From NCBI GenBank assembly GCA_023259065.1, contig JAHFQY010000001.1, positions 66,072 through 130,071 on the forward strand: DNA of 64,000 bases, given 5' to 3'. Below the pieces are notes generated by a model. The model saw only the letters and a list, made by a program, of their open reading frames with translations, was not told the DNA's origin and did no database searches. The position numbers and the translations under genes were made by a program. This document shows positions 1 to 64,000 of the stretch, in pieces. This DNA comes from Nitrosomonadales bacterium (GTDB lineage: Bacteria > Pseudomonadota > Gammaproteobacteria > Burkholderiales > Gallionellaceae). Within the stretch, counting starts at the first letter, position 1, and the number at the start of each line of letters is the position of its first letter.

Positions 1-73
1 CAGCTGGTTTACTCTGCGTAAATCTGTTTAATCTGTGGACAACAGCAGTTTTGTTCTATTCAGGAGACGCAAC

Positions 74-772
74 ATGATTACCTTGCGCAAGGCATCAGAG
101 CGCGGCTACGCCAATCACGGCTGGCTGGAAAGCTGGCACAGTTTTTCCTTTGCCGATTACCATGATCCGGCGCATGTGCACTTTGGCAGCCTGCGCGTCA
201 TCAACGACGATACGGTGCAGGCAGGATACGGTTTCCCGACGCACGGCCACCGCGACATGGAGATACTCAGCTATGTGCTGAGCGGCACGCTGGAGCACAA
301 GGACAGCATGGGCAACGGCACGCAGATGCGTTATGGCGAGGTGCAGCTGATGTGCGCGGGAACAGGTGTGCAGCACAGCGAGTTCAATCCCTCGCATGAA
401 GAAGCAACACATTTCCTGCAGATATGGATCATGCCAGGGCAGCAGGGATTGGCGCCGGGATATCAGCAAAAAAGCTTCACGGTGGAAGAAAAGCAGGGGC
501 GCTGGTGCTTGCTGATTTCACCGGATGCGGCAGAGGGTTCATTGCTGCTGCATCAGGATGCCCGCGTCTATGCCACGATCTTAAAAGCACGGGAGAGTTT
601 GGGCTACGCACTGCAAAGCGGGCGCAAGGCCTATCTGCATGTGGTGCGCGGAAGTGTGACCGTGGCTGGAGAGCGCTTGCAGGCAGGCGATGCGGTAATG
701 GTGAACAATGAGACCGGGCTGCAGGTGCGGGCAGAAGAGGGTGCGGAATTACTGCTGTTTGACCTGGGTTAA
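74..772 (+). CDS. Pirin family protein
   Basis: ORF with pirin N-domain signature (SFADYHDPAHVHFGSLRVINDD...GFPTHGHRDMEI); start placed at MITLRK. Confidence 0.9.
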   Translation: MITLRKASERGYANHGWLESWHSFSFADYHDPAHVHFGSLRVINDDTVQAGYGFPTHGHRDMEILSYVLSGTLEHKDSMGNGTQMRYGEVQLMCAGTGVQHSEFNPSHEEATHFLQIWIMPGQQGLAPGYQQKSFTVEEKQGRWCLLISPDAAEGSLLLHQDARVYATILKARESLGYALQSGRKAYLHVVRGSVTVAGERLQAGDAVMVNNETGLQVRAEEGAELLLFDLG

Positions 773-2890
773 CGGCATGCTGCCTTTCATGCGCGTGATG
801 CGCACCACTTCGGGTATCTGGCGTAGAGCTCTGAGCACCTGCGCCATATGCAGGCGATTATTGACTTGCAGACAGAAGTACAGCGTGGTGTAGTCGCCCT
901 CGTTGCTGAATTGGGCATTCTCGATATTGGAGCCGGCATCGGCAATCGCCGATGCCACCTTTGCCAGCACACCGCGCTGGTTGGCGACGATGAGCTTGAT
1001 GCTGACATCAAACAGCTTGTTGATATTCTTGTCCCACGCCACATCCAGCCATTCGTCCGCGCCTGCACGGCCTTTGCGCAAGACAGGGCAGTCGTGAGTG
1101 TGCACTACCAGTCCCTGCCCGCTCTTCAGCACGCCGATAATGGGGTCGCCCGGAATCGGGCGGCAGCACTTGGCAAATTGCACGGCGGTTCCCTCGGTGC
1201 CGAGTATGGTGATGACATTGTTGGCGCCACTGACATGCGCAGTGTTTTCGTCACCCACGCGTGCCAGTTTGCGCGCGATCACCATATTGAGGCTGCGCCC
1301 CAGGCCTATATCGGCAAAAACTTCCTGGCGTGATTTGGCGCCGGTTTCCTTGAGCAGCTTGTCCCAGTGTGCATCATCCATCTCCGAGAGTTTTAAGCCT
1401 AGGGAGCCGAGTGCCTGATTGAGCAGGCGTTCGCCCAACGCCGCGGATTCGTCCAGGTGCAGGGTTCTCAGCGCGTAGCGTATCTGGCTGCGCGCCTTGC
1501 TGGTCACCACATAACTGAGCCAGGAGGGATTGGGGTGGGCGTGCGGCGCGGTAATGATTTCCACGCGGTCGCCATTTTTCAGCTCGGTGCGCAGGGGCAC
1601 CAGTTCGAAATTGACCTTGGACGCCACACAGCGGTTGCCGATGTCGGTGTGCACGCTGTAGGCAAAATCAACCGCGGTGGCCCCGCGCGGCAGGGACAGG
1701 ATTTTCCCCTGCGGCGTGAATACATAAACTTCGTCCGGAAACAGGTCAATCTTCAGGTGCTCCAGAAACTCCACCGAGTTGCCGCTTTGGCTCAGGCTTT
1801 CCAGCAGGCTTTGCAGCCATTGGTGGGTTTTGACATGCAGCTCGTTGATGGGCGCGTCCGCCGTCTTGTACAGCCAGTGCGAGGCAACGCCGGCTTCCGC
1901 AATCCGGTCCATTTCCACCGTGCGTATCTGCACCTCGATCGGTGTGCCAAAGGGGCCGAACAGGGTGGTATGCAATGACTGGTAACCGTTGGCCTTGGGA
2001 ATGGCGATGTAATCCTTGAACTTGCCCGGGAAGGGCTTGTACAGGGCGTGCAGCGCGCCCAGCGCCACATAGCAGGCCGGCACATCATCCACCAGCACGC
2101 GGAAACCATAGATATCCAGCACCTCGGAAAATGCCAGCGACTTGGCCTGCATCTTCTGGTAAATGCCATACAGGTGCTTTTCGCGCCCGCGCACTTCGGC
2201 GTGAATCTTGAACTCTTCAAGGCGGTGGCGGATGGCATCCAGGATTTTTCCCACCACCTCGCGCCGGTTGCCGCGCGCCACCTTGAGCGCCTTGGACAGC
2301 ACCGAGTGGCGGTTGGGGTGCAGGTGCATAAAGCTCAAGTCCTGCAGCTCGTGGTATATCTCGTTCAGCCCCAAGCGATTGGCGATGGGTGCGTAAATCT
2401 CCATGGTTTCGCGGGCAATGCGTTCGCATTTTTCGCGCGACATCGCATCCAGCGTGCGCATGTTGTGCAGGCGGTCCGACAGCTTGATCAGGATCACGCG
2501 CACATCGCGCGCCATCGCCATCAGCATCTTGCGGAAGTTTTCCGCCTGCGCATCCTCGCGTGTTTCAAACTGCAGCTTGTCCAGCTTGCTCAGGCCGTCC
2601 ACCAGCTCGGCAACCGGTTTGCCAAACTGCGCGGCGACATCGTCGGTGCTGACATCGGTGTCCTCGATGACGTCGTGCAACAGTGCCGCGATAATGGCCT
2701 GGGTATCCAGATGCAGGGCGGTAAGGATGCGGGCTACGGCGATGGGGTGGGAAACGTAAGCATCACCGGACTGGCGCAGTTGACCATGGTGTGCTGCTTT
2801 GCTGAATGCGACGGCGCGCTGGATGTTTTCAACATCCTCGGGTTTCAGGTAGGCTGAAACTTCCTGTAGCAGCGCCTCGGCATCGGACAT
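749..2890 (-). CDS. spoT: Bifunctional (p)ppGpp synthetase/hydrolase (RelA/SpoT family)
   Basis: HD domain (AALLHDVIEDT), synthetase, TGS and ACT-like regions; adjacent to rpoZ and gmk. Confidence 0.95.
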   Translation of the reverse strand: MSDAEALLQEVSAYLKPEDVENIQRAVAFSKAAHHGQLRQSGDAYVSHPIAVARILTALHLDTQAIIAALLHDVIEDTDVSTDDVAAQFGKPVAELVDGLSKLDKLQFETREDAQAENFRKMLMAMARDVRVILIKLSDRLHNMRTLDAMSREKCERIARETMEIYAPIANRLGLNEIYHELQDLSFMHLHPNRHSVLSKALKVARGNRREVVGKILDAIRHRLEEFKIHAEVRGREKHLYGIYQKMQAKSLAFSEVLDIYGFRVLVDDVPACYVALGALHALYKPFPGKFKDYIAIPKANGYQSLHTTLFGPFGTPIEVQIRTVEMDRIAEAGVASHWLYKTADAPINELHVKTHQWLQSLLESLSQSGNSVEFLEHLKIDLFPDEVYVFTPQGKILSLPRGATAVDFAYSVHTDIGNRCVASKVNFELVPLRTELKNGDRVEIITAPHAHPNPSWLSYVVTSKARSQIRYALRTLHLDESAALGERLLNQALGSLGLKLSEMDDAHWDKLLKETGAKSRQEVFADIGLGRSLNMVIARKLARVGDENTAHVSGANNVITILGTEGTAVQFAKCCRPIPGDPIIGVLKSGQGLVVHTHDCPVLRKGRAGADEWLDVAWDKNINKLFDVSIKLIVANQRGVLAKVASAIADAGSNIENAQFSNEGDYTTLYFCLQVNNRLHMAQVLRALRQIPEVVRITRMKGSMPLTQVKQQ

Positions 2891-2935
2891 GAAAAGTCGG
2901 GAATGAACAGATTCAAGACTGTAAAGCCTGAAAGA

Positions 2936-3142
2936 TCAGGCCATGCCGCGGTTGAGCATTTCCAGGCCGACCTTGCCTTCGCTGATTTCGCGCAGGGCGA
3001 TCACGGTGGGCTTGTCATTGCTCTCGTCCACCAGGTAGCCGGCGCCATTGGCCAGCTGACGGGCGCGGTAAGCGGCGGCCAGAGTCAGTTCAAAACGGTT
3101 GGGGATGTGTTTCATGCAGTCTTCAACGGTAATGCGGGCCAT
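2936..3142 (-). CDS. rpoZ: DNA-directed RNA polymerase omega subunit
   Basis: [30 protein letters not shown]; gmk-rpoZ-spoT order. Confidence 0.95.
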
Positions 3143-3144
3143 GA

Positions 3145-3762
3145 TTACTCCTGTTTCTGTAATTGATTGATTAAATTTGCCTGGCGTACGAGTTGCCGAT
3201 CGCGACGCAATCCGGCGGCGACGACGACGGCATTGAGTTGTTGCAGAGCCTCGTCCAGCTTGTCGTTAATAATAACATAGTCAAACTCGGCGGCATGGGC
3301 GATGTCCTCCTGCGCGGCCTGCAGGCGGCGGGTGATCACCTCCTGGCTATCCTGGCCGCGTCCCTTGAGACGGGTTTCCAGCGCTTGCAGGGAGGGCGGC
3401 AGTATGAAAATCGGGATGCACAGCGGGAACTTGTTGCGCACCTGGGCGGCGCCCTGCCAATCTATTTCCAGCAGGATGTCGCGGCCGCTTTGCAGCTCCT
3501 TGTTCAGCCAGGATTGTGATGTGCCGTAAAGATTGCCGTACACCTCCGCGCTTTCCAGGAAGTCGCCATGCTGGATCATGCCCAGAAAGGCTTCACGGCT
3601 GACAAAGTGGTAGTCCTTGCCGTGTACCTCGCCGGGGCGCGGTGCGCGCGAGGTGTAGGACACGGACAAGTCGATATTTTTATTGATCTCCAGCAGCGCC
3701 TTGATCAGGCTGGTCTTGCCGGCGCCCGAGGGGGCGCTTACGATAAACAGGTTTCCGCTCAT
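3145..3762 (-). CDS. gmk: Guanylate kinase
   Basis: P-loop [11 protein letters not shown] and guanylate kinase motifs. Confidence 0.95.
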
Positions 3763-3766
3763 GTCA

Positions 3767-4633
3767 TTACTCCAGGTTTTGAATTTGTTCGCGCATTTGT
3801 TCGATCAGGATTTTCATTTCCATGGAGGCGCGCGAGACTTCGGCATCCACGGATTTTGAGCCCAGTGTGTTGGCTTCGCGGTGCAACTCCTGCATCAGGA
3901 AATCCAGGCGCTTGCCCACGGCGCCGCCCTTGTCCAGCACGCGCTCCATCTCGACGAGGTGGGTGTGCAGGCGGGACAGCTCTTCATCCACATCGATCTT
4001 GCTGGCAAACAGGGAAATTTCCTGGTGCAGGCGCTCGGCGTCAGCGTTGCCCAGGATCTCTTGCAAGCGTGCCTGCAGTTTTAGTTCATAAGCCTTGATG
4101 GCGGCGGGAATACGCGGTGCAACCGCAGTGCGTAATGCGTTGATTTGCGCGATGCGCTGCAGCAAAAAGTCCTTCAGTTTGGCGCCTTCGCGTTCCCGCG
4201 ATGCGGAGAAGTCGTGCAGTGCCTGCTGCAACAGGCACTGCACGCTGGTGCGCAGGGTGTCGGCGCTCAGGCTGTCGCTCTCCAGTATGCCGTTCCAGCG
4301 CAATACGTCGGCCACGCTCAGCTCCCTGGCATTGGGCATGACGGCGCTGACTTCGCTGCTCCACTGTGCCAGCTGTTGCAACAAAGGCTGGTTGATGCTG
4401 GCGGGCTTGCTGACAGAGGCGCGCGCGGCAATGCCGATGCGGCATTCCACTTTGCCGCGGCTCACCGCGGCGGCAATGGCTACACGCAGCGCTTGCTCCA
4501 GCCCGCGCAACTCGTCGGGGAGGCGCAGCTGCAAATCCAGGTAGCGCGAGTTGACTGCGCGAACCTCCAGCGTCAGCGAGCCGGCATCCAGTTCCGCTGT
4601 GGCAGCTGCAAAGCCGGTCATGCTGTAAATCAT
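3767..4633 (-). CDS. YicC family endoribonuclease-like protein
   Basis: MIYSMTGFAAA N-terminus and conserved YicC C-terminus (EVSRASMEMKILIEQMREQIQNLE). Confidence 0.9.
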   Translation of the reverse strand: MIYSMTGFAAATAELDAGSLTLEVRAVNSRYLDLQLRLPDELRGLEQALRVAIAAAVSRGKVECRIGIAARASVSKPASINQPLLQQLAQWSSEVSAVMPNARELSVADVLRWNGILESDSLSADTLRTSVQCLLQQALHDFSASREREGAKLKDFLLQRIAQINALRTAVAPRIPAAIKAYELKLQARLQEILGNADAERLHQEISLFASKIDVDEELSRLHTHLVEMERVLDKGGAVGKRLDFLMQELHREANTLGSKSVDAEVSRASMEMKILIEQMREQIQNLE

Positions 4634-4763
4634 CGCGTTCTCCGAAACGGGTGGGGGAAATAAATCTGGGCTGAACCGGCTGCATTATATTACGATAACG
4701 CTTAACCCCTGATTTCAGTATGAACATTTTGACCAAGGCCGCCAAAACCATTCCAGACTCCAG

Positions 4764-5558
4764 ATGAATTTTGCTGTTTACCAAGCTACCTACCAAGGGG
4801 GGCGCAAATATAACCAGGACCGTGTGGCTTACGCCTACACGGACCAGGCCTTATTGCTGGTACTGGCTGACGGCATGGGGGGGCATTCCCATGGCGAGCT
4901 GGCGGCACAGATCACGATACAGACTTACATGCAGGCGTTTTCCGTGGCGGCCAAGCCGCGCATACAAAACCCTGAAGGGTTTCTGGGTAGAATCATGCGC
5001 CATGCGCATCAAACCATAGGCCAGTTTGCCATAGACCAGGGCTTGAGCGGCAATCCGGGCACCACCTGTGTGGCGGCGCTGGTGCAGGACGGCCAGGTGT
5101 GCTGGGCGCATGCGGGCGACTCGCGCTTTTACCTGTTGCGCGATGCTGCCGTGGCCGCGGTGACAACCGATCACTCGGTGGTGCAACAGTGGGCGGACTG
5201 GGGTCTGATTACCCATGAGGAAATGCGGACGCACCCGGATCGCAACAAGATCACCAACTGCCTGGGTGGTTCGGATGAGCAGTTCTTTGTGGAGACGGTG
5301 CCGGAAATTCCCCTGATGCAGGGGGATGTCCTGTTGTTGTGCAGCGACGGCCTGTGGGGGCCGTTGTCTGAGGACGAAATTGCCAAGGCGCTGGATTCCG
5401 CGCCTTTGCACACAGGGCTTGAGCAGCTGATGGGGCTGGCCCTGTTTCGCGAAAATGTCAGCGCCGACAACACCACTGCCGTGGTGGCGCGCTGGGGGGC
5501 TGCCGAGCAGGATCACAGCGTGACGGAACCTTTCTTTGGCGTGCTCGACGAGCGCTGA
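4764..5558 (+). CDS. PP2C-family serine/threonine protein phosphatase
   Basis: GGRKYNQDR, LVLADGMGGH, CWAHAGDSRFY, LLLCSDGLWG motifs. Confidence 0.9.
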   Translation: MNFAVYQATYQGGRKYNQDRVAYAYTDQALLLVLADGMGGHSHGELAAQITIQTYMQAFSVAAKPRIQNPEGFLGRIMRHAHQTIGQFAIDQGLSGNPGTTCVAALVQDGQVCWAHAGDSRFYLLRDAAVAAVTTDHSVVQQWADWGLITHEEMRTHPDRNKITNCLGGSDEQFFVETVPEIPLMQGDVLLLCSDGLWGPLSEDEIAKALDSAPLHTGLEQLMGLALFRENVSADNTTAVVARWGAAEQDHSVTEPFFGVLDER

Positions 5559-5698
5559 GGGCATCTCTAAAAGTTCAGATTTCATCCCAACTGCTGTGTT
5601 GCGGGAAAAATTTCTTGCTTACATATTGTTCATATCTGCGCGGCGAGATTTTTTCCACGCCTTGCATTTGGGCGAACTCTTAACTTTTAGAGGCGCCC
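5559..5698. repeat. MITE-like element with imperfect terminal inverted repeats
   Basis: GGGCATCTCTAAAAGTT at left end, AACTTTTAGAGGCGCCC at right end; inner part also partly self-complementary. Confidence 0.65.
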
Positions 5699-5759
5699 AT
5701 ATGTGATTACCTCTCCGCGCTATAATGCGCAGCGTTTTCAACTTCCCGAGATTCCTGCC

Positions 5760-6476
5760 ATGCGTCCCAGCCAGCGTCAGCCCAACCAGTTACGTTCCAT
5801 CCGCATTACCCGCAACTACACCAAGCATGCCGAAGGCTCGGTGCTGATCGAGTGCGGCGACACGAAAGTGATTTGCACCGCCAGCGTGGAAGAGCGTGTG
5901 CCGGGCCACAAGAAGGGCAGCGGCGAAGGCTGGGTGACCGCCGAATACGGCATGCTGCCACGCTCCACCGGCAGCCGCATGGACCGCGAGGCTGCGCGCG
6001 GCAAGCAGTCCGGGCGCACCCAGGAAATCCAGCGCCTGATCGGGCGCAGCCTGCGCGCCGTGGTTGACCTCAAAAAACTCGGTGAGCGCACCATACAGAT
6101 AGACTGCGACGTAATCCAGGCCGATGGCGGCACGCGCACCGCCAGCATCACCGGCGCCTATGTGGCGCTGCAGGATGCGGTAAGCGGCCTGCTGCAAAAA
6201 GGCCTGATCGCAGAAACTCCGCTGCGCGATGCCGTGGCGGCAATTTCAGTGGGCATCTATCAGGGCACGCCGGTGCTCGATCTCGACTACGTTGAGGATT
6301 CCGATTGCGATACCGACATGAACGTGGTGATGCTGGGCAGCGGGAATTTTGTCGAGGTGCAGGGCACGGCGGAAGGCCATGCTTTTTCTCGCGCCGAGAT
6401 GGATGAGCTGCTGGAGCTGGCCAAGCACGGCATTACACAGCTGATAGAAATGCAGCGCGCGGCGTTGGCGATTTAG
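5760..6476 (+). CDS. rph: Ribonuclease PH
   Basis: [33 protein letters not shown]...; canonical RNase PH. Confidence 0.95.
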
Positions 6477-6484
6477 GGAAAGCG

Positions 6485-6595
6485 CTCATCCGCAGATTAC
6501 ACAGATACACGCAGATTCCCCCGGTGAACTTTGCAATGATGCGCTGAAATATGCCTTATGATTAATCTGTTCCATCTGTGTAATCTGCGGATGAG
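6485..6595. repeat. Palindromic dispersed repeat with perfect 22-bp inverted ends
   Basis: CTCATCCGCAGATTACACAGAT (6485-6506) and its exact reverse complement (6574-6595). Confidence 0.85.
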
Positions 6596-6609
6596 AAGGT
6601 TTTGAAGAT

Positions 6610-7200
6610 ATGAAAAAACTCGTTATCGCCTCCAACAACTCCGGCAAGCTGCGCGAATTCCAGGCCATGCTGGCGCCTCTGGGTATCGAGGTGCTGACGC
6701 AGGCGCAGCTCGGTATTTCCGAGGCCGAGGAGCCGCATTGCACCTTTGTGGAAAATGCCCTGGCCAAGGCGCGCCATGTCAGCAAGGCAAGCGGGCTGCC
6801 CGCGCTGGCGGATGATTCCGGCATTTGCGTTGCCGCGCTGGGCGGCGCTCCCGGCGTGTATTCCGCGCGCTATGCGGGTGACAATCCCAAGTCCGATGCG
6901 CGCAACAACGAAAAATTGCTGCAAGTCATGCAGGGCGTGGCTGACCGGCGTGCGCACTATTATTGCGTGCTGGTGCTGGTGCACCACGCCGATGACCCGC
7001 AGCCGCTGATTGCGGAAGGGGAGTGGCATGGCGAGATCGCGCACGAGGAGCGCGGCGCTGGCGGCTTTGGCTATGACCCCATGTTCTGGCTGCCCGAGCA
7101 GGGCAGGATGAGTTCGGAGCTGACGCATGATGAAAAAACATTGCTCAGCCATCGCGGCAAGGCGATGAGAATTTTGCTGCAGAAGCTGAAGCTCGAATGA
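6610..7200 (+). CDS. rdgB: XTP/dITP diphosphatase
   Basis: ASNNSGKLREF, LADDSGICVAALGGAPGVYSARYAG. Confidence 0.95.
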   Translation: MKKLVIASNNSGKLREFQAMLAPLGIEVLTQAQLGISEAEEPHCTFVENALAKARHVSKASGLPALADDSGICVAALGGAPGVYSARYAGDNPKSDARNNEKLLQVMQGVADRRAHYYCVLVLVHHADDPQPLIAEGEWHGEIAHEERGAGGFGYDPMFWLPEQGRMSSELTHDEKTLLSHRGKAMRILLQKLKLE

Positions 7201-8390
7201 GCGTGCAAGCGCTGCATCCCGTCGGCCTCGCTGCGCAGGCTGTCAACTTCCAGGCCTTGCCTCCGCTGTCCCTGTACATCCACATTCCCTGGTGCGTGCG
7301 CAAATGTCCGTATTGCGATTTCAATTCGCACGAGGCGCGCAATGGCTTGCCTGAAGATGACTATGTTGCCGCACTGACCCGCGACCTTGAACTGGCGCTG
7401 CCCCTGGTGTGGGGGCGCAGGGTATACAGCGTGTTTATCGGCGGCGGCACGCCCAGCCTGTTTTCTGCGCAGGCGATGGAACGCATCCTCGGCACGGTGC
7501 GCATGCTGCTGCCGCTGGACGTGAATGCGGAAATCACCTTGGAGGCCAACCCCGGCACAGTGGAAGCGGAAAAATTCGCCGGCTTCCGCGAGGCAGGCGT
7601 GACGCGTTTGTCGCTGGGCATCCAGAGCTTCAACGAGACGCATCTCAAGGCATTGGGGCGTATTCATGATGCGTCTGAGGCGCGCCGTGCGGTGGAGATT
7701 GCGCAGCAGCACTTCGACAACATCAACCTCGATCTGATGTATGCCCTGCCGCAGCAGACGCTGGCGGAGGCGGAGCAGGATGTGAGCACCGCCTTGAGTT
7801 ATGCGCCGCAGCATCTGTCCTGTTACCACCTGACGCTGGAACCCAATACCCTGTTCTACCGCCACCCGCCTGCCTTGCCGGACGACGATGCGAGCAGTGA
7901 AATGCAGCAGCGCATCGAACAGCCGCTGGCTGCACACGGCTACCTTCATTACGAAACCTCCGCCTTTGCGCAGCCCGGCAAGCAGTCGCGCCACAATCTC
8001 AACTACTGGCAATTCGGCGATTACCTCGGCATCGGCGCAGGTGCGCACAGCAAGCTGAGTTTCCACGACAAGGTGATAAGGCAGGCGCGCTACAAGCAGC
8101 CGCAAGCCTATATGGAGCAAGTGCGGCAGGGTGCGCCGGTACAAAGCGAGCAGACGCTGACGCGCGATGACCTGTGCTTTGAATTTATGATGAATGCCTT
8201 GCGCCTGAATCAGGGCTTTGACGCCAATCTGTTCAGCGAGCGCACCAGCCTGCCCTTGTTGCTAATACGCAAGGAGCTGGAGCAGGCCGAGCAGCGCGGC
8301 TTGCTGTCGCGTGACCAGCAGCGCATTGCGCCGACCGAGCAGGGGCGGGTATTTTTGAATGATTTGCTGCAGATGTTTTTGCGTGACTAG
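7197..8390 (+). CDS. hemW: Radical SAM family heme chaperone HemW
   Basis: [19 protein letters not shown] radical SAM motif; follows rdgB. Confidence 0.93.
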
Positions 8391-9061
8391 ATCTTTTGGA
8401 ATACCAGATCCCATACCCCGTGGCCTAGCTTTAATCCGCGATTTTCAAACTTGGTGAGCGGGCGGTAAGCGGGTTTCTCGGCGTAATCCGTGGCGGAGTT
8501 CTTGAGAGCGGGTTCTGCACTGAGCACCGCCAGCACCTGCTCGGCGTAGTCCTGCCAATCGGTGGCGACGTGAATATACCCGCCCGTTTTGATTTTCTTC
8601 ACCAGTTGCGCCACAAAAGGCGCTTGTATCAAGCGCCGCTTGTTATGGCGCGCCTTGTGCCACGGGTCGGGAAAAAAGATGTGCACGCCATCGAGTGATT
8701 CATCCTGCAGCATGTCACGGATGACTTCGACGGCGTCGTGCTGGATGATGCGAATGTTGCCCAGGCCCTGTTCGTCGATTTGCTTGAGCAGGCTGCCGAC
8801 GCCGGGCGGGTGTACTTCCAGCGCCAGGTAATCATTCTGCGGATGATGTCTGGCGATGTGCGCGGTGGGTTCGCCCATGCCAAAACCGATCTCCAGTATC
8901 TTGGGGGCGGCGCGCCCGAAGCTGGTATCCAGATCCAGCAACTGTGCTGCATATGAGATGCCGAAGCGTGGCATCAGCGTGTCCAGGCTGCGTTGCTGGG
9001 CGGCGGATACGCGCCCCTGGCGCAGCACGAAGCTGCGTATGTGTCGATCTCGAAGTTCCAT
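8387..9061 (-). CDS. trmB: tRNA (guanine-N7-)-methyltransferase
   Basis: [28 protein letters not shown] motifs. Confidence 0.95.
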
Positions 9062-9861
9062 CAGGACTTGTTTGCCGTGCTGATCATGCCGCTGGTGGGC
9101 GAGCTGGGGGAGGCGCTGTAGAGTTTCCTGGGCATGCGGCCGGCAAGGAAGGCTGCGCGCCCAGCTTCAACGCCCAGCTTCATGGCAGATGCCATCAATA
9201 CAGGGTCTTGCGCGGCGGCAATCGCGGTGTTCATCAGCACGCCGGCGCAACCCAGCTCCATTGCGACTGCGGCATCGGAAGCGGTGCCCACGCCGGCATC
9301 GACGATGACTGGCACCTGCACGCGATCCATGATGAGCTGCAGATTCCACGGGTTGAGTATGCCCATGCCCGAGCCTATCAGCGAGGCCAGCGGCATGATG
9401 GCGACGCAGCCGATGTCTTCCAGTTGTTTGGCGATGATGGGGTCGTCCGAGGTGTACACCATCACCTGGAAGCCGTCCTTCACCAGTGTCTTGGCGGCAG
9501 CGATGGTTTCCACCACGTTGGGGTAGAGCGATTGCGGATCGCCCAGTACTTCCAGCTTCACCAGGCTGTGCCCATCCAGCAGTTCGCGCGCCAGGCGCAG
9601 GGTGCGCACCGCATCATCGGCGCTGTAGCAGCCCGCCGTGTTGGGCAGCAGGGTGTATTTGGACAGCGGCAGGATGTCGAGCAGGTTGGGTTCGTTCGGG
9701 TTCTGGCCAATGTTGCTGCGGCGTATGGCGATGGTGATGATTTCCGCGCCGCTGGCCTCGATGGCAGCCTGGGTCTGGGCGAAATCCTTGTATTTGCCGG
9801 TGCCCACCAGCAGGCGCGAGTTATAGGGTTTGCCTGCAATAATTAATTTATCTTGCTTCAT
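9061..9861 (-). CDS. thiG: Thiazole synthase
   Basis: [57 protein letters not shown]. Confidence 0.95.
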
Positions 9862-9884
9862 CGGTATTTTGACTCTTTCATGAG

Positions 9885-10094
9885 TTAGCCGCCGCCGACA
9901 GCAACGACGACTTCAAGTTTGTCGCCGTCAGCCAGCATTTGTTGATTGAATTGTCCGCGCGGAACGATTTCTCCGTTGCGCTCAAGCGCGATGCGTTTGC
10001 CACCCAGTTGCATTTTCTCCAACAGTTCGGTGATGCTGAGAGGCTGGTCAAATGTAGAGGGCGAGCCGTTGATGGAGACTGAAATCACTTTCAA
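9885..10094 (-). CDS. thiS: Sulfur carrier protein ThiS
   Basis: 69 aa ubiquitin-like protein ending VVVAVGGG; next to thiG. Confidence 0.93.
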
Positions 10095-10130
10095 AGTTAT
10101 GAGTGGTTAAGGTAACATTGCATTCTACAT

Positions 10131-10204
10131 GCGGGTGTAGCTCAATGGTAGAGCAGAAGCTTCCCAAGCTTACGACGAGGGTTCGATTCCCTTCACCCGC
10201 TCCA
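10131..10204 (+). tRNA. tRNA-Gly (anticodon CCC)
   Basis: GCGGGTG...CACCCGC acceptor stem, loop TTCCCAA, GGTTCGATTCC T-arm, encoded CCA; resembles E. coli glyU. Confidence 0.95.
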
Positions 10205-10390
10205 TGATTTTTATGCTTTATCTCATGCGATTTGCTGCTTGTTCATCAAGTATGGATTGTTAACCGGGAGCCTTTGAGGCTTGCTGAGTATCCCTTGGGT
10301 TGATGGGGTTGTGGAGCGTCGGCAGCAGCTCCTTGCTTCGCTCCGTGATAATATATCCAAGTTATCTGTGTAACCCGCCTGTCAGACTAA

Positions 10391-11125
10391 ATGCCGCGCT
10401 ATAAGACCAAAGCTGTTCCGCAATTCCCGCATGCTTCCGTAGATTGTGATAGCTGCGGAATATTTGCGCTGTGTCATGCGGTTGGTGGTGACACTGATCT
10501 CAGTGTGCTGGATACGCTGGTGAGAAGCCGTAGAACGATTAAGCGTGGAGAGGTCTTGTATCAGGCTGGGGAGCCGTTTCGGGCGATTTACGCGATCCGG
10601 GGAGGCTCCATCAAAACCTTCATCCTGGCCGATGATGGCAGGGTTCAGGTGACAGGTTTCCATTTTGTCGGTGAGGTTCTGGGGCTTGATGCCATCACCA
10701 TGGGGCGATACAACTGTACTGCAACAGCCATGGAAACAACCAGTGTTTGTGAGGCGCCTTTTGACCGGTTAAATGAGCTGGGTGAAGAGTTTCCTGATCT
10801 GCAGCACAGCATGCTGGAAGTGATGAGCCATGAAATTCTCCATTGCCATGAGCTGATGATGTTGCTGGGGAAAAAAAATGCCGAAGAGCGCCTGTCCACT
10901 TTTCTGCTGAATATGTCCCGCCGCCTTGAAAAACGGAATTTTTCGCATACCCAGTTCAGCATGAGCATGTCGCGCAGCGATATCGGCAACTATCTGGGCA
11001 TGGCAGAGGAAACGGTATGCCGTGTTTTTACCCGTCTTCAGGATGAGGGGGTGATAACACTTGAACGCAGGCAGATCACCTTGCATAGCCTTGACCAGCT
11101 TAGGGCGATAGCTACTCAAAAATAG
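10391..11125 (+). CDS. FNR-type Crp/Fnr transcriptional regulator (copy 1)
   Basis: CDSCGIFALC (C-x2-C-x5-C) plus central Cys (TSVCEAPF); C-terminal HTH MSRSDIGNYLGMAEETVCRVF. Confidence 0.93.
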   Translation: MPRYKTKAVPQFPHASVDCDSCGIFALCHAVGGDTDLSVLDTLVRSRRTIKRGEVLYQAGEPFRAIYAIRGGSIKTFILADDGRVQVTGFHFVGEVLGLDAITMGRYNCTATAMETTSVCEAPFDRLNELGEEFPDLQHSMLEVMSHEILHCHELMMLLGKKNAEERLSTFLLNMSRRLEKRNFSHTQFSMSMSRSDIGNYLGMAEETVCRVFTRLQDEGVITLERRQITLHSLDQLRAIATQK

Positions 11126-11246
11126 TCTGTGAGCACTTTTTTGCCGGCCTGCCTGTGCGGGTCGGCGGCGAGTCTTGCGGGTGGCTTCGAGTGATGAGCT
11201 AAGTCAGGGTTGGGAGATACACTATTAAGGCGATAGTGCAATTTGG

Positions 11247-11260
11247 TTGACGGGCGTCAG
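11247..11260. promoter_or_regulatory. Candidate FNR box upstream of ccoN
   Basis: TTGACGGGCGTCAG, close to TTGAT-N4-ATCAA; about 200 nt upstream of ccoN. Confidence 0.5.
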
Positions 11261-11453
11261 GGTTTTTTTGACTAAAAACTATTATGCTGGCGAGGTTATT
11301 ATGCGCAAGAGGCTAATTTGCGCAGATTTTTTGTAACATATTGAACAGTATTGTTTTTGTAGTAAAAGAGAGCGGCCGCCATGTTTATATATGCTGCACT
11401 GTAAATGTGAGGTTGCGTTTGTTTTTTGTAACTTGCTCTAGGAGGAGACTACT

Positions 11454-12884
11454 GTGGAAGCGACTCAAGCGACACCAGTAAAATATGATATGGACGTAGT
11501 CCGATGGTTTACCATCATGGCCGTCGTTTATCTGGTTGTGGGGACCCTGGTCGGTGTGTATATCGCATCCGAATTGGCGTGGCCATTTTTGAACTTTGAC
11601 ATTCCTGAAATTACCTTTGGTCGTTTGCGTCCGCTGCATACCAATGCGGTGATTTTTGCGTTCGGCGGCTGTACCTTGATGGCGACCGGTTATTACATGG
11701 TGCAACGCACCGGTGCCACCAAGCTGTGGAGCAACGGTCTGGCATGGTTCACCTTCTGGGGCTGGAACCTGATTATCGTTCTGGCCGTGATCACTCTGCC
11801 GCTGGGTATTACCCAGTCCAAGGAGTACGCCGAGCTGGAGTGGCCGATTGACATCATGATCACGATTGTGTGGGTGGCGTTCGGCCTGAACCACATTATG
11901 ACCACCGCAATCCGCAAGACATCGCATATCTACGTTTCCAACTGGTTCACCATGGGCATGATCATCATGATCTCCTATCTGCACCTGGTGAACAGCATGG
12001 CGATTCCCGTTAGCCTGACCCAGTCCTTCTCCATTTTCTCCGGCGTACAAGACGCCATGATTCAATGGTGGTGGGGTCACAATGCGGTGGGTTTCTACCT
12101 GACAGCCGGCTTCCTTGGCATCATGTACTACTTCGTTCCCAAGCAGGCTGGTCGTCCGGTGTTCTCATACCGTCTGTCCGTGCTGCACTTCTGGACGCTG
12201 AGCTTCGGCTACGTCTGGCTGGGTGCGCACCACCTGCAATACACCGCTCTGCCTGACTGGACCGGCTCCCTCGGCGCTGCCATCTCCCTGGCCATGATCA
12301 TCCCGTCATGGGGTGGTGCGATGAACGGCATGATGACCTTGTCCGGCGCATGGGACAAGCTGCGTACCGACTACGTGCTGCGCTTCCTGGTTGTGTCGCT
12401 GGCGTTTTACGCGATGTCCACCTTCGAAGGCCCGGTAATGTCGATCAAGACAGTCAATGCGCTGTCGCACTACACAGACTGGACCGTTGGTCACGTGCAC
12501 TCCGGCGCCCTGGGTTGGGTTGCCATGGTTTCCATGGGCGCGATCTACCATATGGTGATGAAGCTGTGGAATACAAAAATGTACTCCGACAACCTGGTGA
12601 ACGTGCATTTCTGGCTGGCTACAATCGGTGCAGTGGTTTACGTTGTGGCCATGTGGGTGTCAGGAATCATGCAGGGCTTGATGTGGCGTGATTATGACGA
12701 ATACGGCACCTTGACCTACACCTTCGTTGAATCCGTGTCTGCCATGCATCCGTACTACGCGATGCGCGCTATCGGCGGCATGATTTACAACCTGGGCGCC
12801 TGGATCATGCTGTTCAACGTGGTGATGACTGTGCGTCAGGCAACTGCTGCGCGTAGTGTTAACACTGCTACAGCTAACGCATAA
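11454..12884 (+). CDS. ccoN: cbb3-type cytochrome c oxidase subunit I
   Basis: 476 aa, multi-TM heme-copper oxidase with conserved His motifs ([24 protein letters not shown]); GTG start. Confidence 0.97.
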
Positions 12885-12898
12885 GGAGCGAAATAATC

Positions 12899-13660
12899 AT
12901 GGCTGATAAAATTTATTCAACCAAGTTTCAGGACAAGCTGGAACGCAGCACTATCCTGATGTTCATCGTGTCCGCCATTGCAGTTGCTGTTGGCGGTATC
13001 GTGGAAATCGTGCCTTTGTTCTACCTGCCAAATACCGGCATGGGCAATGGAACGGCGCACAAAGACCAGAATGGCAACGTGATTGCCAGCGTGGTGTGGC
13101 AGCCCAAAGCCGGCCAGTCGCTGGATGACTGGCAGCCAGGCGATGGCGTGCGTCCATACAAGGCTCTGGAACTGGCTGGCCGCAGCGTATACCTGCGTGA
13201 GGGTTGCTACCTGTGCCACTCGCAGATGATCCGTCCGTTCCGCGACGAGAAAGACCGTTATGGCCACTACTCCATCGCTGAAGAGTCCATGTACGACCAT
13301 CCGTTCCAGTGGGGTTCCAAGCGTACAGGTCCTGACCTGGCTCGCGTAGGCGCCAAGTATTCCGATGAATGGCACCGCCGCCATCTGAAGTATCCACGTG
13401 ACGTTGTGCCTGAGTCTGTCATGCCTAACTTCTTCTTCCTCGACAAGAAGCCGGTTGATGTGGATAACACCGTAAAGACCATGCAGGTCATGACCAAGAT
13501 GCCTTTCAATCCTGTGCCCAAGGACATTTACACCGCGGATTACATCGCCGGTGCCAAGGCCCAGCTGGAAGGCAAGACAGAAATGGATGCAGTTATTGCT
13601 TACCTGCAGTCCTTGGGTAATCACGTCAAGTTCCAGGAAGGTGTGAACTACCGTGACTAA
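12899..13660 (+). CDS. ccoO: cbb3-type cytochrome c oxidase subunit II
   Basis: GCYLCHSQMIRP heme c motif; follows ccoN. Confidence 0.97.
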   Translation: MADKIYSTKFQDKLERSTILMFIVSAIAVAVGGIVEIVPLFYLPNTGMGNGTAHKDQNGNVIASVVWQPKAGQSLDDWQPGDGVRPYKALELAGRSVYLREGCYLCHSQMIRPFRDEKDRYGHYSIAEESMYDHPFQWGSKRTGPDLARVGAKYSDEWHRRHLKYPRDVVPESVMPNFFFLDKKPVDVDNTVKTMQVMTKMPFNPVPKDIYTADYIAGAKAQLEGKTEMDAVIAYLQSLGNHVKFQEGVNYRD

Positions 13661-13865
13661 GCTGATGGAGTACCTGCACACAGACTGGATGCAGATGACC
13701 TTGAATGACTGGCTGGGAGTGGCTTATACCGTGCTGGGCCTTCTGGCGATGATCGTGGTCTATGTAATGGTGCTCCATCCCAAGAACAAGGAGGCGTACA
13801 ACTCGCAGAGCGATATGGCGCTGCGTGATGACGACGAGCACAACAATTTGGGAGATAAACAATGA
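13653..13865 (+). CDS. ccoQ: cbb3-type cytochrome oxidase subunit CcoQ/FixQ
   Basis: 70 aa single-TM protein between ccoO and ccoP. Confidence 0.85.
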   Translation: MTKLMEYLHTDWMQMTLNDWLGVAYTVLGLLAMIVVYVMVLHPKNKEAYNSQSDMALRDDDEHNNLGDKQ

Positions 13866-14812
13866 GTGACAATCATAAATCCGCTGGTGGCGTGCCTACC
13901 ACCGGACACGTATGGGATGACGATCTGGCCGACCTGGTCAATCAGCCGCCAAAATGGTGGATGCTGGGCCTGACCGCCAGTGCAATCTGGGTAGTGGTGT
14001 ACTGGCTGATGTATCCGGCTGTTCCCGTTGCGTTGAACGGCAACTACTTCAAGGGCGTGGGCTTGCCAGGTTCCGGTCAGTGGACTGCTATCAAGGAACT
14101 GGAGGCTGACCAGAAGGAAGTGGATGCTGTGCGCAGCAAGTACGAGAACAAGCTGAAGGACATGACTCCTGCGGCGATTCTTGCTGACAGTGAGCTGACC
14201 GAGTACGTGACACGTTCCGGCAAGGTGCTGTTCAGTGACAATTGCGCGGCTTGTCATGGCCAGAACGGCGCTGGCACCATTCAAAAGGGCGGCAAATTCG
14301 CCATGCGCGAGCAGGGCTATATGGCGCCAATGCTGAATGACGATGACTGGCTCTTTGGCGGCACCATCGACAAGATCCATGAAACCGTTTCCGGCGGCCG
14401 CCAGGGCGTGATGACGGCGCACAAGGATACCTTGTCGGGGCAGCAAATCGACGACGTGGCCAAGTGGGTGCTGGCCAGCAGCGAAGGCAATGGCAATGCG
14501 CCTGAGTTTGCAGCCGGCAAGAAGGTATTCGCAAGCAGTGACTGCGCATCCTGTCATGGTGCTGATGGCAAGGGCATGCAGGCCATGGGCTCTGCCAACC
14601 TGACAGACAAGATCTGGCGTTTTGACGGCTCTCTGGAAGGCATCAAGCAGACCATTACCTACGGTGTAAACGTGGGCCCTGACGCTCGCAACGCGGTAAT
14701 GCCAAACTTCACCGAAGCCGGCAAGCTGACACCGGCCGAGATCAAGAAGCTGGCTGTGTATGTCTACAAGCTGGGCGGTGGTAAAGCCGACGCTGCTGTA
14801 GCTGCTAAATAA
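13862..14812 (+). CDS. ccoP: cbb3-type cytochrome c oxidase subunit III (diheme)
   Basis: CAACH and CASCH motifs; N-terminal HVWDDDLADLVNQPPKWW. Confidence 0.97.
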   Translation: MSDNHKSAGGVPTTGHVWDDDLADLVNQPPKWWMLGLTASAIWVVVYWLMYPAVPVALNGNYFKGVGLPGSGQWTAIKELEADQKEVDAVRSKYENKLKDMTPAAILADSELTEYVTRSGKVLFSDNCAACHGQNGAGTIQKGGKFAMREQGYMAPMLNDDDWLFGGTIDKIHETVSGGRQGVMTAHKDTLSGQQIDDVAKWVLASSEGNGNAPEFAAGKKVFASSDCASCHGADGKGMQAMGSANLTDKIWRFDGSLEGIKQTITYGVNVGPDARNAVMPNFTEAGKLTPAEIKKLAVYVYKLGGGKADAAVAAK

Positions 14813-14865
14813 ATGCCCCAATAACTGCACGGCGCAAGCCGTGCGGTATTCTCAAGGAGATTTAA

Positions 14866-14994
14866 ATGCATACACATGACATGGTATTTTGGGGCGTGAT
14901 GATCGCCTTTGGTGGTTCTGCCCTGGTTCTGGTCTGGTTGGGATTCATGTTGTGGCGCAACATGAACGACAAGAGCAAGAACGACGGCAAGTAA
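14866..14994 (+). CDS. Small single-TM protein (42 aa) in the cbb3 operon
   Basis: MHTHDMVFWGVMIAFGGSALVLVWLGFMLWRNMNDKSKNDGK; AAGGAG Shine-Dalgarno just upstream; between ccoP and a terminator; below the ORF-track size cutoff. Confidence 0.75.
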   Translation: MHTHDMVFWGVMIAFGGSALVLVWLGFMLWRNMNDKSKNDGK

Positions 14995-15015
14995 GCCTGG
15001 CTGCGCCAGAAACAA

Positions 15016-15041
15016 AGAGGAGCTAACACTCCTCTTTTTTT
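15016..15041 (+). terminator. Rho-independent terminator
   Basis: AGAGGAG-ctaaca-CTCCTCT followed by TTTTTT. Confidence 0.85.
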
Positions 15042-15160
15042 CATTTTGCAATTGATCAGGGCAACTCTGTTTCTGTTTCGCGGCTGATTCGCGGAATAAA
15101 AACAAAGTTATCTTGGAATACAGCGCCCTGGTTCACAGGGCATAATCTTTTGGAGTCATT

Positions 15161-16588
15161 ATGAGCAATCCTGCAACAGGCACCGAGTCCGGTCATGTAA
15201 CCGGACTATATCGCGAACACGAGGAATGGACAGTCAATACCGGCGGGAAAACCATCCACGCCAAGCGCATGCCGGGTTTCTTCCGCACAATGAAATACTT
15301 TACCGCGTTGACGTGGCTGGTTTTCTTCCTCGGCGCCTATCCGCGTTGGCATGGCAAGCAGGCCATTCTTTTTGATGTCACCAATCGCCAGTTTCATTTC
15401 TTCAACATTACCATCCTGCCACAGGATATCTGGATGCTCTCCCTGCTGTTGTTGCTGATGGCGATGACCCTGTTTGCCGTGACCTCGGTGGCTTCGCGCG
15501 TATTTTGCGGATACTTCTGCTTTCAGACGGTATGGACAGATGTGTTTACCTGGATAGAGGAAAAAATCGAAGGTCAGCCCGGGCAGCGCCGCAAGCTGGA
15601 TGGGGCGCCCTGGAGCGTGACAAAAGTCCGCTTGAAGCTGATGAAACATGCAGCCTGGCTGGCGATCTCGGTGCTGACGGGCATCAGCTTCTCCATATGG
15701 TTCGTGGATGCGTTTGACTACTGGCATGACCTGCTCACGCTCAACTTGCCTGTCATAGGCTGGGCGACACTGGTCGCCTTTATTCTCGGCACCTACATCC
15801 TCGCGGGATTCTTGCGCGAGCAGACCTGCTTCTGGCTCTGTCCTTACGCACGCATTCAAGGCGTGATGACAGATGCGCAAACCATCCTGCCTACCTATGA
15901 TGAAAACCGCGGTGAACCGCGCGGCAAATTGCGCCGCCATGAAGAAGGCGCGGCGAAACAGGGGGATTGCATCGACTGCTTCCAGTGCGTGCAGGTATGC
16001 CCAACCGGTGTGGATATACGCCAGGGGCAGCAGCTTGGATGCATTACCTGCGGGTTGTGCCTGGACGCCTGTGACTCAGTCATGGACAAGATCGGCCGTC
16101 CACGCGGCCTGATACGTTATGCCTCGCTGGACGAGATGGAAGGGCGCCCGGTCAAGAAGCTGTACCAGCATCCGCGCACCTTTGTGTACATCGGCATTAT
16201 CCTGCTGGCACTGAGTGGAATCATCTACGGCCTGACTCACCTCGGGGCACTGGTGCTGAGAGTGGCTCCGGAGCGCCAGCCCCTGTTTGTGCGCATGAGT
16301 GACGGCTCAATCCAGAACAAATACGTGTTCAAGGTGCTGAACAAGACCAACAAGGACATGTATGTGACAGTCAAGGCTGAAGACGGGATCAGCGGCCAGC
16401 AGATCATCGGCGCTGAACAGCCAATACTTGTGTATCACGGCAGGGCAACGCCATTCACGATTTTCGTGAAGGCGCCGGAGAAAAATATTCACGAGGAAAT
16501 TACACCTATCGAATTTCGTGTGGAGGGTGTGGACCACCCTGAAATTTCTTCCGAATACCAGACCATGTTCAATGGCCCCAAGCCATGA
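15161..16588 (+). CDS. ccoG: Cytochrome c oxidase accessory protein CcoG (polyferredoxin)
   Basis: CIDCFQCVQVCPTGVDIRQGQQLGCITCGLCLDAC; C-terminal Ig-like domain. Confidence 0.95.
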   Translation: MSNPATGTESGHVTGLYREHEEWTVNTGGKTIHAKRMPGFFRTMKYFTALTWLVFFLGAYPRWHGKQAILFDVTNRQFHFFNITILPQDIWMLSLLLLLMAMTLFAVTSVASRVFCGYFCFQTVWTDVFTWIEEKIEGQPGQRRKLDGAPWSVTKVRLKLMKHAAWLAISVLTGISFSIWFVDAFDYWHDLLTLNLPVIGWATLVAFILGTYILAGFLREQTCFWLCPYARIQGVMTDAQTILPTYDENRGEPRGKLRRHEEGAAKQGDCIDCFQCVQVCPTGVDIRQGQQLGCITCGLCLDACDSVMDKIGRPRGLIRYASLDEMEGRPVKKLYQHPRTFVYIGIILLALSGIIYGLTHLGALVLRVAPERQPLFVRMSDGSIQNKYVFKVLNKTNKDMYVTVKAEDGISGQQIIGAEQPILVYHGRATPFTIFVKAPEKNIHEEITPIEFRVEGVDHPEISSEYQTMFNGPKP

Positions 16589-16622
16589 TGCCGGGTAATC
16601 GGACAACAGTGGAGAGCATGAA

Positions 16623-17174
16623 ATGATTTCGCAAAAGAACAAACAGGGCTGGCGCAACCCGTGGGTGTTTGCACTGGTGGCGATTATCCTGGTGGCGCTG
16701 CTGAACAACGGGCGCATGCTGTGGGATGCCTTTCACCATCGTGTGCGCATGCTGGATGAGAGCTACAGCGTGAAGAGCCACAAGGATGAGGCCAAGTGGG
16801 TGCAGCAGCAGGCTGAGCGCACAACGCTGGGGTGGCAGGCCAGCCTGCGTTCCGCGCAGCAGTTGAAGAATGACAGCATGGCCACGCCAAGCGCCGCCAG
16901 ATTCATCCTGGTGGCCAGCCCGGCCGTGTTCCAGTTCGACCTGAAAGACCGCGATGGCAAGCCTTTGCAGGGCGCCCAGGTGCAGGTCAATGCACAGTGG
17001 CCGGGCAGCCAGACCTTCGACTTCAACGGCACACTGCAGGAATCCGCACCGGGCCATTATGTGGGCAGCATGACCTTCCCGCGTACAGGTAACTGGGATC
17101 TGGTGATCAATGCCCGGCAGGACGGGCGCCTGTTCGATCTGGAACAGAAAGTGTTTGTCGCAGTCGCGCAATAA
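16623..17174 (+). CDS. ccoH: FixH/CcoH family protein
   Basis: N-terminal TM plus FixH-like domain, between ccoG and ccoI. Confidence 0.85.
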   Translation: MISQKNKQGWRNPWVFALVAIILVALLNNGRMLWDAFHHRVRMLDESYSVKSHKDEAKWVQQQAERTTLGWQASLRSAQQLKNDSMATPSAARFILVASPAVFQFDLKDRDGKPLQGAQVQVNAQWPGSQTFDFNGTLQESAPGHYVGSMTFPRTGNWDLVINARQDGRLFDLEQKVFVAVAQ

Positions 17175-17191
17175 TTCAAGCAGCAAATCTG

Positions 17192-19654
17192 ATGCAGCAA
17201 ACAAGCAGCAACTCACAAGCGCACGCCGGCTGTTTCCACTGCGGGCTGGCGATTCCCGATGACGCAAATTATCACCATCGCCTGGATGGCGAGTTGCGTG
17301 ATTTCTGCTGCTTCGCGTGCCAGTCGGTATGCGAGGCAATTTATGATGCCGGCCTGCAGGGCTATTACCAGCGCACGCCGGAGGGAGTGCTGCTGGCGCC
17401 GCCGCCGACGCCGCCCAAAGATATCGAGATGTATGACCTGGAGGATGTGCAGCAGGAGTACGTGACCTGCCAGGGCGAGATACGCGACATACACCTGCTG
17501 GTCGAGGGCATCCATTGCGCAGCGTGCGTGTGGCTGATCGAGCGCGGCATGATGCGCACGCCGGGAGTGCAGCAGGCCAACGTAAACATGGCCGGAAAAC
17601 GCCTGCACCTGCGCTGGGATAATCAGCGCGTCAAACTTTCCGCCATCATCCGCCTGCTCTCAAAGATCGGCTATGCCGGCGTCCCTTACGACCCGGAAGC
17701 GGCCGAAGGGTCGATCAAGAAGACCAATCGCGCCATGCTGTTCCGCCTGATTTTTGCAGGCTTCACCATGATGAACCTGATCTGGATTTCCATCGCGCTA
17801 TACAGCGGTGCGAACGATGGAGAGTTCAGGAATTTTTTCCACTGGATGGGCTGCGCTCTCGCCACGCCCACCCTGCTTTACTCCGGTTACCCCTTCTACA
17901 AGGGCGCGTGGAGCGGCTTGCGCAATGCTCGCCTGACCATGGATCTGCCCATCGCCATCGGGCTTAGCGTGACCTATACCTACTCGCTGTATGTCACCAT
18001 CGCGGGCAGCAAGGCGGGCGAGGTGTATTTCGACACGGTGACCAACCTGATCTTTGTCATTCTGGTGGGGCGCTATCTGGAAGGCATGTTCCGCCACCAG
18101 GCAGTGTCCGCGACCAACCGCCTGATGGAACTGCAGCCGCGCGTGGCGACTGTGCTGAACAATGGAGAGGAAAAAATAACCTCGATACGCGCGGTTAAGA
18201 TAGGTGATCGCCTGCTGGTCAAGCCGGGCAGCAAGATTCCCATGGACGGCATTGTGTGCGAGGGGCGCAGCTCGGTCGATGAATCCATGCTCAGCGGCGA
18301 GTCCATGCCGGTTTCCAAGCATGCAGGCGACCACGTTGCAGCGGGCACATTGAATACCAGCGGCGCGCTGGTGATGGAAGTGCAGGCCAGCCTGCAGGAT
18401 TCCACCCTGTCCAAAATCATCCGCCTGGTCGAGGAGGCGCAGTCATCCAAGGCGCCGATACAGCGCCTGGCGGACACGATAGTGCCGTGGTTTGTGCTGG
18501 TCACGCTGATATGCGCGGGGCTTACATTCTTCGCCTGGTCGGCGCATTTCGAGCTGGGCTTGATGGCGGCCACATCCGTGCTGATTATTACCTGCCCCTG
18601 CGCGCTGGGCATGGCCACCCCCATGTCCATTGCAGTGGCCTCGGGGCTGGGAGCCAAGCACGGCATTCTGATCAAGAACGGCGTGGTGCTCGAAACATTA
18701 TCCAGGGTCACCCATTTTGTTTTTGACAAAACCGGCACCCTCACCGAAGGCAGGATGCGGGTGGAGCGCACCCTCGTCGTTGCCGGGCAGGATGCCGGCC
18801 AGCTGCTGGCTGATGCGGCAGCGGTGGAGCGTTTTTCCGAGCACAGCGTGGCGCAGGCCATCGTGCGCGAGGCAGACGAACAACAGCTGCCTTACCGCAA
18901 TATGGATGTGACAGGATTCCATGCCAGCGCAGGCTTGGGGGTGGAGGCGCAGCTAGGTGGCAAGCGCATGTTGTTGGGCACGCTGGAGTGGCTCAGGCGC
19001 AAGGAAGTGGCGCTGGATGAGGGCTTGCTGGCGCAACTGCCCGCGTTGGAAGCGGAGGCAAAAACCTGTGTGCACTGCGCCGTGGCCGGGCGTCATGTTG
19101 CCATGCTGGTGCTGGCCGACACCCTGCGCCCGGATGCGCCGGGCCTGATCAACACCCTGCGCGAGGCCGGCATAGGCATGACCCTGTTGAGCGGTGATCG
19201 CAAGCCCGTGGCGGAAGCCATTGCGCGCCAGCTGGGCGGCATGGAGGTGATCGCCGAGGTGCTGCCGCAGGACAAGGACAGGGTGATACAACAGTTGCAG
19301 CAGCGCGGCGAGTGCGTGGCCATGGTGGGTGACGGCATCAACGATGCGCCGGCGCTGATCCGCGCCGACGTGGGAATCGCGCTGGGCTCGGGCACGGATG
19401 TGTCGGTGGAAAGTGCGGACATCGTGCTGATGAAAAACGAGCTGGACAAGGTGCGCTTGGCCACCCTGCTGTCGCGCCGTACCCTGCGCACCATCAAGCA
19501 GAATATCGGCCTGTCGTTCGTGTATAACAGCATCATGGTGCCGCTGGCGATGATGGCCCACGTCACCCCGCTGGTGGCTGCCATCACCATGCCGATCAGC
19601 TCCTTGCTGGTGATAGGCAATGCGGCGCGCATCCGCAATTTGTTCAGGCAATAG
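17192..19654 (+). CDS. ccoI: Copper-translocating P-type ATPase for cbb3 maturation
   Basis: CxxC HMA region (GIHCAACVW), CPC metal motif (ITCPCALGMATP), DKTGTLTEG. Confidence 0.95.
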   Translation: MQQTSSNSQAHAGCFHCGLAIPDDANYHHRLDGELRDFCCFACQSVCEAIYDAGLQGYYQRTPEGVLLAPPPTPPKDIEMYDLEDVQQEYVTCQGEIRDIHLLVEGIHCAACVWLIERGMMRTPGVQQANVNMAGKRLHLRWDNQRVKLSAIIRLLSKIGYAGVPYDPEAAEGSIKKTNRAMLFRLIFAGFTMMNLIWISIALYSGANDGEFRNFFHWMGCALATPTLLYSGYPFYKGAWSGLRNARLTMDLPIAIGLSVTYTYSLYVTIAGSKAGEVYFDTVTNLIFVILVGRYLEGMFRHQAVSATNRLMELQPRVATVLNNGEEKITSIRAVKIGDRLLVKPGSKIPMDGIVCEGRSSVDESMLSGESMPVSKHAGDHVAAGTLNTSGALVMEVQASLQDSTLSKIIRLVEEAQSSKAPIQRLADTIVPWFVLVTLICAGLTFFAWSAHFELGLMAATSVLIITCPCALGMATPMSIAVASGLGAKHGILIKNGVVLETLSRVTHFVFDKTGTLTEGRMRVERTLVVAGQDAGQLLADAAAVERFSEHSVAQAIVREADEQQLPYRNMDVTGFHASAGLGVEAQLGGKRMLLGTLEWLRRKEVALDEGLLAQLPALEAEAKTCVHCAVAGRHVAMLVLADTLRPDAPGLINTLREAGIGMTLLSGDRKPVAEAIARQLGGMEVIAEVLPQDKDRVIQQLQQRGECVAMVGDGINDAPALIRADVGIALGSGTDVSVESADIVLMKNELDKVRLATLLSRRTLRTIKQNIGLSFVYNSIMVPLAMMAHVTPLVAAITMPISSLLVIGNAARIRNLFRQ

Positions 19655-19664
19655 GAGGCAGCAA

Positions 19665-19877
19665 ATGGAAGTGATTTACAGTTTGATCCCGGGCATGACC
19701 TTCTTTGGGCTGATCATGGTTGCCGTGCTGATCTGGGCGGTGCGCAAAGGGCAGTATGAGGACATGGAAGGAAACGCCAGCCGCATACTGCTGGATGACG
19801 ATGAAGACGCCATGTTGACCAAGCAGCCGGAAGAGGCTGCCAAGCAGAAGGACATGCCGTCAGGCGGCAAGCAGTAG
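19665..19877 (+). CDS. ccoS: cbb3-type cytochrome oxidase assembly protein CcoS
   Basis: MEVIYSLIPGMTFFGLIMVAVLIWAVRKGQYEDMEGNASRILLDDD; ATG at 19665 with AGGAGG upstream. Confidence 0.93.
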   Translation: MEVIYSLIPGMTFFGLIMVAVLIWAVRKGQYEDMEGNASRILLDDDEDAMLTKQPEEAAKQKDMPSGGKQ

Positions 19878-19880
19878 GCC

Positions 19881-20552
19881 TTACTTCAGCACCTCGCCAC
19901 TGGCCAGCAGCGGTGCGCGCAATTGCTCGAAATCCCTGGGTGACACATACTGCAACAAGGGTTTTTCATCGCCGCCCAGGGTGACATCCAGCCCGTGCTG
20001 CGGATACAGCCAGTGCACCGCGCCACTCTTGTTCTCACGTATGCGCTCGGCAGGCGTGCCAAAGCGTTTATTCAGGACTGCTTCTTCCAGACGCACAGTG
20101 GGCAAATAACTCAGGCTGGAAATCGGCGCCTTGCGCACCCTGGCTAGGTCATCGGTATTCAGCGTGATGCGCTTGCCGCTGGCAGTCGCATTCATGCGCA
20201 AGCCCCGATCAAACATACCCTGTAATTCCTCGGCAGGCACGGCGATGGTCAGCACGATTTTTGCCTTCAGCCCGTTCATTTTGACTTCTTCAAAGAAAGC
20301 CTCGACCACCATCTTGCCCGCGCTGGCCTTGAACAGGCTGACTTCGGCGGCCTCCTGGTAAATTTGCTCGGCATCGCTCAGGTTGCTTGAGCCCAGGGTT
20401 ACGCCGAGAACATGGGTGGTGTCCGGGGTGGGGTGGGTGATACGCCAAGGCAGCGTGTCGCCCGTGTTGGCGGTTTTGTCCGGCAACAGCCAGGCTATGG
20501 TGATCAATGCAAGCAGCAGGCCGGCGATGCCCAGAATAATTCTTTTATCCAT
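19881..20552 (-). CDS. Uncharacterised membrane-anchored protein
   Basis: MDKRIILGIAGLLLALITIAWLLPDK N-terminal TM plus extracytoplasmic domain; no family recognised. Confidence 0.75.
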   Translation of the reverse strand: MDKRIILGIAGLLLALITIAWLLPDKTANTGDTLPWRITHPTPDTTHVLGVTLGSSNLSDAEQIYQEAAEVSLFKASAGKMVVEAFFEEVKMNGLKAKIVLTIAVPAEELQGMFDRGLRMNATASGKRITLNTDDLARVRKAPISSLSYLPTVRLEEAVLNKRFGTPAERIRENKSGAVHWLYPQHGLDVTLGGDEKPLLQYVSPRDFEQLRAPLLASGEVLK

Positions 20553-20560
20553 GGTGTGGC

Positions 20561-21061
20561 TTATTCCTGTGGTGCGGGGTAGGCGGCCGCGGCCGAGGGC
20601 GGGACCTTGCCGATCTTGCACTGGTGTTCGGCATCAAACTCAAGCACCACCAGCACCAGCAGGGTCACCATGAACGGCAGCAGCCCCACGCCGAAGGTGA
20701 GCGCCTTGGTGGTCAGTGTGGTCAGGCCCATGGCGTGGCCGCCAAAATAAATTGCGGCGCTGAAGGTTCCTACCACCAGGAACAACAGCAGGAATGTGCG
20801 TGCACGTTTGGCGGCCAGTTGCCAGTGGCAGCGTACAAACCACGACGCTTCGCGCGTCAGCGCGCGCCGGGCGTTGATCAGGATGTAGCCCAGAATGGCA
20901 ATCGAAATGACGGGCACCAGCAGGGTGGGAATGAGGCTTTGTTTCATCATGCTGACAGCGACCAGAAACAGGAAAATATGATTCACGATCAGGTTGAACA
21001 GCAGCGCTGCATGTAAATGCCGGGCGCGTTTCATTTCTGCGCCACTGATTTGCTCACTCAT
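20561..21061 (-). CDS. Uncharacterised multi-TM protein
   Basis: 166 aa with about 4 hydrophobic segments; next to the preceding gene on the same strand. Confidence 0.7.
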   Translation of the reverse strand: MSEQISGAEMKRARHLHAALLFNLIVNHIFLFLVAVSMMKQSLIPTLLVPVISIAILGYILINARRALTREASWFVRCHWQLAAKRARTFLLLFLVVGTFSAAIYFGGHAMGLTTLTTKALTFGVGLLPFMVTLLVLVVLEFDAEHQCKIGKVPPSAAAAYPAPQE

Positions 21062-21121
21062 TTGATTTCCTTAATGTTGAATGGGATTGGGACAGGGAGG
21101 GATTCTTGCGTGCTGCGGGAA

Positions 21122-21841
21122 TCAGGATTTCAGGGTGGATTGCAGTCCGGCCAGGTCCATGATGTCCAGCGATTTGTTGTGTATCTGAATCAGGCCGCGT
21201 TGCTGCAGCAATGACAGGGTGCGGCTGACTGTTTCCAGTTTGAGGCCGAGATAGCTGCCGATTTCCTGGCGCGTCATGCGCAACTGGAACGAATTGGGCG
21301 AGTAGCCGCGTGCGGCATAACGCTGCGACAGGTTGAGCAGAAAGGCCCCCAGGCGCTCCTCGGCGCGCATGGACCCCAGCAACAGCATAATGCCCTGGTC
21401 GCGCACGATTTCGCGGCTCATGATCTTGTGCAGGTGATGTTGCAGGCTGGGGATGTCGCGGCTTAACTCTTCCAGGCTGCTGAATGGCATTTCGCAGATT
21501 TCACTGTCTTCCAGCGCAATTGCATCGCAAGTGTGCACGTCAGTGCTGATGGCATCCAGGCCTATGATTTCGCCGGCCATCTGGAAGCCGGTTACCTGCT
21601 CGCGGCCATCCTCATGCAGTACCTGGGTCTTGAAAAATCCGGTGCGGATGGCATATAAGGACTGGAACCTGGAGCCGCTGCGATACAGGTACTCGCCGCG
21701 GCGATAGCTGCGCTTCTGCTGGGTCAGGTTTTCGACCTGCTCAACCTCGGCACTGCTCAAGTTGACGGGCAGGCACAACTCGCGCAAATTGCAGCTGGAG
21801 CAGGCGATTTTCAAGGAGGATTTGGAGATGGCTTGTTGCAC
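21122..21841 (-). CDS. fnr: FNR-type Crp/Fnr transcriptional regulator (copy 2)
   Basis: CSSCNLRELC (C-x2-C-x5-C), SEICEMPF central Cys, HTH MTRQEIGSYLGLKLETVSRTL; GTG start at 21841 preferred over ATG at 21898. Confidence 0.93.
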   Translation of the reverse strand: MQQAISKSSLKIACSSCNLRELCLPVNLSSAEVEQVENLTQQKRSYRRGEYLYRSGSRFQSLYAIRTGFFKTQVLHEDGREQVTGFQMAGEIIGLDAISTDVHTCDAIALEDSEICEMPFSSLEELSRDIPSLQHHLHKIMSREIVRDQGIMLLLGSMRAEERLGAFLLNLSQRYAARGYSPNSFQLRMTRQEIGSYLGLKLETVSRTLSLLQQRGLIQIHNKSLDIMDLAGLQSTLKS

Positions 21842-21884
21842 GATTACGGCTGAATAACAACACCCGCCAAATATGACATGGTTC

Positions 21885-21898
21885 TTGACATATATCAA
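21885..21898. promoter_or_regulatory. FNR box between divergent fnr and hemN
   Basis: TTGACATATATCAA, near-perfect FNR consensus palindrome. Confidence 0.8.
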
Positions 21899-21954
21899 AT
21901 GAAATCAATAGATGTACCCTCATAGTTTCAGCCGCAAACAACGGATATAAAATC

Positions 21955-23358
21955 ATGCAAACAGGCAGCAAAGCCCCTACAGAACTAGAGGTTGATCTCG
22001 ATCTGATTCGACGCCTCGACAAGAACGGCCCGCGCTATACCTCGTATCCCACGGCGGACAGGTTTGTGGAAGCGTTCAATGCGGAAAGCTACAGCAACTG
22101 GGCCTCCAAGCGCGAAATCGGCGGCATCAGCCGCCCGCTGTCGCTGTATGTGCACATACCTTTCTGCAACACACTGTGCTTTTACTGTGCCTGCAACAAG
22201 GTTATTACCAAGGATCGCAGCAAGGCCGAAAAATATGTGCAATACGTGGTCAAGGAGCTGGGGATGCAGGCCGCCTTGCTGGGCGAAGGGCAGCGCGTGG
22301 AACAGCTGCACTGGGGCGGCGGCACGCCCACCTTTCTGAGCGATGAACAGATACGTGAATTGATGGGCGCCATCCGCAAGCATTTCAAGCTGGTGGAAAA
22401 TGGCGAGTATTCCATCGAGATCGACCCGCGCAAGGTGAGTGACGCAACCATCGCACTGCTCGGTGAGCTGGGCTTCAATCGCATCAGTATCGGCGTGCAG
22501 GATTTTGATGCCGAAGTGCAGAAAGCGGTGAACCGCATCCAGAGCGAGGCGGAAACGCTGCAGGTGATACGTGCGGCACGCGCACACGGTTTCAAATCGG
22601 TGAGCATCGATTTGATCTATGGTCTGCCCAAACAGAACCTGGCCGGATTCAAGGCGACCCTGGACAAGGTGATCGCCGCCAATGTCGACCGCGTTTCCAT
22701 CTACAACTACGCGCACATGCCGGCCCTGTTCAAGCCGCAGCGTCGCATCAATGTCGAAGACATGCCGGAGCCGCAGCTCAAGCTGGACATCCTGAGCCTC
22801 GCAGTCAAAACACTCACCGACGCGGGCTATGTCTACATCGGCATGGATCACTTTGCCAAGCCGGATGATGAGCTGGCAGTGGCGCAACGCCAGGGCAGGC
22901 TGCACCGCAATTTCCAGGGCTACTCCACGCATTCCGATTGCGATCTGGTGGCTGTCGGTGTCAGCTCGATCGGCAAGATAGGCCCCACCTACAGCCAGAA
23001 TTTCCGCGAGCTGGATGACTACTACGATGCGCTGGATCGTGACGAATTGCCCATCATGCGCGGCATGGAGCTGAATGCCGATGATCTGGTGCGGCGCGCC
23101 ATTATCCAGGCGTTGATGTGCCACTTCGAGATCTCCAAGGAATCCTTCAACATCGCTTACCTGATCGATTTTGACCAGTATTTTGCCACCGAGCTGGCCG
23201 GGCTCAAGGAATACGAGCGCGAAGGCCTGCTGAAAATCTCCCCGCAGTGGATCAGTGTCACTCCCAAGGGGCGCATGTTAATCCGCAATATTTGCATGGT
23301 TTTTGACAAATATCTGCGCACCAAACAGGAACATGCGCGCTATTCCAAGGTAATATAA
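21955..23358 (+). CDS. hemN: Oxygen-independent coproporphyrinogen III oxidase
   Basis: YVHIPFCNTLCFYCACNKVITKD; full-length HemN. Confidence 0.95.
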   Translation: MQTGSKAPTELEVDLDLIRRLDKNGPRYTSYPTADRFVEAFNAESYSNWASKREIGGISRPLSLYVHIPFCNTLCFYCACNKVITKDRSKAEKYVQYVVKELGMQAALLGEGQRVEQLHWGGGTPTFLSDEQIRELMGAIRKHFKLVENGEYSIEIDPRKVSDATIALLGELGFNRISIGVQDFDAEVQKAVNRIQSEAETLQVIRAARAHGFKSVSIDLIYGLPKQNLAGFKATLDKVIAANVDRVSIYNYAHMPALFKPQRRINVEDMPEPQLKLDILSLAVKTLTDAGYVYIGMDHFAKPDDELAVAQRQGRLHRNFQGYSTHSDCDLVAVGVSSIGKIGPTYSQNFRELDDYYDALDRDELPIMRGMELNADDLVRRAIIQALMCHFEISKESFNIAYLIDFDQYFATELAGLKEYEREGLLKISPQWISVTPKGRMLIRNICMVFDKYLRTKQEHARYSKVI

Positions 23359-23388
23359 CGCCTTGATTCAGGAAATTTAAGGACCGTA

Positions 23389-24633
23389 ATGAAACGAGTG
23401 GACGATTTTCGCCTGCGCTTTGGTAAACAGGAATTAGTGCCGATCATGATTGGCGGGATGGGAGTGGATATTTCCACCGCCGAATTGGCTCTGGAAGCGG
23501 CGCGTTTGGGCGGAATCGGGCATATATCCGATGCCATGTTGCCTACTGTTGCTGATCGGCGCTATGACACCGATTTTGTCAAAGAGAAGCTCAAGCAGTA
23601 CAAATACAATATCGATAACTCTGACAAGTCCGCAGTGAAGTTTGACCTGGGACAGGTTGCCGAATCGACCCGATTGCATGTGAGCAAGACCATGGAAGCC
23701 AAGCGTGGCTCCGGCATGGTGTTTATCAACTGCATGGAAAAACTCACCATGAACGCGCCGCGCGAAACGCTTACCGTGCGTCTGCGCGAGGCGCTCAATG
23801 CCGGCATTGATGGCATCACGCTGGCCGCCGGTTTGCACCTGGGCTCGCTGGCGCTGATCGAGGACCATCCGCGCTTTCGCGATGCCAAGATCGGTATTAT
23901 CGTGTCATCCGTGCGCGCACTGCAGCTGTTCCTGCGCAAGAATGCCAAGCTCAATCGCCTGCCCGATTACGTGGTGGTGGAAGGCCCGCTGGCTGGCGGC
24001 CATCTCGGTTTCGGCATGGACTGGGCGCAGTATGACCTGCGCACCATCACCCTCGAAGTCATGGAATATTTGCGCACCGAGAAGCTGGATATTCCGGTGA
24101 TTCCGGCGGGCGGGATTTTCACCGGCAGCGATGCCGCCGGCTACCTGGACATGGGCGCTGCAGCGGTGCAAGTGGCCACCCGTTTCACCGTGGCGCAGGA
24201 ATGCGGTTTGCCCAAGGATGTGCAGCAGGAATACTTCAAGGCCAGCGAGGATGAGATCGAGGTCAATACCATCTCGCCCACCGGCTATCCCATGCGCATG
24301 CTGAAGAGCAGCCCCGCCATCGGTTCCGGCATACGCCCGGGCTGCGAATCCTACGGCTACATTCTGGATGCCAACGGCAACTGCGCCTACATCGATGCGT
24401 ATAACCGCGAGGTGGCCCTGCATCCGGACGAGAAGAAAATTTCCGTGATGGACAAGACCTGCTTGTGCACCCATATGCGCAACTTCAAATGCTGGACTTG
24501 CGGTCACTACACCTACCGCCTGAAAGACACCACGCGCAAACTGGCGGATGGCTCGTACCAGGTGCTGACGGCAGAACATATTTTCCACGACTACCAGTAC
24601 AGCACGGACAACAAGATAGTCCTGCCAGCCTAG
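23389..24633 (+). CDS. Nitronate monooxygenase (NPD/FMN) family protein
   Basis: PIMIGGMGVDIS, VEGPLAGGHLGF, AGGIFTGSDAAGYLDMGAAAVQ motifs. Confidence 0.88.
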   Translation: MKRVDDFRLRFGKQELVPIMIGGMGVDISTAELALEAARLGGIGHISDAMLPTVADRRYDTDFVKEKLKQYKYNIDNSDKSAVKFDLGQVAESTRLHVSKTMEAKRGSGMVFINCMEKLTMNAPRETLTVRLREALNAGIDGITLAAGLHLGSLALIEDHPRFRDAKIGIIVSSVRALQLFLRKNAKLNRLPDYVVVEGPLAGGHLGFGMDWAQYDLRTITLEVMEYLRTEKLDIPVIPAGGIFTGSDAAGYLDMGAAAVQVATRFTVAQECGLPKDVQQEYFKASEDEIEVNTISPTGYPMRMLKSSPAIGSGIRPGCESYGYILDANGNCAYIDAYNREVALHPDEKKISVMDKTCLCTHMRNFKCWTCGHYTYRLKDTTRKLADGSYQVLTAEHIFHDYQYSTDNKIVLPA

Positions 24634-24665
24634 GCATTGGTCCGCGATAAAGCTGCTGCATCCTG

Positions 24666-24700
24666 ACGAAGCGCAAACCGCAACCCGGTTTGCGCTTCGT
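24666..24700. other. Perfect 14-bp stem-loop upstream of the AsmA-family gene
   Basis: ACGAAGCGCAAACC-gcaaccc-GGTTTGCGCTTCGT; no T-run. Confidence 0.6.
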
Positions 24701-24735
24701 CTATAATTGAGCCAGTATTTCCAAGGGGTGAGAAC

Positions 24736-26973
24736 ATGAAAAAATACTTCAAATATGCCTTGTGGACGCTGGCAGGCTTGCTGGTAATCCTGGTGGCGTC
24801 CACGTCATACATTGCCGCAACCTTTGACAGCAATGCCTATAAGGCGCAGGCCATCCAGCTGGTAAAAGAACAGAGGCAGCGCACCCTGAAGCTGGATGGC
24901 GACATCAAGCTGACGTTCTTTCCCAGTATCGGCGCCCGCCTGGAAAAAATCTCCCTCTCCGAATTCAACAGTGAAAAAGAATTTGCCGCGGTGGATACGG
25001 TAGGCGTATCGGTCGCGTTGTTGCCCTTATTCACCGGCAAGCTGGTGGTGGACGAGGTTGAGTTAAGCGGCATGAAAGTGCAGGTGGTGAAATTAAAGGA
25101 TGGCAGCAACAACTTTGACAGCCTGCTGGGTGCGCCCGCCAAAACCGAACCCGCCGCAGAAAAGCAGCAAGAGGCCAGGCCGTCCGCCCCCGTGGCCTTT
25201 GATATTGCATCCGTGACCATTACCAGGACAGAGCTGAACTACCGGGACGAAGCCAAAGGTGCACAGTACTCGCTCAAGGACCTCAACCTGAAAACCGGAC
25301 GCATTGCCAATAACACCCCGAGCAAGATCGACTTCGCCGTGGCAATACAAGCCAATGCCCCGAAGGTGGATGTCACTGCGCACATCAACACCATACTGAA
25401 TTTTGACCTGGAGAAAACGAGTTACAAGGTGGAAGCGCTGGATATGCAGGTCAAGGGAACCGTGCTGGATATCAGCAACCTGGATCTGCAGGCCTCGGGT
25501 GATGCCAGTGCCAATCTTTCCACCCAGGAATACAGCGCCAGGAAACTGCAGTTGAGTGCCAGCGGCGACAAGGGTAAAGATCGCTTTGAAGCTAAATTTA
25601 ATATGCCCGAGTTAAGTTTGACCAAGGACAAATTTTCAGCAGACAAATTGACACTCAAGGCCAAACTGGATGGCGAGGCGGGCAAGGTGGATGCCATGCT
25701 GGCCCTGCTCGACCTGCAAGGCAACGCGCAATCATTCAAGAGCAGTGCGCTCACCCTTGATGCAGACCTGAAGCAGCCGGAACAGGCATTCAAGCTCAAA
25801 CTTGCCACGCCCTTGGTGGGCAGCGTGGAAGCCAAACAAATCAACCTGTCGGACCTGGTGTTTGCGCTGAGTGCCAGCGGCGACAAGCTACCCAACAAAG
25901 CCATCAGCAGCGAAATGAAGGGCAGCGTGCAGATAGACGCAGGCAGGCAGAGCCTGCAGCTGAACCTTGCCGGCGGCCTGCTGCAAAGCCAGGTCAAAGC
26001 CAAGCTGGCGGTAAATAACTTCAGCAATCCGGCAATACGCTACGACCTGGATATTGACCAGCTGGATGCGGACCTGTATCTGCCGAAGAAGGCAGCGCCT
26101 GCAGCCAAGGTTGAGAGCGCAGCCACTCCCGAACAGCGGTTTGATCTTTCCGCACTGCAGAAGCTCAACCTGGAAGGCGGCCTGCGCATAGGCAAGCTGA
26201 AGGTGGCTAATATCCAGTCCTCACAATTGCGTGTGGACGTGAAGGCGCATAACGGGCAGGTCAACGTCAGTCCTGTTTCAGTCAATCTGTATCAGGGCAG
26301 CGTAAGCGGCAGCATTGCCATCAATGCGGCGCAGAAAATCCCCGGCTTTGTCGTCAAGCAGAATCTGGAAGGCATAGACATCGGCCCGTTGTTGAGAGAC
26401 GCCGTTAACCTCGACATGCTGGAAGGCAAGGGCGATGTGGATCTCAATATCACCACCCAGGGAAATACAGTGAGCGCGCTGAAGAAGGGCTTGAACGGAG
26501 CAGTTGCCCTCAACCTGGCGGACGGTGCCGTCAAAGGCATCAATATCGCCAAAAAGCTGCGTGAATTTGGCAAGGGCGGATCGGATACAGAGAGTGCCAA
26601 CAAAGACGAGAAGACTGATTTCAGCGAAATGAAAGCCACCTTCAAGATCAAGAACGGTGTTGCGCACAACGAAGACCTCTCGCTCAAATCGCCGCTGCTG
26701 CGCCTGTCCGGCAAGGGTGATATCGACATCGGCAACGACAGCCTCAATTATCTCGCCAAAGCCACCCTGGCCGGCACGCTGGAGGGGCAGGGCGGCAAGG
26801 ATGTGGTCGGCGGCGTCACCGTGCCGGTGCGGCTGAGCGGGCCGTACACCGACCTCAAATACAAGTTCGAGTTTGGCTCGCTGATTTCTGATAGCGCCAA
26901 GCAGAAGGTCGAGAGCAAGAAAGAAGAACTGAAGAGCAAGCTGCAGGACCAGCTCAAGGGCTTCCTCAAGTAA
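24736..26973 (+). CDS. AsmA family protein
   Basis: N-terminal TM, AsmA N-domain (KLDGDIKLTFFPSIGARLEKISLSEFNSEKEFAAVD) and C-terminal domain. Confidence 0.9.
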   Translation: MKKYFKYALWTLAGLLVILVASTSYIAATFDSNAYKAQAIQLVKEQRQRTLKLDGDIKLTFFPSIGARLEKISLSEFNSEKEFAAVDTVGVSVALLPLFTGKLVVDEVELSGMKVQVVKLKDGSNNFDSLLGAPAKTEPAAEKQQEARPSAPVAFDIASVTITRTELNYRDEAKGAQYSLKDLNLKTGRIANNTPSKIDFAVAIQANAPKVDVTAHINTILNFDLEKTSYKVEALDMQVKGTVLDISNLDLQASGDASANLSTQEYSARKLQLSASGDKGKDRFEAKFNMPELSLTKDKFSADKLTLKAKLDGEAGKVDAMLALLDLQGNAQSFKSSALTLDADLKQPEQAFKLKLATPLVGSVEAKQINLSDLVFALSASGDKLPNKAISSEMKGSVQIDAGRQSLQLNLAGGLLQSQVKAKLAVNNFSNPAIRYDLDIDQLDADLYLPKKAAPAAKVESAATPEQRFDLSALQKLNLEGGLRIGKLKVANIQSSQLRVDVKAHNGQVNVSPVSVNLYQGSVSGSIAINAAQKIPGFVVKQNLEGIDIGPLLRDAVNLDMLEGKGDVDLNITTQGNTVSALKKGLNGAVALNLADGAVKGINIAKKLREFGKGGSDTESANKDEKTDFSEMKATFKIKNGVAHNEDLSLKSPLLRLSGKGDIDIGNDSLNYLAKATLAGTLEGQGGKDVVGGVTVPVRLSGPYTDLKYKFEFGSLISDSAKQKVESKKEELKSKLQDQLKGFLK

Positions 26974-26979
26974 GCATCC

Positions 26980-28053
26980 ATGCAGCCATTCGCACAGCGC
27001 CTTATCGCGTGGCAACGCCTGCACGGCCGCCACAGCCTGCCCTGGCAGCATGCTTCCGCCTACCATGTGTGGCTGTCCGAGATCATGCTGCAGCAGACCC
27101 AGGTTGCCACCGTCATCCCCTATTACCAGCGTTTCATTTCTGCCTACCCTGACGTAAATGCACTGGCAACTGCGAGCATGGATGACGTGCTGGCGCACTG
27201 GAGCGGCCTGGGCTACTACGCCAGAGGACGCAACTTGCACCGCGCGGCGCAGATCATCGCAGAGAATTTTGGCGGTGAATTTCCGCGCAACTTCGAGCAC
27301 ATCATCGAGTTGCCCGGCATAGGCCGCTCCACCGCTGCCGCCATCTGTGCGCTGGCCTACCATGAGCGTCGCGCCATACTGGATGGCAACGTCAAGCGCG
27401 TGCTGGCGCGCTATTGCGGCATCGAGGGCTGGGCAGGTGACAAGAAGGTAGAAGAAAAACTCTGGCAACAAGCCGAAAATCTACTCCCTCTCCCCTCGCG
27501 GGAGAGGGTTGGGGAGAGGGGGGCTGACGATCACGACATCGCCACCTACACCCAGGCCCTGATGGACATGGGCGCAACAGTCTGCACGCGCAGCAAACCC
27601 AGGTGTGAGGCGTGCCCGGTGCAAAGCGACTGCGTTGCGCTGGCGACTGATCGCATCAGGCAATTACCCACGCCCAGGCCGCGCAAGGCAATACCGGAGC
27701 GCCATGCGACCATGCTGCTGTTGATGCATGGCAATGACATCCTGCTGGAGAAGCGCGCCTCAGTTGGCATCTGGGGCGGGATGTGGAGCTTGCCGCAGTT
27801 TGATGATGAGGCATCAGCGCGAAACTGGTTTGTGCAACAGGACTTGGCAGCCGACAACGGCGAGCGCTGGGCGACCTTCACTCATACCTTTACGCACTTC
27901 AAATTGCATATCAGCCCGTTGCAGATTTATCTGCAGCGCAAACCTTCCATGGTTGCTCAGGCTGGCAATGTCTGGTTGAGTGTGGATGAGGCTATGGGGG
28001 CGGCGATACCTAAGCCGGTTAGGGTGTTGTTGGAGAAGTATTGCCTGGGGTAG
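26980..28053 (+). CDS. mutY: A/G-specific adenine glycosylase
   Basis: EIMLQQTQVATVIPYYQRF, ELPGIGRSTAAAICALA, 4Fe-4S cysteines (CTRSKPRCEACPVQSDC); carries an in-frame repeat insertion. Confidence 0.95.
   Translation: MQPFAQRLIAWQRLHGRHSLPWQHASAYHVWLSEIMLQQTQVATVIPYYQRFISAYPDVNALATASMDDVLAHWSGLGYYARGRNLHRAAQIIAENFGGEFPRNFEHIIELPGIGRSTAAAICALAYHERRAILDGNVKRVLARYCGIEGWAGDKKVEEKLWQQAENLLPLPSRERVGERGADDHDIATYTQALMDMGATVCTRSKPRCEACPVQSDCVALATDRIRQLPTPRPRKAIPERHATMLLLMHGNDILLEKRASVGIWGGMWSLPQFDDEASARNWFVQQDLAADNGERWATFTHTFTHFKLHISPLQIYLQRKPSMVAQAGNVWLSVDEAMGAAIPKPVRVLLEKYCLG
27483..27525. repeat. REP-like GC-rich palindromic repeat inside mutY
   Basis: CTCCCTCTCCCCTCGCGGGAGAGGGTTGGGGAGAGGG; related copies at 30024-30062 and about 55440-55490. 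Confidence 0.85.
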
Positions 28054-28083
28054 ATATTCAGTTGCGTATGAGTTGCGAGCTAA

Positions 28084-28122
28084 GTTCCCCACTTTGGAAA
28101 AAGGGGGGGTAGGGGGGATTTG
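28084..28122. repeat. TTCCCCACTTTG(N)AAAAAGGGGGG dispersed repeat
   Basis: Shared with 55384-55408. Confidence 0.7.
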
Positions 28123-28144
28123 AGGTGTGGAGGAGCGCGGGGTT

Positions 28145-28744
28145 TTGTCGGGGGCAGCCCGACAGCTGCTTACCTTTCTTGCTTCGCCAAGAAAGGTAAG
28201 CCAAAGAAGGCGACCCCAGATCCGCCACCTCTTCGAGGTTCCCTGCGTGGCTCGTCCGGTCAGGCGGCTGCGGAACTCGCACGATCCGCTACGCGGCCAC
28301 GTGCTCAAACAGTCCTCGCCGACATCCCCTGACCGGACTCCGCTACTCGGTGGCGGATAAGGGGAGTTGAAAAGCAAACCCACTCCATCTCCCCCTTGTC
28401 AGGGAGGAGTGCCGAACCGTTCCTCCCCTGACAAGGGGAGGTTGGGAGGGGTTTGTAGCTTACGATTCAAAGCCATCTGAATTAAATCGATGCACCATGC
28501 ACTCGGGGTTTGGGCACCCTTCTGTATCGCTGAGGGCGAGGAATAAAATTGGGGGGAAGGCGAGCACTGTTCGAGCTCCGCGGTGGGGCACGGTGTGTGT
28601 GCCCCGCTAGGGCGAGTTGCGCAGCCGCCCAATTTTATTGCTCGACCGAAGGAACCCGAAGGGCGATACGGCAGGGTTCGCCTTCTTTGGGTTACCTTTC
28701 TTGGCGAAGCAAGAAAGGTAACCAGCTGTCGGGCTGCCCCCGAC
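28145..28744. repeat. Composite repeat island bounded by a roughly 60-bp inverted repeat
   Basis: CGGGGGCAGCCCGACAGCTGCTTACCTTTCTTGCTTCGCCAAGAAAGGTAAGCCAAAGAAGG and near-exact reverse complement at 28680-28744. Confidence 0.8.
28389..28450. repeat. Palindromic repeat (CCCCTTGTCAGGG / CCCTGACAAGGGG)
   Basis: Arms CCCCCTTGTCAGGGAGGA and TCCTCCCCTGACAAGGGG. Confidence 0.75.
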
Positions 28745-28870
28745 GGTGTTGCTTTTGAGTTTACATGCGGCGCAATGCCCGCTGGTTATTACGACCTACT
28801 TGTTAACGAGAGTGTCGCTTTTGTGCTGCCCATTTCTGCCATTCAAATTTCCCGATAGCTGCCGTTCAGG

Positions 28871-28925
28871 AACGTGAAGTTAAGGGGCGCGCTTGAGCGC
28901 GTCCTGCTTGAACGCAGTGTTAGGC
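28871..28925 (-). other. attC-like recombination site
   Basis: Minus strand GCCTAAC-ACTGCGTTCAAGCAGGACGCGCTCAAGCGCGCCCCTTAACTTCACGTT; R'' box plus imperfect inverted repeats, degenerate R' box; second GTTAGGC core just upstream of the gene (29310-29316). Confidence 0.65.
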
Positions 28926-29305
28926 TGTTCAACCCTTTCTAAAGCTTGGTTAACTTTCAATGCAACATAATCATTGGTGCTCCGATACTTTGTGGATTTT
29001 CGGTATTGAGCAATGGACGAAAGCAGTTCAGAGGCTTCACACTTTAGGTCGGGTGATTCCAACATTAAAGATATTCCAATGACATCACCATCGAGCTTAT
29101 TTTCAAGTAATAGAACAGCCTGCTTTTGATTTGAATTGTGCATATCCGTTAAGAGAGAAATGTGGAACTTTGTATCGGATAACATACGTGACGCCATACT
29201 TTCATCGTCAGCACTTTGCCAAAATCGAATGCCAGCCCATCCCCCGGCAAGAAAACCGAGTACTAAAGTTATGCTCGCAATCAAAAATATCCATCGCCTC
29301 TTCAT
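28880..29305 (-). CDS. Hypothetical membrane-anchored protein, integron cassette-like
   Basis: MKRRWIFLIASITLVLGFLAGGWAGIRFW N-terminal TM; C-terminus NTAFKQDALKRAP is encoded by an attC-like sequence. Confidence 0.7.
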   Translation of the reverse strand: MKRRWIFLIASITLVLGFLAGGWAGIRFWQSADDESMASRMLSDTKFHISLLTDMHNSNQKQAVLLLENKLDGDVIGISLMLESPDLKCEASELLSSIAQYRKSTKYRSTNDYVALKVNQALERVEQPNTAFKQDALKRAP

Positions 29306-29401
29306 AATGGCCTAACAGTTATTAGACTGACCCACCGGTCAGTACTGTTAATAATAGTGCGTGCAACAATCGAAGGGCAGCAATTGGGGTGTTGCAGACA
29401 C

Positions 29402-30001
29402 TCATTCCCCCCACTTCTTCACCAACGTATGCTCCACCCCAAGATGGTCGAGTATCCGCGCCACCACAAAATCCACCAGCTCCTGCACGCTCTGCGGATG
29501 ATAATAAAACCCCGGATTAGGCGGCAAAATAACTGCCCCGGCATGCGCAAGTCTGAGCATATTCTCCAGATGTATCGCAGAGAACGGTGACTCTCGCGGC
29601 ACCAGTATCAACGGCCGTTTCTCCTTGAGCATCACATCCGCACCACGCGCGATAAGGTCGTCGCTCAGCCCCGCAGCAACTGCGGCCAGCGTGCCCATGG
29701 TGCAGGGGCAGATCACCATGGCGTCGCCGGGGTTGGAGCCGGAGGCCATGGGGGCGAACCAGTCGTCCTTGCCGTAGACCTTGAGTGTGCCGCTGAATTT
29801 TCCGAAGCGTTCGTGCAGGAATTTTTCCGCATCCTGCGGGCGCGAGGGCAGCACGAAATCCATTTCCTGCTTGGCGACGATCTGCGCGGCTTGCGAATAC
29901 ACCAGCTGCACGCGTATACCGCTTTGCAGCAGGCATTCCAGCAGGCGCATGCCATAGGGCATGCCGGAGGCGCCGGTAAAGGCCAGGGTGATTGTTTTCA
30001 T
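29402..30001 (-). CDS. ubiX: Flavin prenyltransferase UbiX
   Basis: LAFTGASGMPYGMRLLECLL, VICPCTMGTLAAVAAGLSDDLIARGADVMLKEKRPLILVPRESP. Confidence 0.95.
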   Translation of the reverse strand: MKTITLAFTGASGMPYGMRLLECLLQSGIRVQLVYSQAAQIVAKQEMDFVLPSRPQDAEKFLHERFGKFSGTLKVYGKDDWFAPMASGSNPGDAMVICPCTMGTLAAVAAGLSDDLIARGADVMLKEKRPLILVPRESPFSAIHLENMLRLAHAGAVILPPNPGFYYHPQSVQELVDFVVARILDHLGVEHTLVKKWGE

Positions 30002-30020
30002 AAGTTGTGTGCTGAGTTAA

Positions 30021-30109
30021 ATCCCCTCTCCCCCAGCGGGAGAGGGGTAGGGGAGAGGGGGCAAAATCATCACCCTCTCCCTAACCCTCCCCCGTCAAGG
30101 GGGAGGGAA
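30021..30109. repeat. Pair of GC-rich palindromic repeats
   Basis: CCCCTCTCCCCCAGCGGGAGAGGGGTAGGGGAGAGGGG and CCCTCCCCCGTCAAGGGGGAGGG. Confidence 0.8.
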
Positions 30110-30627
30110 TGGATTTGAGTATTATCCATGAAACGCGCGGCGATTAAACCGTTCACCGTGCCAAATACCAGGGCGGCCGTGGCGAAGATGGGGAAGAGAT
30201 AGGCAATGCCCGCGTGCGGAATCAGCCATAAATACACCACGATCATCTGCCCGGCGATGTGCGCGTAAGCCGCGGCCACGCTGTGCGTGACTGCGCCAAA
30301 CCAGCGTGCCGGCAAGTGCTGGCTCACGGCGAGGATGGCCAGGCTGCACACGGCGCCGGACAGGCTGAGAAAGAATCCGGGGGAGAGGAAGCTGCCCATT
30401 AGCAGGCTGCCTGCCAGCACGCGCAGCAGCGAGACCCATGCGGCGGTGCGCCAGCCGTATCTGGCTAGCACGATCAGGGTGACGATGTTGGCGAGGCCGG
30501 GTTTGACGCCGGGCAGGGGCGAGGGAACGGCGGCTTCGAGCACGGTCAGGCCCAGTGCCAGCGCTGCCATGCGCGCGATGTGGTGGTCTTCTGCCGTGGT
30601 GGCGAGTTTAATAACTGAGGCTGTCAT
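30070..30627 (-). CDS. Gx transporter family protein (Hpre_diP_synt_I-like membrane protein)
   Basis: VPSPLPGVKPGLANIVTLIVLARYGWRTAAWVSLLRVLAGSLLMGSFLSPGFFLSLSGA; C-terminus read from a repeat. Confidence 0.8.
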   Translation of the reverse strand: MTASVIKLATTAEDHHIARMAALALGLTVLEAAVPSPLPGVKPGLANIVTLIVLARYGWRTAAWVSLLRVLAGSLLMGSFLSPGFFLSLSGAVCSLAILAVSQHLPARWFGAVTHSVAAAYAHIAGQMIVVYLWLIPHAGIAYLFPIFATAALVFGTVNGLIAARFMDNTQIHSLPLDGGGLGRG

Positions 30628-30985
30628 AGCGTTTGTTGCTGCCGCTGAGTTCGACGCTGACCTGGTTGGGCAGGCAGATGGCGATTTCGCCCGCCTGCTT
30701 CAGCCAGCCCTGGCGCACACAGTACTGGCGCGGGCTGGGGTCGGCGGCGATGCGTGCCTGTTTGTTGTGGATGGCGATCTGGCTCAGGCCCAGCGGGCCG
30801 GGAACCTCGATCAGCGTGTCGCGTGACAGGGGCACTTCACGGAATATTTTGCCGCCGCTGCGGATGATGGCCTTGTCGGCAGAGCCCCCGTGCCAAAGCG
30901 TTGCTGCGAGCCAGGCTGTGAATATTGCCCCTGACAGCAGTACCAGCCAGTCACCGGGCTTGATGGATTCCAGAGCGTTGCGCAT
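30608..30985 (-). CDS. NusG domain II-containing protein
   Basis: N-terminal TM; DTLIEVPGPLGLSQIAIHNKQARIAADPSPRQYCVRQGWLKQAGEIAICLPNQVSVELSG. Confidence 0.8.
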   Translation of the reverse strand: MRNALESIKPGDWLVLLSGAIFTAWLAATLWHGGSADKAIIRSGGKIFREVPLSRDTLIEVPGPLGLSQIAIHNKQARIAADPSPRQYCVRQGWLKQAGEIAICLPNQVSVELSGSNKRYDSLSY

Positions 30986-30989
30986 GGGC

Positions 30990-31859
30990 TTAGTGTGCGG
31001 CAACGAGTTCGCGGTGACGCAACAGCACTTGCTGCTGTGCTTCGAAATGGCGCGCAAGTTTTTCGGCAAGATAAACCGAGCGATGTTGTCCGCCGGTGCA
31101 GCCTATTGCCACGGTGAGGTAGCTGCGGTTATCGGCGATAAAGCAGGGCAGCCAGTTGGCGACAAAGGTGCTGATGTCGGCAAACATTTGCTGTGCAGCT
31201 GGCGTGTGTTCCAGAAAGTCGATGACCGGCGCATCGCAGCCGGTGAGCGGGCGCAGCAGCGGGTCGTAGTGCGGGTTGGGCAGACAGCGCACGTCAAACA
31301 CCAGGTCGGCATCCAGCGGAATGCCATGCTTGAAGCCGAATGACTGGAACAGCAGGGTGAGGCGCGCGCGGTCTACGCGGATGAAGTCCTTGATCCAGGC
31401 TTGCAGGGCATTGGCGCGCAGGTCGCTGGTGTCGATGCGATGGCCGATGCTGGAAATGTCGGCAAGCAAGTCGCGTTCGAGCTGCACGCACTCGGGCAGA
31501 GTGAGGGCTTGCTTATTGCCTGCCGGGGGTGTGGCGTCGCTCAGCGGGTGACGGCGGCGCGTTTCGGAAAAGCGTTTTACCAGGGTGTCGCTCTGCGCGT
31601 CGAGAAACAGCAGGTGCACATCGATGCCGCGCAGCTTGAGCTGCTCGATTTGCTGCGGCAATTGCTGCACGCTGTTGCCGCTGCGCACGTCTATGCTGAC
31701 GGCGGTGCGGTTGTAACCGGCGCCGTGCAGGTTTTCCATCAGCGCAGGCAGCAGCTCGGCGGGCAGGTTGTCCACGCAGTAAAAACCGCTGTCTTCGAGC
31801 ACCTTGAGCGCCACGCTCTTGCCGGAGCCGGACAGTCCGCTGATGAGGAATAACTGCAT
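30990..31859 (-). CDS. rapZ: RNase adapter protein RapZ
   Basis: [44 protein letters not shown]; downstream of hprK. Confidence 0.95.
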
Positions 31860-31860
31860 T

Positions 31861-32799
31861 TTATTGTTCCTGCATATGCTGGTCGTGACGCATCATGAAC
31901 TCCTGCATGGTGTCGATGCCACGTTGCTGCAATACAAAGTTGCGCGCGGCGGCCTCAACCAGCACAGCCAGGTTGCGCCCGGCCATCACCGGTATGCTGA
32001 CGGTGCGTATCTTGACGCCGAGGATTTCCTGGTAGCTGTCATTGCGCGGCAGGCGTTCCAGTTGAGAGATGTCGCCGCCGGGCGGGCGGTGCAGGTGGAC
32101 TATGAGTTTCAGGCTTTTTTTGCGGCGCACGGAAGTTTCACCGAACATGGTGCGGATGTTGAGCATGCCAAGGCCGCGCACCTCCAGGAAGTCGCGCAGC
32201 AGCTCGGGACAGCGTCCTTCCAAGGTCTCCGGCGAGATGCGGAACAGCTCGGTGACATCGTCCGCCACCAGGCCGTTGCCGCGGGTGATCAGCTCCAGCC
32301 CCAGCTCGCTCTTGCCCACGCCGCTGTCGCCGGTGATCAGCACGCCCACGCCCAGCACATCCAGAAATACGCCGTGGCGGGTGGTGGACTCGGCCAGCGC
32401 CTTGGTGATGTAGTGGCGCACCAGCCACATCAGGTGCACGCTGCCCTGTGGCGAACTGAACAAGGGGGTCTGCGTGCGGTTGGCGTAGTCTATCAGCGCG
32501 GGTGGAACCCTGTCGGCGCCGGCCACGATCAGGCACAGCGAACCGCCGCGTTCGAGTTGCAGCAGCGCCTCGTCACGCTCCGCAGGAGGGAGCTTGCACA
32601 GGTAGTCGATTTCAATGCTGCTGAGCACCTGCACCCAGTTGGGGTGAATCAGGTTGAGGTGGCCGACCAGGCCGCGGTTTGAGGCATTGACCAGGTCGCT
32701 GTCCAGTATGTTGTCGGCGCCGTTGGCGCCGGCCACCCAGGTCAGTGCCAGGCGTTCCTGCTTGTCTTCAAAAACCTGCCTGATATTGACCTGTGCCAT
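31861..32799 (-). CDS. hprK: HPr kinase/phosphorylase
   Basis: [16 protein letters not shown]-loop, [15 protein letters not shown] signature. Confidence 0.95.
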
Positions 32800-32801
32800 G
32801 C

Positions 32802-33260
32802 TTATTCCGCCTTCCAGTCGCTGAACAAACGGTGAAGTTCAGCCGCGTCATTGCTGTTCTGCAATTGTTCGCGGAAGGCCTTGTTGCTGAACATCTGCGC
32901 CAGTTCGGCGAGCAGTTGCAGGTGCAGGTCGGTGGCGCGTTCAGGCACCAGCAGCACAAAGATCAGGTTGACGGGTTGCCCATCCGGGGCATCAAAGGGG
33001 ATGGGGTTCTGGGTCTTGACGAAGGCGGCAACGCCATCCTTCAACCCCTTTACGCGGCCATGCGGAATCGCCACACCCTGGCCTAGGCCGGTAGATCCCA
33101 GTTTTTCGCGTGCAAACAGGCTGTCGAACACCTGGCTGCGGGCAATCTTCTGGGAGTTTTCGAATAACAGCCCCACCCGTTCGAAGACACGCTTCTTGCT
33201 GGTTGATTCCGCATCCAGCAGGATGTTTTCAGAGGGCAGGAGTTTGCTGATCAGGTTCAT
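32802..33260 (-). CDS. ptsN: PTS IIA-like nitrogen regulatory protein
   Basis: REKLGSTGLGQGVAIPHGRVKGL; rpoN-hpf-ptsN order. Confidence 0.93.
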   Translation of the reverse strand: MNLISKLLPSENILLDAESTSKKRVFERVGLLFENSQKIARSQVFDSLFAREKLGSTGLGQGVAIPHGRVKGLKDGVAAFVKTQNPIPFDAPDGQPVNLIFVLLVPERATDLHLQLLAELAQMFSNKAFREQLQNSNDAAELHRLFSDWKAE

Positions 33261-33311
33261 TGTTTAAACCGCAGAAAAATAAAGAGCGGTCAAAGACCGC
33301 TCAGGTAATGG

Positions 33312-33635
33312 TTACTCGGCTGCAGCGTGTTTGCCGGACTCATCATGGCGGCGTGCGGCATTCTTTTCCTTGTGCTTGAGGATCTGGCGATCCAGCGAGT
33401 CGATCAGGCTGTCGATGGCGACGTACAGGTTGCTGTCCTCGGTTTCGGCAAAGATGGTCTTGCCGCTCAGGTGCACGCTGGCCTCGGCCATCTGTTTGAG
33501 TTTGTCTACCGACAGGATGACGTTGATGTCGATCACGTTGTCGAAGTGGCGCTTGACCTTGTCGAGTTTGGATATCACGTGTTCACGGATGGCTGGGGTG
33601 ATTTCAAGGTGACGTCCGGTGAGGTTGAGGTTCAT
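33312..33635 (-). CDS. hpf: Ribosome hibernation-promoting factor
   Basis: MNLNLTGRHLEITPAIREHVISKLDKVKRHFDNVI. Confidence 0.95.
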   Translation of the reverse strand: MNLNLTGRHLEITPAIREHVISKLDKVKRHFDNVIDINVILSVDKLKQMAEASVHLSGKTIFAETEDSNLYVAIDSLIDSLDRQILKHKEKNAARRHDESGKHAAAE

Positions 33636-33652
33636 GGCCTGCTCCTATTAGG

Positions 33653-35065
33653 TTATAAAGACTTACGAAGATTTACCGGGAGGATGCTCAACAGTTCCCG
33701 GTATTTTGCCACGGTACGCCGGGCAACCAGTATGCCCTGCTGTGCCAGGATTTCGGACATACGACTGTCGGTAAGCGGATGTTTGGCATCCTCTTCCTCG
33801 ATCAGTTGCTTGATTAATGCGCGGATGGCCGTGGATGAACATGAGCCGCCGCTTTCGGTAGTCAGCCCGCTGCCAAAGAAGTATTTAAGCTCGTAAATGC
33901 CCGCCGGGGTGAGCATGAACTTCTGCGTGGTGACGCGCGAAATGGTGGACTCGTGCAGCTCCAGCTGCTCGGCAATTTCACGCAGCACCAGGGGGCGCAT
34001 GGCGATGTTGCCGTGCTCGAAAAATTTGTGCTGGCGTTCCACGATGGCCTGGGATACGCGCAATATGGTGTCAAAGCGCTGCTGCAGATTCTTGATGAAC
34101 CAGCGCGCCTCCTGCAGCTGCCCCGCCATTTCCTGCGCATTGTTCTCGCCGCGGCGTTGCAGGATGTTGGCATACAGCTGGTTGATGCGCAGGCGCGGCA
34201 TGGCCTCGGGGTTGAGGCGCGCGCGCCAGATGCCGCCCTGGCGCTCCACCAGCACATCGGGCACCACATAGTCGGCGGCGCGCTGTTCAAATGACGATCC
34301 CGGCCGGGGCTGTAGATGCACGATAAGGTCCTGCGCAACACGCAGTGCGGCGTCGTCACAGTGCAGCGCTTTCTTCAACTTGTTGAAGTCGTGCGCGCCC
34401 AGAAGATCAAGGTGTTTTTCTACCAGGCGCAGCGCCAGATCGCGGCCTGGGATGTCTTCCGGCATGGCTTGCAGTTGCAGCGCGAGGCATTCGCTCAGGT
34501 TGCGCGCGCCGAGTCCGGGTTCGTCCAGGTGTTGCAGCTGTATCAGCGCGGTTTCCAGGTCATCCAGGGAAATGTCGAGCTGCTCCGGCAGCAGCTCCAG
34601 TATTTCTTCCAGGGGCTGGGCCAGGTAGCCGTTGTCATCGAGTGCGTCGACCAGCAGGCTGATGATTTTTTTGTCACGCTCATCCAGCTGGCTAAGGTTG
34701 ACCTGGCTGATCAGATGTTCGCGCAGGCTGGGCCTTTCCGCCGCGACTTCGGCATAACCCTCGTCTTCATCGTCGTGACTGGCGGAGCCGGAAGTGCTAA
34801 AGCTGGGCTCCGCCCACTCTGTATCTGCGGGAGCATTGTCGCTTTCGGTTTTGTCTGCTGCGCTGCTGCTGGAAGTTTGCGGCGTTGTTTGGGTGAATGA
34901 AAAACCTGCGTCTTCCTCGCGCTCAAGAAAGGGATTTTCATCCAGCAGTCGCGCGGATTCCTGATTCACTTCCAGCGTGGACAGCTGCAACAGGCGAATA
35001 GCCTGCTGCAGCTGCGGTGTAAGCGTCAGCTGCTGGGACTGCCTGAGTTGTAGGACTGCTTTCAT
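33653..35065 (-). CDS. rpoN: RNA polymerase sigma-54 factor
   Basis: LRQSQQLTLTPQLQQAIRLLQLS; RpoN box ARRTVAKYRE. Confidence 0.97.
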   Translation of the reverse strand: MKAVLQLRQSQQLTLTPQLQQAIRLLQLSTLEVNQESARLLDENPFLEREEDAGFSFTQTTPQTSSSSAADKTESDNAPADTEWAEPSFSTSGSASHDDEDEGYAEVAAERPSLREHLISQVNLSQLDERDKKIISLLVDALDDNGYLAQPLEEILELLPEQLDISLDDLETALIQLQHLDEPGLGARNLSECLALQLQAMPEDIPGRDLALRLVEKHLDLLGAHDFNKLKKALHCDDAALRVAQDLIVHLQPRPGSSFEQRAADYVVPDVLVERQGGIWRARLNPEAMPRLRINQLYANILQRRGENNAQEMAGQLQEARWFIKNLQQRFDTILRVSQAIVERQHKFFEHGNIAMRPLVLREIAEQLELHESTISRVTTQKFMLTPAGIYELKYFFGSGLTTESGGSCSSTAIRALIKQLIEEEDAKHPLTDSRMSEILAQQGILVARRTVAKYRELLSILPVNLRKSL

Positions 35066-35134
35066 ACTGGGGTGTCTGGCTTCTGCGATATCCGGCGGCC
35101 GGGAGTGCCTGGCTTGCGCGCTGCCCTTGCGGCT

Positions 35135-35857
35135 TTATAGTTTGAAGTGCTCGCCTAGATATACTTTCCTCACGCCTTCATTATAGATGATTTCATCGGG
35201 TTTGCCTTCCGCCATAACCGTGCCGGCATTGATGATATAGGCGCGGTCGCAGATGCCCAGGGTCTCGCGCACGTTGTGGTCGGTAATCAGCACGCCGATG
35301 TCGCGTTCCTTGAGAAAGCCGATGATTTTCTGGATGTCCAGCACGGCAATCGGGTCTACGCCGGCAAACGGCTCATCCAGCAGGATAAAGCGCGGATTGC
35401 TGGCCAGGGCGCGGGCGATTTCCACGCGCCGCCGCTCGCCGCCGGACAGGCTGATGGCCGGATTGTTGCGGATGTGGGTGATGTGCAGGTCGTTCAGCAG
35501 GCTTTCCAGGCGCGCCTCCAGCTCTTCCTTTACATAGCCTTGCAGCTCCAGCACCGCCTGGATGTTCTCGGTCACGGTGAGGCGGCGGAAGATGGAGGCT
35601 TCCTGCGGCAAATAACTCAGTCCCAGCCGCGCGCGGCGGTGTATCGGGAAGTGGGTGATGTTCTTGTCGTCGATGAAGATGTCACCGCCATCGGCGGCAA
35701 CCAGGCCTACAATCATGTAGAAGCTGGTGGTCTTGCCGGCGCCGTTGGGGCCTAGCAAACCGACAACCTCGCCGCTTCTGACCGACAAGGAAACGTCCTG
35801 CACCACGGTGCGTGAGCGGTAGCGTTTTTTCAGCGAAGTGGTGCGTAGTTCACTCAT
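35135..35857 (-). CDS. lptB: LPS export ABC transporter ATP-binding protein
   Basis: [45 protein letters not shown]. Confidence 0.97.
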
Positions 35858-35859
35858 GG

Positions 35860-36459
35860 TTATTGCTTGGGTTGGGTAATCGTAGTGGAGGGTGTGATGG
35901 GCAGGGGCGGCTCTGCAGCTTCCACCCCGGAAGCCTTGTTCTGCGGCTGTATCACCACGGTGACGCGGCCCGTGCCGGTAGGCTCCGCAGTCTTGTCGGC
36001 GGGGGCGCCGCTTACCTGGAACACTTCAGTCCTGGTGTTGTAAATAATGTGCTCGCCGCGCACATCGTCGCCTTCGCGCCTGATGCGCGCCTGCCCGAAA
36101 AATTCGGCAACTTCGCTATGGGTGTCGTATTCGATGCGCTCGCCATAGGCTTCCACATATTCATTGACCGAGTCGCGCTTCTGGCGGAAGTGGGCGAGGC
36201 GGCCGCTTGCCGTGCAATGCTGGAAGCCGTCCTTGTCCTGCACCACGACTATCTTGTCGGCCTGTATCGACAGCGTTCCCTGCAGCAGCTGCACATTGCC
36301 GTCAAACGAACTGGTGCGGCTCGTGTCGTCCACAAAGACACTGTTTGCCTCCATGTGCATGGGTTTGTTGCGATCGGCGCGTTCGGCCAGGCTCAGCCCC
36401 GTGTGGCAGAGCAGCAGCAGGCCAAGCAGCCATGCGGATTTATTTCTTGACTGGTTCAT
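35860..36459 (-). CDS. lptA: LPS transport periplasmic protein LptA
   Basis: OstA-like domain, between lptC and lptB. Confidence 0.92.
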
Positions 36460-37012
36460 AAGTGCTTTTTACGCGTGACAGCAACTTGATGGTGCGTGCC
36501 TTGTTGTCGAGTTCCATGCCCACGGCCTGCATGCTGGCGCTGGCGTTGGTCATGGTGACCAGATGATCGGTGTCGGCAGTATCCTTGTCCGGGGTGACGT
36601 GCAGATAGTTGGTGCTGAAGGTTTGCTTGCTCTGGTTGGCGTAAGCGGGGCGGACAATCAGCACATCGTCATACAGGAAAACTTCCTCACCCTTGCTGGA
36701 AACGGTTCCCCTGAGTGCCGAGGTGCGCATGGGCGGGGCGCCGGCAAGCATGCTGATGAGCTGCGGTGCTTCCAGGTGGGTGCTGTCATCGTCGGGGTAG
36801 TGCCACATTTTTTGCGCCGACATGGTGAAGCGCGGCTTGCCCTGCTCGTCCAGCGTGGTGGCGGTGAAATTGTTGATGACGTAGTCTGGGTCGTGGCGCA
36901 GGTTGGCGTTTGATGCCACGGGTGGGCGCACCTGTTTGTTCAGCCAGTAGGTTGCCGCCAGCAGCAGCAGCAGCGGCAGCAAAGGCAACCAGGCGAACAG
37001 GCGTTCTTTCAT
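36440..37012 (-). CDS. lptC: LPS export system protein LptC
   Basis: N-terminal TM plus LptC domain; start MKERLF at 37012. Confidence 0.9.
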   Translation of the reverse strand: MKERLFAWLPLLPLLLLLAATYWLNKQVRPPVASNANLRHDPDYVINNFTATTLDEQGKPRFTMSAQKMWHYPDDDSTHLEAPQLISMLAGAPPMRTSALRGTVSSKGEEVFLYDDVLIVRPAYANQSKQTFSTNYLHVTPDKDTADTDHLVTMTNASASMQAVGMELDNKARTIKLLSRVKSTYEPVKK

Positions 37013-37527
37013 TTCAGGTAAGGCGCCAGCTGTGTGTCTAGAGTACCCTGCGCCGACATGATCAGCTCGCATGCTTCGCGCACGGCTCCATGGCCGCCCT
37101 CGCGCTGGCTGACGTAATGGGCATGGTCGCGCACGATTTGCGGGGCGTTGGGCACGCTGATCGCCAGCCCCGAGCGGCGCATGACCGGCAGATCCACCAC
37201 GTCGTCGCCCATGTAGGCGGAGGCTTCAGGCGCGAGTTGCAGTTTGGCCAGCAGCGCCTGCATGACTTCCAGCTTGTTCTCCACACCCTGATACAGGTGG
37301 GTGATGCCCAGGTTCTTCGCGCGCAGTTCGACGCAGCGCGAGGTGCGTCCGGTGATGATGGCCAGCTCCACGCCGGAAGCCTTGAGCATTTTCAGGCCGT
37401 GGCCGTCGAGCGAGTTGAAGCGCTTGAACTCCTCGCCGGAGTCGGCCAGATAAAGGCCGCCATCGGTAAGGATGCCGTCCACATCGAAGGCGATCAGGCG
37501 TATGGATTTTATTTGTTCGGCTAGCAT
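37009..37527 (-). CDS. kdsC: 3-deoxy-D-manno-octulosonate 8-phosphate phosphatase
   Basis: AFDVDGILTDGGLYL HAD motif; AYMGDDVVDLPVMRRSGLAISVPNA. Confidence 0.95.
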   Translation of the reverse strand: MLAEQIKSIRLIAFDVDGILTDGGLYLADSGEEFKRFNSLDGHGLKMLKASGVELAIITGRTSRCVELRAKNLGITHLYQGVENKLEVMQALLAKLQLAPEASAYMGDDVVDLPVMRRSGLAISVPNAPQIVRDHAHYVSQREGGHGAVREACELIMSAQGTLDTQLAPYLK

Positions 37528-37549
37528 TCAGTTATTCCTTGATATTCGG

Positions 37550-38536
37550 TCAGATCACCTTGGCGCGCAGCAGGTCGCCCATGTTCAATGCGCCCACCAG
37601 CTTGTTGTCGCTATCCACCACCAGCATCTGGCTGATGTTGCGTTCTTCCATGATGCGCACCGCCTCCACGGCCAGGGCATTGGCCGTGGTGCATTGCGGC
37701 TTGCGTGTCATCACCGCGCTGACCGGAGTGGTGGCAAAGTCCAGCTGCTTTTCCAGGGTGCGGCGCAAGTCGCCGTCGGTGTAGATGCCCAGCACCTGTT
37801 GTGCCTCGTCCACGACGGCAGTCATGCCCAAGCCCTTGCGTGACATCTCCATGATGGCATCCGCCAGCGTGGCATTCTGCGGTACTGCGGGCACTTTCTG
37901 TCCGGTGTGCATGATGTCGCGCACATGGGTGAGCAGGCGCCGTCCCAGGCTGCCGCCGGGGTGCGAGCGGGCAAAGTCTTCTTCGCCGAAACCCTTGGCG
38001 TCGAGCAGCGCCACCGCCAGCGCATCGCCCAGGGCCAGGGCCGCTGTGGTGCTGGCCGTGGGGGCGAGGCCCATCGGACAGGCTTCCTTGTCGACTGCGC
38101 CATTGAGGTGGGCGTCCGCTGCCAGGGCCAGGCTGGAGCGCGGGTTGCCGGTCAGGCTGATGAGTTTCGCGCCCTGGCGTTTGATCACCGGCACGATGGT
38201 CATCAGCTCGTCGCTCTCACCCGAATACGACAGCGCAATAAACACATCCTGCGAGGTGATCATGCCCAGGTCGCCGTGGCTGGCTTCGCCGGGGTGCACG
38301 AAATAAGCGGGGGTGCCGGTGCTGGACATGGTGGCGGCAATCTTGCGCGCGATATGGCCGGATTTGCCCATGCCGCTGACGATCACGCGTCCTTCACAGG
38401 CGAGGATGATGTTGAGTGCGCGCAGGAAGTTGTCATCAATGCGTTGGGTGAGCGCCTGTACGGCGGCGGCCTCGGTAATGATGACTTCGCGTGCCAGGGC
38501 CAGCGCGTGGGGAGCGGCAGAGAGGGGTTTTTTCAT
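37550..38536 (-). CDS. kdsD: D-arabinose 5-phosphate isomerase
   Basis: SIS domain (GRVIVSGMGKSGHIARKIAATMSSTGTPAYFVHPGEASHGDLG) plus two CBS domains; ATG at 38536. Confidence 0.95.
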   Translation of the reverse strand: MKKPLSAAPHALALAREVIITEAAAVQALTQRIDDNFLRALNIILACEGRVIVSGMGKSGHIARKIAATMSSTGTPAYFVHPGEASHGDLGMITSQDVFIALSYSGESDELMTIVPVIKRQGAKLISLTGNPRSSLALAADAHLNGAVDKEACPMGLAPTASTTAALALGDALAVALLDAKGFGEEDFARSHPGGSLGRRLLTHVRDIMHTGQKVPAVPQNATLADAIMEMSRKGLGMTAVVDEAQQVLGIYTDGDLRRTLEKQLDFATTPVSAVMTRKPQCTTANALAVEAVRIMEERNISQMLVVDSDNKLVGALNMGDLLRAKVI

Positions 38537-38636
38537 GCGGCCAATTATATCAGTGCACCTGACCGGCCGCGAAATTTTGAATGCGCGCCCGACTTGAGGC
38601 ATTATCGGGGCATGTTTACCTTGAGTGTGCTTGTTG

Positions 38637-40607
38637 ATGAATAATGCCCTGACCCTAGTCTTGATTTTGCTGGCCGTTGCTGTGGTGGTGGTTGTGCTGT
38701 TCCGCATCCTGCGCCTGCCAGTGATGCTGGGTTATCTTATTGTCGGCATTCTGATCGGCCCGCACGCGCTGGGCTGGATACCGGAAACGGCGGAAACGCG
38801 CCATCTGGCGGAATTTGGCGTGGTGTTCCTGATGTTCAGCATCGGCCTGGAGTTCAGCCTGGGCAAGCTGCGCAGCATGCAGCGCCTGGTATTCGGGCTG
38901 GGCACGGCACAGGTGGCGGCCACCATAGTGCTGGTGATGCTGACCTCGCTGTTTTTCGGGCTGGACTGGCGTGCCGGCCTCGCCCTGGGCGGGGTGCTGG
39001 CCATGTCTTCCACCGCCATTGTCAGCAAGATGCTGGTGGAGCGTGCCGAGCTGAACATGTCGCACGGGCAGAAAATCATGGGAGTGCTGCTGTTCCAGGA
39101 TCTGGCCGTGGTGCCGCTGATTATTGTCATCCCCGCACTGGCCAGCACGTCCGGTGATTTGTCGGTCACCTTGGGGCTGGCCTTGCTCAAGGCTACCGTG
39201 GTGCTGGCCGCGTTGCTGATCTTCGGCCAGCGCCTGCTACGCCCCTGGTTTCACCTGGTGGCACGGCAAAAATCCTCCGAGCTGTTCATGCTCAACGTGC
39301 TGCTGTTTACCCTGGGCATGGCCTTTTTCACCGAATTGAGCGGGCTGTCCATGGCGCTGGGCGCGTTCGTCGCCGGCATGCTGATCTCGGAAACCGAATA
39401 TCGTTACCAGGTGGAAGAGGACATCAAGCCTTTCCGTGATGTCCTGCTCGGCTTGTTCTTTGTCACCGTCGGCATGATGCTGGACATGGGCAGCCTGATT
39501 GCGGGCTTTGGCTGGGTGCTGCTGGTTTTGCTGATCCTGCTGCCGTTCAAGGCCATGGTTGTAGCCTTGCTGGCGCGCGGGTTTACCGGTGATTGGGGTG
39601 TGGCGATACGCACCGGCCTGGGCCTGGCGCAGGCCGGTGAATTTGGCTTTGTGTTGCTGACCCTGGCCGGTGGAGTGAATATCCTGCCTGCAGATGTGAT
39701 GCAGAATGTGCTGGCGGCGATGCTGATTTCCATGCTGCTGGCGCCCTTCCTGATTCAGCATGCAGAAGCGATAGTGCGGCGTATTTCACCCAATGAATGG
39801 ATGAATCAGGCCATGCATATGCACCAGATTGCGGTGCAAAGCATGTGCGCGGACGAGCATATCATCCTGTGCGGTTATGGACGCAGCGGGCAGGCGCTGG
39901 GGAAATTCCTGAAACGCGAAGGCATTGCTTTCGTCGCGCTGGAGCTGGATTCGCGCAATGTGCGCGAAGCGCTGGCCGCCGGGGAAAGCGTGGTGTATGG
40001 CGATGCCGGCAAGCGCGAGGTGTTGCTGGCGGCAGGGCTGATGCGCGCCAAGGTGCTGGTGATCACTTATGCCGACCAGCATTCGGCGCTGAAAATCCTG
40101 CACCACGTCAAGGTATTGCGCCCCGGTCTTTCCGTGGTGGTGCGCACCACCGACGATACGCATGTGGAAGCACTCAGGCGTGCCGGGGCTGCCGAGGTGG
40201 TGGCCGAGGTGCTGGAAGGCAGCGTGATGCTGGCCTCGCAGGCGCTGATACTTTCTGGCGTGCCGCTCAACCGCGTGATCCGTCGCATCCAGGAAAACCG
40301 CGCACGTCGTTACAGCGTGTTCAGCGGCTATTTTCGCAGCGGCAATGACGTGGACGATACTGTCGACACGGGGCAGCCGCGCATACGCAATGTGCTGTTG
40401 GGGCAGGATTGCGGTGCGGTCGGCAAGACGCTGGATGAGATGGAGCTGGATGAATTCAATGTCGAAGTGAATGCCGTGCGCCGCCACAATGTGCAAGGCA
40501 GCCAGCCGGCAGGAGACATGGTACTGCATGCGGGTGACGTGCTGATGCTGCAGGGGCAGCCGGAAGAGTTGGCGGCTGCGGAGAAGCGGCTGCGCGAAGG
40601 GCGATAA
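38637..40607 (+). CDS. CPA2 family monovalent cation:proton antiporter (KefB/C-like) with TrkA-N domain
   Basis: 12-TM antiporter core, LCGYGRSGQALGKFL Rossmann motif, C-terminal TrkA-C domain. Confidence 0.92.
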   Translation: MNNALTLVLILLAVAVVVVVLFRILRLPVMLGYLIVGILIGPHALGWIPETAETRHLAEFGVVFLMFSIGLEFSLGKLRSMQRLVFGLGTAQVAATIVLVMLTSLFFGLDWRAGLALGGVLAMSSTAIVSKMLVERAELNMSHGQKIMGVLLFQDLAVVPLIIVIPALASTSGDLSVTLGLALLKATVVLAALLIFGQRLLRPWFHLVARQKSSELFMLNVLLFTLGMAFFTELSGLSMALGAFVAGMLISETEYRYQVEEDIKPFRDVLLGLFFVTVGMMLDMGSLIAGFGWVLLVLLILLPFKAMVVALLARGFTGDWGVAIRTGLGLAQAGEFGFVLLTLAGGVNILPADVMQNVLAAMLISMLLAPFLIQHAEAIVRRISPNEWMNQAMHMHQIAVQSMCADEHIILCGYGRSGQALGKFLKREGIAFVALELDSRNVREALAAGESVVYGDAGKREVLLAAGLMRAKVLVITYADQHSALKILHHVKVLRPGLSVVVRTTDDTHVEALRRAGAAEVVAEVLEGSVMLASQALILSGVPLNRVIRRIQENRARRYSVFSGYFRSGNDVDDTVDTGQPRIRNVLLGQDCGAVGKTLDEMELDEFNVEVNAVRRHNVQGSQPAGDMVLHAGDVLMLQGQPEELAAAEKRLREGR

Positions 40608-40629
40608 AAAAGCCCGCCGAAGCGGGCTT
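40606..40629 (-). terminator. Rho-independent terminator for the minus-strand prepilin gene
   Basis: AAGCCCGC-cgaa-GCGGGCTT; T-run on the minus strand; touches the end of the antiporter CDS. Confidence 0.8.
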
Positions 40630-40651
40630 GAATGTCACGCCGGGTTAATGT

Positions 40652-41320
40652 TTATACGCCCATGCAGACGGTGTAGGCCTGACCATCATTTATGCCGGCA
40701 GAGGTAACCGATTGTCCAGCCGCAAGTGGATCTGCAGCTCGCATGGAGCCTGTGTTGGCTTCGCCATCGTCCATTGTTATGTCCAGTTGCTTGACATATT
40801 TACCCAAAATGCCGGTGGAGCAGATTATGTAAGTGCCAGACATAAGGCTGGCAGCGCCTGCGGCGTTTTTAGTGATGGTGACGAAAGTGCCATTGTTGCT
40901 CTGGATGCCAATGGTGCCGCCATCGGCGTTGGTTGGGCGGTAGTCAGCGACGCCAGTGGTGGGGCCATTTGCAAGGCCAGCAAGGCGGATATGTTGCCAA
41001 AAAATTTGAGACTCATCAGTCGCACTTACTGAAGACCACAATCCGTCTATCGAACCATTTCCGGCAACTGCAGAAGCTGGCACAAGGGCGGCGGCGCCCA
41101 AATGAGTGGCTGCATTTGCATCATCTCCAGGCAGTGCACGGTATTTGTCTTGGTAACCGTAGATAAAGACAGGGATGTTGCGGAAGTCGTTGGCAATATT
41201 TTTTACCTTGGCGCTGTTGATCAGCTCCTGGCCCTTGAGTACGCCGCCGAGCAGCAGGCCGATAATCACCAGCACGATGGCGATTTCGATTAGAGTAAAG
41301 CCGGATTGATTGTGTTTCAT
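40652..41320 (-). CDS. Type IV pilin-like/prepilin N-methylation domain protein
   Basis: MKHNQSGFTLIEIAIVLVIIGLLLGGVLKGQELI class III prepilin signal. Confidence 0.88.
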   Translation of the reverse strand: MKHNQSGFTLIEIAIVLVIIGLLLGGVLKGQELINSAKVKNIANDFRNIPVFIYGYQDKYRALPGDDANAATHLGAAALVPASAVAGNGSIDGLWSSVSATDESQIFWQHIRLAGLANGPTTGVADYRPTNADGGTIGIQSNNGTFVTITKNAAGAASLMSGTYIICSTGILGKYVKQLDITMDDGEANTGSMRAADPLAAGQSVTSAGINDGQAYTVCMGV

Positions 41321-41491
41321 GATGGTCTCCAGTTGATAATTTTTCGCATTATATAGCCTTGTGTTTGATTTAAAGCAATAGCTGTGCCAAATTTAAAATC
41401 GCATTGATTATTAATAAATTTCATGCGGTATTCAAGAGTTGTGTCAATTGGCTAACAACTGAAATGACGAAATTCTGACAGGGGTGACGAG

Positions 41492-43177
41492 ATGGCGACA
41501 AGAGTGCTGCGGTATTTGCTGGGATCCAGTCGCTGGTGGTCCCTGGTCATGTTGGCCACTTTGCACCTTGCCTTGTTGGTGGGGGTGCAGTCGCTTTTGG
41601 CGAAGTCGTTGCTGTTGACGCACCTGGGCTTATTCCTGCTGTGGCAGCCACTGTGGCGGGGTGAAAGCAATTTAAGCCGGGGGAATGCAGTATTTATTCT
41701 GGCCTCTGGCATCGTGCCCGTGATCTGGCTTAACTGGTGGATGCTGGCATTCTGGGTGTCGGGCTTGTTCGCTCTGGTGGGAGGGCGGGTGCTGGTGTAT
41801 CAATCCAAGTGGCAGCGCCTGCATTACCAGCTGACGATGGTTTATCTGCTGGCGGTGCTGCTGTTCTGGATCACGCCGCACTTGTTTGATTTACCCTCTG
41901 TGGGCGAGGCGACCAGCGATCTAATGGAACTGGCCTTGCCATTGCTGTTGCTGGGCATGGCGCTGGTGCCGCACGAGCATGAGCATGTGGGCAAGGCGCA
42001 GGCTGTGGATTTTGTATATGTCATCATGTTATTTATGATGTTGATTTTGCTGGTGTTGGGCAGCCTGGTGGTGATGAGCCAGGCCAACCTGGATTATTTC
42101 GGGGCCCTGCTGCGCACCGTGTTCATCATGGCGTTGCTGCTGTTTCTGCTGGGGTGGCTGTGGAGCCCGCGCATGGGATTTTCGGGCCTGCAACCGCTTT
42201 TTTCACGTTACTTTCTCAATATTGGCACGCCGTTTGAAGAGTGGCTGGGGCAGCTTGCTGTTACTGCCCAGCAGGAGCAAGGCGCGGCTAGCTTCATGTT
42301 GCGCGCCATGGATCAGCTTGCCAAGTTGCCCTGGGTAACAGGCTTGTCCTGGGAGTGCGAAGAAGGACATGGCACGCTGGGCGTGTCATCGCCACACCGT
42401 ATTGAAATGAGCGATAACGATCTGCGCTTGACACTGTTCAGCCGCCAGTCAATAGCACCTTCAGTGCTGGTGCATATTCATCTGCTGATTCAGCTGCTCG
42501 GTCACTTCTACCAGGCCAAGCGGCGCGAACAAAGCCTGCGTGAAATGGCGCGTCTGCAAGCCGTGTATGAAACCGGCGCCAGGCTCACGCATGATTTGAA
42601 GAACATGCTGCAGTCCCTGCTGGCGCTAACCTCCATTGCCGAACACCAACCCGACCAGGCCCAGCCGGTATTGCAACAGCAATTGCCGGTGCTGACGCAG
42701 CGCATCGAGCTGACCCTGGCCAAGCTCAAGGCACCGCAACTGACAGCTGACGCAACCACTTTGACCCTGGCACGCTGGTGGGGAAATTTACGTTTGCGCC
42801 AGCAGCATCGCCAGATAGAGTGGCTGAGCTCAGGCAGTCCGGGCCAGCAGCTGGTTCCGGCAGCGCTGCTGGACAGCGTCGCGGATAACCTGATTGATAA
42901 TGCCTGCAACAAGTTGTTGCGCGAGCCGGATATCAGGATCAGCGTGATCCTGCGCGCGAATCCATTGAGCTTGTCGGTGTGCGATAGCGGCAGCGCCATT
43001 CCCGACATCGTTGCAGAGCAGTTGCTGCGCACTGTGGTGGCATCCGAAGACGGCTTGGGTGTGGGCCTGTTTCAAGCAGCACGCTGGGCAGAGCAATCCG
43101 GCTATCACATCAGCTTGCGCGAGAATGTGGACGGAGCGGTTTGTTTTGAATTGCGGCAGTCGGATGATGTGTCCTAG
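41492..43177 (+). CDS. Multi-TM sensor histidine kinase-like protein
   Basis: About 7 N-terminal hydrophobic segments; DHp-like ARLTHDLKNMLQSLLAL; N-box DNLIDNACNKLL and G-box DGLGVGLF. Confidence 0.8.
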   Translation: MATRVLRYLLGSSRWWSLVMLATLHLALLVGVQSLLAKSLLLTHLGLFLLWQPLWRGESNLSRGNAVFILASGIVPVIWLNWWMLAFWVSGLFALVGGRVLVYQSKWQRLHYQLTMVYLLAVLLFWITPHLFDLPSVGEATSDLMELALPLLLLGMALVPHEHEHVGKAQAVDFVYVIMLFMMLILLVLGSLVVMSQANLDYFGALLRTVFIMALLLFLLGWLWSPRMGFSGLQPLFSRYFLNIGTPFEEWLGQLAVTAQQEQGAASFMLRAMDQLAKLPWVTGLSWECEEGHGTLGVSSPHRIEMSDNDLRLTLFSRQSIAPSVLVHIHLLIQLLGHFYQAKRREQSLREMARLQAVYETGARLTHDLKNMLQSLLALTSIAEHQPDQAQPVLQQQLPVLTQRIELTLAKLKAPQLTADATTLTLARWWGNLRLRQQHRQIEWLSSGSPGQQLVPAALLDSVADNLIDNACNKLLREPDIRISVILRANPLSLSVCDSGSAIPDIVAEQLLRTVVASEDGLGVGLFQAARWAEQSGYHISLRENVDGAVCFELRQSDDVS

Positions 43178-43383
43178 GCGTGTTAACCCACCCTGGCACA
43201 TCAAAAATAGCAAACTTGATAATGACATCTTGCAGTGCTGCCGAAGCCTTTGTTTATTAGGGTTCTATTATGCTTGAATTTTTTGACAGTCGATTTTAGC
43301 TTCTGTATGTTTCGCCGCGAGTAGTCATAATCAAGAACATTGGCTGCGGGGATAATAATTAAGATTCTTAATCAGGGAGATTA

Positions 43384-44676
43384 ATGATGAAAAAAATAGT
43401 TATTGCACTGGCTGCAATATTGGTGAACGCAATATTTGCGCCGTCAGCCTCCGCGTTGCCCGTGTTCGCACGTCAAACAGGCTTTGCATGTAATCAGTGC
43501 CACTTTCAGCATTATCCCATGCTGAATGCCTTTGGACGCTCCTTCAAGGCGGGTGGCTTTACCATGATAGGCGCACAACCCAAAGTGGAAGGCGATGGCC
43601 TGTCAATGCCTGATCGTTTGAACCTTGGTGTGCTGACAACTCTGGGCATTGAAAAGGTAAGCAATGGTGGTGGATTGAGTACTGACGGAGTAACACCCGT
43701 CGATGATTCGGTGAATACTCCTGCGGGTGGCGGTGAGCTGTCCCTGTTCTTCGGTGGTCGTATCAGTGAAAACGCAGGTTTTCTTGCTGAGATGGGCACG
43801 GCCGGCACGGCTGGCGTGACTGCTGCCAAATTGCCCATGTTTTATGACATTGCAGAAGGCACTCATGCTGGTTTGGTATTCGTGACAACCGATGGCCAGG
43901 GCGCGGCGCACAGCTATGAAACGATGAATACGGGCGCGTCAGCCGTGCACAAACTAATGAACATCCCGGGCCAGGTAAATCAATATGTTCGTGCGTTTTC
44001 AGCGGCTCAATACCTGAACACTGCCACTGCGGCACAAGGTGCCTCCTTCGTGGTTAACAATGACAACTACTTTGTCAACGTGGGCAAGTATGCGATTCCA
44101 GCAGCTATGGGGGCATCAACGAAAGGCGGCAGCATGCGCATGACCTACATGCGTGCGGCAGCCATGTTTGATGTGGCCGGCTTTGATTCCGGGGTGGGTG
44201 TACAGGCATTCCGGGGTGATGACGGAGTGCTCGCAGTTGCTACTGGAACTGAGGCCACGATGGTCGACGGGCAGATGCAAGGCCAGGTAGGCACCATGCC
44301 ATTGGGTGTCTATGTTTCATATGGCGTGGCGCCCGTTGTGAACTTCACCGATGCTGTTGGAAACCACTTCAACATGGGTGGTGTCGTGGATGCCAAATCG
44401 CTGAATATTGCTGCGGAGGTGGGGGTGGTTCCTGGCATCGTAACGCTAATGGCCTCATGTCGTGCCGCGAATGACGGCAGGGTGAGTGCCGCAAATGAAA
44501 ATCTGACAGACAATGCCGTGATGGTGGGTCTGACTTACACTCTGGCCATGAATATGCAAATCAGCCTCGCATACACGGCCCAGTCTGGTACCGCATGGGA
44601 TGCGGCAAATAATGTGGGCGGTGTAGAGCCTGCCGGCAAAACAACTACTGCTCTTGCGATGATGGTGCTGTTCTAA
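43384..44676 (+). CDS. Cyc2-like monoheme cytochrome c/outer membrane porin fusion (candidate)
   Basis: Signal peptide, then LPVFARQTGFACNQCHFQHYPMLNAFGRSFKAGGFTMIG with one CxxCH, then about 380 aa porin-like sequence ending in hydrophobic/Phe (MMVLF). Confidence 0.7.
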   Translation: MMKKIVIALAAILVNAIFAPSASALPVFARQTGFACNQCHFQHYPMLNAFGRSFKAGGFTMIGAQPKVEGDGLSMPDRLNLGVLTTLGIEKVSNGGGLSTDGVTPVDDSVNTPAGGGELSLFFGGRISENAGFLAEMGTAGTAGVTAAKLPMFYDIAEGTHAGLVFVTTDGQGAAHSYETMNTGASAVHKLMNIPGQVNQYVRAFSAAQYLNTATAAQGASFVVNNDNYFVNVGKYAIPAAMGASTKGGSMRMTYMRAAAMFDVAGFDSGVGVQAFRGDDGVLAVATGTEATMVDGQMQGQVGTMPLGVYVSYGVAPVVNFTDAVGNHFNMGGVVDAKSLNIAAEVGVVPGIVTLMASCRAANDGRVSAANENLTDNAVMVGLTYTLAMNMQISLAYTAQSGTAWDAANNVGGVEPAGKTTTALAMMVLF

Positions 44677-44735
44677 GGTGGTTTAATGATGTGAATTGCT
44701 GTCGCTAATAACATCCAGGCGCGCAGCAATAAAGC

Positions 44736-44770
44736 AAACAGGGGAGACTTCGGTCTCCCCTGTTTTTTTT
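44736..44770 (+). terminator. Rho-independent terminator
   Basis: AAACAGGGGAGAC-TTCG-GTCTCCCCTGTTTTTTTT. Confidence 0.92.
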
Positions 44771-44803
44771 TGTGCCTGCGGCTTTCGGGTACAATCGCGC
44801 GCC

Positions 44804-47800
44804 ATGAATTTACCTCCCGACTCCGCAACACCTGAAGCTCCTCCCGCCAATTCGCCGCAGGCGCGCCGTGCCGCGCGCATCGCGGCGGTGCAACCGATAG
44901 AGTACCCGGCCGAGCTGCCGGTGGTGTTGCGGCGCGAGGATCTGGCACAGGCCATCGCGCAGCATCAGGTGGTGATCGTGTGCGGCGAGACCGGCTCGGG
45001 CAAGACCACGCAACTGCCCAAGATTTGCCTGGCGCTGGGGCGCGGGGTGCAGGGCGTGATTGCGCATACGCAGCCGCGCCGCGTGGCGGCGCGCACGGTG
45101 GCGGCCCGCGTGGCGCACGAGCTCAAGACCGAGCTGGGCGGGCTGGTCGGTTACAAGATACGCTTCAACGACCGCGTGTCGCCCGACACTTGTATTAAAT
45201 TAATGACCGACGGCATTTTGCTGGCGGAAATCCAGAGCGACCCCAGGCTCAGGCATTACGACACCATCATCATCGACGAGGCGCACGAGCGCTCGCTCAA
45301 TATCGATTTCCTGCTCGGCTATTTCAAGCAGCTGTTGCCCAGGCGGCCCGATCTCAAGCTCATCATCACCTCGGCCACGCTGGATGCGGAGCGCTTCTCC
45401 AAACACTTTTCCGGCGCGCCGGTGCTGCAGGTATCCGGCCGCAGCTATCCGGTGGAGGTGCGCTACCGCCCGCCGCAGGTGAACGAGGAGGGCGAGGTGC
45501 AGGATGTGCCACAGGCGGTATGCACTGCACTGGACGAACTCTCCGTGGGCGGTTTGCGCGGCGATGTGCTGGTGTTTTTGCCGGGCGAGCGCGAGATACG
45601 CGACACGGCGGAAGCGCTGCGCAAGCACCACCTCCCTCAGAGGAAACAGGGAGGTGTGGAAATCCTGCCGCTGTTTTCACGCCTCTCCGCGGCCGAGCAG
45701 GACCGCGTATTCAAGCCCGCAGGCGGCACGCGCCGCGTGGTGCTGGCCACCAACGTGGCGGAGACTTCGCTCACCGTGCCCAATATCGGCTACGTGATTG
45801 ACTGCGGTACGGCGCGCATCAACCGTTACAGCATCCGCCAGAAAGTGGAGCAGCTGCGCGTGGAAAAAATTTCACGCGCTGCGGCCAACCAGCGCGCCGG
45901 CCGTTGCGGACGCGTGATGAGTGGCATCTGCGTGCGCCTGTACGACGAGGCGGACTTTATCGCACGCGCCGAATACACCGATGCGGAAATCTTCCGCGTG
46001 TCGCTGGCCACCGTCATCCTGCGCATGAGCGCCCTGCGCCTGGGCGAGGTGGAGAAATTCCCCTTTATCGAGCCGCCGGGTTCACGCTCGATTGCGGATG
46101 GTTACCAGTTGCTGGGTGAGCTGGGCGCGATTGACGCGGAACGCCAGCTTACCCCCTTGGGGCGCGAGCTGGCCCGCCTGCCGCTGGACCCCAAGATTGC
46201 GCGCCTGCTGCTGGCCGGGCGCCAGTATCAGTGCCTGCAGGAAATCCTCATTATCGCCAGCGCGCTGTCGCTGCAAGACCCGCGCGACCGCCCTGCGGAG
46301 CGGCGCGAGGCGGCGGATAACGCACACCAGCGCTTCAACGACGAGCGCTCGGATTTTCTCGCCTACATCAAATTGTGGGCGTGGTTTCAGGAAGCCTTGC
46401 GCCACAAGAAAACCAACCGCCTGTGGGCGAACGAGTGCCGCGAGAAATTCCTTTCGCCCATGCGCCTGCGCGAATGGCATGAGCTGTACCAGCAGCTGCA
46501 TGCGCAGGTGGTGGAAATGGGCATGCGCCTGAACGAGCAGCCAGCCAGCTACGAGCAGGTGCACAAGGCCTTGCTCACCGGCCTGCTCGGCAACATCGGC
46601 TGCAAGGGTGTGGAGCGCGAGCCGTATTATCTGGGGCCGCGCGAGATCAAGTTTTTCATCGCGCCGAATTCGGTGCTGGCGAAGAAGGGGACGAAATGGG
46701 TGGTCGCCGCCGAGATCGTGGAGACTACCAAGCTGTATGCGCGTTGCGTTGCGCGCATCGAGCCGGAGTGGCTGGAGGAAGTGGGCGCCCATATGATCAA
46801 GCGCACCTACTACGATCCGCACTGGGAAAAGAAGGCGGCGCAGGTGGCGGCGTTCGAGCGCAGCACCCTGTACGGCCTGCTGATCAACCCGAAGAAGCGG
46901 GTGAACTACGGGCCGATGAATGTGGCCGAGTCGCGCGCGGTGTTTATCCGCCAGGCGCTGGTCGAGGGCGAGTTCAACACCATGGCGCCGTTCTTCGCGC
47001 ACAACCAGAAATTGATCCGCGACATCGAGGCGCTGGAGCACAAGTCGCGCCGCCCCGATGTGCTGGTGGATGACGAGCTGATCTTCGCCTTTTACGACAG
47101 CCGCATCGCTGCACATATTCACAACGGTGCGGCATTCGAGGCATGGCGCAAGGAGGCGGAGCGCGACAAGCCGAAGCTGCTGTACCTGCAGCGCGACGAT
47201 TTGATGCGCCACGAGGCGGCTGGCATCACCACCGACCAGTTTCCGCCACAGCTGGTGATGAACAACGTGAGCTATGCGCTGGCCTACAATTTTTCTCCCG
47301 GCAAGAGTGACGATGGCGTCACGCTCTCCGTGCCGCTTGCGCTGATCAACCAGGTGTCGGCGGCACGCTGCGAATACCTGGTGCCGGGTGTGCTGGTGGA
47401 GAAAGTGGTGCAGCTGCTGAAAACCCTGCCACAGAAAATACGCCGCAACCTGGTGCCGGTGCCGGAGTTCGCGGCAACTTTCTGCAGCGAGGCCGGGCCC
47501 TCCGACACCGGCTTGCTGCTGGCGCTGGCGCGTTACATCCGCAGCAAGAAGCAGCTCGATGTGCCGCTGGATGCCTTCCGCATCGAACAGCTGCCGCAAC
47601 ACCTGCTGATGAATTTTGCGGTGGTGGATGAGCACGGGCGTCAGCTGCGCATGTCGCGCAACTTTGGGCAGCTGCGTGCGGAGCTGGCGCCGAAGCAGGC
47701 CGCGGTTGCCATTGCCGCGCCAGCAACTGCCGCGCCCGGAGCCGCGCCGCTTGCGGCAAGCGCGCGCTTTAGCGAATGGAATTTTGGCGAGTTCAAGACT

Positions 47801-48613
47801 ACCACCGAGATTGTCCGCGCCGGCCAAACCATCACCCTGTTCAATGCGCTGGTGGATGACAGTGACGCCGTGGTGCTGCGCGCCTACGACACGCGCGAGG
47901 AGGCGCAAGCCGCACACAGGCTGGGCCTGCGCCGCTTGTTCATGCTGGCGCTGAAGGAGCAGGTGAAATTCCTGGAGAAGAACCTGTTCTCCAGCAAGGA
48001 ATACGGGCAGACCATGACCATGCAGTTCCTGCCCTTCGGCAGCGCGCAGGATTTGCAGCGGCAGATTTTTGCCGTCACCTTTGACCGCTGCTGCCTGGGC
48101 GACCCGCTGCCTGGCAACGACAAGGAATTCGCCACGCGCTGCAAGGAGGCGAAGAGCCGGCTGAACCTGGTGGCGCAGGAAATTGCGCGCCTGCTCAGCA
48201 CCATCCTGCAGGAATATCACACCCTGCAAAAAGCGCTGCCCGCATTCAAGGCGCATGGTGCGGCTGTGCAAGACATACGCGCGCAGTGCGAATGGATGCT
48301 GCACAGGGAGTTTGTCGGGCGCACGCCGTATGAGCGCCTGCAGCACATGCCGCGCTACCTCAAGGGCATCAACATGCGCCTGGAAAAACTGCGCGCCGAC
48401 CCCGCGCGCGATGCGCGCCAGTATGCGCAAATGGCCGCGCTGCAACAGGCATGGCAGCGCAAGCTGACAGCACAGCAGGGCAATGTGGATGGCAAGGTGG
48501 AGGAGTTCGGCTGGCTGCTGCAGGAACTGCGCGTGTCGCTGTTTGCGCAGGAGCTGAAGACGCCGGTGATCGTGTCGGTAAAGCGCTTGCAGAAGATGTG
48601 GGAAGGACTATAA
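44804..48613 (+). CDS. hrpA: ATP-dependent RNA helicase HrpA
   Basis: GETGSGKTTQLPKICL, DEAHERSLNIDFLLGY, QRAGRCGR; start MNLPPDSATPEAPP. Confidence 0.95.
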   Translation: MNLPPDSATPEAPPANSPQARRAARIAAVQPIEYPAELPVVLRREDLAQAIAQHQVVIVCGETGSGKTTQLPKICLALGRGVQGVIAHTQPRRVAARTVAARVAHELKTELGGLVGYKIRFNDRVSPDTCIKLMTDGILLAEIQSDPRLRHYDTIIIDEAHERSLNIDFLLGYFKQLLPRRPDLKLIITSATLDAERFSKHFSGAPVLQVSGRSYPVEVRYRPPQVNEEGEVQDVPQAVCTALDELSVGGLRGDVLVFLPGEREIRDTAEALRKHHLPQRKQGGVEILPLFSRLSAAEQDRVFKPAGGTRRVVLATNVAETSLTVPNIGYVIDCGTARINRYSIRQKVEQLRVEKISRAAANQRAGRCGRVMSGICVRLYDEADFIARAEYTDAEIFRVSLATVILRMSALRLGEVEKFPFIEPPGSRSIADGYQLLGELGAIDAERQLTPLGRELARLPLDPKIARLLLAGRQYQCLQEILIIASALSLQDPRDRPAERREAADNAHQRFNDERSDFLAYIKLWAWFQEALRHKKTNRLWANECREKFLSPMRLREWHELYQQLHAQVVEMGMRLNEQPASYEQVHKALLTGLLGNIGCKGVEREPYYLGPREIKFFIAPNSVLAKKGTKWVVAAEIVETTKLYARCVARIEPEWLEEVGAHMIKRTYYDPHWEKKAAQVAAFERSTLYGLLINPKKRVNYGPMNVAESRAVFIRQALVEGEFNTMAPFFAHNQKLIRDIEALEHKSRRPDVLVDDELIFAFYDSRIAAHIHNGAAFEAWRKEAERDKPKLLYLQRDDLMRHEAAGITTDQFPPQLVMNNVSYALAYNFSPGKSDDGVTLSVPLALINQVSAARCEYLVPGVLVEKVVQLLKTLPQKIRRNLVPVPEFAATFCSEAGPSDTGLLLALARYIRSKKQLDVPLDAFRIEQLPQHLLMNFAVVDEHGRQLRMSRNFGQLRAELAPKQAAVAIAAPATAAPGAAPLAASARFSEWNFGEFKTTTEIVRAGQTITLFNALVDDSDAVVLRAYDTREEAQAAHRLGLRRLFMLALKEQVKFLEKNLFSSKEYGQTMTMQFLPFGSAQDLQRQIFAVTFDRCCLGDPLPGNDKEFATRCKEAKSRLNLVAQEIARLLSTILQEYHTLQKALPAFKAHGAAVQDIRAQCEWMLHREFVGRTPYERLQHMPRYLKGINMRLEKLRADPARDARQYAQMAALQQAWQRKLTAQQGNVDGKVEEFGWLLQELRVSLFAQELKTPVIVSVKRLQKMWEGL
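45629..45656. repeat. Small inverted repeat within hrpA
   Basis: CACCTCCCT-cagaggaaac-AGGGAGGTG. Confidence 0.6.
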
Positions 48614-48709
48614 ACAGGACTGAGGATCGAGGACTGAGGACTGAGTTCAGGGTGCGGGTTGCTCAGCACTCAGTCCTCAGCACTCAGTCCTCAGCACTCA
48701 GTCCTGTAT
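48614..48709. repeat. ACTGAGG-type heptad repeat array with inverted arms (copy 1)
   Basis: AGGACTGAGGATCGAGGACTGAGGACTGAG, then CTCAGCACTCAGTCCTCAGCACTCAGTCCTCAGCACTCAGTCCT. Confidence 0.9.
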
Positions 48710-48760
48710 TGAATCTGAGGTATATAATCCCCTCAACCATCAACACGAGTGAGAACGAGC

Positions 48761-51031
48761 ATGGACAAGCAATTACGCGAAGCCGCGCTGCAGTACCACC
48801 GCCTGAGCCCGGCAGGAAAAATCTCCGTGGTGTCCAGCAAGCCGATACAGACCCAGCGCGACCTGGCACTGGCCTATTCTCCCGGCGTCGCCGCAGCGTG
48901 CGATGCCATCGTGGAAAATCCTGCCGAAGCGCTTAATCTCACCGCACGCGGCAACCTGGTGGCAGTCATCACCAATGGCACGGCGGTGCTGGGGCTGGGC
49001 GCGATAGGTCCGCTGGCGGCCAAGCCGGTGATGGAGGGCAAGGGCGTGCTGTTCAAGAAATTTGCCGGCATCGACGTGTTTGACCTGGAGATAGACGAGC
49101 GCGATCCGGACAGGCTGGTGGACATCATCGCCGCACTGGAACCCACCTTCGGCGGCATCAATCTGGAAGACATCAAGGCCCCCGAGTGTTTCTACATCGA
49201 GCGCAAGCTGCGCGAGCGCATGCACATCCCGGTGTTTCACGACGATCAGCACGGCACCGCGATCATCGTGGGCGCGGCGCTGCTCAACGGCCTCAAGGTG
49301 GTGGGCAAAGAAATCGGACAGGTCAAGCTGGTGGTGTCGGGCGCGGGCGCTGCGGCGCTGGCCTGTCTGGACATGCTGGTAAGCCTGGGTGTGTGCATGG
49401 AAAACATCGTGGTTACCGACATCAAGGGCGTGGTGTACCAAGGCCGCAGCGAAGAGATGGACGACAACAAGGCGCGCTATGCCGTGAATACCAGCGCGCG
49501 CACGCTGGCTGAAGTGATCGCGGGCGCCGACGTGTTTCTGGGCTTGTCGGCTGGCGGGGTATTGAAACCGGAGATGGTGAGGTTGATGGCAAAGCAACCG
49601 CTGATCTTTGCCCTGGCCAATCCGGAGCCGGAGATTTTGCCGGCGCATGCCAGGGCCGAGCGCCCCGATGCGATTCTGGCCACCGGTCGTTCCGACTTTC
49701 CCAATCAGGTAAACAATGCCCTGTGCTTCCCCTACATGTTTCGCGGTGCGCTGGACGTGGGGGCGACCACCATCAATGAAGAAATGAAGCGCGCCGCTGT
49801 CTACGCGATTGCGGCGCTGGCAGAAGCCGAGCGCTATGATGCGGTCAGCACTGCCTACGGTGAGGGCAGTCCCGGCTTTGGCCCGGATTACCTGATTCCG
49901 CGGCCATTTGATCCGCGCCTGATCACCCTGATCGCGCCTGCCGTGGCGCAGGCGGCGATGGACAGCGGCGTTGCCACGCGGCCGATAGCCGACATGGCCG
50001 CGTATCGCGAGCACATTTCAAACTTCGTCAACCACTCCGGCCTGCTGATGAAACCGGTGTTTGATGTGGCGAAAAAATTCCCCAAGCGCCTGGTGTATGC
50101 CGAGGGTGAGGACGAGCGCGTGTTGCATGCCGTGCAAACGGTGGTGGATGACGGGCTGGCCTTTCCCATTTTGATCGGCCGTCCTGCCGTGGTGGAGAAG
50201 CGCATCGCAAAGCTGGGCTTGCGCATCCGGGCCGGTGAGCATTTCGAGCTGGTCAACCCGGAAGACGACCAGCGCTACCGCGAATACTGGGTGGAGTACC
50301 ACCGCATGATGCAGCGTCACGGGGTGACGCAGGAATACGCCAAACGCGAGATGCGGCGCAGCACCACGCTGATCGGGGCGATGCTGATGCGCATGGGCGC
50401 GGCAGATGCCATGATCTGTGGCACTTTTTCGCAGCCGCGCGAGCATCTGCGCTATGTCAGCGACGTCATCGGCCTGCGCCCGGGGGCCAGCGTGTTCGCC
50501 GCGCTGAATATATTGCTGCTGCCCAACCGCACCCTGTTCATCTGCGACACCCATGTCAACCTGGACCCGAGTGCCGAGCAGGTGGCCGAGATGACCCTGC
50601 TGGCGGCGGAGGAGGTCAGGCGTTTCGGCATAGTGCCGAAAGTTGCCCTGCTGTCGCACTCCAGCTTTGGCAGTGTGGACGACGCCTCCGCGCGCAAGAT
50701 GGCGCGTGCACGCGAGCTGCTGGAGCAAACCGCTCCGGAACTGGAGGTGGAAGGCGAAATGCACGGGGACGCGGCCATCTCCGAGCAATTGCGCCTGCTG
50801 GCATTTCCCAACTCCCGCCTGAAGAGCGAGGCCAATCTGCTGATCATGCCCAACCTGGATGCGGCGAATATTTCCTTCAACCTGCTCAAGATGATCGCGG
50901 GGGAGGGTATAACCATAGGCCCGGTGTTGCTGGGTGCGGCGAGGTCGGTGCATATAATGACTTCTACCGCAACAGTGCGGCGTATTGTTAATATGAGCGC
51001 GCTGGCAGTGGCTGGGGTGAAGACGCATTAA
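48761..51031 (+). CDS. maeB: NADP-dependent malic enzyme (MaeB type with phosphotransacetylase-like C-domain)
   Basis: [39 protein letters not shown]-like C-terminal half. Confidence 0.95.
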
Positions 51032-51036
51032 ATTAA

Positions 51037-51110
51037 CAGGACTGAGGACTGAGAGTTGAGGACTGAGTAATGAGCACTCAGTCCTGAGTCCTCAGCACTC
51101 AGCCCTGACT
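51037..51110. repeat. ACTGAGG-type heptad repeat array with inverted arms (copy 2)
   Basis: AGGACTGAGGACTGAGAGTTGAGGACTGAG, then CACTCAGTCCTGAGTCCTCAGCACTCAGCCCTGACT. Confidence 0.9.
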
Positions 51111-51123
51111 AGAGGAGGAGATC

Positions 51124-51375
51124 ATGCCGGACACATTGAACAAGCAGGAAGTCGCCATGTTGCGCAGTGAACTGGAAATGATGATGAACGAGCGCAACAG
51201 CCTGCTGAAGGTGGTGGGGGCCGCCGCCGTGCTGATGGCGAACACCGACGGGCGCGCCCTGCCGGCCGAGGCGGCAGAGGCCGCCGAAATGCTGTCGACG
51301 CTGGTGAACAAGCTGCCCGAAGAAACATTGCGCGAGGCGCTGGTGAGTGTGCATGCCGAAGTGGGAATAGGATAA
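51124..51375 (+). CDS. Hypothetical protein (83 aa)
   Basis: Complete ORF with GAGGAG upstream, colinear with neighbouring genes. Confidence 0.7.
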   Translation: MPDTLNKQEVAMLRSELEMMMNERNSLLKVVGAAAVLMANTDGRALPAEAAEAAEMLSTLVNKLPEETLREALVSVHAEVGIG

Positions 51376-51389
51376 CAGTAACTTTTTGA

Positions 51390-52571
51390 ATGGCCGCTCT
51401 GAGCATGGATAAAAAAATCGGTTTGATACTGTCGGGTGGCGGTGCGCGCGCAGCCTATCAGGTGGGGGTGTTGAAGGCGATCTCGGAAATTATTCCGCGC
51501 CAGGCGCGCAGTCCATTTTCGATCATCTGCGGTACTTCTGCCGGCGCAATCAACGCTGTTACCCTGGCGGTGAATGCGGGAAATTTCCGCCAGGGCGTGC
51601 AGTATCTGCTGAGTTTCTGGAAGCATGCGCAGGTCGATCATATTTATCGGGCTGATCCGGTGGGCGTGTTCAGCAATACCTCGCGCTGGATTGCCGGGCT
51701 GATCTTGAGCAGCATGGGCAGCAACAAGCTGAACCGGGTATCGTTGCTGGACAATGCGCCGCTGGTGGATCTGCTGAATGAAACGCTGCCCTGCGACAAG
51801 ATCCAGGACAGCATCGAGAGCGGACATCTGCATGCATTGAGCATTACTGCATCCGGCTATACCTCCGAACAATCGGTGACATTCTTTCAGGGGGTCAAGG
51901 GCATACATCCCTGGCAACGCGCACGCCGCCTGGGCATCCCTGCCAGAATCGAGGCGCGGCATTTGCAGGCATCCTCCGCCATTCCCTTCCTGTTTCCCGC
52001 GGTGCGCATCAACCGCGAATATTTTGGCGATGGCTCGATGCGCCAGATTGCACCGGTCAGTTCGGCCTTGCATCTGGGGGCGTGCCGGGTGCTGGTGATA
52101 GGCGTGGGGCAAAGCGTGAATGAGCAAAGCAAACGCCGCCGCAGTTATGAATATCCCTCGCTGGCGCAGATTGCCGGGCATGCCATGAACAGTATTTTTC
52201 TCGACAGTCTGGAGCTGGATCTGGAGCGCTTGCGCCGCATCAATCACACCGTCAGCATGCTGAGCGAGGACAAGCGCCGGGATATCAATCTGCAGCACGT
52301 GGATGTGCTGGTGATACAGCCCAGCGAGTCGATAGAGAAAATTGCCCAGCGCTATGCCGGCAACCTGCCCTGGGCGATACGCTTCCTGCTGCGCCTGGTG
52401 GGGGCAATGCGGCGCAGCGGGGCAAACCTGGTGAGCTACCTGCTGTTTGACAAGGCGTTCTGCCGTGCCTTGATTGATCTGGGCTATCAGGATGCCATGC
52501 GGCGCAGGGAGGAAATACTGTTGCTGCTGGATACGCGAGTTGAAATTCCCGAGGGCAAGCTGCAGCAATGA
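51390..52571 (+). CDS. Patatin-like phospholipase family protein
   Basis: LSGGGARAAYQVGVLKAI oxyanion motif, GTSAG nucleophile elbow, DGSMRQ. Confidence 0.9.
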   Translation: MAALSMDKKIGLILSGGGARAAYQVGVLKAISEIIPRQARSPFSIICGTSAGAINAVTLAVNAGNFRQGVQYLLSFWKHAQVDHIYRADPVGVFSNTSRWIAGLILSSMGSNKLNRVSLLDNAPLVDLLNETLPCDKIQDSIESGHLHALSITASGYTSEQSVTFFQGVKGIHPWQRARRLGIPARIEARHLQASSAIPFLFPAVRINREYFGDGSMRQIAPVSSALHLGACRVLVIGVGQSVNEQSKRRRSYEYPSLAQIAGHAMNSIFLDSLELDLERLRRINHTVSMLSEDKRRDINLQHVDVLVIQPSESIEKIAQRYAGNLPWAIRFLLRLVGAMRRSGANLVSYLLFDKAFCRALIDLGYQDAMRRREEILLLLDTRVEIPEGKLQQ

Positions 52572-53605
52572 GCAAGATCATCGAGACTGTTGCTGTGCCC
52601 AAGCCGCTGACCTTTGCCCTGCTGCGCTTGCTGGGTGATGGCGAGTTTCATTCCGGAGAAGTGCTGGCGCAAAAGCTGGGCGTTTCACGCGCCAGCGTCA
52701 ACAACGCATTGCACGGGGTCGGGCAATACGGGCTGACGCTGCACAGCGTGCGCGGCCGCGGCTATCGCCTGGCTGAAGCGCCGCAGTGGCTGGATGTGGC
52801 CAGTGTGCGCAAGCATCTGGGAGCGCGTGGCGGGGAATTCCACCTCGAGATTGCCGAACACGCTGCGTCCAGCAACTCGGAGATGCTGCAACGCGCCGCC
52901 CGGCAAGCCCCCAGTGGCAGCGTGCTGGCGCTGGAGTGGCAGAGCGGGGGGCGCGGCAGGCTGGGGCGCACCTGGCACTCCGGTTTGGGCAACGCCCTCA
53001 CCTTTTCCTTGCTGTGGCGCTTTGACTGCGGGCTGGCCGGATTGTCGGGATTGAGCCTGGCGACAGGCGTGGCGCTGATACGCGTGTTGCGCCAATGCGG
53101 TGTGGACAGTGCCCGCCTCAAGTGGCCCAACGATGTGCTGGGCCCCAACGGAAAACTGGCCGGCATCCTGATCGAGGCCCAGGGCGATATGCTGGGGCCG
53201 AGTGCGGTGGTGATCGGGGTGGGATTGAATTTGCGCCTGCCGCAGCAGGTTCTGCAACACATAGATCAAGCCGTGACCGACCTGTCGCAAATGACGGATG
53301 CAGTGCCCGAGCGCAATAATTTGCTGGCGCTGTTGTTGCTTGAGCTGGCAAATGTGCTGCGCGAGTTTGCACAACACGGCTTTGCCGGTTTGCATGCCGA
53401 ATGGGAAAGTTATCATGCCTGCCAGAATCAGCAGGTGCAACTGCTGTTGCCCGATGGCAAAGATATTCGCGGTACCGTGCTGGGGGTGACGCCGGAGGGT
53501 GCGCTGCTGCTGGAAACACCCTGCCGCGTAACCGGGCAGCCGGAGATCAGGGTGTTCAATGCGGGTGAAATCAGCCTGAGGAGGGTAGACAATGTTGCTG
53601 CTTGA
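52568..53605 (+). CDS. birA: Biotin--[acetyl-CoA-carboxylase] ligase / BirA
   Basis: N-terminal HTH; GGRGRLGRTWHS; RLKWPNDVLGPNGKLAGILIE. Confidence 0.95.
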   Translation: MSKIIETVAVPKPLTFALLRLLGDGEFHSGEVLAQKLGVSRASVNNALHGVGQYGLTLHSVRGRGYRLAEAPQWLDVASVRKHLGARGGEFHLEIAEHAASSNSEMLQRAARQAPSGSVLALEWQSGGRGRLGRTWHSGLGNALTFSLLWRFDCGLAGLSGLSLATGVALIRVLRQCGVDSARLKWPNDVLGPNGKLAGILIEAQGDMLGPSAVVIGVGLNLRLPQQVLQHIDQAVTDLSQMTDAVPERNNLLALLLLELANVLREFAQHGFAGLHAEWESYHACQNQQVQLLLPDGKDIRGTVLGVTPEGALLLETPCRVTGQPEIRVFNAGEISLRRVDNVAA

Positions 53606-54314
53606 TGTGGGTAACAGCCGCAGCAAATGGGCGCTGCTGGAAAACGGCGCATGGGCGCAGCAGGGGGTCGCCGACAACAAGGATAGGCCCGCCTTGCGCG
53701 TTGCGCTGTCTGCCTTGCCGCCACAACAGCGGGTGCTTGCTTCCAACGTGGCGGGCGAGTCCATGGCGCAGCTGCTGCGCGAACTGGGCGAGATGTGGTC
53801 CTGCCCGGTGCAGATGGTCAAGGCGCAGGCGCAACAGTGCGGCGTGCGCAATTTGTACGAGCAGCCCGCGCAACTGGGCAGCGACCGCTGGCTGGCGCTG
53901 ATTGCGGCCTGGCGCAGGGTGGGGGGCGCGTGCCTGGTGGTGAATTGCGGCACGGCCACGACAGTGGATGCACTCTCTGCCACGGGCGATTTTATGGGCG
54001 GGCTGATACTGCCCGGCATGGACCTGATGCAGCGCAGCCTGGTGAGCAATGCGGCGCAGCTGGGCGCGGATGCGGGGAAGCTTTGCGAGTTTCCGCGCAA
54101 CACCGCAGATGCGATATATAGCGGGGTAATGCGTGCGACAATTGGCGCTGTTCAACAGCAATACGCTTTGCTGGCTGCGCGGCAGGCTGTCAGCTGCATA
54201 ATCAGCGGCGGGGCTGCCGCGGCTTTGCATCCGCATTTGGAGATGCCGTGCGAACAGGTGGATAACCTGGTGTTGCAAGGCTTGTATATAACTGCACAGG
54301 AGATACGGGCGTGA
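53592..54314 (+). CDS. coaX: Type III pantothenate kinase
   Basis: LLLDVGNSRSKWAL; LGSDRWLALIAAWR; VVNCGTATTVDAL. Confidence 0.93.
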   Translation: MLLLDVGNSRSKWALLENGAWAQQGVADNKDRPALRVALSALPPQQRVLASNVAGESMAQLLRELGEMWSCPVQMVKAQAQQCGVRNLYEQPAQLGSDRWLALIAAWRRVGGACLVVNCGTATTVDALSATGDFMGGLILPGMDLMQRSLVSNAAQLGADAGKLCEFPRNTADAIYSGVMRATIGAVQQQYALLAARQAVSCIISGGAAAALHPHLEMPCEQVDNLVLQGLYITAQEIRA

Positions 54315-55051
54315 TGAGGTGGTTTGTGGTTTTGTTGGTGCTGGCTAATGTGCTGTTCTTTGCGCTGATGCAATGGGGGGGCAGGCTGGGCGGAGAGGAC
54401 AGGAATGTTCAGCCACTGGCTGCGCTCAATCCGGAGAAAATCAGGCTGATAGGCGCACCCGCAGTATCAGCCGCGCCAGTAGCGAGTGTTGCAGTGGCGA
54501 GTGTTGTCCCGCCGCCAGCTCCTCCAGTTGCGGCGCCGGTGGTGATAGCGTCCGCGCCATCACCCGTGCCTGTGGCACGCGTTGCAGAGAATAGCTGCAT
54601 GGAGTGGGGCGAATTTTCCGGGTCTGATTTGAGCCGGGCGGAAAAGGCGCTGGCCCAGCTGAAGCTGGGTGACAAGCTGGCGCAACGCACGGTGGAATAT
54701 GCGCATGGCTACTGGGTCTACATCCCACCGCTGAAGAAACATGCAAACCGGGTGAAAAAAATCCAGCAGCTGAAAGAGCTGGGCGTGGAAGATTATTTTG
54801 TGGTGCAGGAATCCGGGCAATGGCTGAATGCCATTTCACTGGGTGTGTTCAAGACAGAAGAAGCGGCAAAAAATTACCAGGCCGAATTGAACAAGAAAGG
54901 CATCAAGCCGACCAGGGTGGGCGAGCGGGCAATCAAATTGAAATTTACCGTGTTTGTGCTCAAGCATGTGGATGCTGCAGGAGCGACCCAGCTTGCGGCA
55001 TGGCAGAAAGACTACGCCGGTAGCGAGCTGAAGACGGTAGCGTGTGAGTAG
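54311..55051 (+). CDS. SPOR domain-containing protein
   Basis: N-terminal TM, Ala/Pro-rich linker, C-terminal SPOR-like repeats (YWVYIPPLKKHANRVKKIQQLKELGVEDYFVVQ). Confidence 0.85.
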   Translation: MMRWFVVLLVLANVLFFALMQWGGRLGGEDRNVQPLAALNPEKIRLIGAPAVSAAPVASVAVASVVPPPAPPVAAPVVIASAPSPVPVARVAENSCMEWGEFSGSDLSRAEKALAQLKLGDKLAQRTVEYAHGYWVYIPPLKKHANRVKKIQQLKELGVEDYFVVQESGQWLNAISLGVFKTEEAAKNYQAELNKKGIKPTRVGERAIKLKFTVFVLKHVDAAGATQLAAWQKDYAGSELKTVACE

Positions 55052-55123
55052 TTTTGTTACTTACACAGCAGTCAGGAATTATCACAACAAGAATACCTAT
55101 GATATTTATTCAGGAAAATTGTT

Positions 55124-55195
55124 CTTGTAGGAGCGGGCCCTGCCCGCGAAAGCGCAGTGGGATTGCTTGTCGCAGGCATGGCCAGCTCCTACAAG
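55124..55195. repeat. Inverted pair of REP elements (BIME-like)
   Basis: CTTGTAGGAGCGGGCCCTGCCCGCGA and, inverted, TCGCAGGCATGGCCAGCTCCTACAAG. Confidence 0.88.
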
Positions 55196-55383
55196 CCTGC
55201 CATGGCCCGCAAATTGAGCATTATTAATGTCGCCATACATACTGACTGCTGAGTAATTCGCGACACTTTTAATCCCACCCAGCCTCACTTTGACCCGCAA
55301 GGGGTACACCGTTGGGTGCCCGCACTGCGTGCGCCCGCGCCTCTGGCAAAAGGGAGATACGCTCTGCATACAAACCCTGGCGG

Positions 55384-55408
55384 GTTCCCCACTTTGTAAA
55401 AGGGGGGT
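55384..55408. repeat. TTCCCCACTTTGTAAAAGGGGGG dispersed repeat (second copy)
   Basis: Matches 28084-28122. Confidence 0.65.
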
Positions 55409-55414
55409 ATAACC

Positions 55415-55525
55415 CAATACTGTTCGGATAAAGCTTTCCATCTCCCTCCGCTTCGCTCCCCCCTCTCCCGCTTGCGGGAGAGGGGGATGGTACGGTAGGG
55501 GAAAATTACTAACCGAACAGCATTG
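55415..55525. mobile_element. MITE-like element, TIR CAATACTGTTCGG / CCGAACAGCATTG, flanked by GGGTATAACC direct repeats
   Basis: 13-bp TIR with one mismatch; 10-bp flanking direct repeats 55405-55414 and 55526-55535. Confidence 0.65.
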
Positions 55526-56257
55526 GGGTATAACCAGCGACTTTGCTGTTGTTTTTTGACAGCCTAGTCGAATGGCTAGTAGTTTCATCAGGGGGAGTGG
55601 AGTTGTTTCATCTGGTTGTCATGATTTATGTAAATCTCAATAGGGCGTGTTTCCCGCCCTGGTAGACCGTCTCAGTATAACCATTACCGTTCGCAGTGAG
55701 TTTGCCTAACCATGTAGACCACACAAATGCATGCCTTCGACAAGCCCAGGCCGAGCGATACATAATTATTTTCTGAGGCGAGCTACTCGCTAGCGGTGCT
55801 GTTTTTGAATATATTGCGCGGTCTTTGCCAGAATCAGCCAAACTGCCTATGTGTTTTTTGGAATTTATGGCAGACTTGATCAAGTGAAATCAATCTGAAT
55901 TTTCTTATGCTCACGGTCATCTCTTTAACTGTTTGTGTCACCCAAGCATGGTGTATGACGCCAACCTGGTCTGTTGGTATGTTGCAACAAGAGCAGCATT
56001 TGACTGAGTTGAGGAGCGTGGCAGAATGCCGCAGAGTCTACAAAATATGGGGCGCGCAGCGATCAGGCATATGGTAGTCAGTGCGCTTGGCCACAACCCA
56101 GCCGAAAAAAACAAGCAATGCAGGGAGATAACTCACCAGACCATGCGACCCAGCCGCAGAAGCGGTAAATCGCTGGGTAAGCTTTCTACAGGGTGCGTAT
56201 CAATTCTGCAACTTTAGAGAGCACAGGCTGATAGTTCAGCGCGCAGCGAGTGACGGA

Positions 56258-59200
56258 ATGCCGATGCTCAGGACGTGCATAGGAGTAATGTCCATGACAT
56301 ACAATAGCAATAGAGCGGTACACCCCCTGTTTTCGCCTGCCATTACCCTGCTGAACCGCATAAATTATACCAAGAAATTCACGTTGCTGTGGTTGGTGTC
56401 ACTGGTTGCGATTGCGGTGGTGGTGTACAGTCTGTTCGTCAACCTCAACCGCATTATCCAACCCTCGCAGCGGCAGATTGAAGGAGTCGCGCTGATCAAG
56501 CCGATTTCCAGAACGGTGCAACTCTTCCAGCAACTCCGTGGAGTTTCGGCAGCGCTGCTTTCAGGTAACGAGTCTTTCCGCAACAGGCGCGCCGCCAAGG
56601 AAAAGGAAGCCGCCAGATTCTTTGATGAAATGGAAGCGGAGTTACCCGCCAGCTTGAGCGCAGGCGAAGACTTCCAGCGCATCAAGATAAACTGGACGAA
56701 GTTGCGAAAGGATGGGCCAGAGTGGACGGCCACCGAGAATTTCGCCGCGCATACCCGCCTGATCGAGCAGCTTCAGATGTTCGTGGTATTCGTTGCCGAT
56801 AAATATTCACTGACCCTGGATCCAGAGCTCGCCTCATTTTATTTGATCAATACTTCGCTCAACGAGCTGCCTCGCACGCTCGAACATCTGGGTAAAATTC
56901 GTGCCTACGGCACCAGTATTCTGTCTGAAAAGCGCATCAACGAGAGCCGGAAGATCGAATTGAGGATCATGATGGCCGAGCTCGATAGTTCTCTCAAATA
57001 TCTCGGCGCCAGCCTGGAGAAGACCGCTCGCCATAACCCGGCAGTGCAAAGCTCACTCCGGGCAACTTATAGGGATATTGTCAGCTCGGTGCAGCAAGTT
57101 ACCGATATTGTGACATTCGATATACTCACCAGCCATTTTTCCATGGCTCCAGAGTCCTTTCTGGATATAGCTACTGCTACGATCGACAATAGCTACGCGC
57201 AAATGTACGACTCTCTGCTGCCGATGGCCGAGACGTTGATCAAGGCGCGCATCAACCGCGCAAAGCAGGAGCTGCTTACCACTGTTGGGATATCCCTTCT
57301 GGTATTCGTGCTGGTAGTCTACCTGTCGATCAGTATCTACTACGCCATTGTCGGCAACATCAAGTCGCTCGCGCGCGCGGCCAGCGCTTTTGCCAACGGA
57401 AATCTGCAAATAAGGATCGACCTCAAGACAAAAGACGAGCTCAGTTGGGTGGGGGACAGCTTCAACGAAATGGCTGATGGATTCAACGCCATGCTTGGGG
57501 CGCAAAAGCGTGCCGAGGAATTACTTGCACGGGAAGGCCGCAAGAACGAAACCTTGTTGCGTGCCGCCAGCGACGGCATCCTCATCCTCGATCTTGAGGG
57601 TAGCGTGGTTCAGGCGAACGATGCGTTCTGCAAGATGCTCGGCTACTCAGCGGAGGAGTTGTCCGGCATGAATGCGGCACAGTGGAATGTGGAGTTTTCA
57701 GCAGCGCAGATCAAGGCGAACATCGCGGCGCTTGGGGATGCCGCCATGATGATTAAAACCAGGTATCGCCGCCGCGATGGCAGCATCATTGACATTGAAG
57801 TCAACATTGCCAAAGTGGACGTTGACGAACGGCAACTGGTGTATTGCTCGTCGCGCGATGTCACTCAGCGCAAACAGGAAGAGCGGGCGCTGGCCGAGAG
57901 CCGGGAAAAGCTCCATGCTGTTATCGAGACCGCGCTGGACGCTGTGGTGCAAATGGGTGCTGATGGCAGTATCACCGGCTGGAACAAGCAGGCGGAGAGA
58001 ACCTTCGACTGGACAGCGGAGCAGGCGGTCGGGCGGATGCTGAGCGAAACGATCATCCCGCCCCAATACCGCGAGGCGCATGTGCGCGGCTTGGAGCGTT
58101 TCCTGGCCTCTGGCAGGGGGACGGTTCTGAACACGCGCTTTGAAACTGTGGGGATGCGTCGTGGCGGTCACGAATTTCCCGTCGAATTGTCCATCACCGC
58201 AATCCATTCGGTGGATAAGTACGAATTCAACGGTTTTATTCGCGATATCACACAACAGAAAGAAGCCGAGAAGTTGATTTGGAACCAGGCCAACTTTGAC
58301 ACGCTGACCGGGCTGCCCAACCGCCATATGTTCCATGACCGCATGGAGCTGGAAATTAAGAAGGCGTTACGCACCGGGCTAAGGATGGCGCTGCTGTTCA
58401 TCGACCTCGACAAGTTCAAGGAGGTGAACGACACGATTGGGCACAGCATGGGTGACGTCCTACTGGCAGAAGCTGCGCGACGCATCAGCGGGTGCGCGCG
58501 CGAGACCGATACCGTGGCGCGCCTGGGTGGCGATGAGTTTACCGTCATCCTGGCGGAGATTGAAAATGACGGCAATGTTGAGCGGGTGGCCGAAAGCATA
58601 CTGCAAAGCCTGGCTGAGCCATTCCGGCTGGGAGACGAAACTGCCTATATTTCAGCCAGCATCGGTATCACGCTGTATCCCCTTGATGCCACCGAAATGG
58701 AAGACTTGCTCAAGAACGCCGACCAGGCGATGTATGTGGCAAAGAGCAAGGGGCATAACCGCTTCGAATATTTCACGCAATCCATGCAGCAAGCCGCACA
58801 AGCCCGGCTGCGCTTGACCAACGAGCTGCGCGGAGCATTGGCTGACGGCCAGTTCAGAATCTATTACCAGCCCATCGTGGATATGAAGACTGGGCGCATT
58901 AACAAAGCTGAGGCGCTGATCCGCTGGCAACATCCGGAGCGCGGCATGGTCAGCCCGGCCCAATTCATCCCGTTGGCCGAAGAAACCGGGTTGATCGTCG
59001 AGATCGGCGATTGGGTGTTCAGGGAGTCGGCGCAACAGGTAAAACGCTGGAGGATGATATACGATGCCGAATTCCAGATCAGTGTGAACGTGTCGCCAGT
59101 GCAGTTTTGCAGCACAACCAGTTGTGCAGGCAAGGCATGGTTCAACTATTTGCGGGAACTGGACTTGACCGGACAGGCCGTGGTTATTGAAATCACAGAA

Positions 59201-59584
59201 GGCTTGCTGTTGAATGAAGATTCAGATGCCACCGGCAAATTGCTCGATTTCCGAGACGCAAGTATTCAGGTCGCGATCGACGATTTTGGCACTGGCTATT
59301 CTTCTTTGTCCTATCTGAAAAGATTCGATATCGACTATCTGAAGATCGACCAGTCATTCGTACGCAACCTGGCGACCGATTCGGACGATATGGCTTTATC
59401 CGAAGCCATCATCGTGATGGCGCATAAGCTCGGCCTGAAAGTGATTGCAGAAGGGGTGGAGACCGAATCGCAGCGTGAACTGCTGACCCAGGCAGGCTGC
59501 GATTTTGGTCAAGGGTATTGGTTCTCCAGGCCGATTTCGGGGGAGGCGTTTGAAGATTTGTTGAAAGCTGGGATGCGGGAATGA
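56258..59584 (+). CDS. Membrane sensor diguanylate cyclase/phosphodiesterase (HAMP-PAS-PAS-GGDEF-EAL)
   Basis: Two TMs, HAMP, two PAS regions, VARLGGDEF with upstream RxxD (RETD), EALIRWQHPERG EAL domain. Confidence 0.93.
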   Translation: MPMLRTCIGVMSMTYNSNRAVHPLFSPAITLLNRINYTKKFTLLWLVSLVAIAVVVYSLFVNLNRIIQPSQRQIEGVALIKPISRTVQLFQQLRGVSAALLSGNESFRNRRAAKEKEAARFFDEMEAELPASLSAGEDFQRIKINWTKLRKDGPEWTATENFAAHTRLIEQLQMFVVFVADKYSLTLDPELASFYLINTSLNELPRTLEHLGKIRAYGTSILSEKRINESRKIELRIMMAELDSSLKYLGASLEKTARHNPAVQSSLRATYRDIVSSVQQVTDIVTFDILTSHFSMAPESFLDIATATIDNSYAQMYDSLLPMAETLIKARINRAKQELLTTVGISLLVFVLVVYLSISIYYAIVGNIKSLARAASAFANGNLQIRIDLKTKDELSWVGDSFNEMADGFNAMLGAQKRAEELLAREGRKNETLLRAASDGILILDLEGSVVQANDAFCKMLGYSAEELSGMNAAQWNVEFSAAQIKANIAALGDAAMMIKTRYRRRDGSIIDIEVNIAKVDVDERQLVYCSSRDVTQRKQEERALAESREKLHAVIETALDAVVQMGADGSITGWNKQAERTFDWTAEQAVGRMLSETIIPPQYREAHVRGLERFLASGRGTVLNTRFETVGMRRGGHEFPVELSITAIHSVDKYEFNGFIRDITQQKEAEKLIWNQANFDTLTGLPNRHMFHDRMELEIKKALRTGLRMALLFIDLDKFKEVNDTIGHSMGDVLLAEAARRISGCARETDTVARLGGDEFTVILAEIENDGNVERVAESILQSLAEPFRLGDETAYISASIGITLYPLDATEMEDLLKNADQAMYVAKSKGHNRFEYFTQSMQQAAQARLRLTNELRGALADGQFRIYYQPIVDMKTGRINKAEALIRWQHPERGMVSPAQFIPLAEETGLIVEIGDWVFRESAQQVKRWRMIYDAEFQISVNVSPVQFCSTTSCAGKAWFNYLRELDLTGQAVVIEITEGLLLNEDSDATGKLLDFRDASIQVAIDDFGTGYSSLSYLKRFDIDYLKIDQSFVRNLATDSDDMALSEAIIVMAHKLGLKVIAEGVETESQRELLTQAGCDFGQGYWFSRPISGEAFEDLLKAGMRE

Positions 59585-59740
59585 ATTTCATGTACCCCGT
59601 TTGTTTTTTTGATGATTGACAGGCGGGGCCGAAATCAGGAGAATGCTGCCTCCTTGTGATGGATTGCCGCCCTTGTTGGTGTTTTTGGTGCGCATCATCC
59701 TTATGGGAGCTGAATGCAAAATGATTCGGCAACAGTTACC

Positions 59741-59817
59741 GGTGATATAGCTCAGGTGGTTAGAGCGCAGCACTCATAACGCTGAGGTCGGTGGTTCAAA
59801 TCCACCTATCACCACCA
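59741..59817 (+). tRNA. tRNA with CAT anticodon (Met, or Ile2 if lysidine-modified)
   Basis: GGTGATA...TATCACC acceptor stem, loop CTCATAA, GGTTCAAATCC T-arm, encoded CCA. Confidence 0.93.
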
Positions 59818-59825
59818 AAATAAAC

Positions 59826-59858
59826 GGGCTGGCTTGATTGCCGGCCCTTTTGTTTTTT
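59826..59858 (+). terminator. Rho-independent terminator after tRNA
   Basis: GGGCTGGC-ttgatt-GCCGGCCC then TTTTGTTTTTT. Confidence 0.8.
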
Positions 59859-59916
59859 GAAGTCGTGGCAGAAGGTTTACACGGAATTTGATGCTGGCGG
59901 CAACAAGCCGGGCAAT

Positions 59917-59950
59917 AAAAAACTCCAATCCGTGCGGATTGGAGTTTTTT
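59917..59950. terminator. Bidirectional rho-independent terminator
   Basis: AAAAAACTCCAATCC-gtgc-GGATTGGAGTTTTTT. Confidence 0.9.
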
Positions 59951-59985
59951 ATTTCAGTACTGATTTATTTCAATACGGGAATTGC

Positions 59986-60081
59986 CTAGTTGCCTGCGAA
60001 CAGTTCTTTCAGCATCCACAGTGAAAACAGTACTGCAGCAGCAGCGGTGCCAATTGCGCATACGGTTGCGATAAGTGCCAT
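59986..60081 (-). CDS. 31-aa single-TM microprotein
   Basis: MALIATVCAIGTAAAAVLFSLWMLKELFAGN; AGGAGGAG Shine-Dalgarno 7-8 nt upstream; strong terminator right downstream; absent from the ORF track because of size. Confidence 0.75.
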   Translation of the reverse strand: MALIATVCAIGTAAAAVLFSLWMLKELFAGN

Positions 60082-60225
60082 TTCGGTCTCCTCCTAATAA
60101 AAAACGAACGGCTGTTGAAATACAGCAGCGACAATCGTAGCACAATTTTAGCGCCGAAGATGAAAGCGGACCGTGATGCACGACTGCTTTACTCGGGTTT
60201 ACGACGGAATATTTGAAGGGTGTTC

Positions 60226-61560
60226 ATGAACAGGATTGCCAAGCTTTACATCAAGACCTACGGCTGTCAGATGAATGAATATGACACCGAGAAAATGGTG
60301 GATGTGCTGCGTGCGGGCACACAGCTGGAGCTGACAGAGCGCCCGGAAGAGGCGGATATCATTCTGTTCAACACCTGTTCCGTGCGCGAGAAGGCGCAGG
60401 AGAAAGTGTTTTCCGATCTGGGCCGGGTGGGGCCGCTGAAGAAATTGCGCCCCGATCTGCTGATCGGCGTGGGCGGTTGTGTGGCAAGCCAGGAGGGTGA
60501 CGTGATCATCAAGCGCGCGCCCTACGTGGATGTGGTGTTCGGCCCGCAGACGCTGCACCGCCTGCCCGAGCTGATTGCCGCGCGCCGCGACAGCGGGCAG
60601 CCGCAGGTCGATATCAGTTTTCCCGAAATCGAAAAGTTCGATCACCTGCCGGCCGCGCAAACCAGCGCCGGCAGCGCGTTTGTTGCCATTATGGAAGGGT
60701 GCAGCAAGTACTGCACTTTCTGCGTGGTGCCCTATACCCGCGGGGATGAGGTATCGCGCCCGTTCGCCGATGTGATGAAGGATGTGGCCGAACTGGTGGC
60801 GCAGGGGGTGGGGGAAATCACCCTGCTGGGGCAGAACGTGAATGCCTATCTGGGCGAGCATGAAGACGGCGACAGCGTGGATTTTGCCTTCCTGCTGCAG
60901 GCCATTGCCGCGCTCGACGGCGTGCAGCGCCTGCGCTTCACCACTTCGCATCCCAAGGAAATGACCCAGCGCCTGATCGATGTGTACGCCAGCACTCCCA
61001 AGCTGGTCAGCCATCTGCACCTGCCGGTACAGTCGGGTTCCGACCGCGTTCTGGCGGCGATGAAGCGCGGGTATACTGCGCTTGAGTACAAATCCATTAT
61101 CCGCAAGCTGCGCGCGGTGCGTCCCGATCTGGTGCTGACCTCGGACTTTATCGTGGGCTTCCCCGGCGAGACCGAGCAGGATTTCGAGGCAACCATCAAG
61201 CTGATCGAGGATGTGGGTTTCGACATGAGCTTCAGCTTTGTATACAGCCCGCGCCCCGGCACACCGGCAGCGGAGATGCCCGACGAGGTGACGCCCGAGG
61301 TCAAGGCCGCGCGCTTGAAGCGCCTGCAGGAACTGGTGAACCGGCAGTCGCATGCGGTGGCGCAGGGTATGGTGGGCAGCGTGCAGCGCGTGCTGGTGGA
61401 AAACGTGTCGCGTCGTGATGCGCAAGAGCTGGCAGGGCGGCTGGATAACAACCGCACCGTGAATTTCGCCGGCTCCACCGGCATGCTGGGACGATTCGTT
61501 GATGTCAGGATTACCGCGCTGGAGCATCACACCTTGCGCGGTGAAATGGTGACACTGTAA
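60226..61560 (+). CDS. miaB: tRNA-2-methylthio-N6-dimethylallyladenosine synthase
   Basis: [31 protein letters not shown] radical SAM motif; C-terminal TRAM. Confidence 0.96.
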
Positions 61561-61572
61561 AAACAGGTTTGA

Positions 61573-61695
61573 TCCGCAGATTAGACAGATTAGATTGATT
61601 GTCATGCAGGTGCAAAATAAATCCTGTTTACCCATTGGGTGAATCTGTAGATGCACATAATTCCTCAATCCAGATTAATCTGTTTAATCTGCGGA
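61573..61695. repeat. Palindromic dispersed repeat (second full copy)
   Basis: TCCGCAGATTAGACAGATTA / TAATCTGTTTAATCTGCGGA; same family as 6485-6595. Confidence 0.8.
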
Positions 61696-61753
61696 CAACC
61701 AGGGTTTTGATGTTGATGCCTCACAAATACAATGAGCAGCACAAGGTAATGCC

Positions 61754-62203
61754 ATGAGCAATGCACATAAACTCTCGCTCTCCGTGCAATATGCCAGCCC
61801 CTTGGAGGGGCTGCCTACGCGCGCGCAATTTCGCCGCTGGATGCAGGCCGGGTTGCAGCAGGACTTGCAGGCCACATTGCGCATCGTCGATGAAGATGAA
61901 GGGCGCGCGCTCAACCGGGATTTTCGCGGCAAGGACTACGCCACCAATGTGCTCACCTTTGTTTACGATGATACCGAGCCGCTGTCCGGCGATATCGTCA
62001 TCTGCGCGCCGGTGGTGGCGCGCGAAGCCGCCGAGCAGGGCAAGAAACTGCTCGCGCACTATGCCCACATGACGCTGCACGCGGCGCTGCACCTGCAGGG
62101 CCATGACCATGAAAACGACGTGGATGCTGCCGCAATGGAAGCGCTGGAAACTGCGTTAATGGTCAAATTAGGGTATCCTGCTCCCTATGTAGTAACCACA
62201 TGA
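61754..62203 (+). CDS. ybeY: Endoribonuclease YbeY, rRNA maturation
   Basis: TNVLTFVYDD; HMTLHAALHLQGHDHENDVDAAAMEALE zinc motif. Confidence 0.93.
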   Translation: MSNAHKLSLSVQYASPLEGLPTRAQFRRWMQAGLQQDLQATLRIVDEDEGRALNRDFRGKDYATNVLTFVYDDTEPLSGDIVICAPVVAREAAEQGKKLLAHYAHMTLHAALHLQGHDHENDVDAAAMEALETALMVKLGYPAPYVVTT

Positions 62204-62210
62204 AGTAAAG

Positions 62211-63071
62211 ATGGACGACTCTGACAGTAACAAACCAAGCTTGCTGGAACGCATTTCCGCAATGCTGCTGCGTGAACCGGAAGACCGCGAACAACTCATC
62301 ACCCTGTTGCACTCCGCTTACGAACGCAACCTGCTGGACGCCGAAGGCCTGGCCATGATGGAAGGTGTGATCTCGGTATCCGAGCAACAGGTGCGCGAAA
62401 TCATGCTGCCGCGCTCGCAAATGGATGTCATCGACATCAGCGAGCCGCCGGAAAAATTCATTCCCTTCGTCATCGAAACCGCGCACTCGCGCTTCCCCGT
62501 TATCGACGGCAACAAGGACAACATCATCGGCATTCTGCTGGCCAAGGACTTGCTGCGTTACTACGCGGGCGAGGAGTTCGACGTGCGCGACATGTTGCGC
62601 CCTGCGGTGTTTGTGCCCGAATCCAAGCGCCTCAACGTGCTGCTGCGCGATTTTCGCGGCAACCGCAACCACATGGCACTGGTGGTGGACGAATACGGCG
62701 GCGTATGCGGCATGGTGACGATAGAGGACGTGCTGGAGCAGATCGTCGGCGAGATCGAGGATGAATATGATTTTGACGAGGACGAGGACAATATCATCCC
62801 GGTAGGCAAGGGACACTGGCGTGTGAAAGCATCCACTGAAATTGCCGACTTCAATGAAGCGCTGGAAGCGGAATTCAGCGATGAGGAAGTGGACACCGTG
62901 GGCGGCCTGGTGCTCAAGGCTGTCGGCAGGCTGCCCAAGCGCGGGGAACGCATTGAACTAGACGGCATGATATTTACCGTATTGCGCGCGGATAGTCGCC
63001 GTCTCTATTCCCTGATGGTGGAGCACAAAATCAGCACGGCCGGAGCAGGGGTGAGCGGCCAGGCTGCCTGA
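62211..63071 (+). CDS. corC: HlyC/CorC family transporter-associated protein
   Basis: Tandem CBS domains plus CorC_HlyC C-domain; downstream of ybeY. Confidence 0.92.
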   Translation: MDDSDSNKPSLLERISAMLLREPEDREQLITLLHSAYERNLLDAEGLAMMEGVISVSEQQVREIMLPRSQMDVIDISEPPEKFIPFVIETAHSRFPVIDGNKDNIIGILLAKDLLRYYAGEEFDVRDMLRPAVFVPESKRLNVLLRDFRGNRNHMALVVDEYGGVCGMVTIEDVLEQIVGEIEDEYDFDEDEDNIIPVGKGHWRVKASTEIADFNEALEAEFSDEEVDTVGGLVLKAVGRLPKRGERIELDGMIFTVLRADSRRLYSLMVEHKISTAGAGVSGQAA

Positions 63072-63179
63072 TCAGGAATATGCAACTTGGGTAAATCGCA
63101 ATTTGAGTTTAGACTGCACTCGTCGGCTCAGCTTGTATGCGGTTTTCCTGATGTGAACATAGTCTTGAGGGGGCATGTG

Positions 63180-63599
63180 ATGGGGTTCTTTTCCAATCTG
63201 TTCAAGAAGTCCGGTTTCTTTTCTTCCGAATACACCGATAAAAGCATGATGTTGCTGACTGACGTCATGAATGCGCATGCCAACTGGAAATCGCGCATCC
63301 ACCGATTCATGGAGGGATCGCTGGGCTACAGCCTGGATCCGGAGATGGTGGCGCAGGCCGACGACACCGAGCTGGGGCGCTGGATTCTGCAGTCGGATGC
63401 GCTGGAAATGAGCAATGAGCGTAGGTTGGTGCTGGATAAATTGCACAAGGCCAACGTCGAGCTGCACCAGGTTGCGCATGCCATCGTCCGCGACGTGCTC
63501 GCCGGCAATTTGGCGGATGCCGCCATCCATGAGAAGCAGTTTGTGGCGGTGGCCAAAAGGGTGATGGTGCTGTTGATCGAAGTGGGCAGGGAAGGCTGA
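63180..63599 (+). CDS. CZB (chemoreceptor zinc-binding)-like domain protein
   Basis: AHANWKSRIHRFMEGSLGYSLDPEMVAQADDTELGRWI and later conserved His residues; stand-alone soluble protein. Confidence 0.65.
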   Translation: MGFFSNLFKKSGFFSSEYTDKSMMLLTDVMNAHANWKSRIHRFMEGSLGYSLDPEMVAQADDTELGRWILQSDALEMSNERRLVLDKLHKANVELHQVAHAIVRDVLAGNLADAAIHEKQFVAVAKRVMVLLIEVGREG

Positions 63600-63650
63600 G
63601 CGTAGCGAATTAAGTTATGTCCAAGTGGCGGCACTTGCTGCCACTCGGCC

Positions 63651-64000
63651 CTAGAATTTTTCGTCCTCGCGCAGATAGCGCCACTGCCCCAGCGGCAGCT
63701 CACCCAGCTTCACCTTGCCGATGCGCACGCGTTTCAACCCCGTGACCTTGAGCCCGACCAGTTCGCACATGCGGCGTATCTGGCGCTTTTTCCCCTCGCG
63801 CAACACAAAGCGCAACTGATCCTCATTTTGCCAGGTGACCTTGGCGGGCTTGAGTTTCTGCCCGTCCAGCGACAGGCCGTGGTTGAGCATGTTGAGGCCG
63901 TTGCCCACCAGCTTGCCGGTGACGCGCACCAGGTACTCCTTGTCCACTTCCGAGTTCTCGCCTATCAGCTGTTTGGCCACGCGGCCATCCTGCGTAAGCA
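63651..64000 (-). CDS. 23S rRNA pseudouridine synthase (RluF/RsuA family), truncated at window edge
   Basis: [57 protein letters not shown]-terminus beyond window. Confidence 0.85.

Follow-up and report, generated by a model that had tools for sequence, protein, structure and literature searches.

The stretch analysed here (the window, 64,000 nucleotides from a Gallionellaceae genome) carries an open reading frame that the first-pass annotation had taken for a Cyc2-like fusion of a monoheme cytochrome c and a porin, which raises the question of whether the gene equips its host to oxidise iron at the outer membrane. Our preferred reading, held at a probability of about 0.93, is that an uncultured Gallionellaceae iron oxidiser here encodes a Cyc2 of Cluster 1 type, acting as an outer-membrane Fe(II) oxidase; this draws on sequence, structure prediction and analogy with characterised relatives. 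The locus would add one Cluster 1-type Cyc2 and point to Fe(II) oxidation as a likely trait of one Gallionellaceae genus.

The cyc2 gene (fused monoheme cytochrome c/16-strand porin; 43384..44676, + strand) is an ATG-to-TAA frame of 430 aa. Its product reads M-MKKIVIALAAILVNAIFAPSASA-LPVFARQTGFACNQCHFQHYPMLNAFGRSFKAGGFTMIG..., as in the earlier annotation. The second Met (codon 2, at 43387) is the probable start of translation, since MKK is invariant in 20 of 20 aligned homologues. The signal peptide-like segment (MKKIVIALAAILVNAIFAPSASA; 43387..43455, + strand), recognised from sequence and family conservation, has a hydrophobic core, looks signal-like by eye and closes in ...SASA, placing a presumed cleavage site near A24. 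It is followed by the cytochrome domain, LPVFARQTG-FA-CNQCH-FQHYPMLNAFGRSFKAGG (43456..43560, + strand), to which sequence, aligned homologues and the motif definition of PMC8406198 assign one covalent heme site. The protein contains exactly one CxxCH, the CNQCH in ALPVFARQTGFACNQCHFQHYPMLNAFGRSFKAGGF. The signal-like start and the single CxxCH directly after FARQTG described in the first reading are both present in the frame. Cyc2 proteins have been identified by AXPXFAR[Q/K][T/Y] upstream of CXXCH (given as 5 aa) and PXL downstream, together with a porin and a minimum length of 365 aa (PMC8406198). Here ALPVFARQT is followed by GFA and then CNQCH, with the same spacing as in aligned homologues; PxL appears as FQHYPML after CNQCH, and 430 aa exceeds the length threshold. 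Cyc2 averages ~400 aa (PMC12442345), and the full-length homologues aligned here mostly span ~400-475 aa, with GFT or GYT as the family norm. The suggestion that a short barrel and the GFT spacing mark a divergent clade therefore fails, because both length and GFT/GYT spelling are normal for the family.

Sequence searches of Pfam, NCBIfam and the PDB with the window protein returned no match. Relatives were nevertheless detected in 30 of the 61 genomes searched (its own and related ones), the nearest being 65% identical and from the same genus (G003). An alignment query of named genomes recovered 78 loci, most of them near full length, from Gallionella, Sideroxydans, Ferriphaselus sp. R-1, Chlorobium sp. 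N1, Mariprofundus micogutta, Ghiorsea and others; this range of relatives makes a Gallionellaceae bacterium the most likely source of the window. A single-sequence scan of the genome contigs recovered no relative, presumably as a result of overly specific patterns; a viral-contig scan also found none, and a plasmid collection gave only partial N-terminal matches, in Ralstonia, Caballeronia, Paraburkholderia and Methylocystis.

Membership was then scored with purpose-built profiles in place of the recognised Cyc2 models, the FeGenie HMMs. Test profiles were built without the window protein or its close kin to avoid circularity, and residues 66 onward were scored separately as the barrel alone. 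A profile of Zetaproteobacteria, Chlorobium and Ferriphaselus gave 308 bits for the whole protein and 194 for the barrel alone; one restricted to Zetaproteobacteria gave 149 and 62 bits, respectively. A profile of distant Cyc2-like proteins from outside the family gave 66 bits for the whole protein, all from the head domain, and 4.7 for the barrel. The best of 200 shuffled sequences reached 3.9 bits against 308 for the real frame, shuffles overall staying at or below ~6 bits. These scores, together with the matches in 30 of 61 genomes, indicate that neither the frame nor its motif is a product of chance.

The window protein was placed in a tree of 100 rows, rooted at the midpoint only and built without Acidithiobacillus and Leptospirillum references. 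It joined its same-genus relative (support 100) and fell in an 18-row clade (98) within a 28-row Gallionellaceae Cyc2 clade (SH-aLRT 99) that includes Gallionella, Sideroxydans and Ferriphaselus R-1. Gallionellaceae, Chlorobium and Zetaproteobacteria were split with support 100 from five distant Cyc2-like proteins that belong to other families of the same order; these three groups match the composition published for Cyc2 Cluster 1. The protein thus lies inside the Gallionellaceae Cyc2 group, neither in a divergent clade nor among non-iron porins. That it is an unrelated cytochrome–porin fusion, or a porin with a fortuitous CxxCH, would accord with the absence of a match from any curated family model but has a negligible chance of being right, being already refuted by this tree and the independent profiles and contradicted by the alignment of the whole protein, barrel included, with named Cyc2-bearing lineages and by the invariant residues in both domains.

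It is also very improbable that the gene belongs to the distant Cluster 2/3-type Cyc2, whose function is uncertain. Such an assignment could appeal to the FARQT..CxxCH head, which is common to the distant proteins and yields the 66 bits noted above, but no similarity to their barrels could be detected (4.7 bits, against 194 to Cluster 1-type barrels), and the tree separates the two. By our own profiles and tree, rather than by the FeGenie HMMs, the window protein behaves as Cluster 1. On sequence and model grounds it is a Cyc2 of the Gallionellaceae group, and an ordinary one: a new sequence of a well-known type.

The predicted structure agrees with this placement. AlphaFold2, run on a 53-sequence alignment, returned a model with pLDDT 85.1, pTM 0.85 and 16 main strands spanning residues 80-429, confidence being low in the N-terminal ~31 residues, signal peptide included, and in a short loop at 245-247. 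The predicted beta-barrel domain (43621..44673, + strand) ends in a C-terminal Phe. Its top Foldseek matches in the PDB were the 16-stranded general porins OmpF, PorB and Omp32 (E down to 3e-10, TM ~0.5-0.6), and the published Cyc2 model is also a porin of 16 strands, plugged by the cytochrome (PMC8406198). The porin-like part that had been annotated from sequence is predicted to be a 16-strand barrel, and the Cyc2 identity proposed at first reading is borne out by the published motifs, the nesting with Gallionella, Sideroxydans and Ferriphaselus, the strong Cluster 1-type profile score and this fold. Family membership, a single heme motif and a predicted barrel stand as the results of alignment and modelling.

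Compared with Gallionellaceae Cluster 1 Cyc2 (Gallionella, Sideroxydans, Ferriphaselus sp. R-1), the window protein is alike in full-length alignment, head motif, single heme, length of ~430 aa, 16-strand barrel and genome context. It is 65% identical to the G003 protein but only ~45-54% identical to most of its own subclade, and its heme motif is CNQCH in place of the commoner CSACH. Architecture and motifs also resemble those of the biochemically tested Cyc2 of M. ferrooxydans PV-1 (PMC8406198); zetaproteobacterial relatives other than PV-1 align over nearly the whole length at only ~26-28% identity. Homologues in the photoferrotrophic lineage Chlorobium (Chlorobium sp. N1 and isolate L304-S-6D) are 35-36% identical over the aligned length but belong to phototrophs and form a separate subclade. 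MtoAB and PCC3 have the same proposed task of moving electrons across the outer membrane, but divide it between a porin and multiheme proteins, where Cyc2 is a single monoheme fusion.

How the protein would work is taken from characterised relatives, as are Fe(II) oxidation itself, the membrane location, the position of the heme domain and the direction of electron flow. Once exported through Sec and with heme covalently bound at CNQCH, Cyc2 would enter the outer membrane and span it as a 16-stranded barrel, its small heme domain lying at the N-terminal, periplasm-facing mouth. Fe(II) would reduce the heme at the pore or within it, and the electron would pass to a periplasmic cytochrome and on to the respiratory chain, probably ending at a cbb3 oxidase. 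Because electrons would be relayed through the Cyc2 heme, iron could be oxidised without entering the cytoplasm. Cyc2-bearing Gallionellaceae iron oxidisers all have at least one Cluster 1 Cyc2, which has been judged an iron oxidase (PMC10734462), and the Cluster 1 Cyc2 of M. ferrooxydans PV-1 has been shown to oxidise Fe(II) (PMC8406198).

The genomic background is compatible with such a pathway. The source genome (2.31 Mb) is 77% complete, so that gene absences are not interpretable; a single cyc2 copy was found. RuBisCO is present (G000:C26). Within the window, a cbb3 oxidase cluster, ccoN-ccoO-ccoP-ccoG with linked ORFs up to a copper P-type ATPase (11490..19654, + strand), is a plausible terminal oxidase for the same organism. 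A PCC3-like locus at a contig end (L109, G000:C51:28000-39421, at 5560-10867) comprises a 22-heme ORF, an 11-heme ORF and a 606-aa ORF resembling an outer-membrane protein. No MtoA-type decaheme scored above the curated cut-off in this 77% complete genome, and the search for alternative complex III was uninformative, its model TIGR04519 having no match in the controls. RuBisCO, the cbb3 cluster and the PCC3-like locus fit an autotrophic, microaerobic Fe(II) oxidiser.

A protein that is Cyc2 by descent might instead serve mainly another electron source, or sense Fe(II), without being a growth-supporting iron oxidase. Cyc2 function beyond the tested members is itself extrapolated, iron oxidation is not in every case matched by cyc2 expression, a sensory function has been suggested in Sideroxydans CL21 (PMC12442390 for both), and the PCC3-like locus could move electrons in this genome. 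A sensor kinase is, moreover, a conserved neighbour of cyc2: directly upstream lies a membrane sensor histidine kinase with a PrsK-like C-terminal catalytic part (41492..43177, + strand). Several Gallionellaceae, however, have the same kinase with no cyc2 beside it, as do other families of the order in which cyc2 is lacking, and some genomes that have both carry them on different contigs, so the kinase–cyc2 link looks positional. This is also the sole cyc2 found in an incomplete genome, and it comes from the best-supported Fe(II)-oxidising group. We consider a mainly sensory or other-donor role improbable, and retain the reading as a Cluster 1-type Fe(II) oxidase. A dedicated kinase–Cyc2 regulatory pair was likewise considered and rejected on the occurrence of the kinase without cyc2 and of both on separate contigs. 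The N-terminal part of the kinase has no family match, and its immediate neighbours include no obvious response-regulator gene.

Downstream of cyc2 lies an hrpA-type ATP-dependent helicase gene (44804..48613, + strand), named by eye from sequence and probably functionally unrelated to cyc2. Between the two, the strong terminator first annotated for cyc2 was recovered as an intrinsic terminator-like hairpin with a T run (44736..44773, + strand), its 13-pair stem and 4-nt loop occupying 44736-44765 and the T run following them. A possible sigma-70-like promoter, TTGACA-17-TATGTT (43283..43311, + strand), matches at 10 of 12 positions, which is not above chance expectation. Low GC3 of cyc2 was weighed as a sign of recent foreign origin and set aside as weak, as 71 of 98 homologues also lie below their own flanks.

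The order KdsD, Kef antiporter, pilin-like gene (opposite strand), kinase, cyc2 and hrpA is kept wholly or partly in many Gallionellaceae (window 37550-48613 and loci L084, L088, L093, L095 and L110-L119). The kinase and Cyc2 trees are discordant across these loci. The kinases of three same-genus loci group together (97/94), but a topology that unites the corresponding Cyc2 proteins is rejected (AU p 0.00014). In the kinase tree the window pairs with L111; the window Cyc2, among slot loci, pairs with that of L114. Pairing the window Cyc2 with that of L111 is disfavoured (AU p 0.029), and the reverse test on the kinase gave p far below 0.001. These comparisons are most simply read as replacement of Cyc2 at its site, through transfer or conversion between paralogues; this is a lead only, as some clades were picked post hoc and long-branch effects or unrecognised paralogy could play a part. 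We tentatively propose, at somewhat less than even odds, that the kinase–hrpA site is an exchange slot, fixed across Gallionellaceae, in which homologous recombination with paralogues or other species' copies has replaced Cyc2 several times, swapping iron oxidases without moving the locus and perhaps keeping kinase regulation. Frequent Cyc2 transfer has already been reported from trees (PMC12442345), and the kinase–cyc2–hrpA slot found no mention in the literature searched; a conserved slot with discordant Cyc2 trees would offer a concrete, testable route for that transfer.

Several further observations were made at these and other loci. Elsewhere in the window, a patatin-like phospholipase (51390-52571) is weakly similar to CBASS phospholipase effectors, far under the cut-off. 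In L096 (507-1985), the CxxCH head and the barrel of a cyc2-like sequence appear in separate frames, which may point to a disrupted gene or a faulty assembly. At the kinase–hrpA slot, a same-genus Cyc2 (L016, G002, 1504-2736; L110) has YSRQT replacing FARQT and is nearer to Rhodocyclales/Burkholderiales Cyc2 (support 81). Tandem or close-set cyc2 copies occur in several Gallionellaceae (L116, L032 and L120, in G033, Gallionella palsa_995 and G007).
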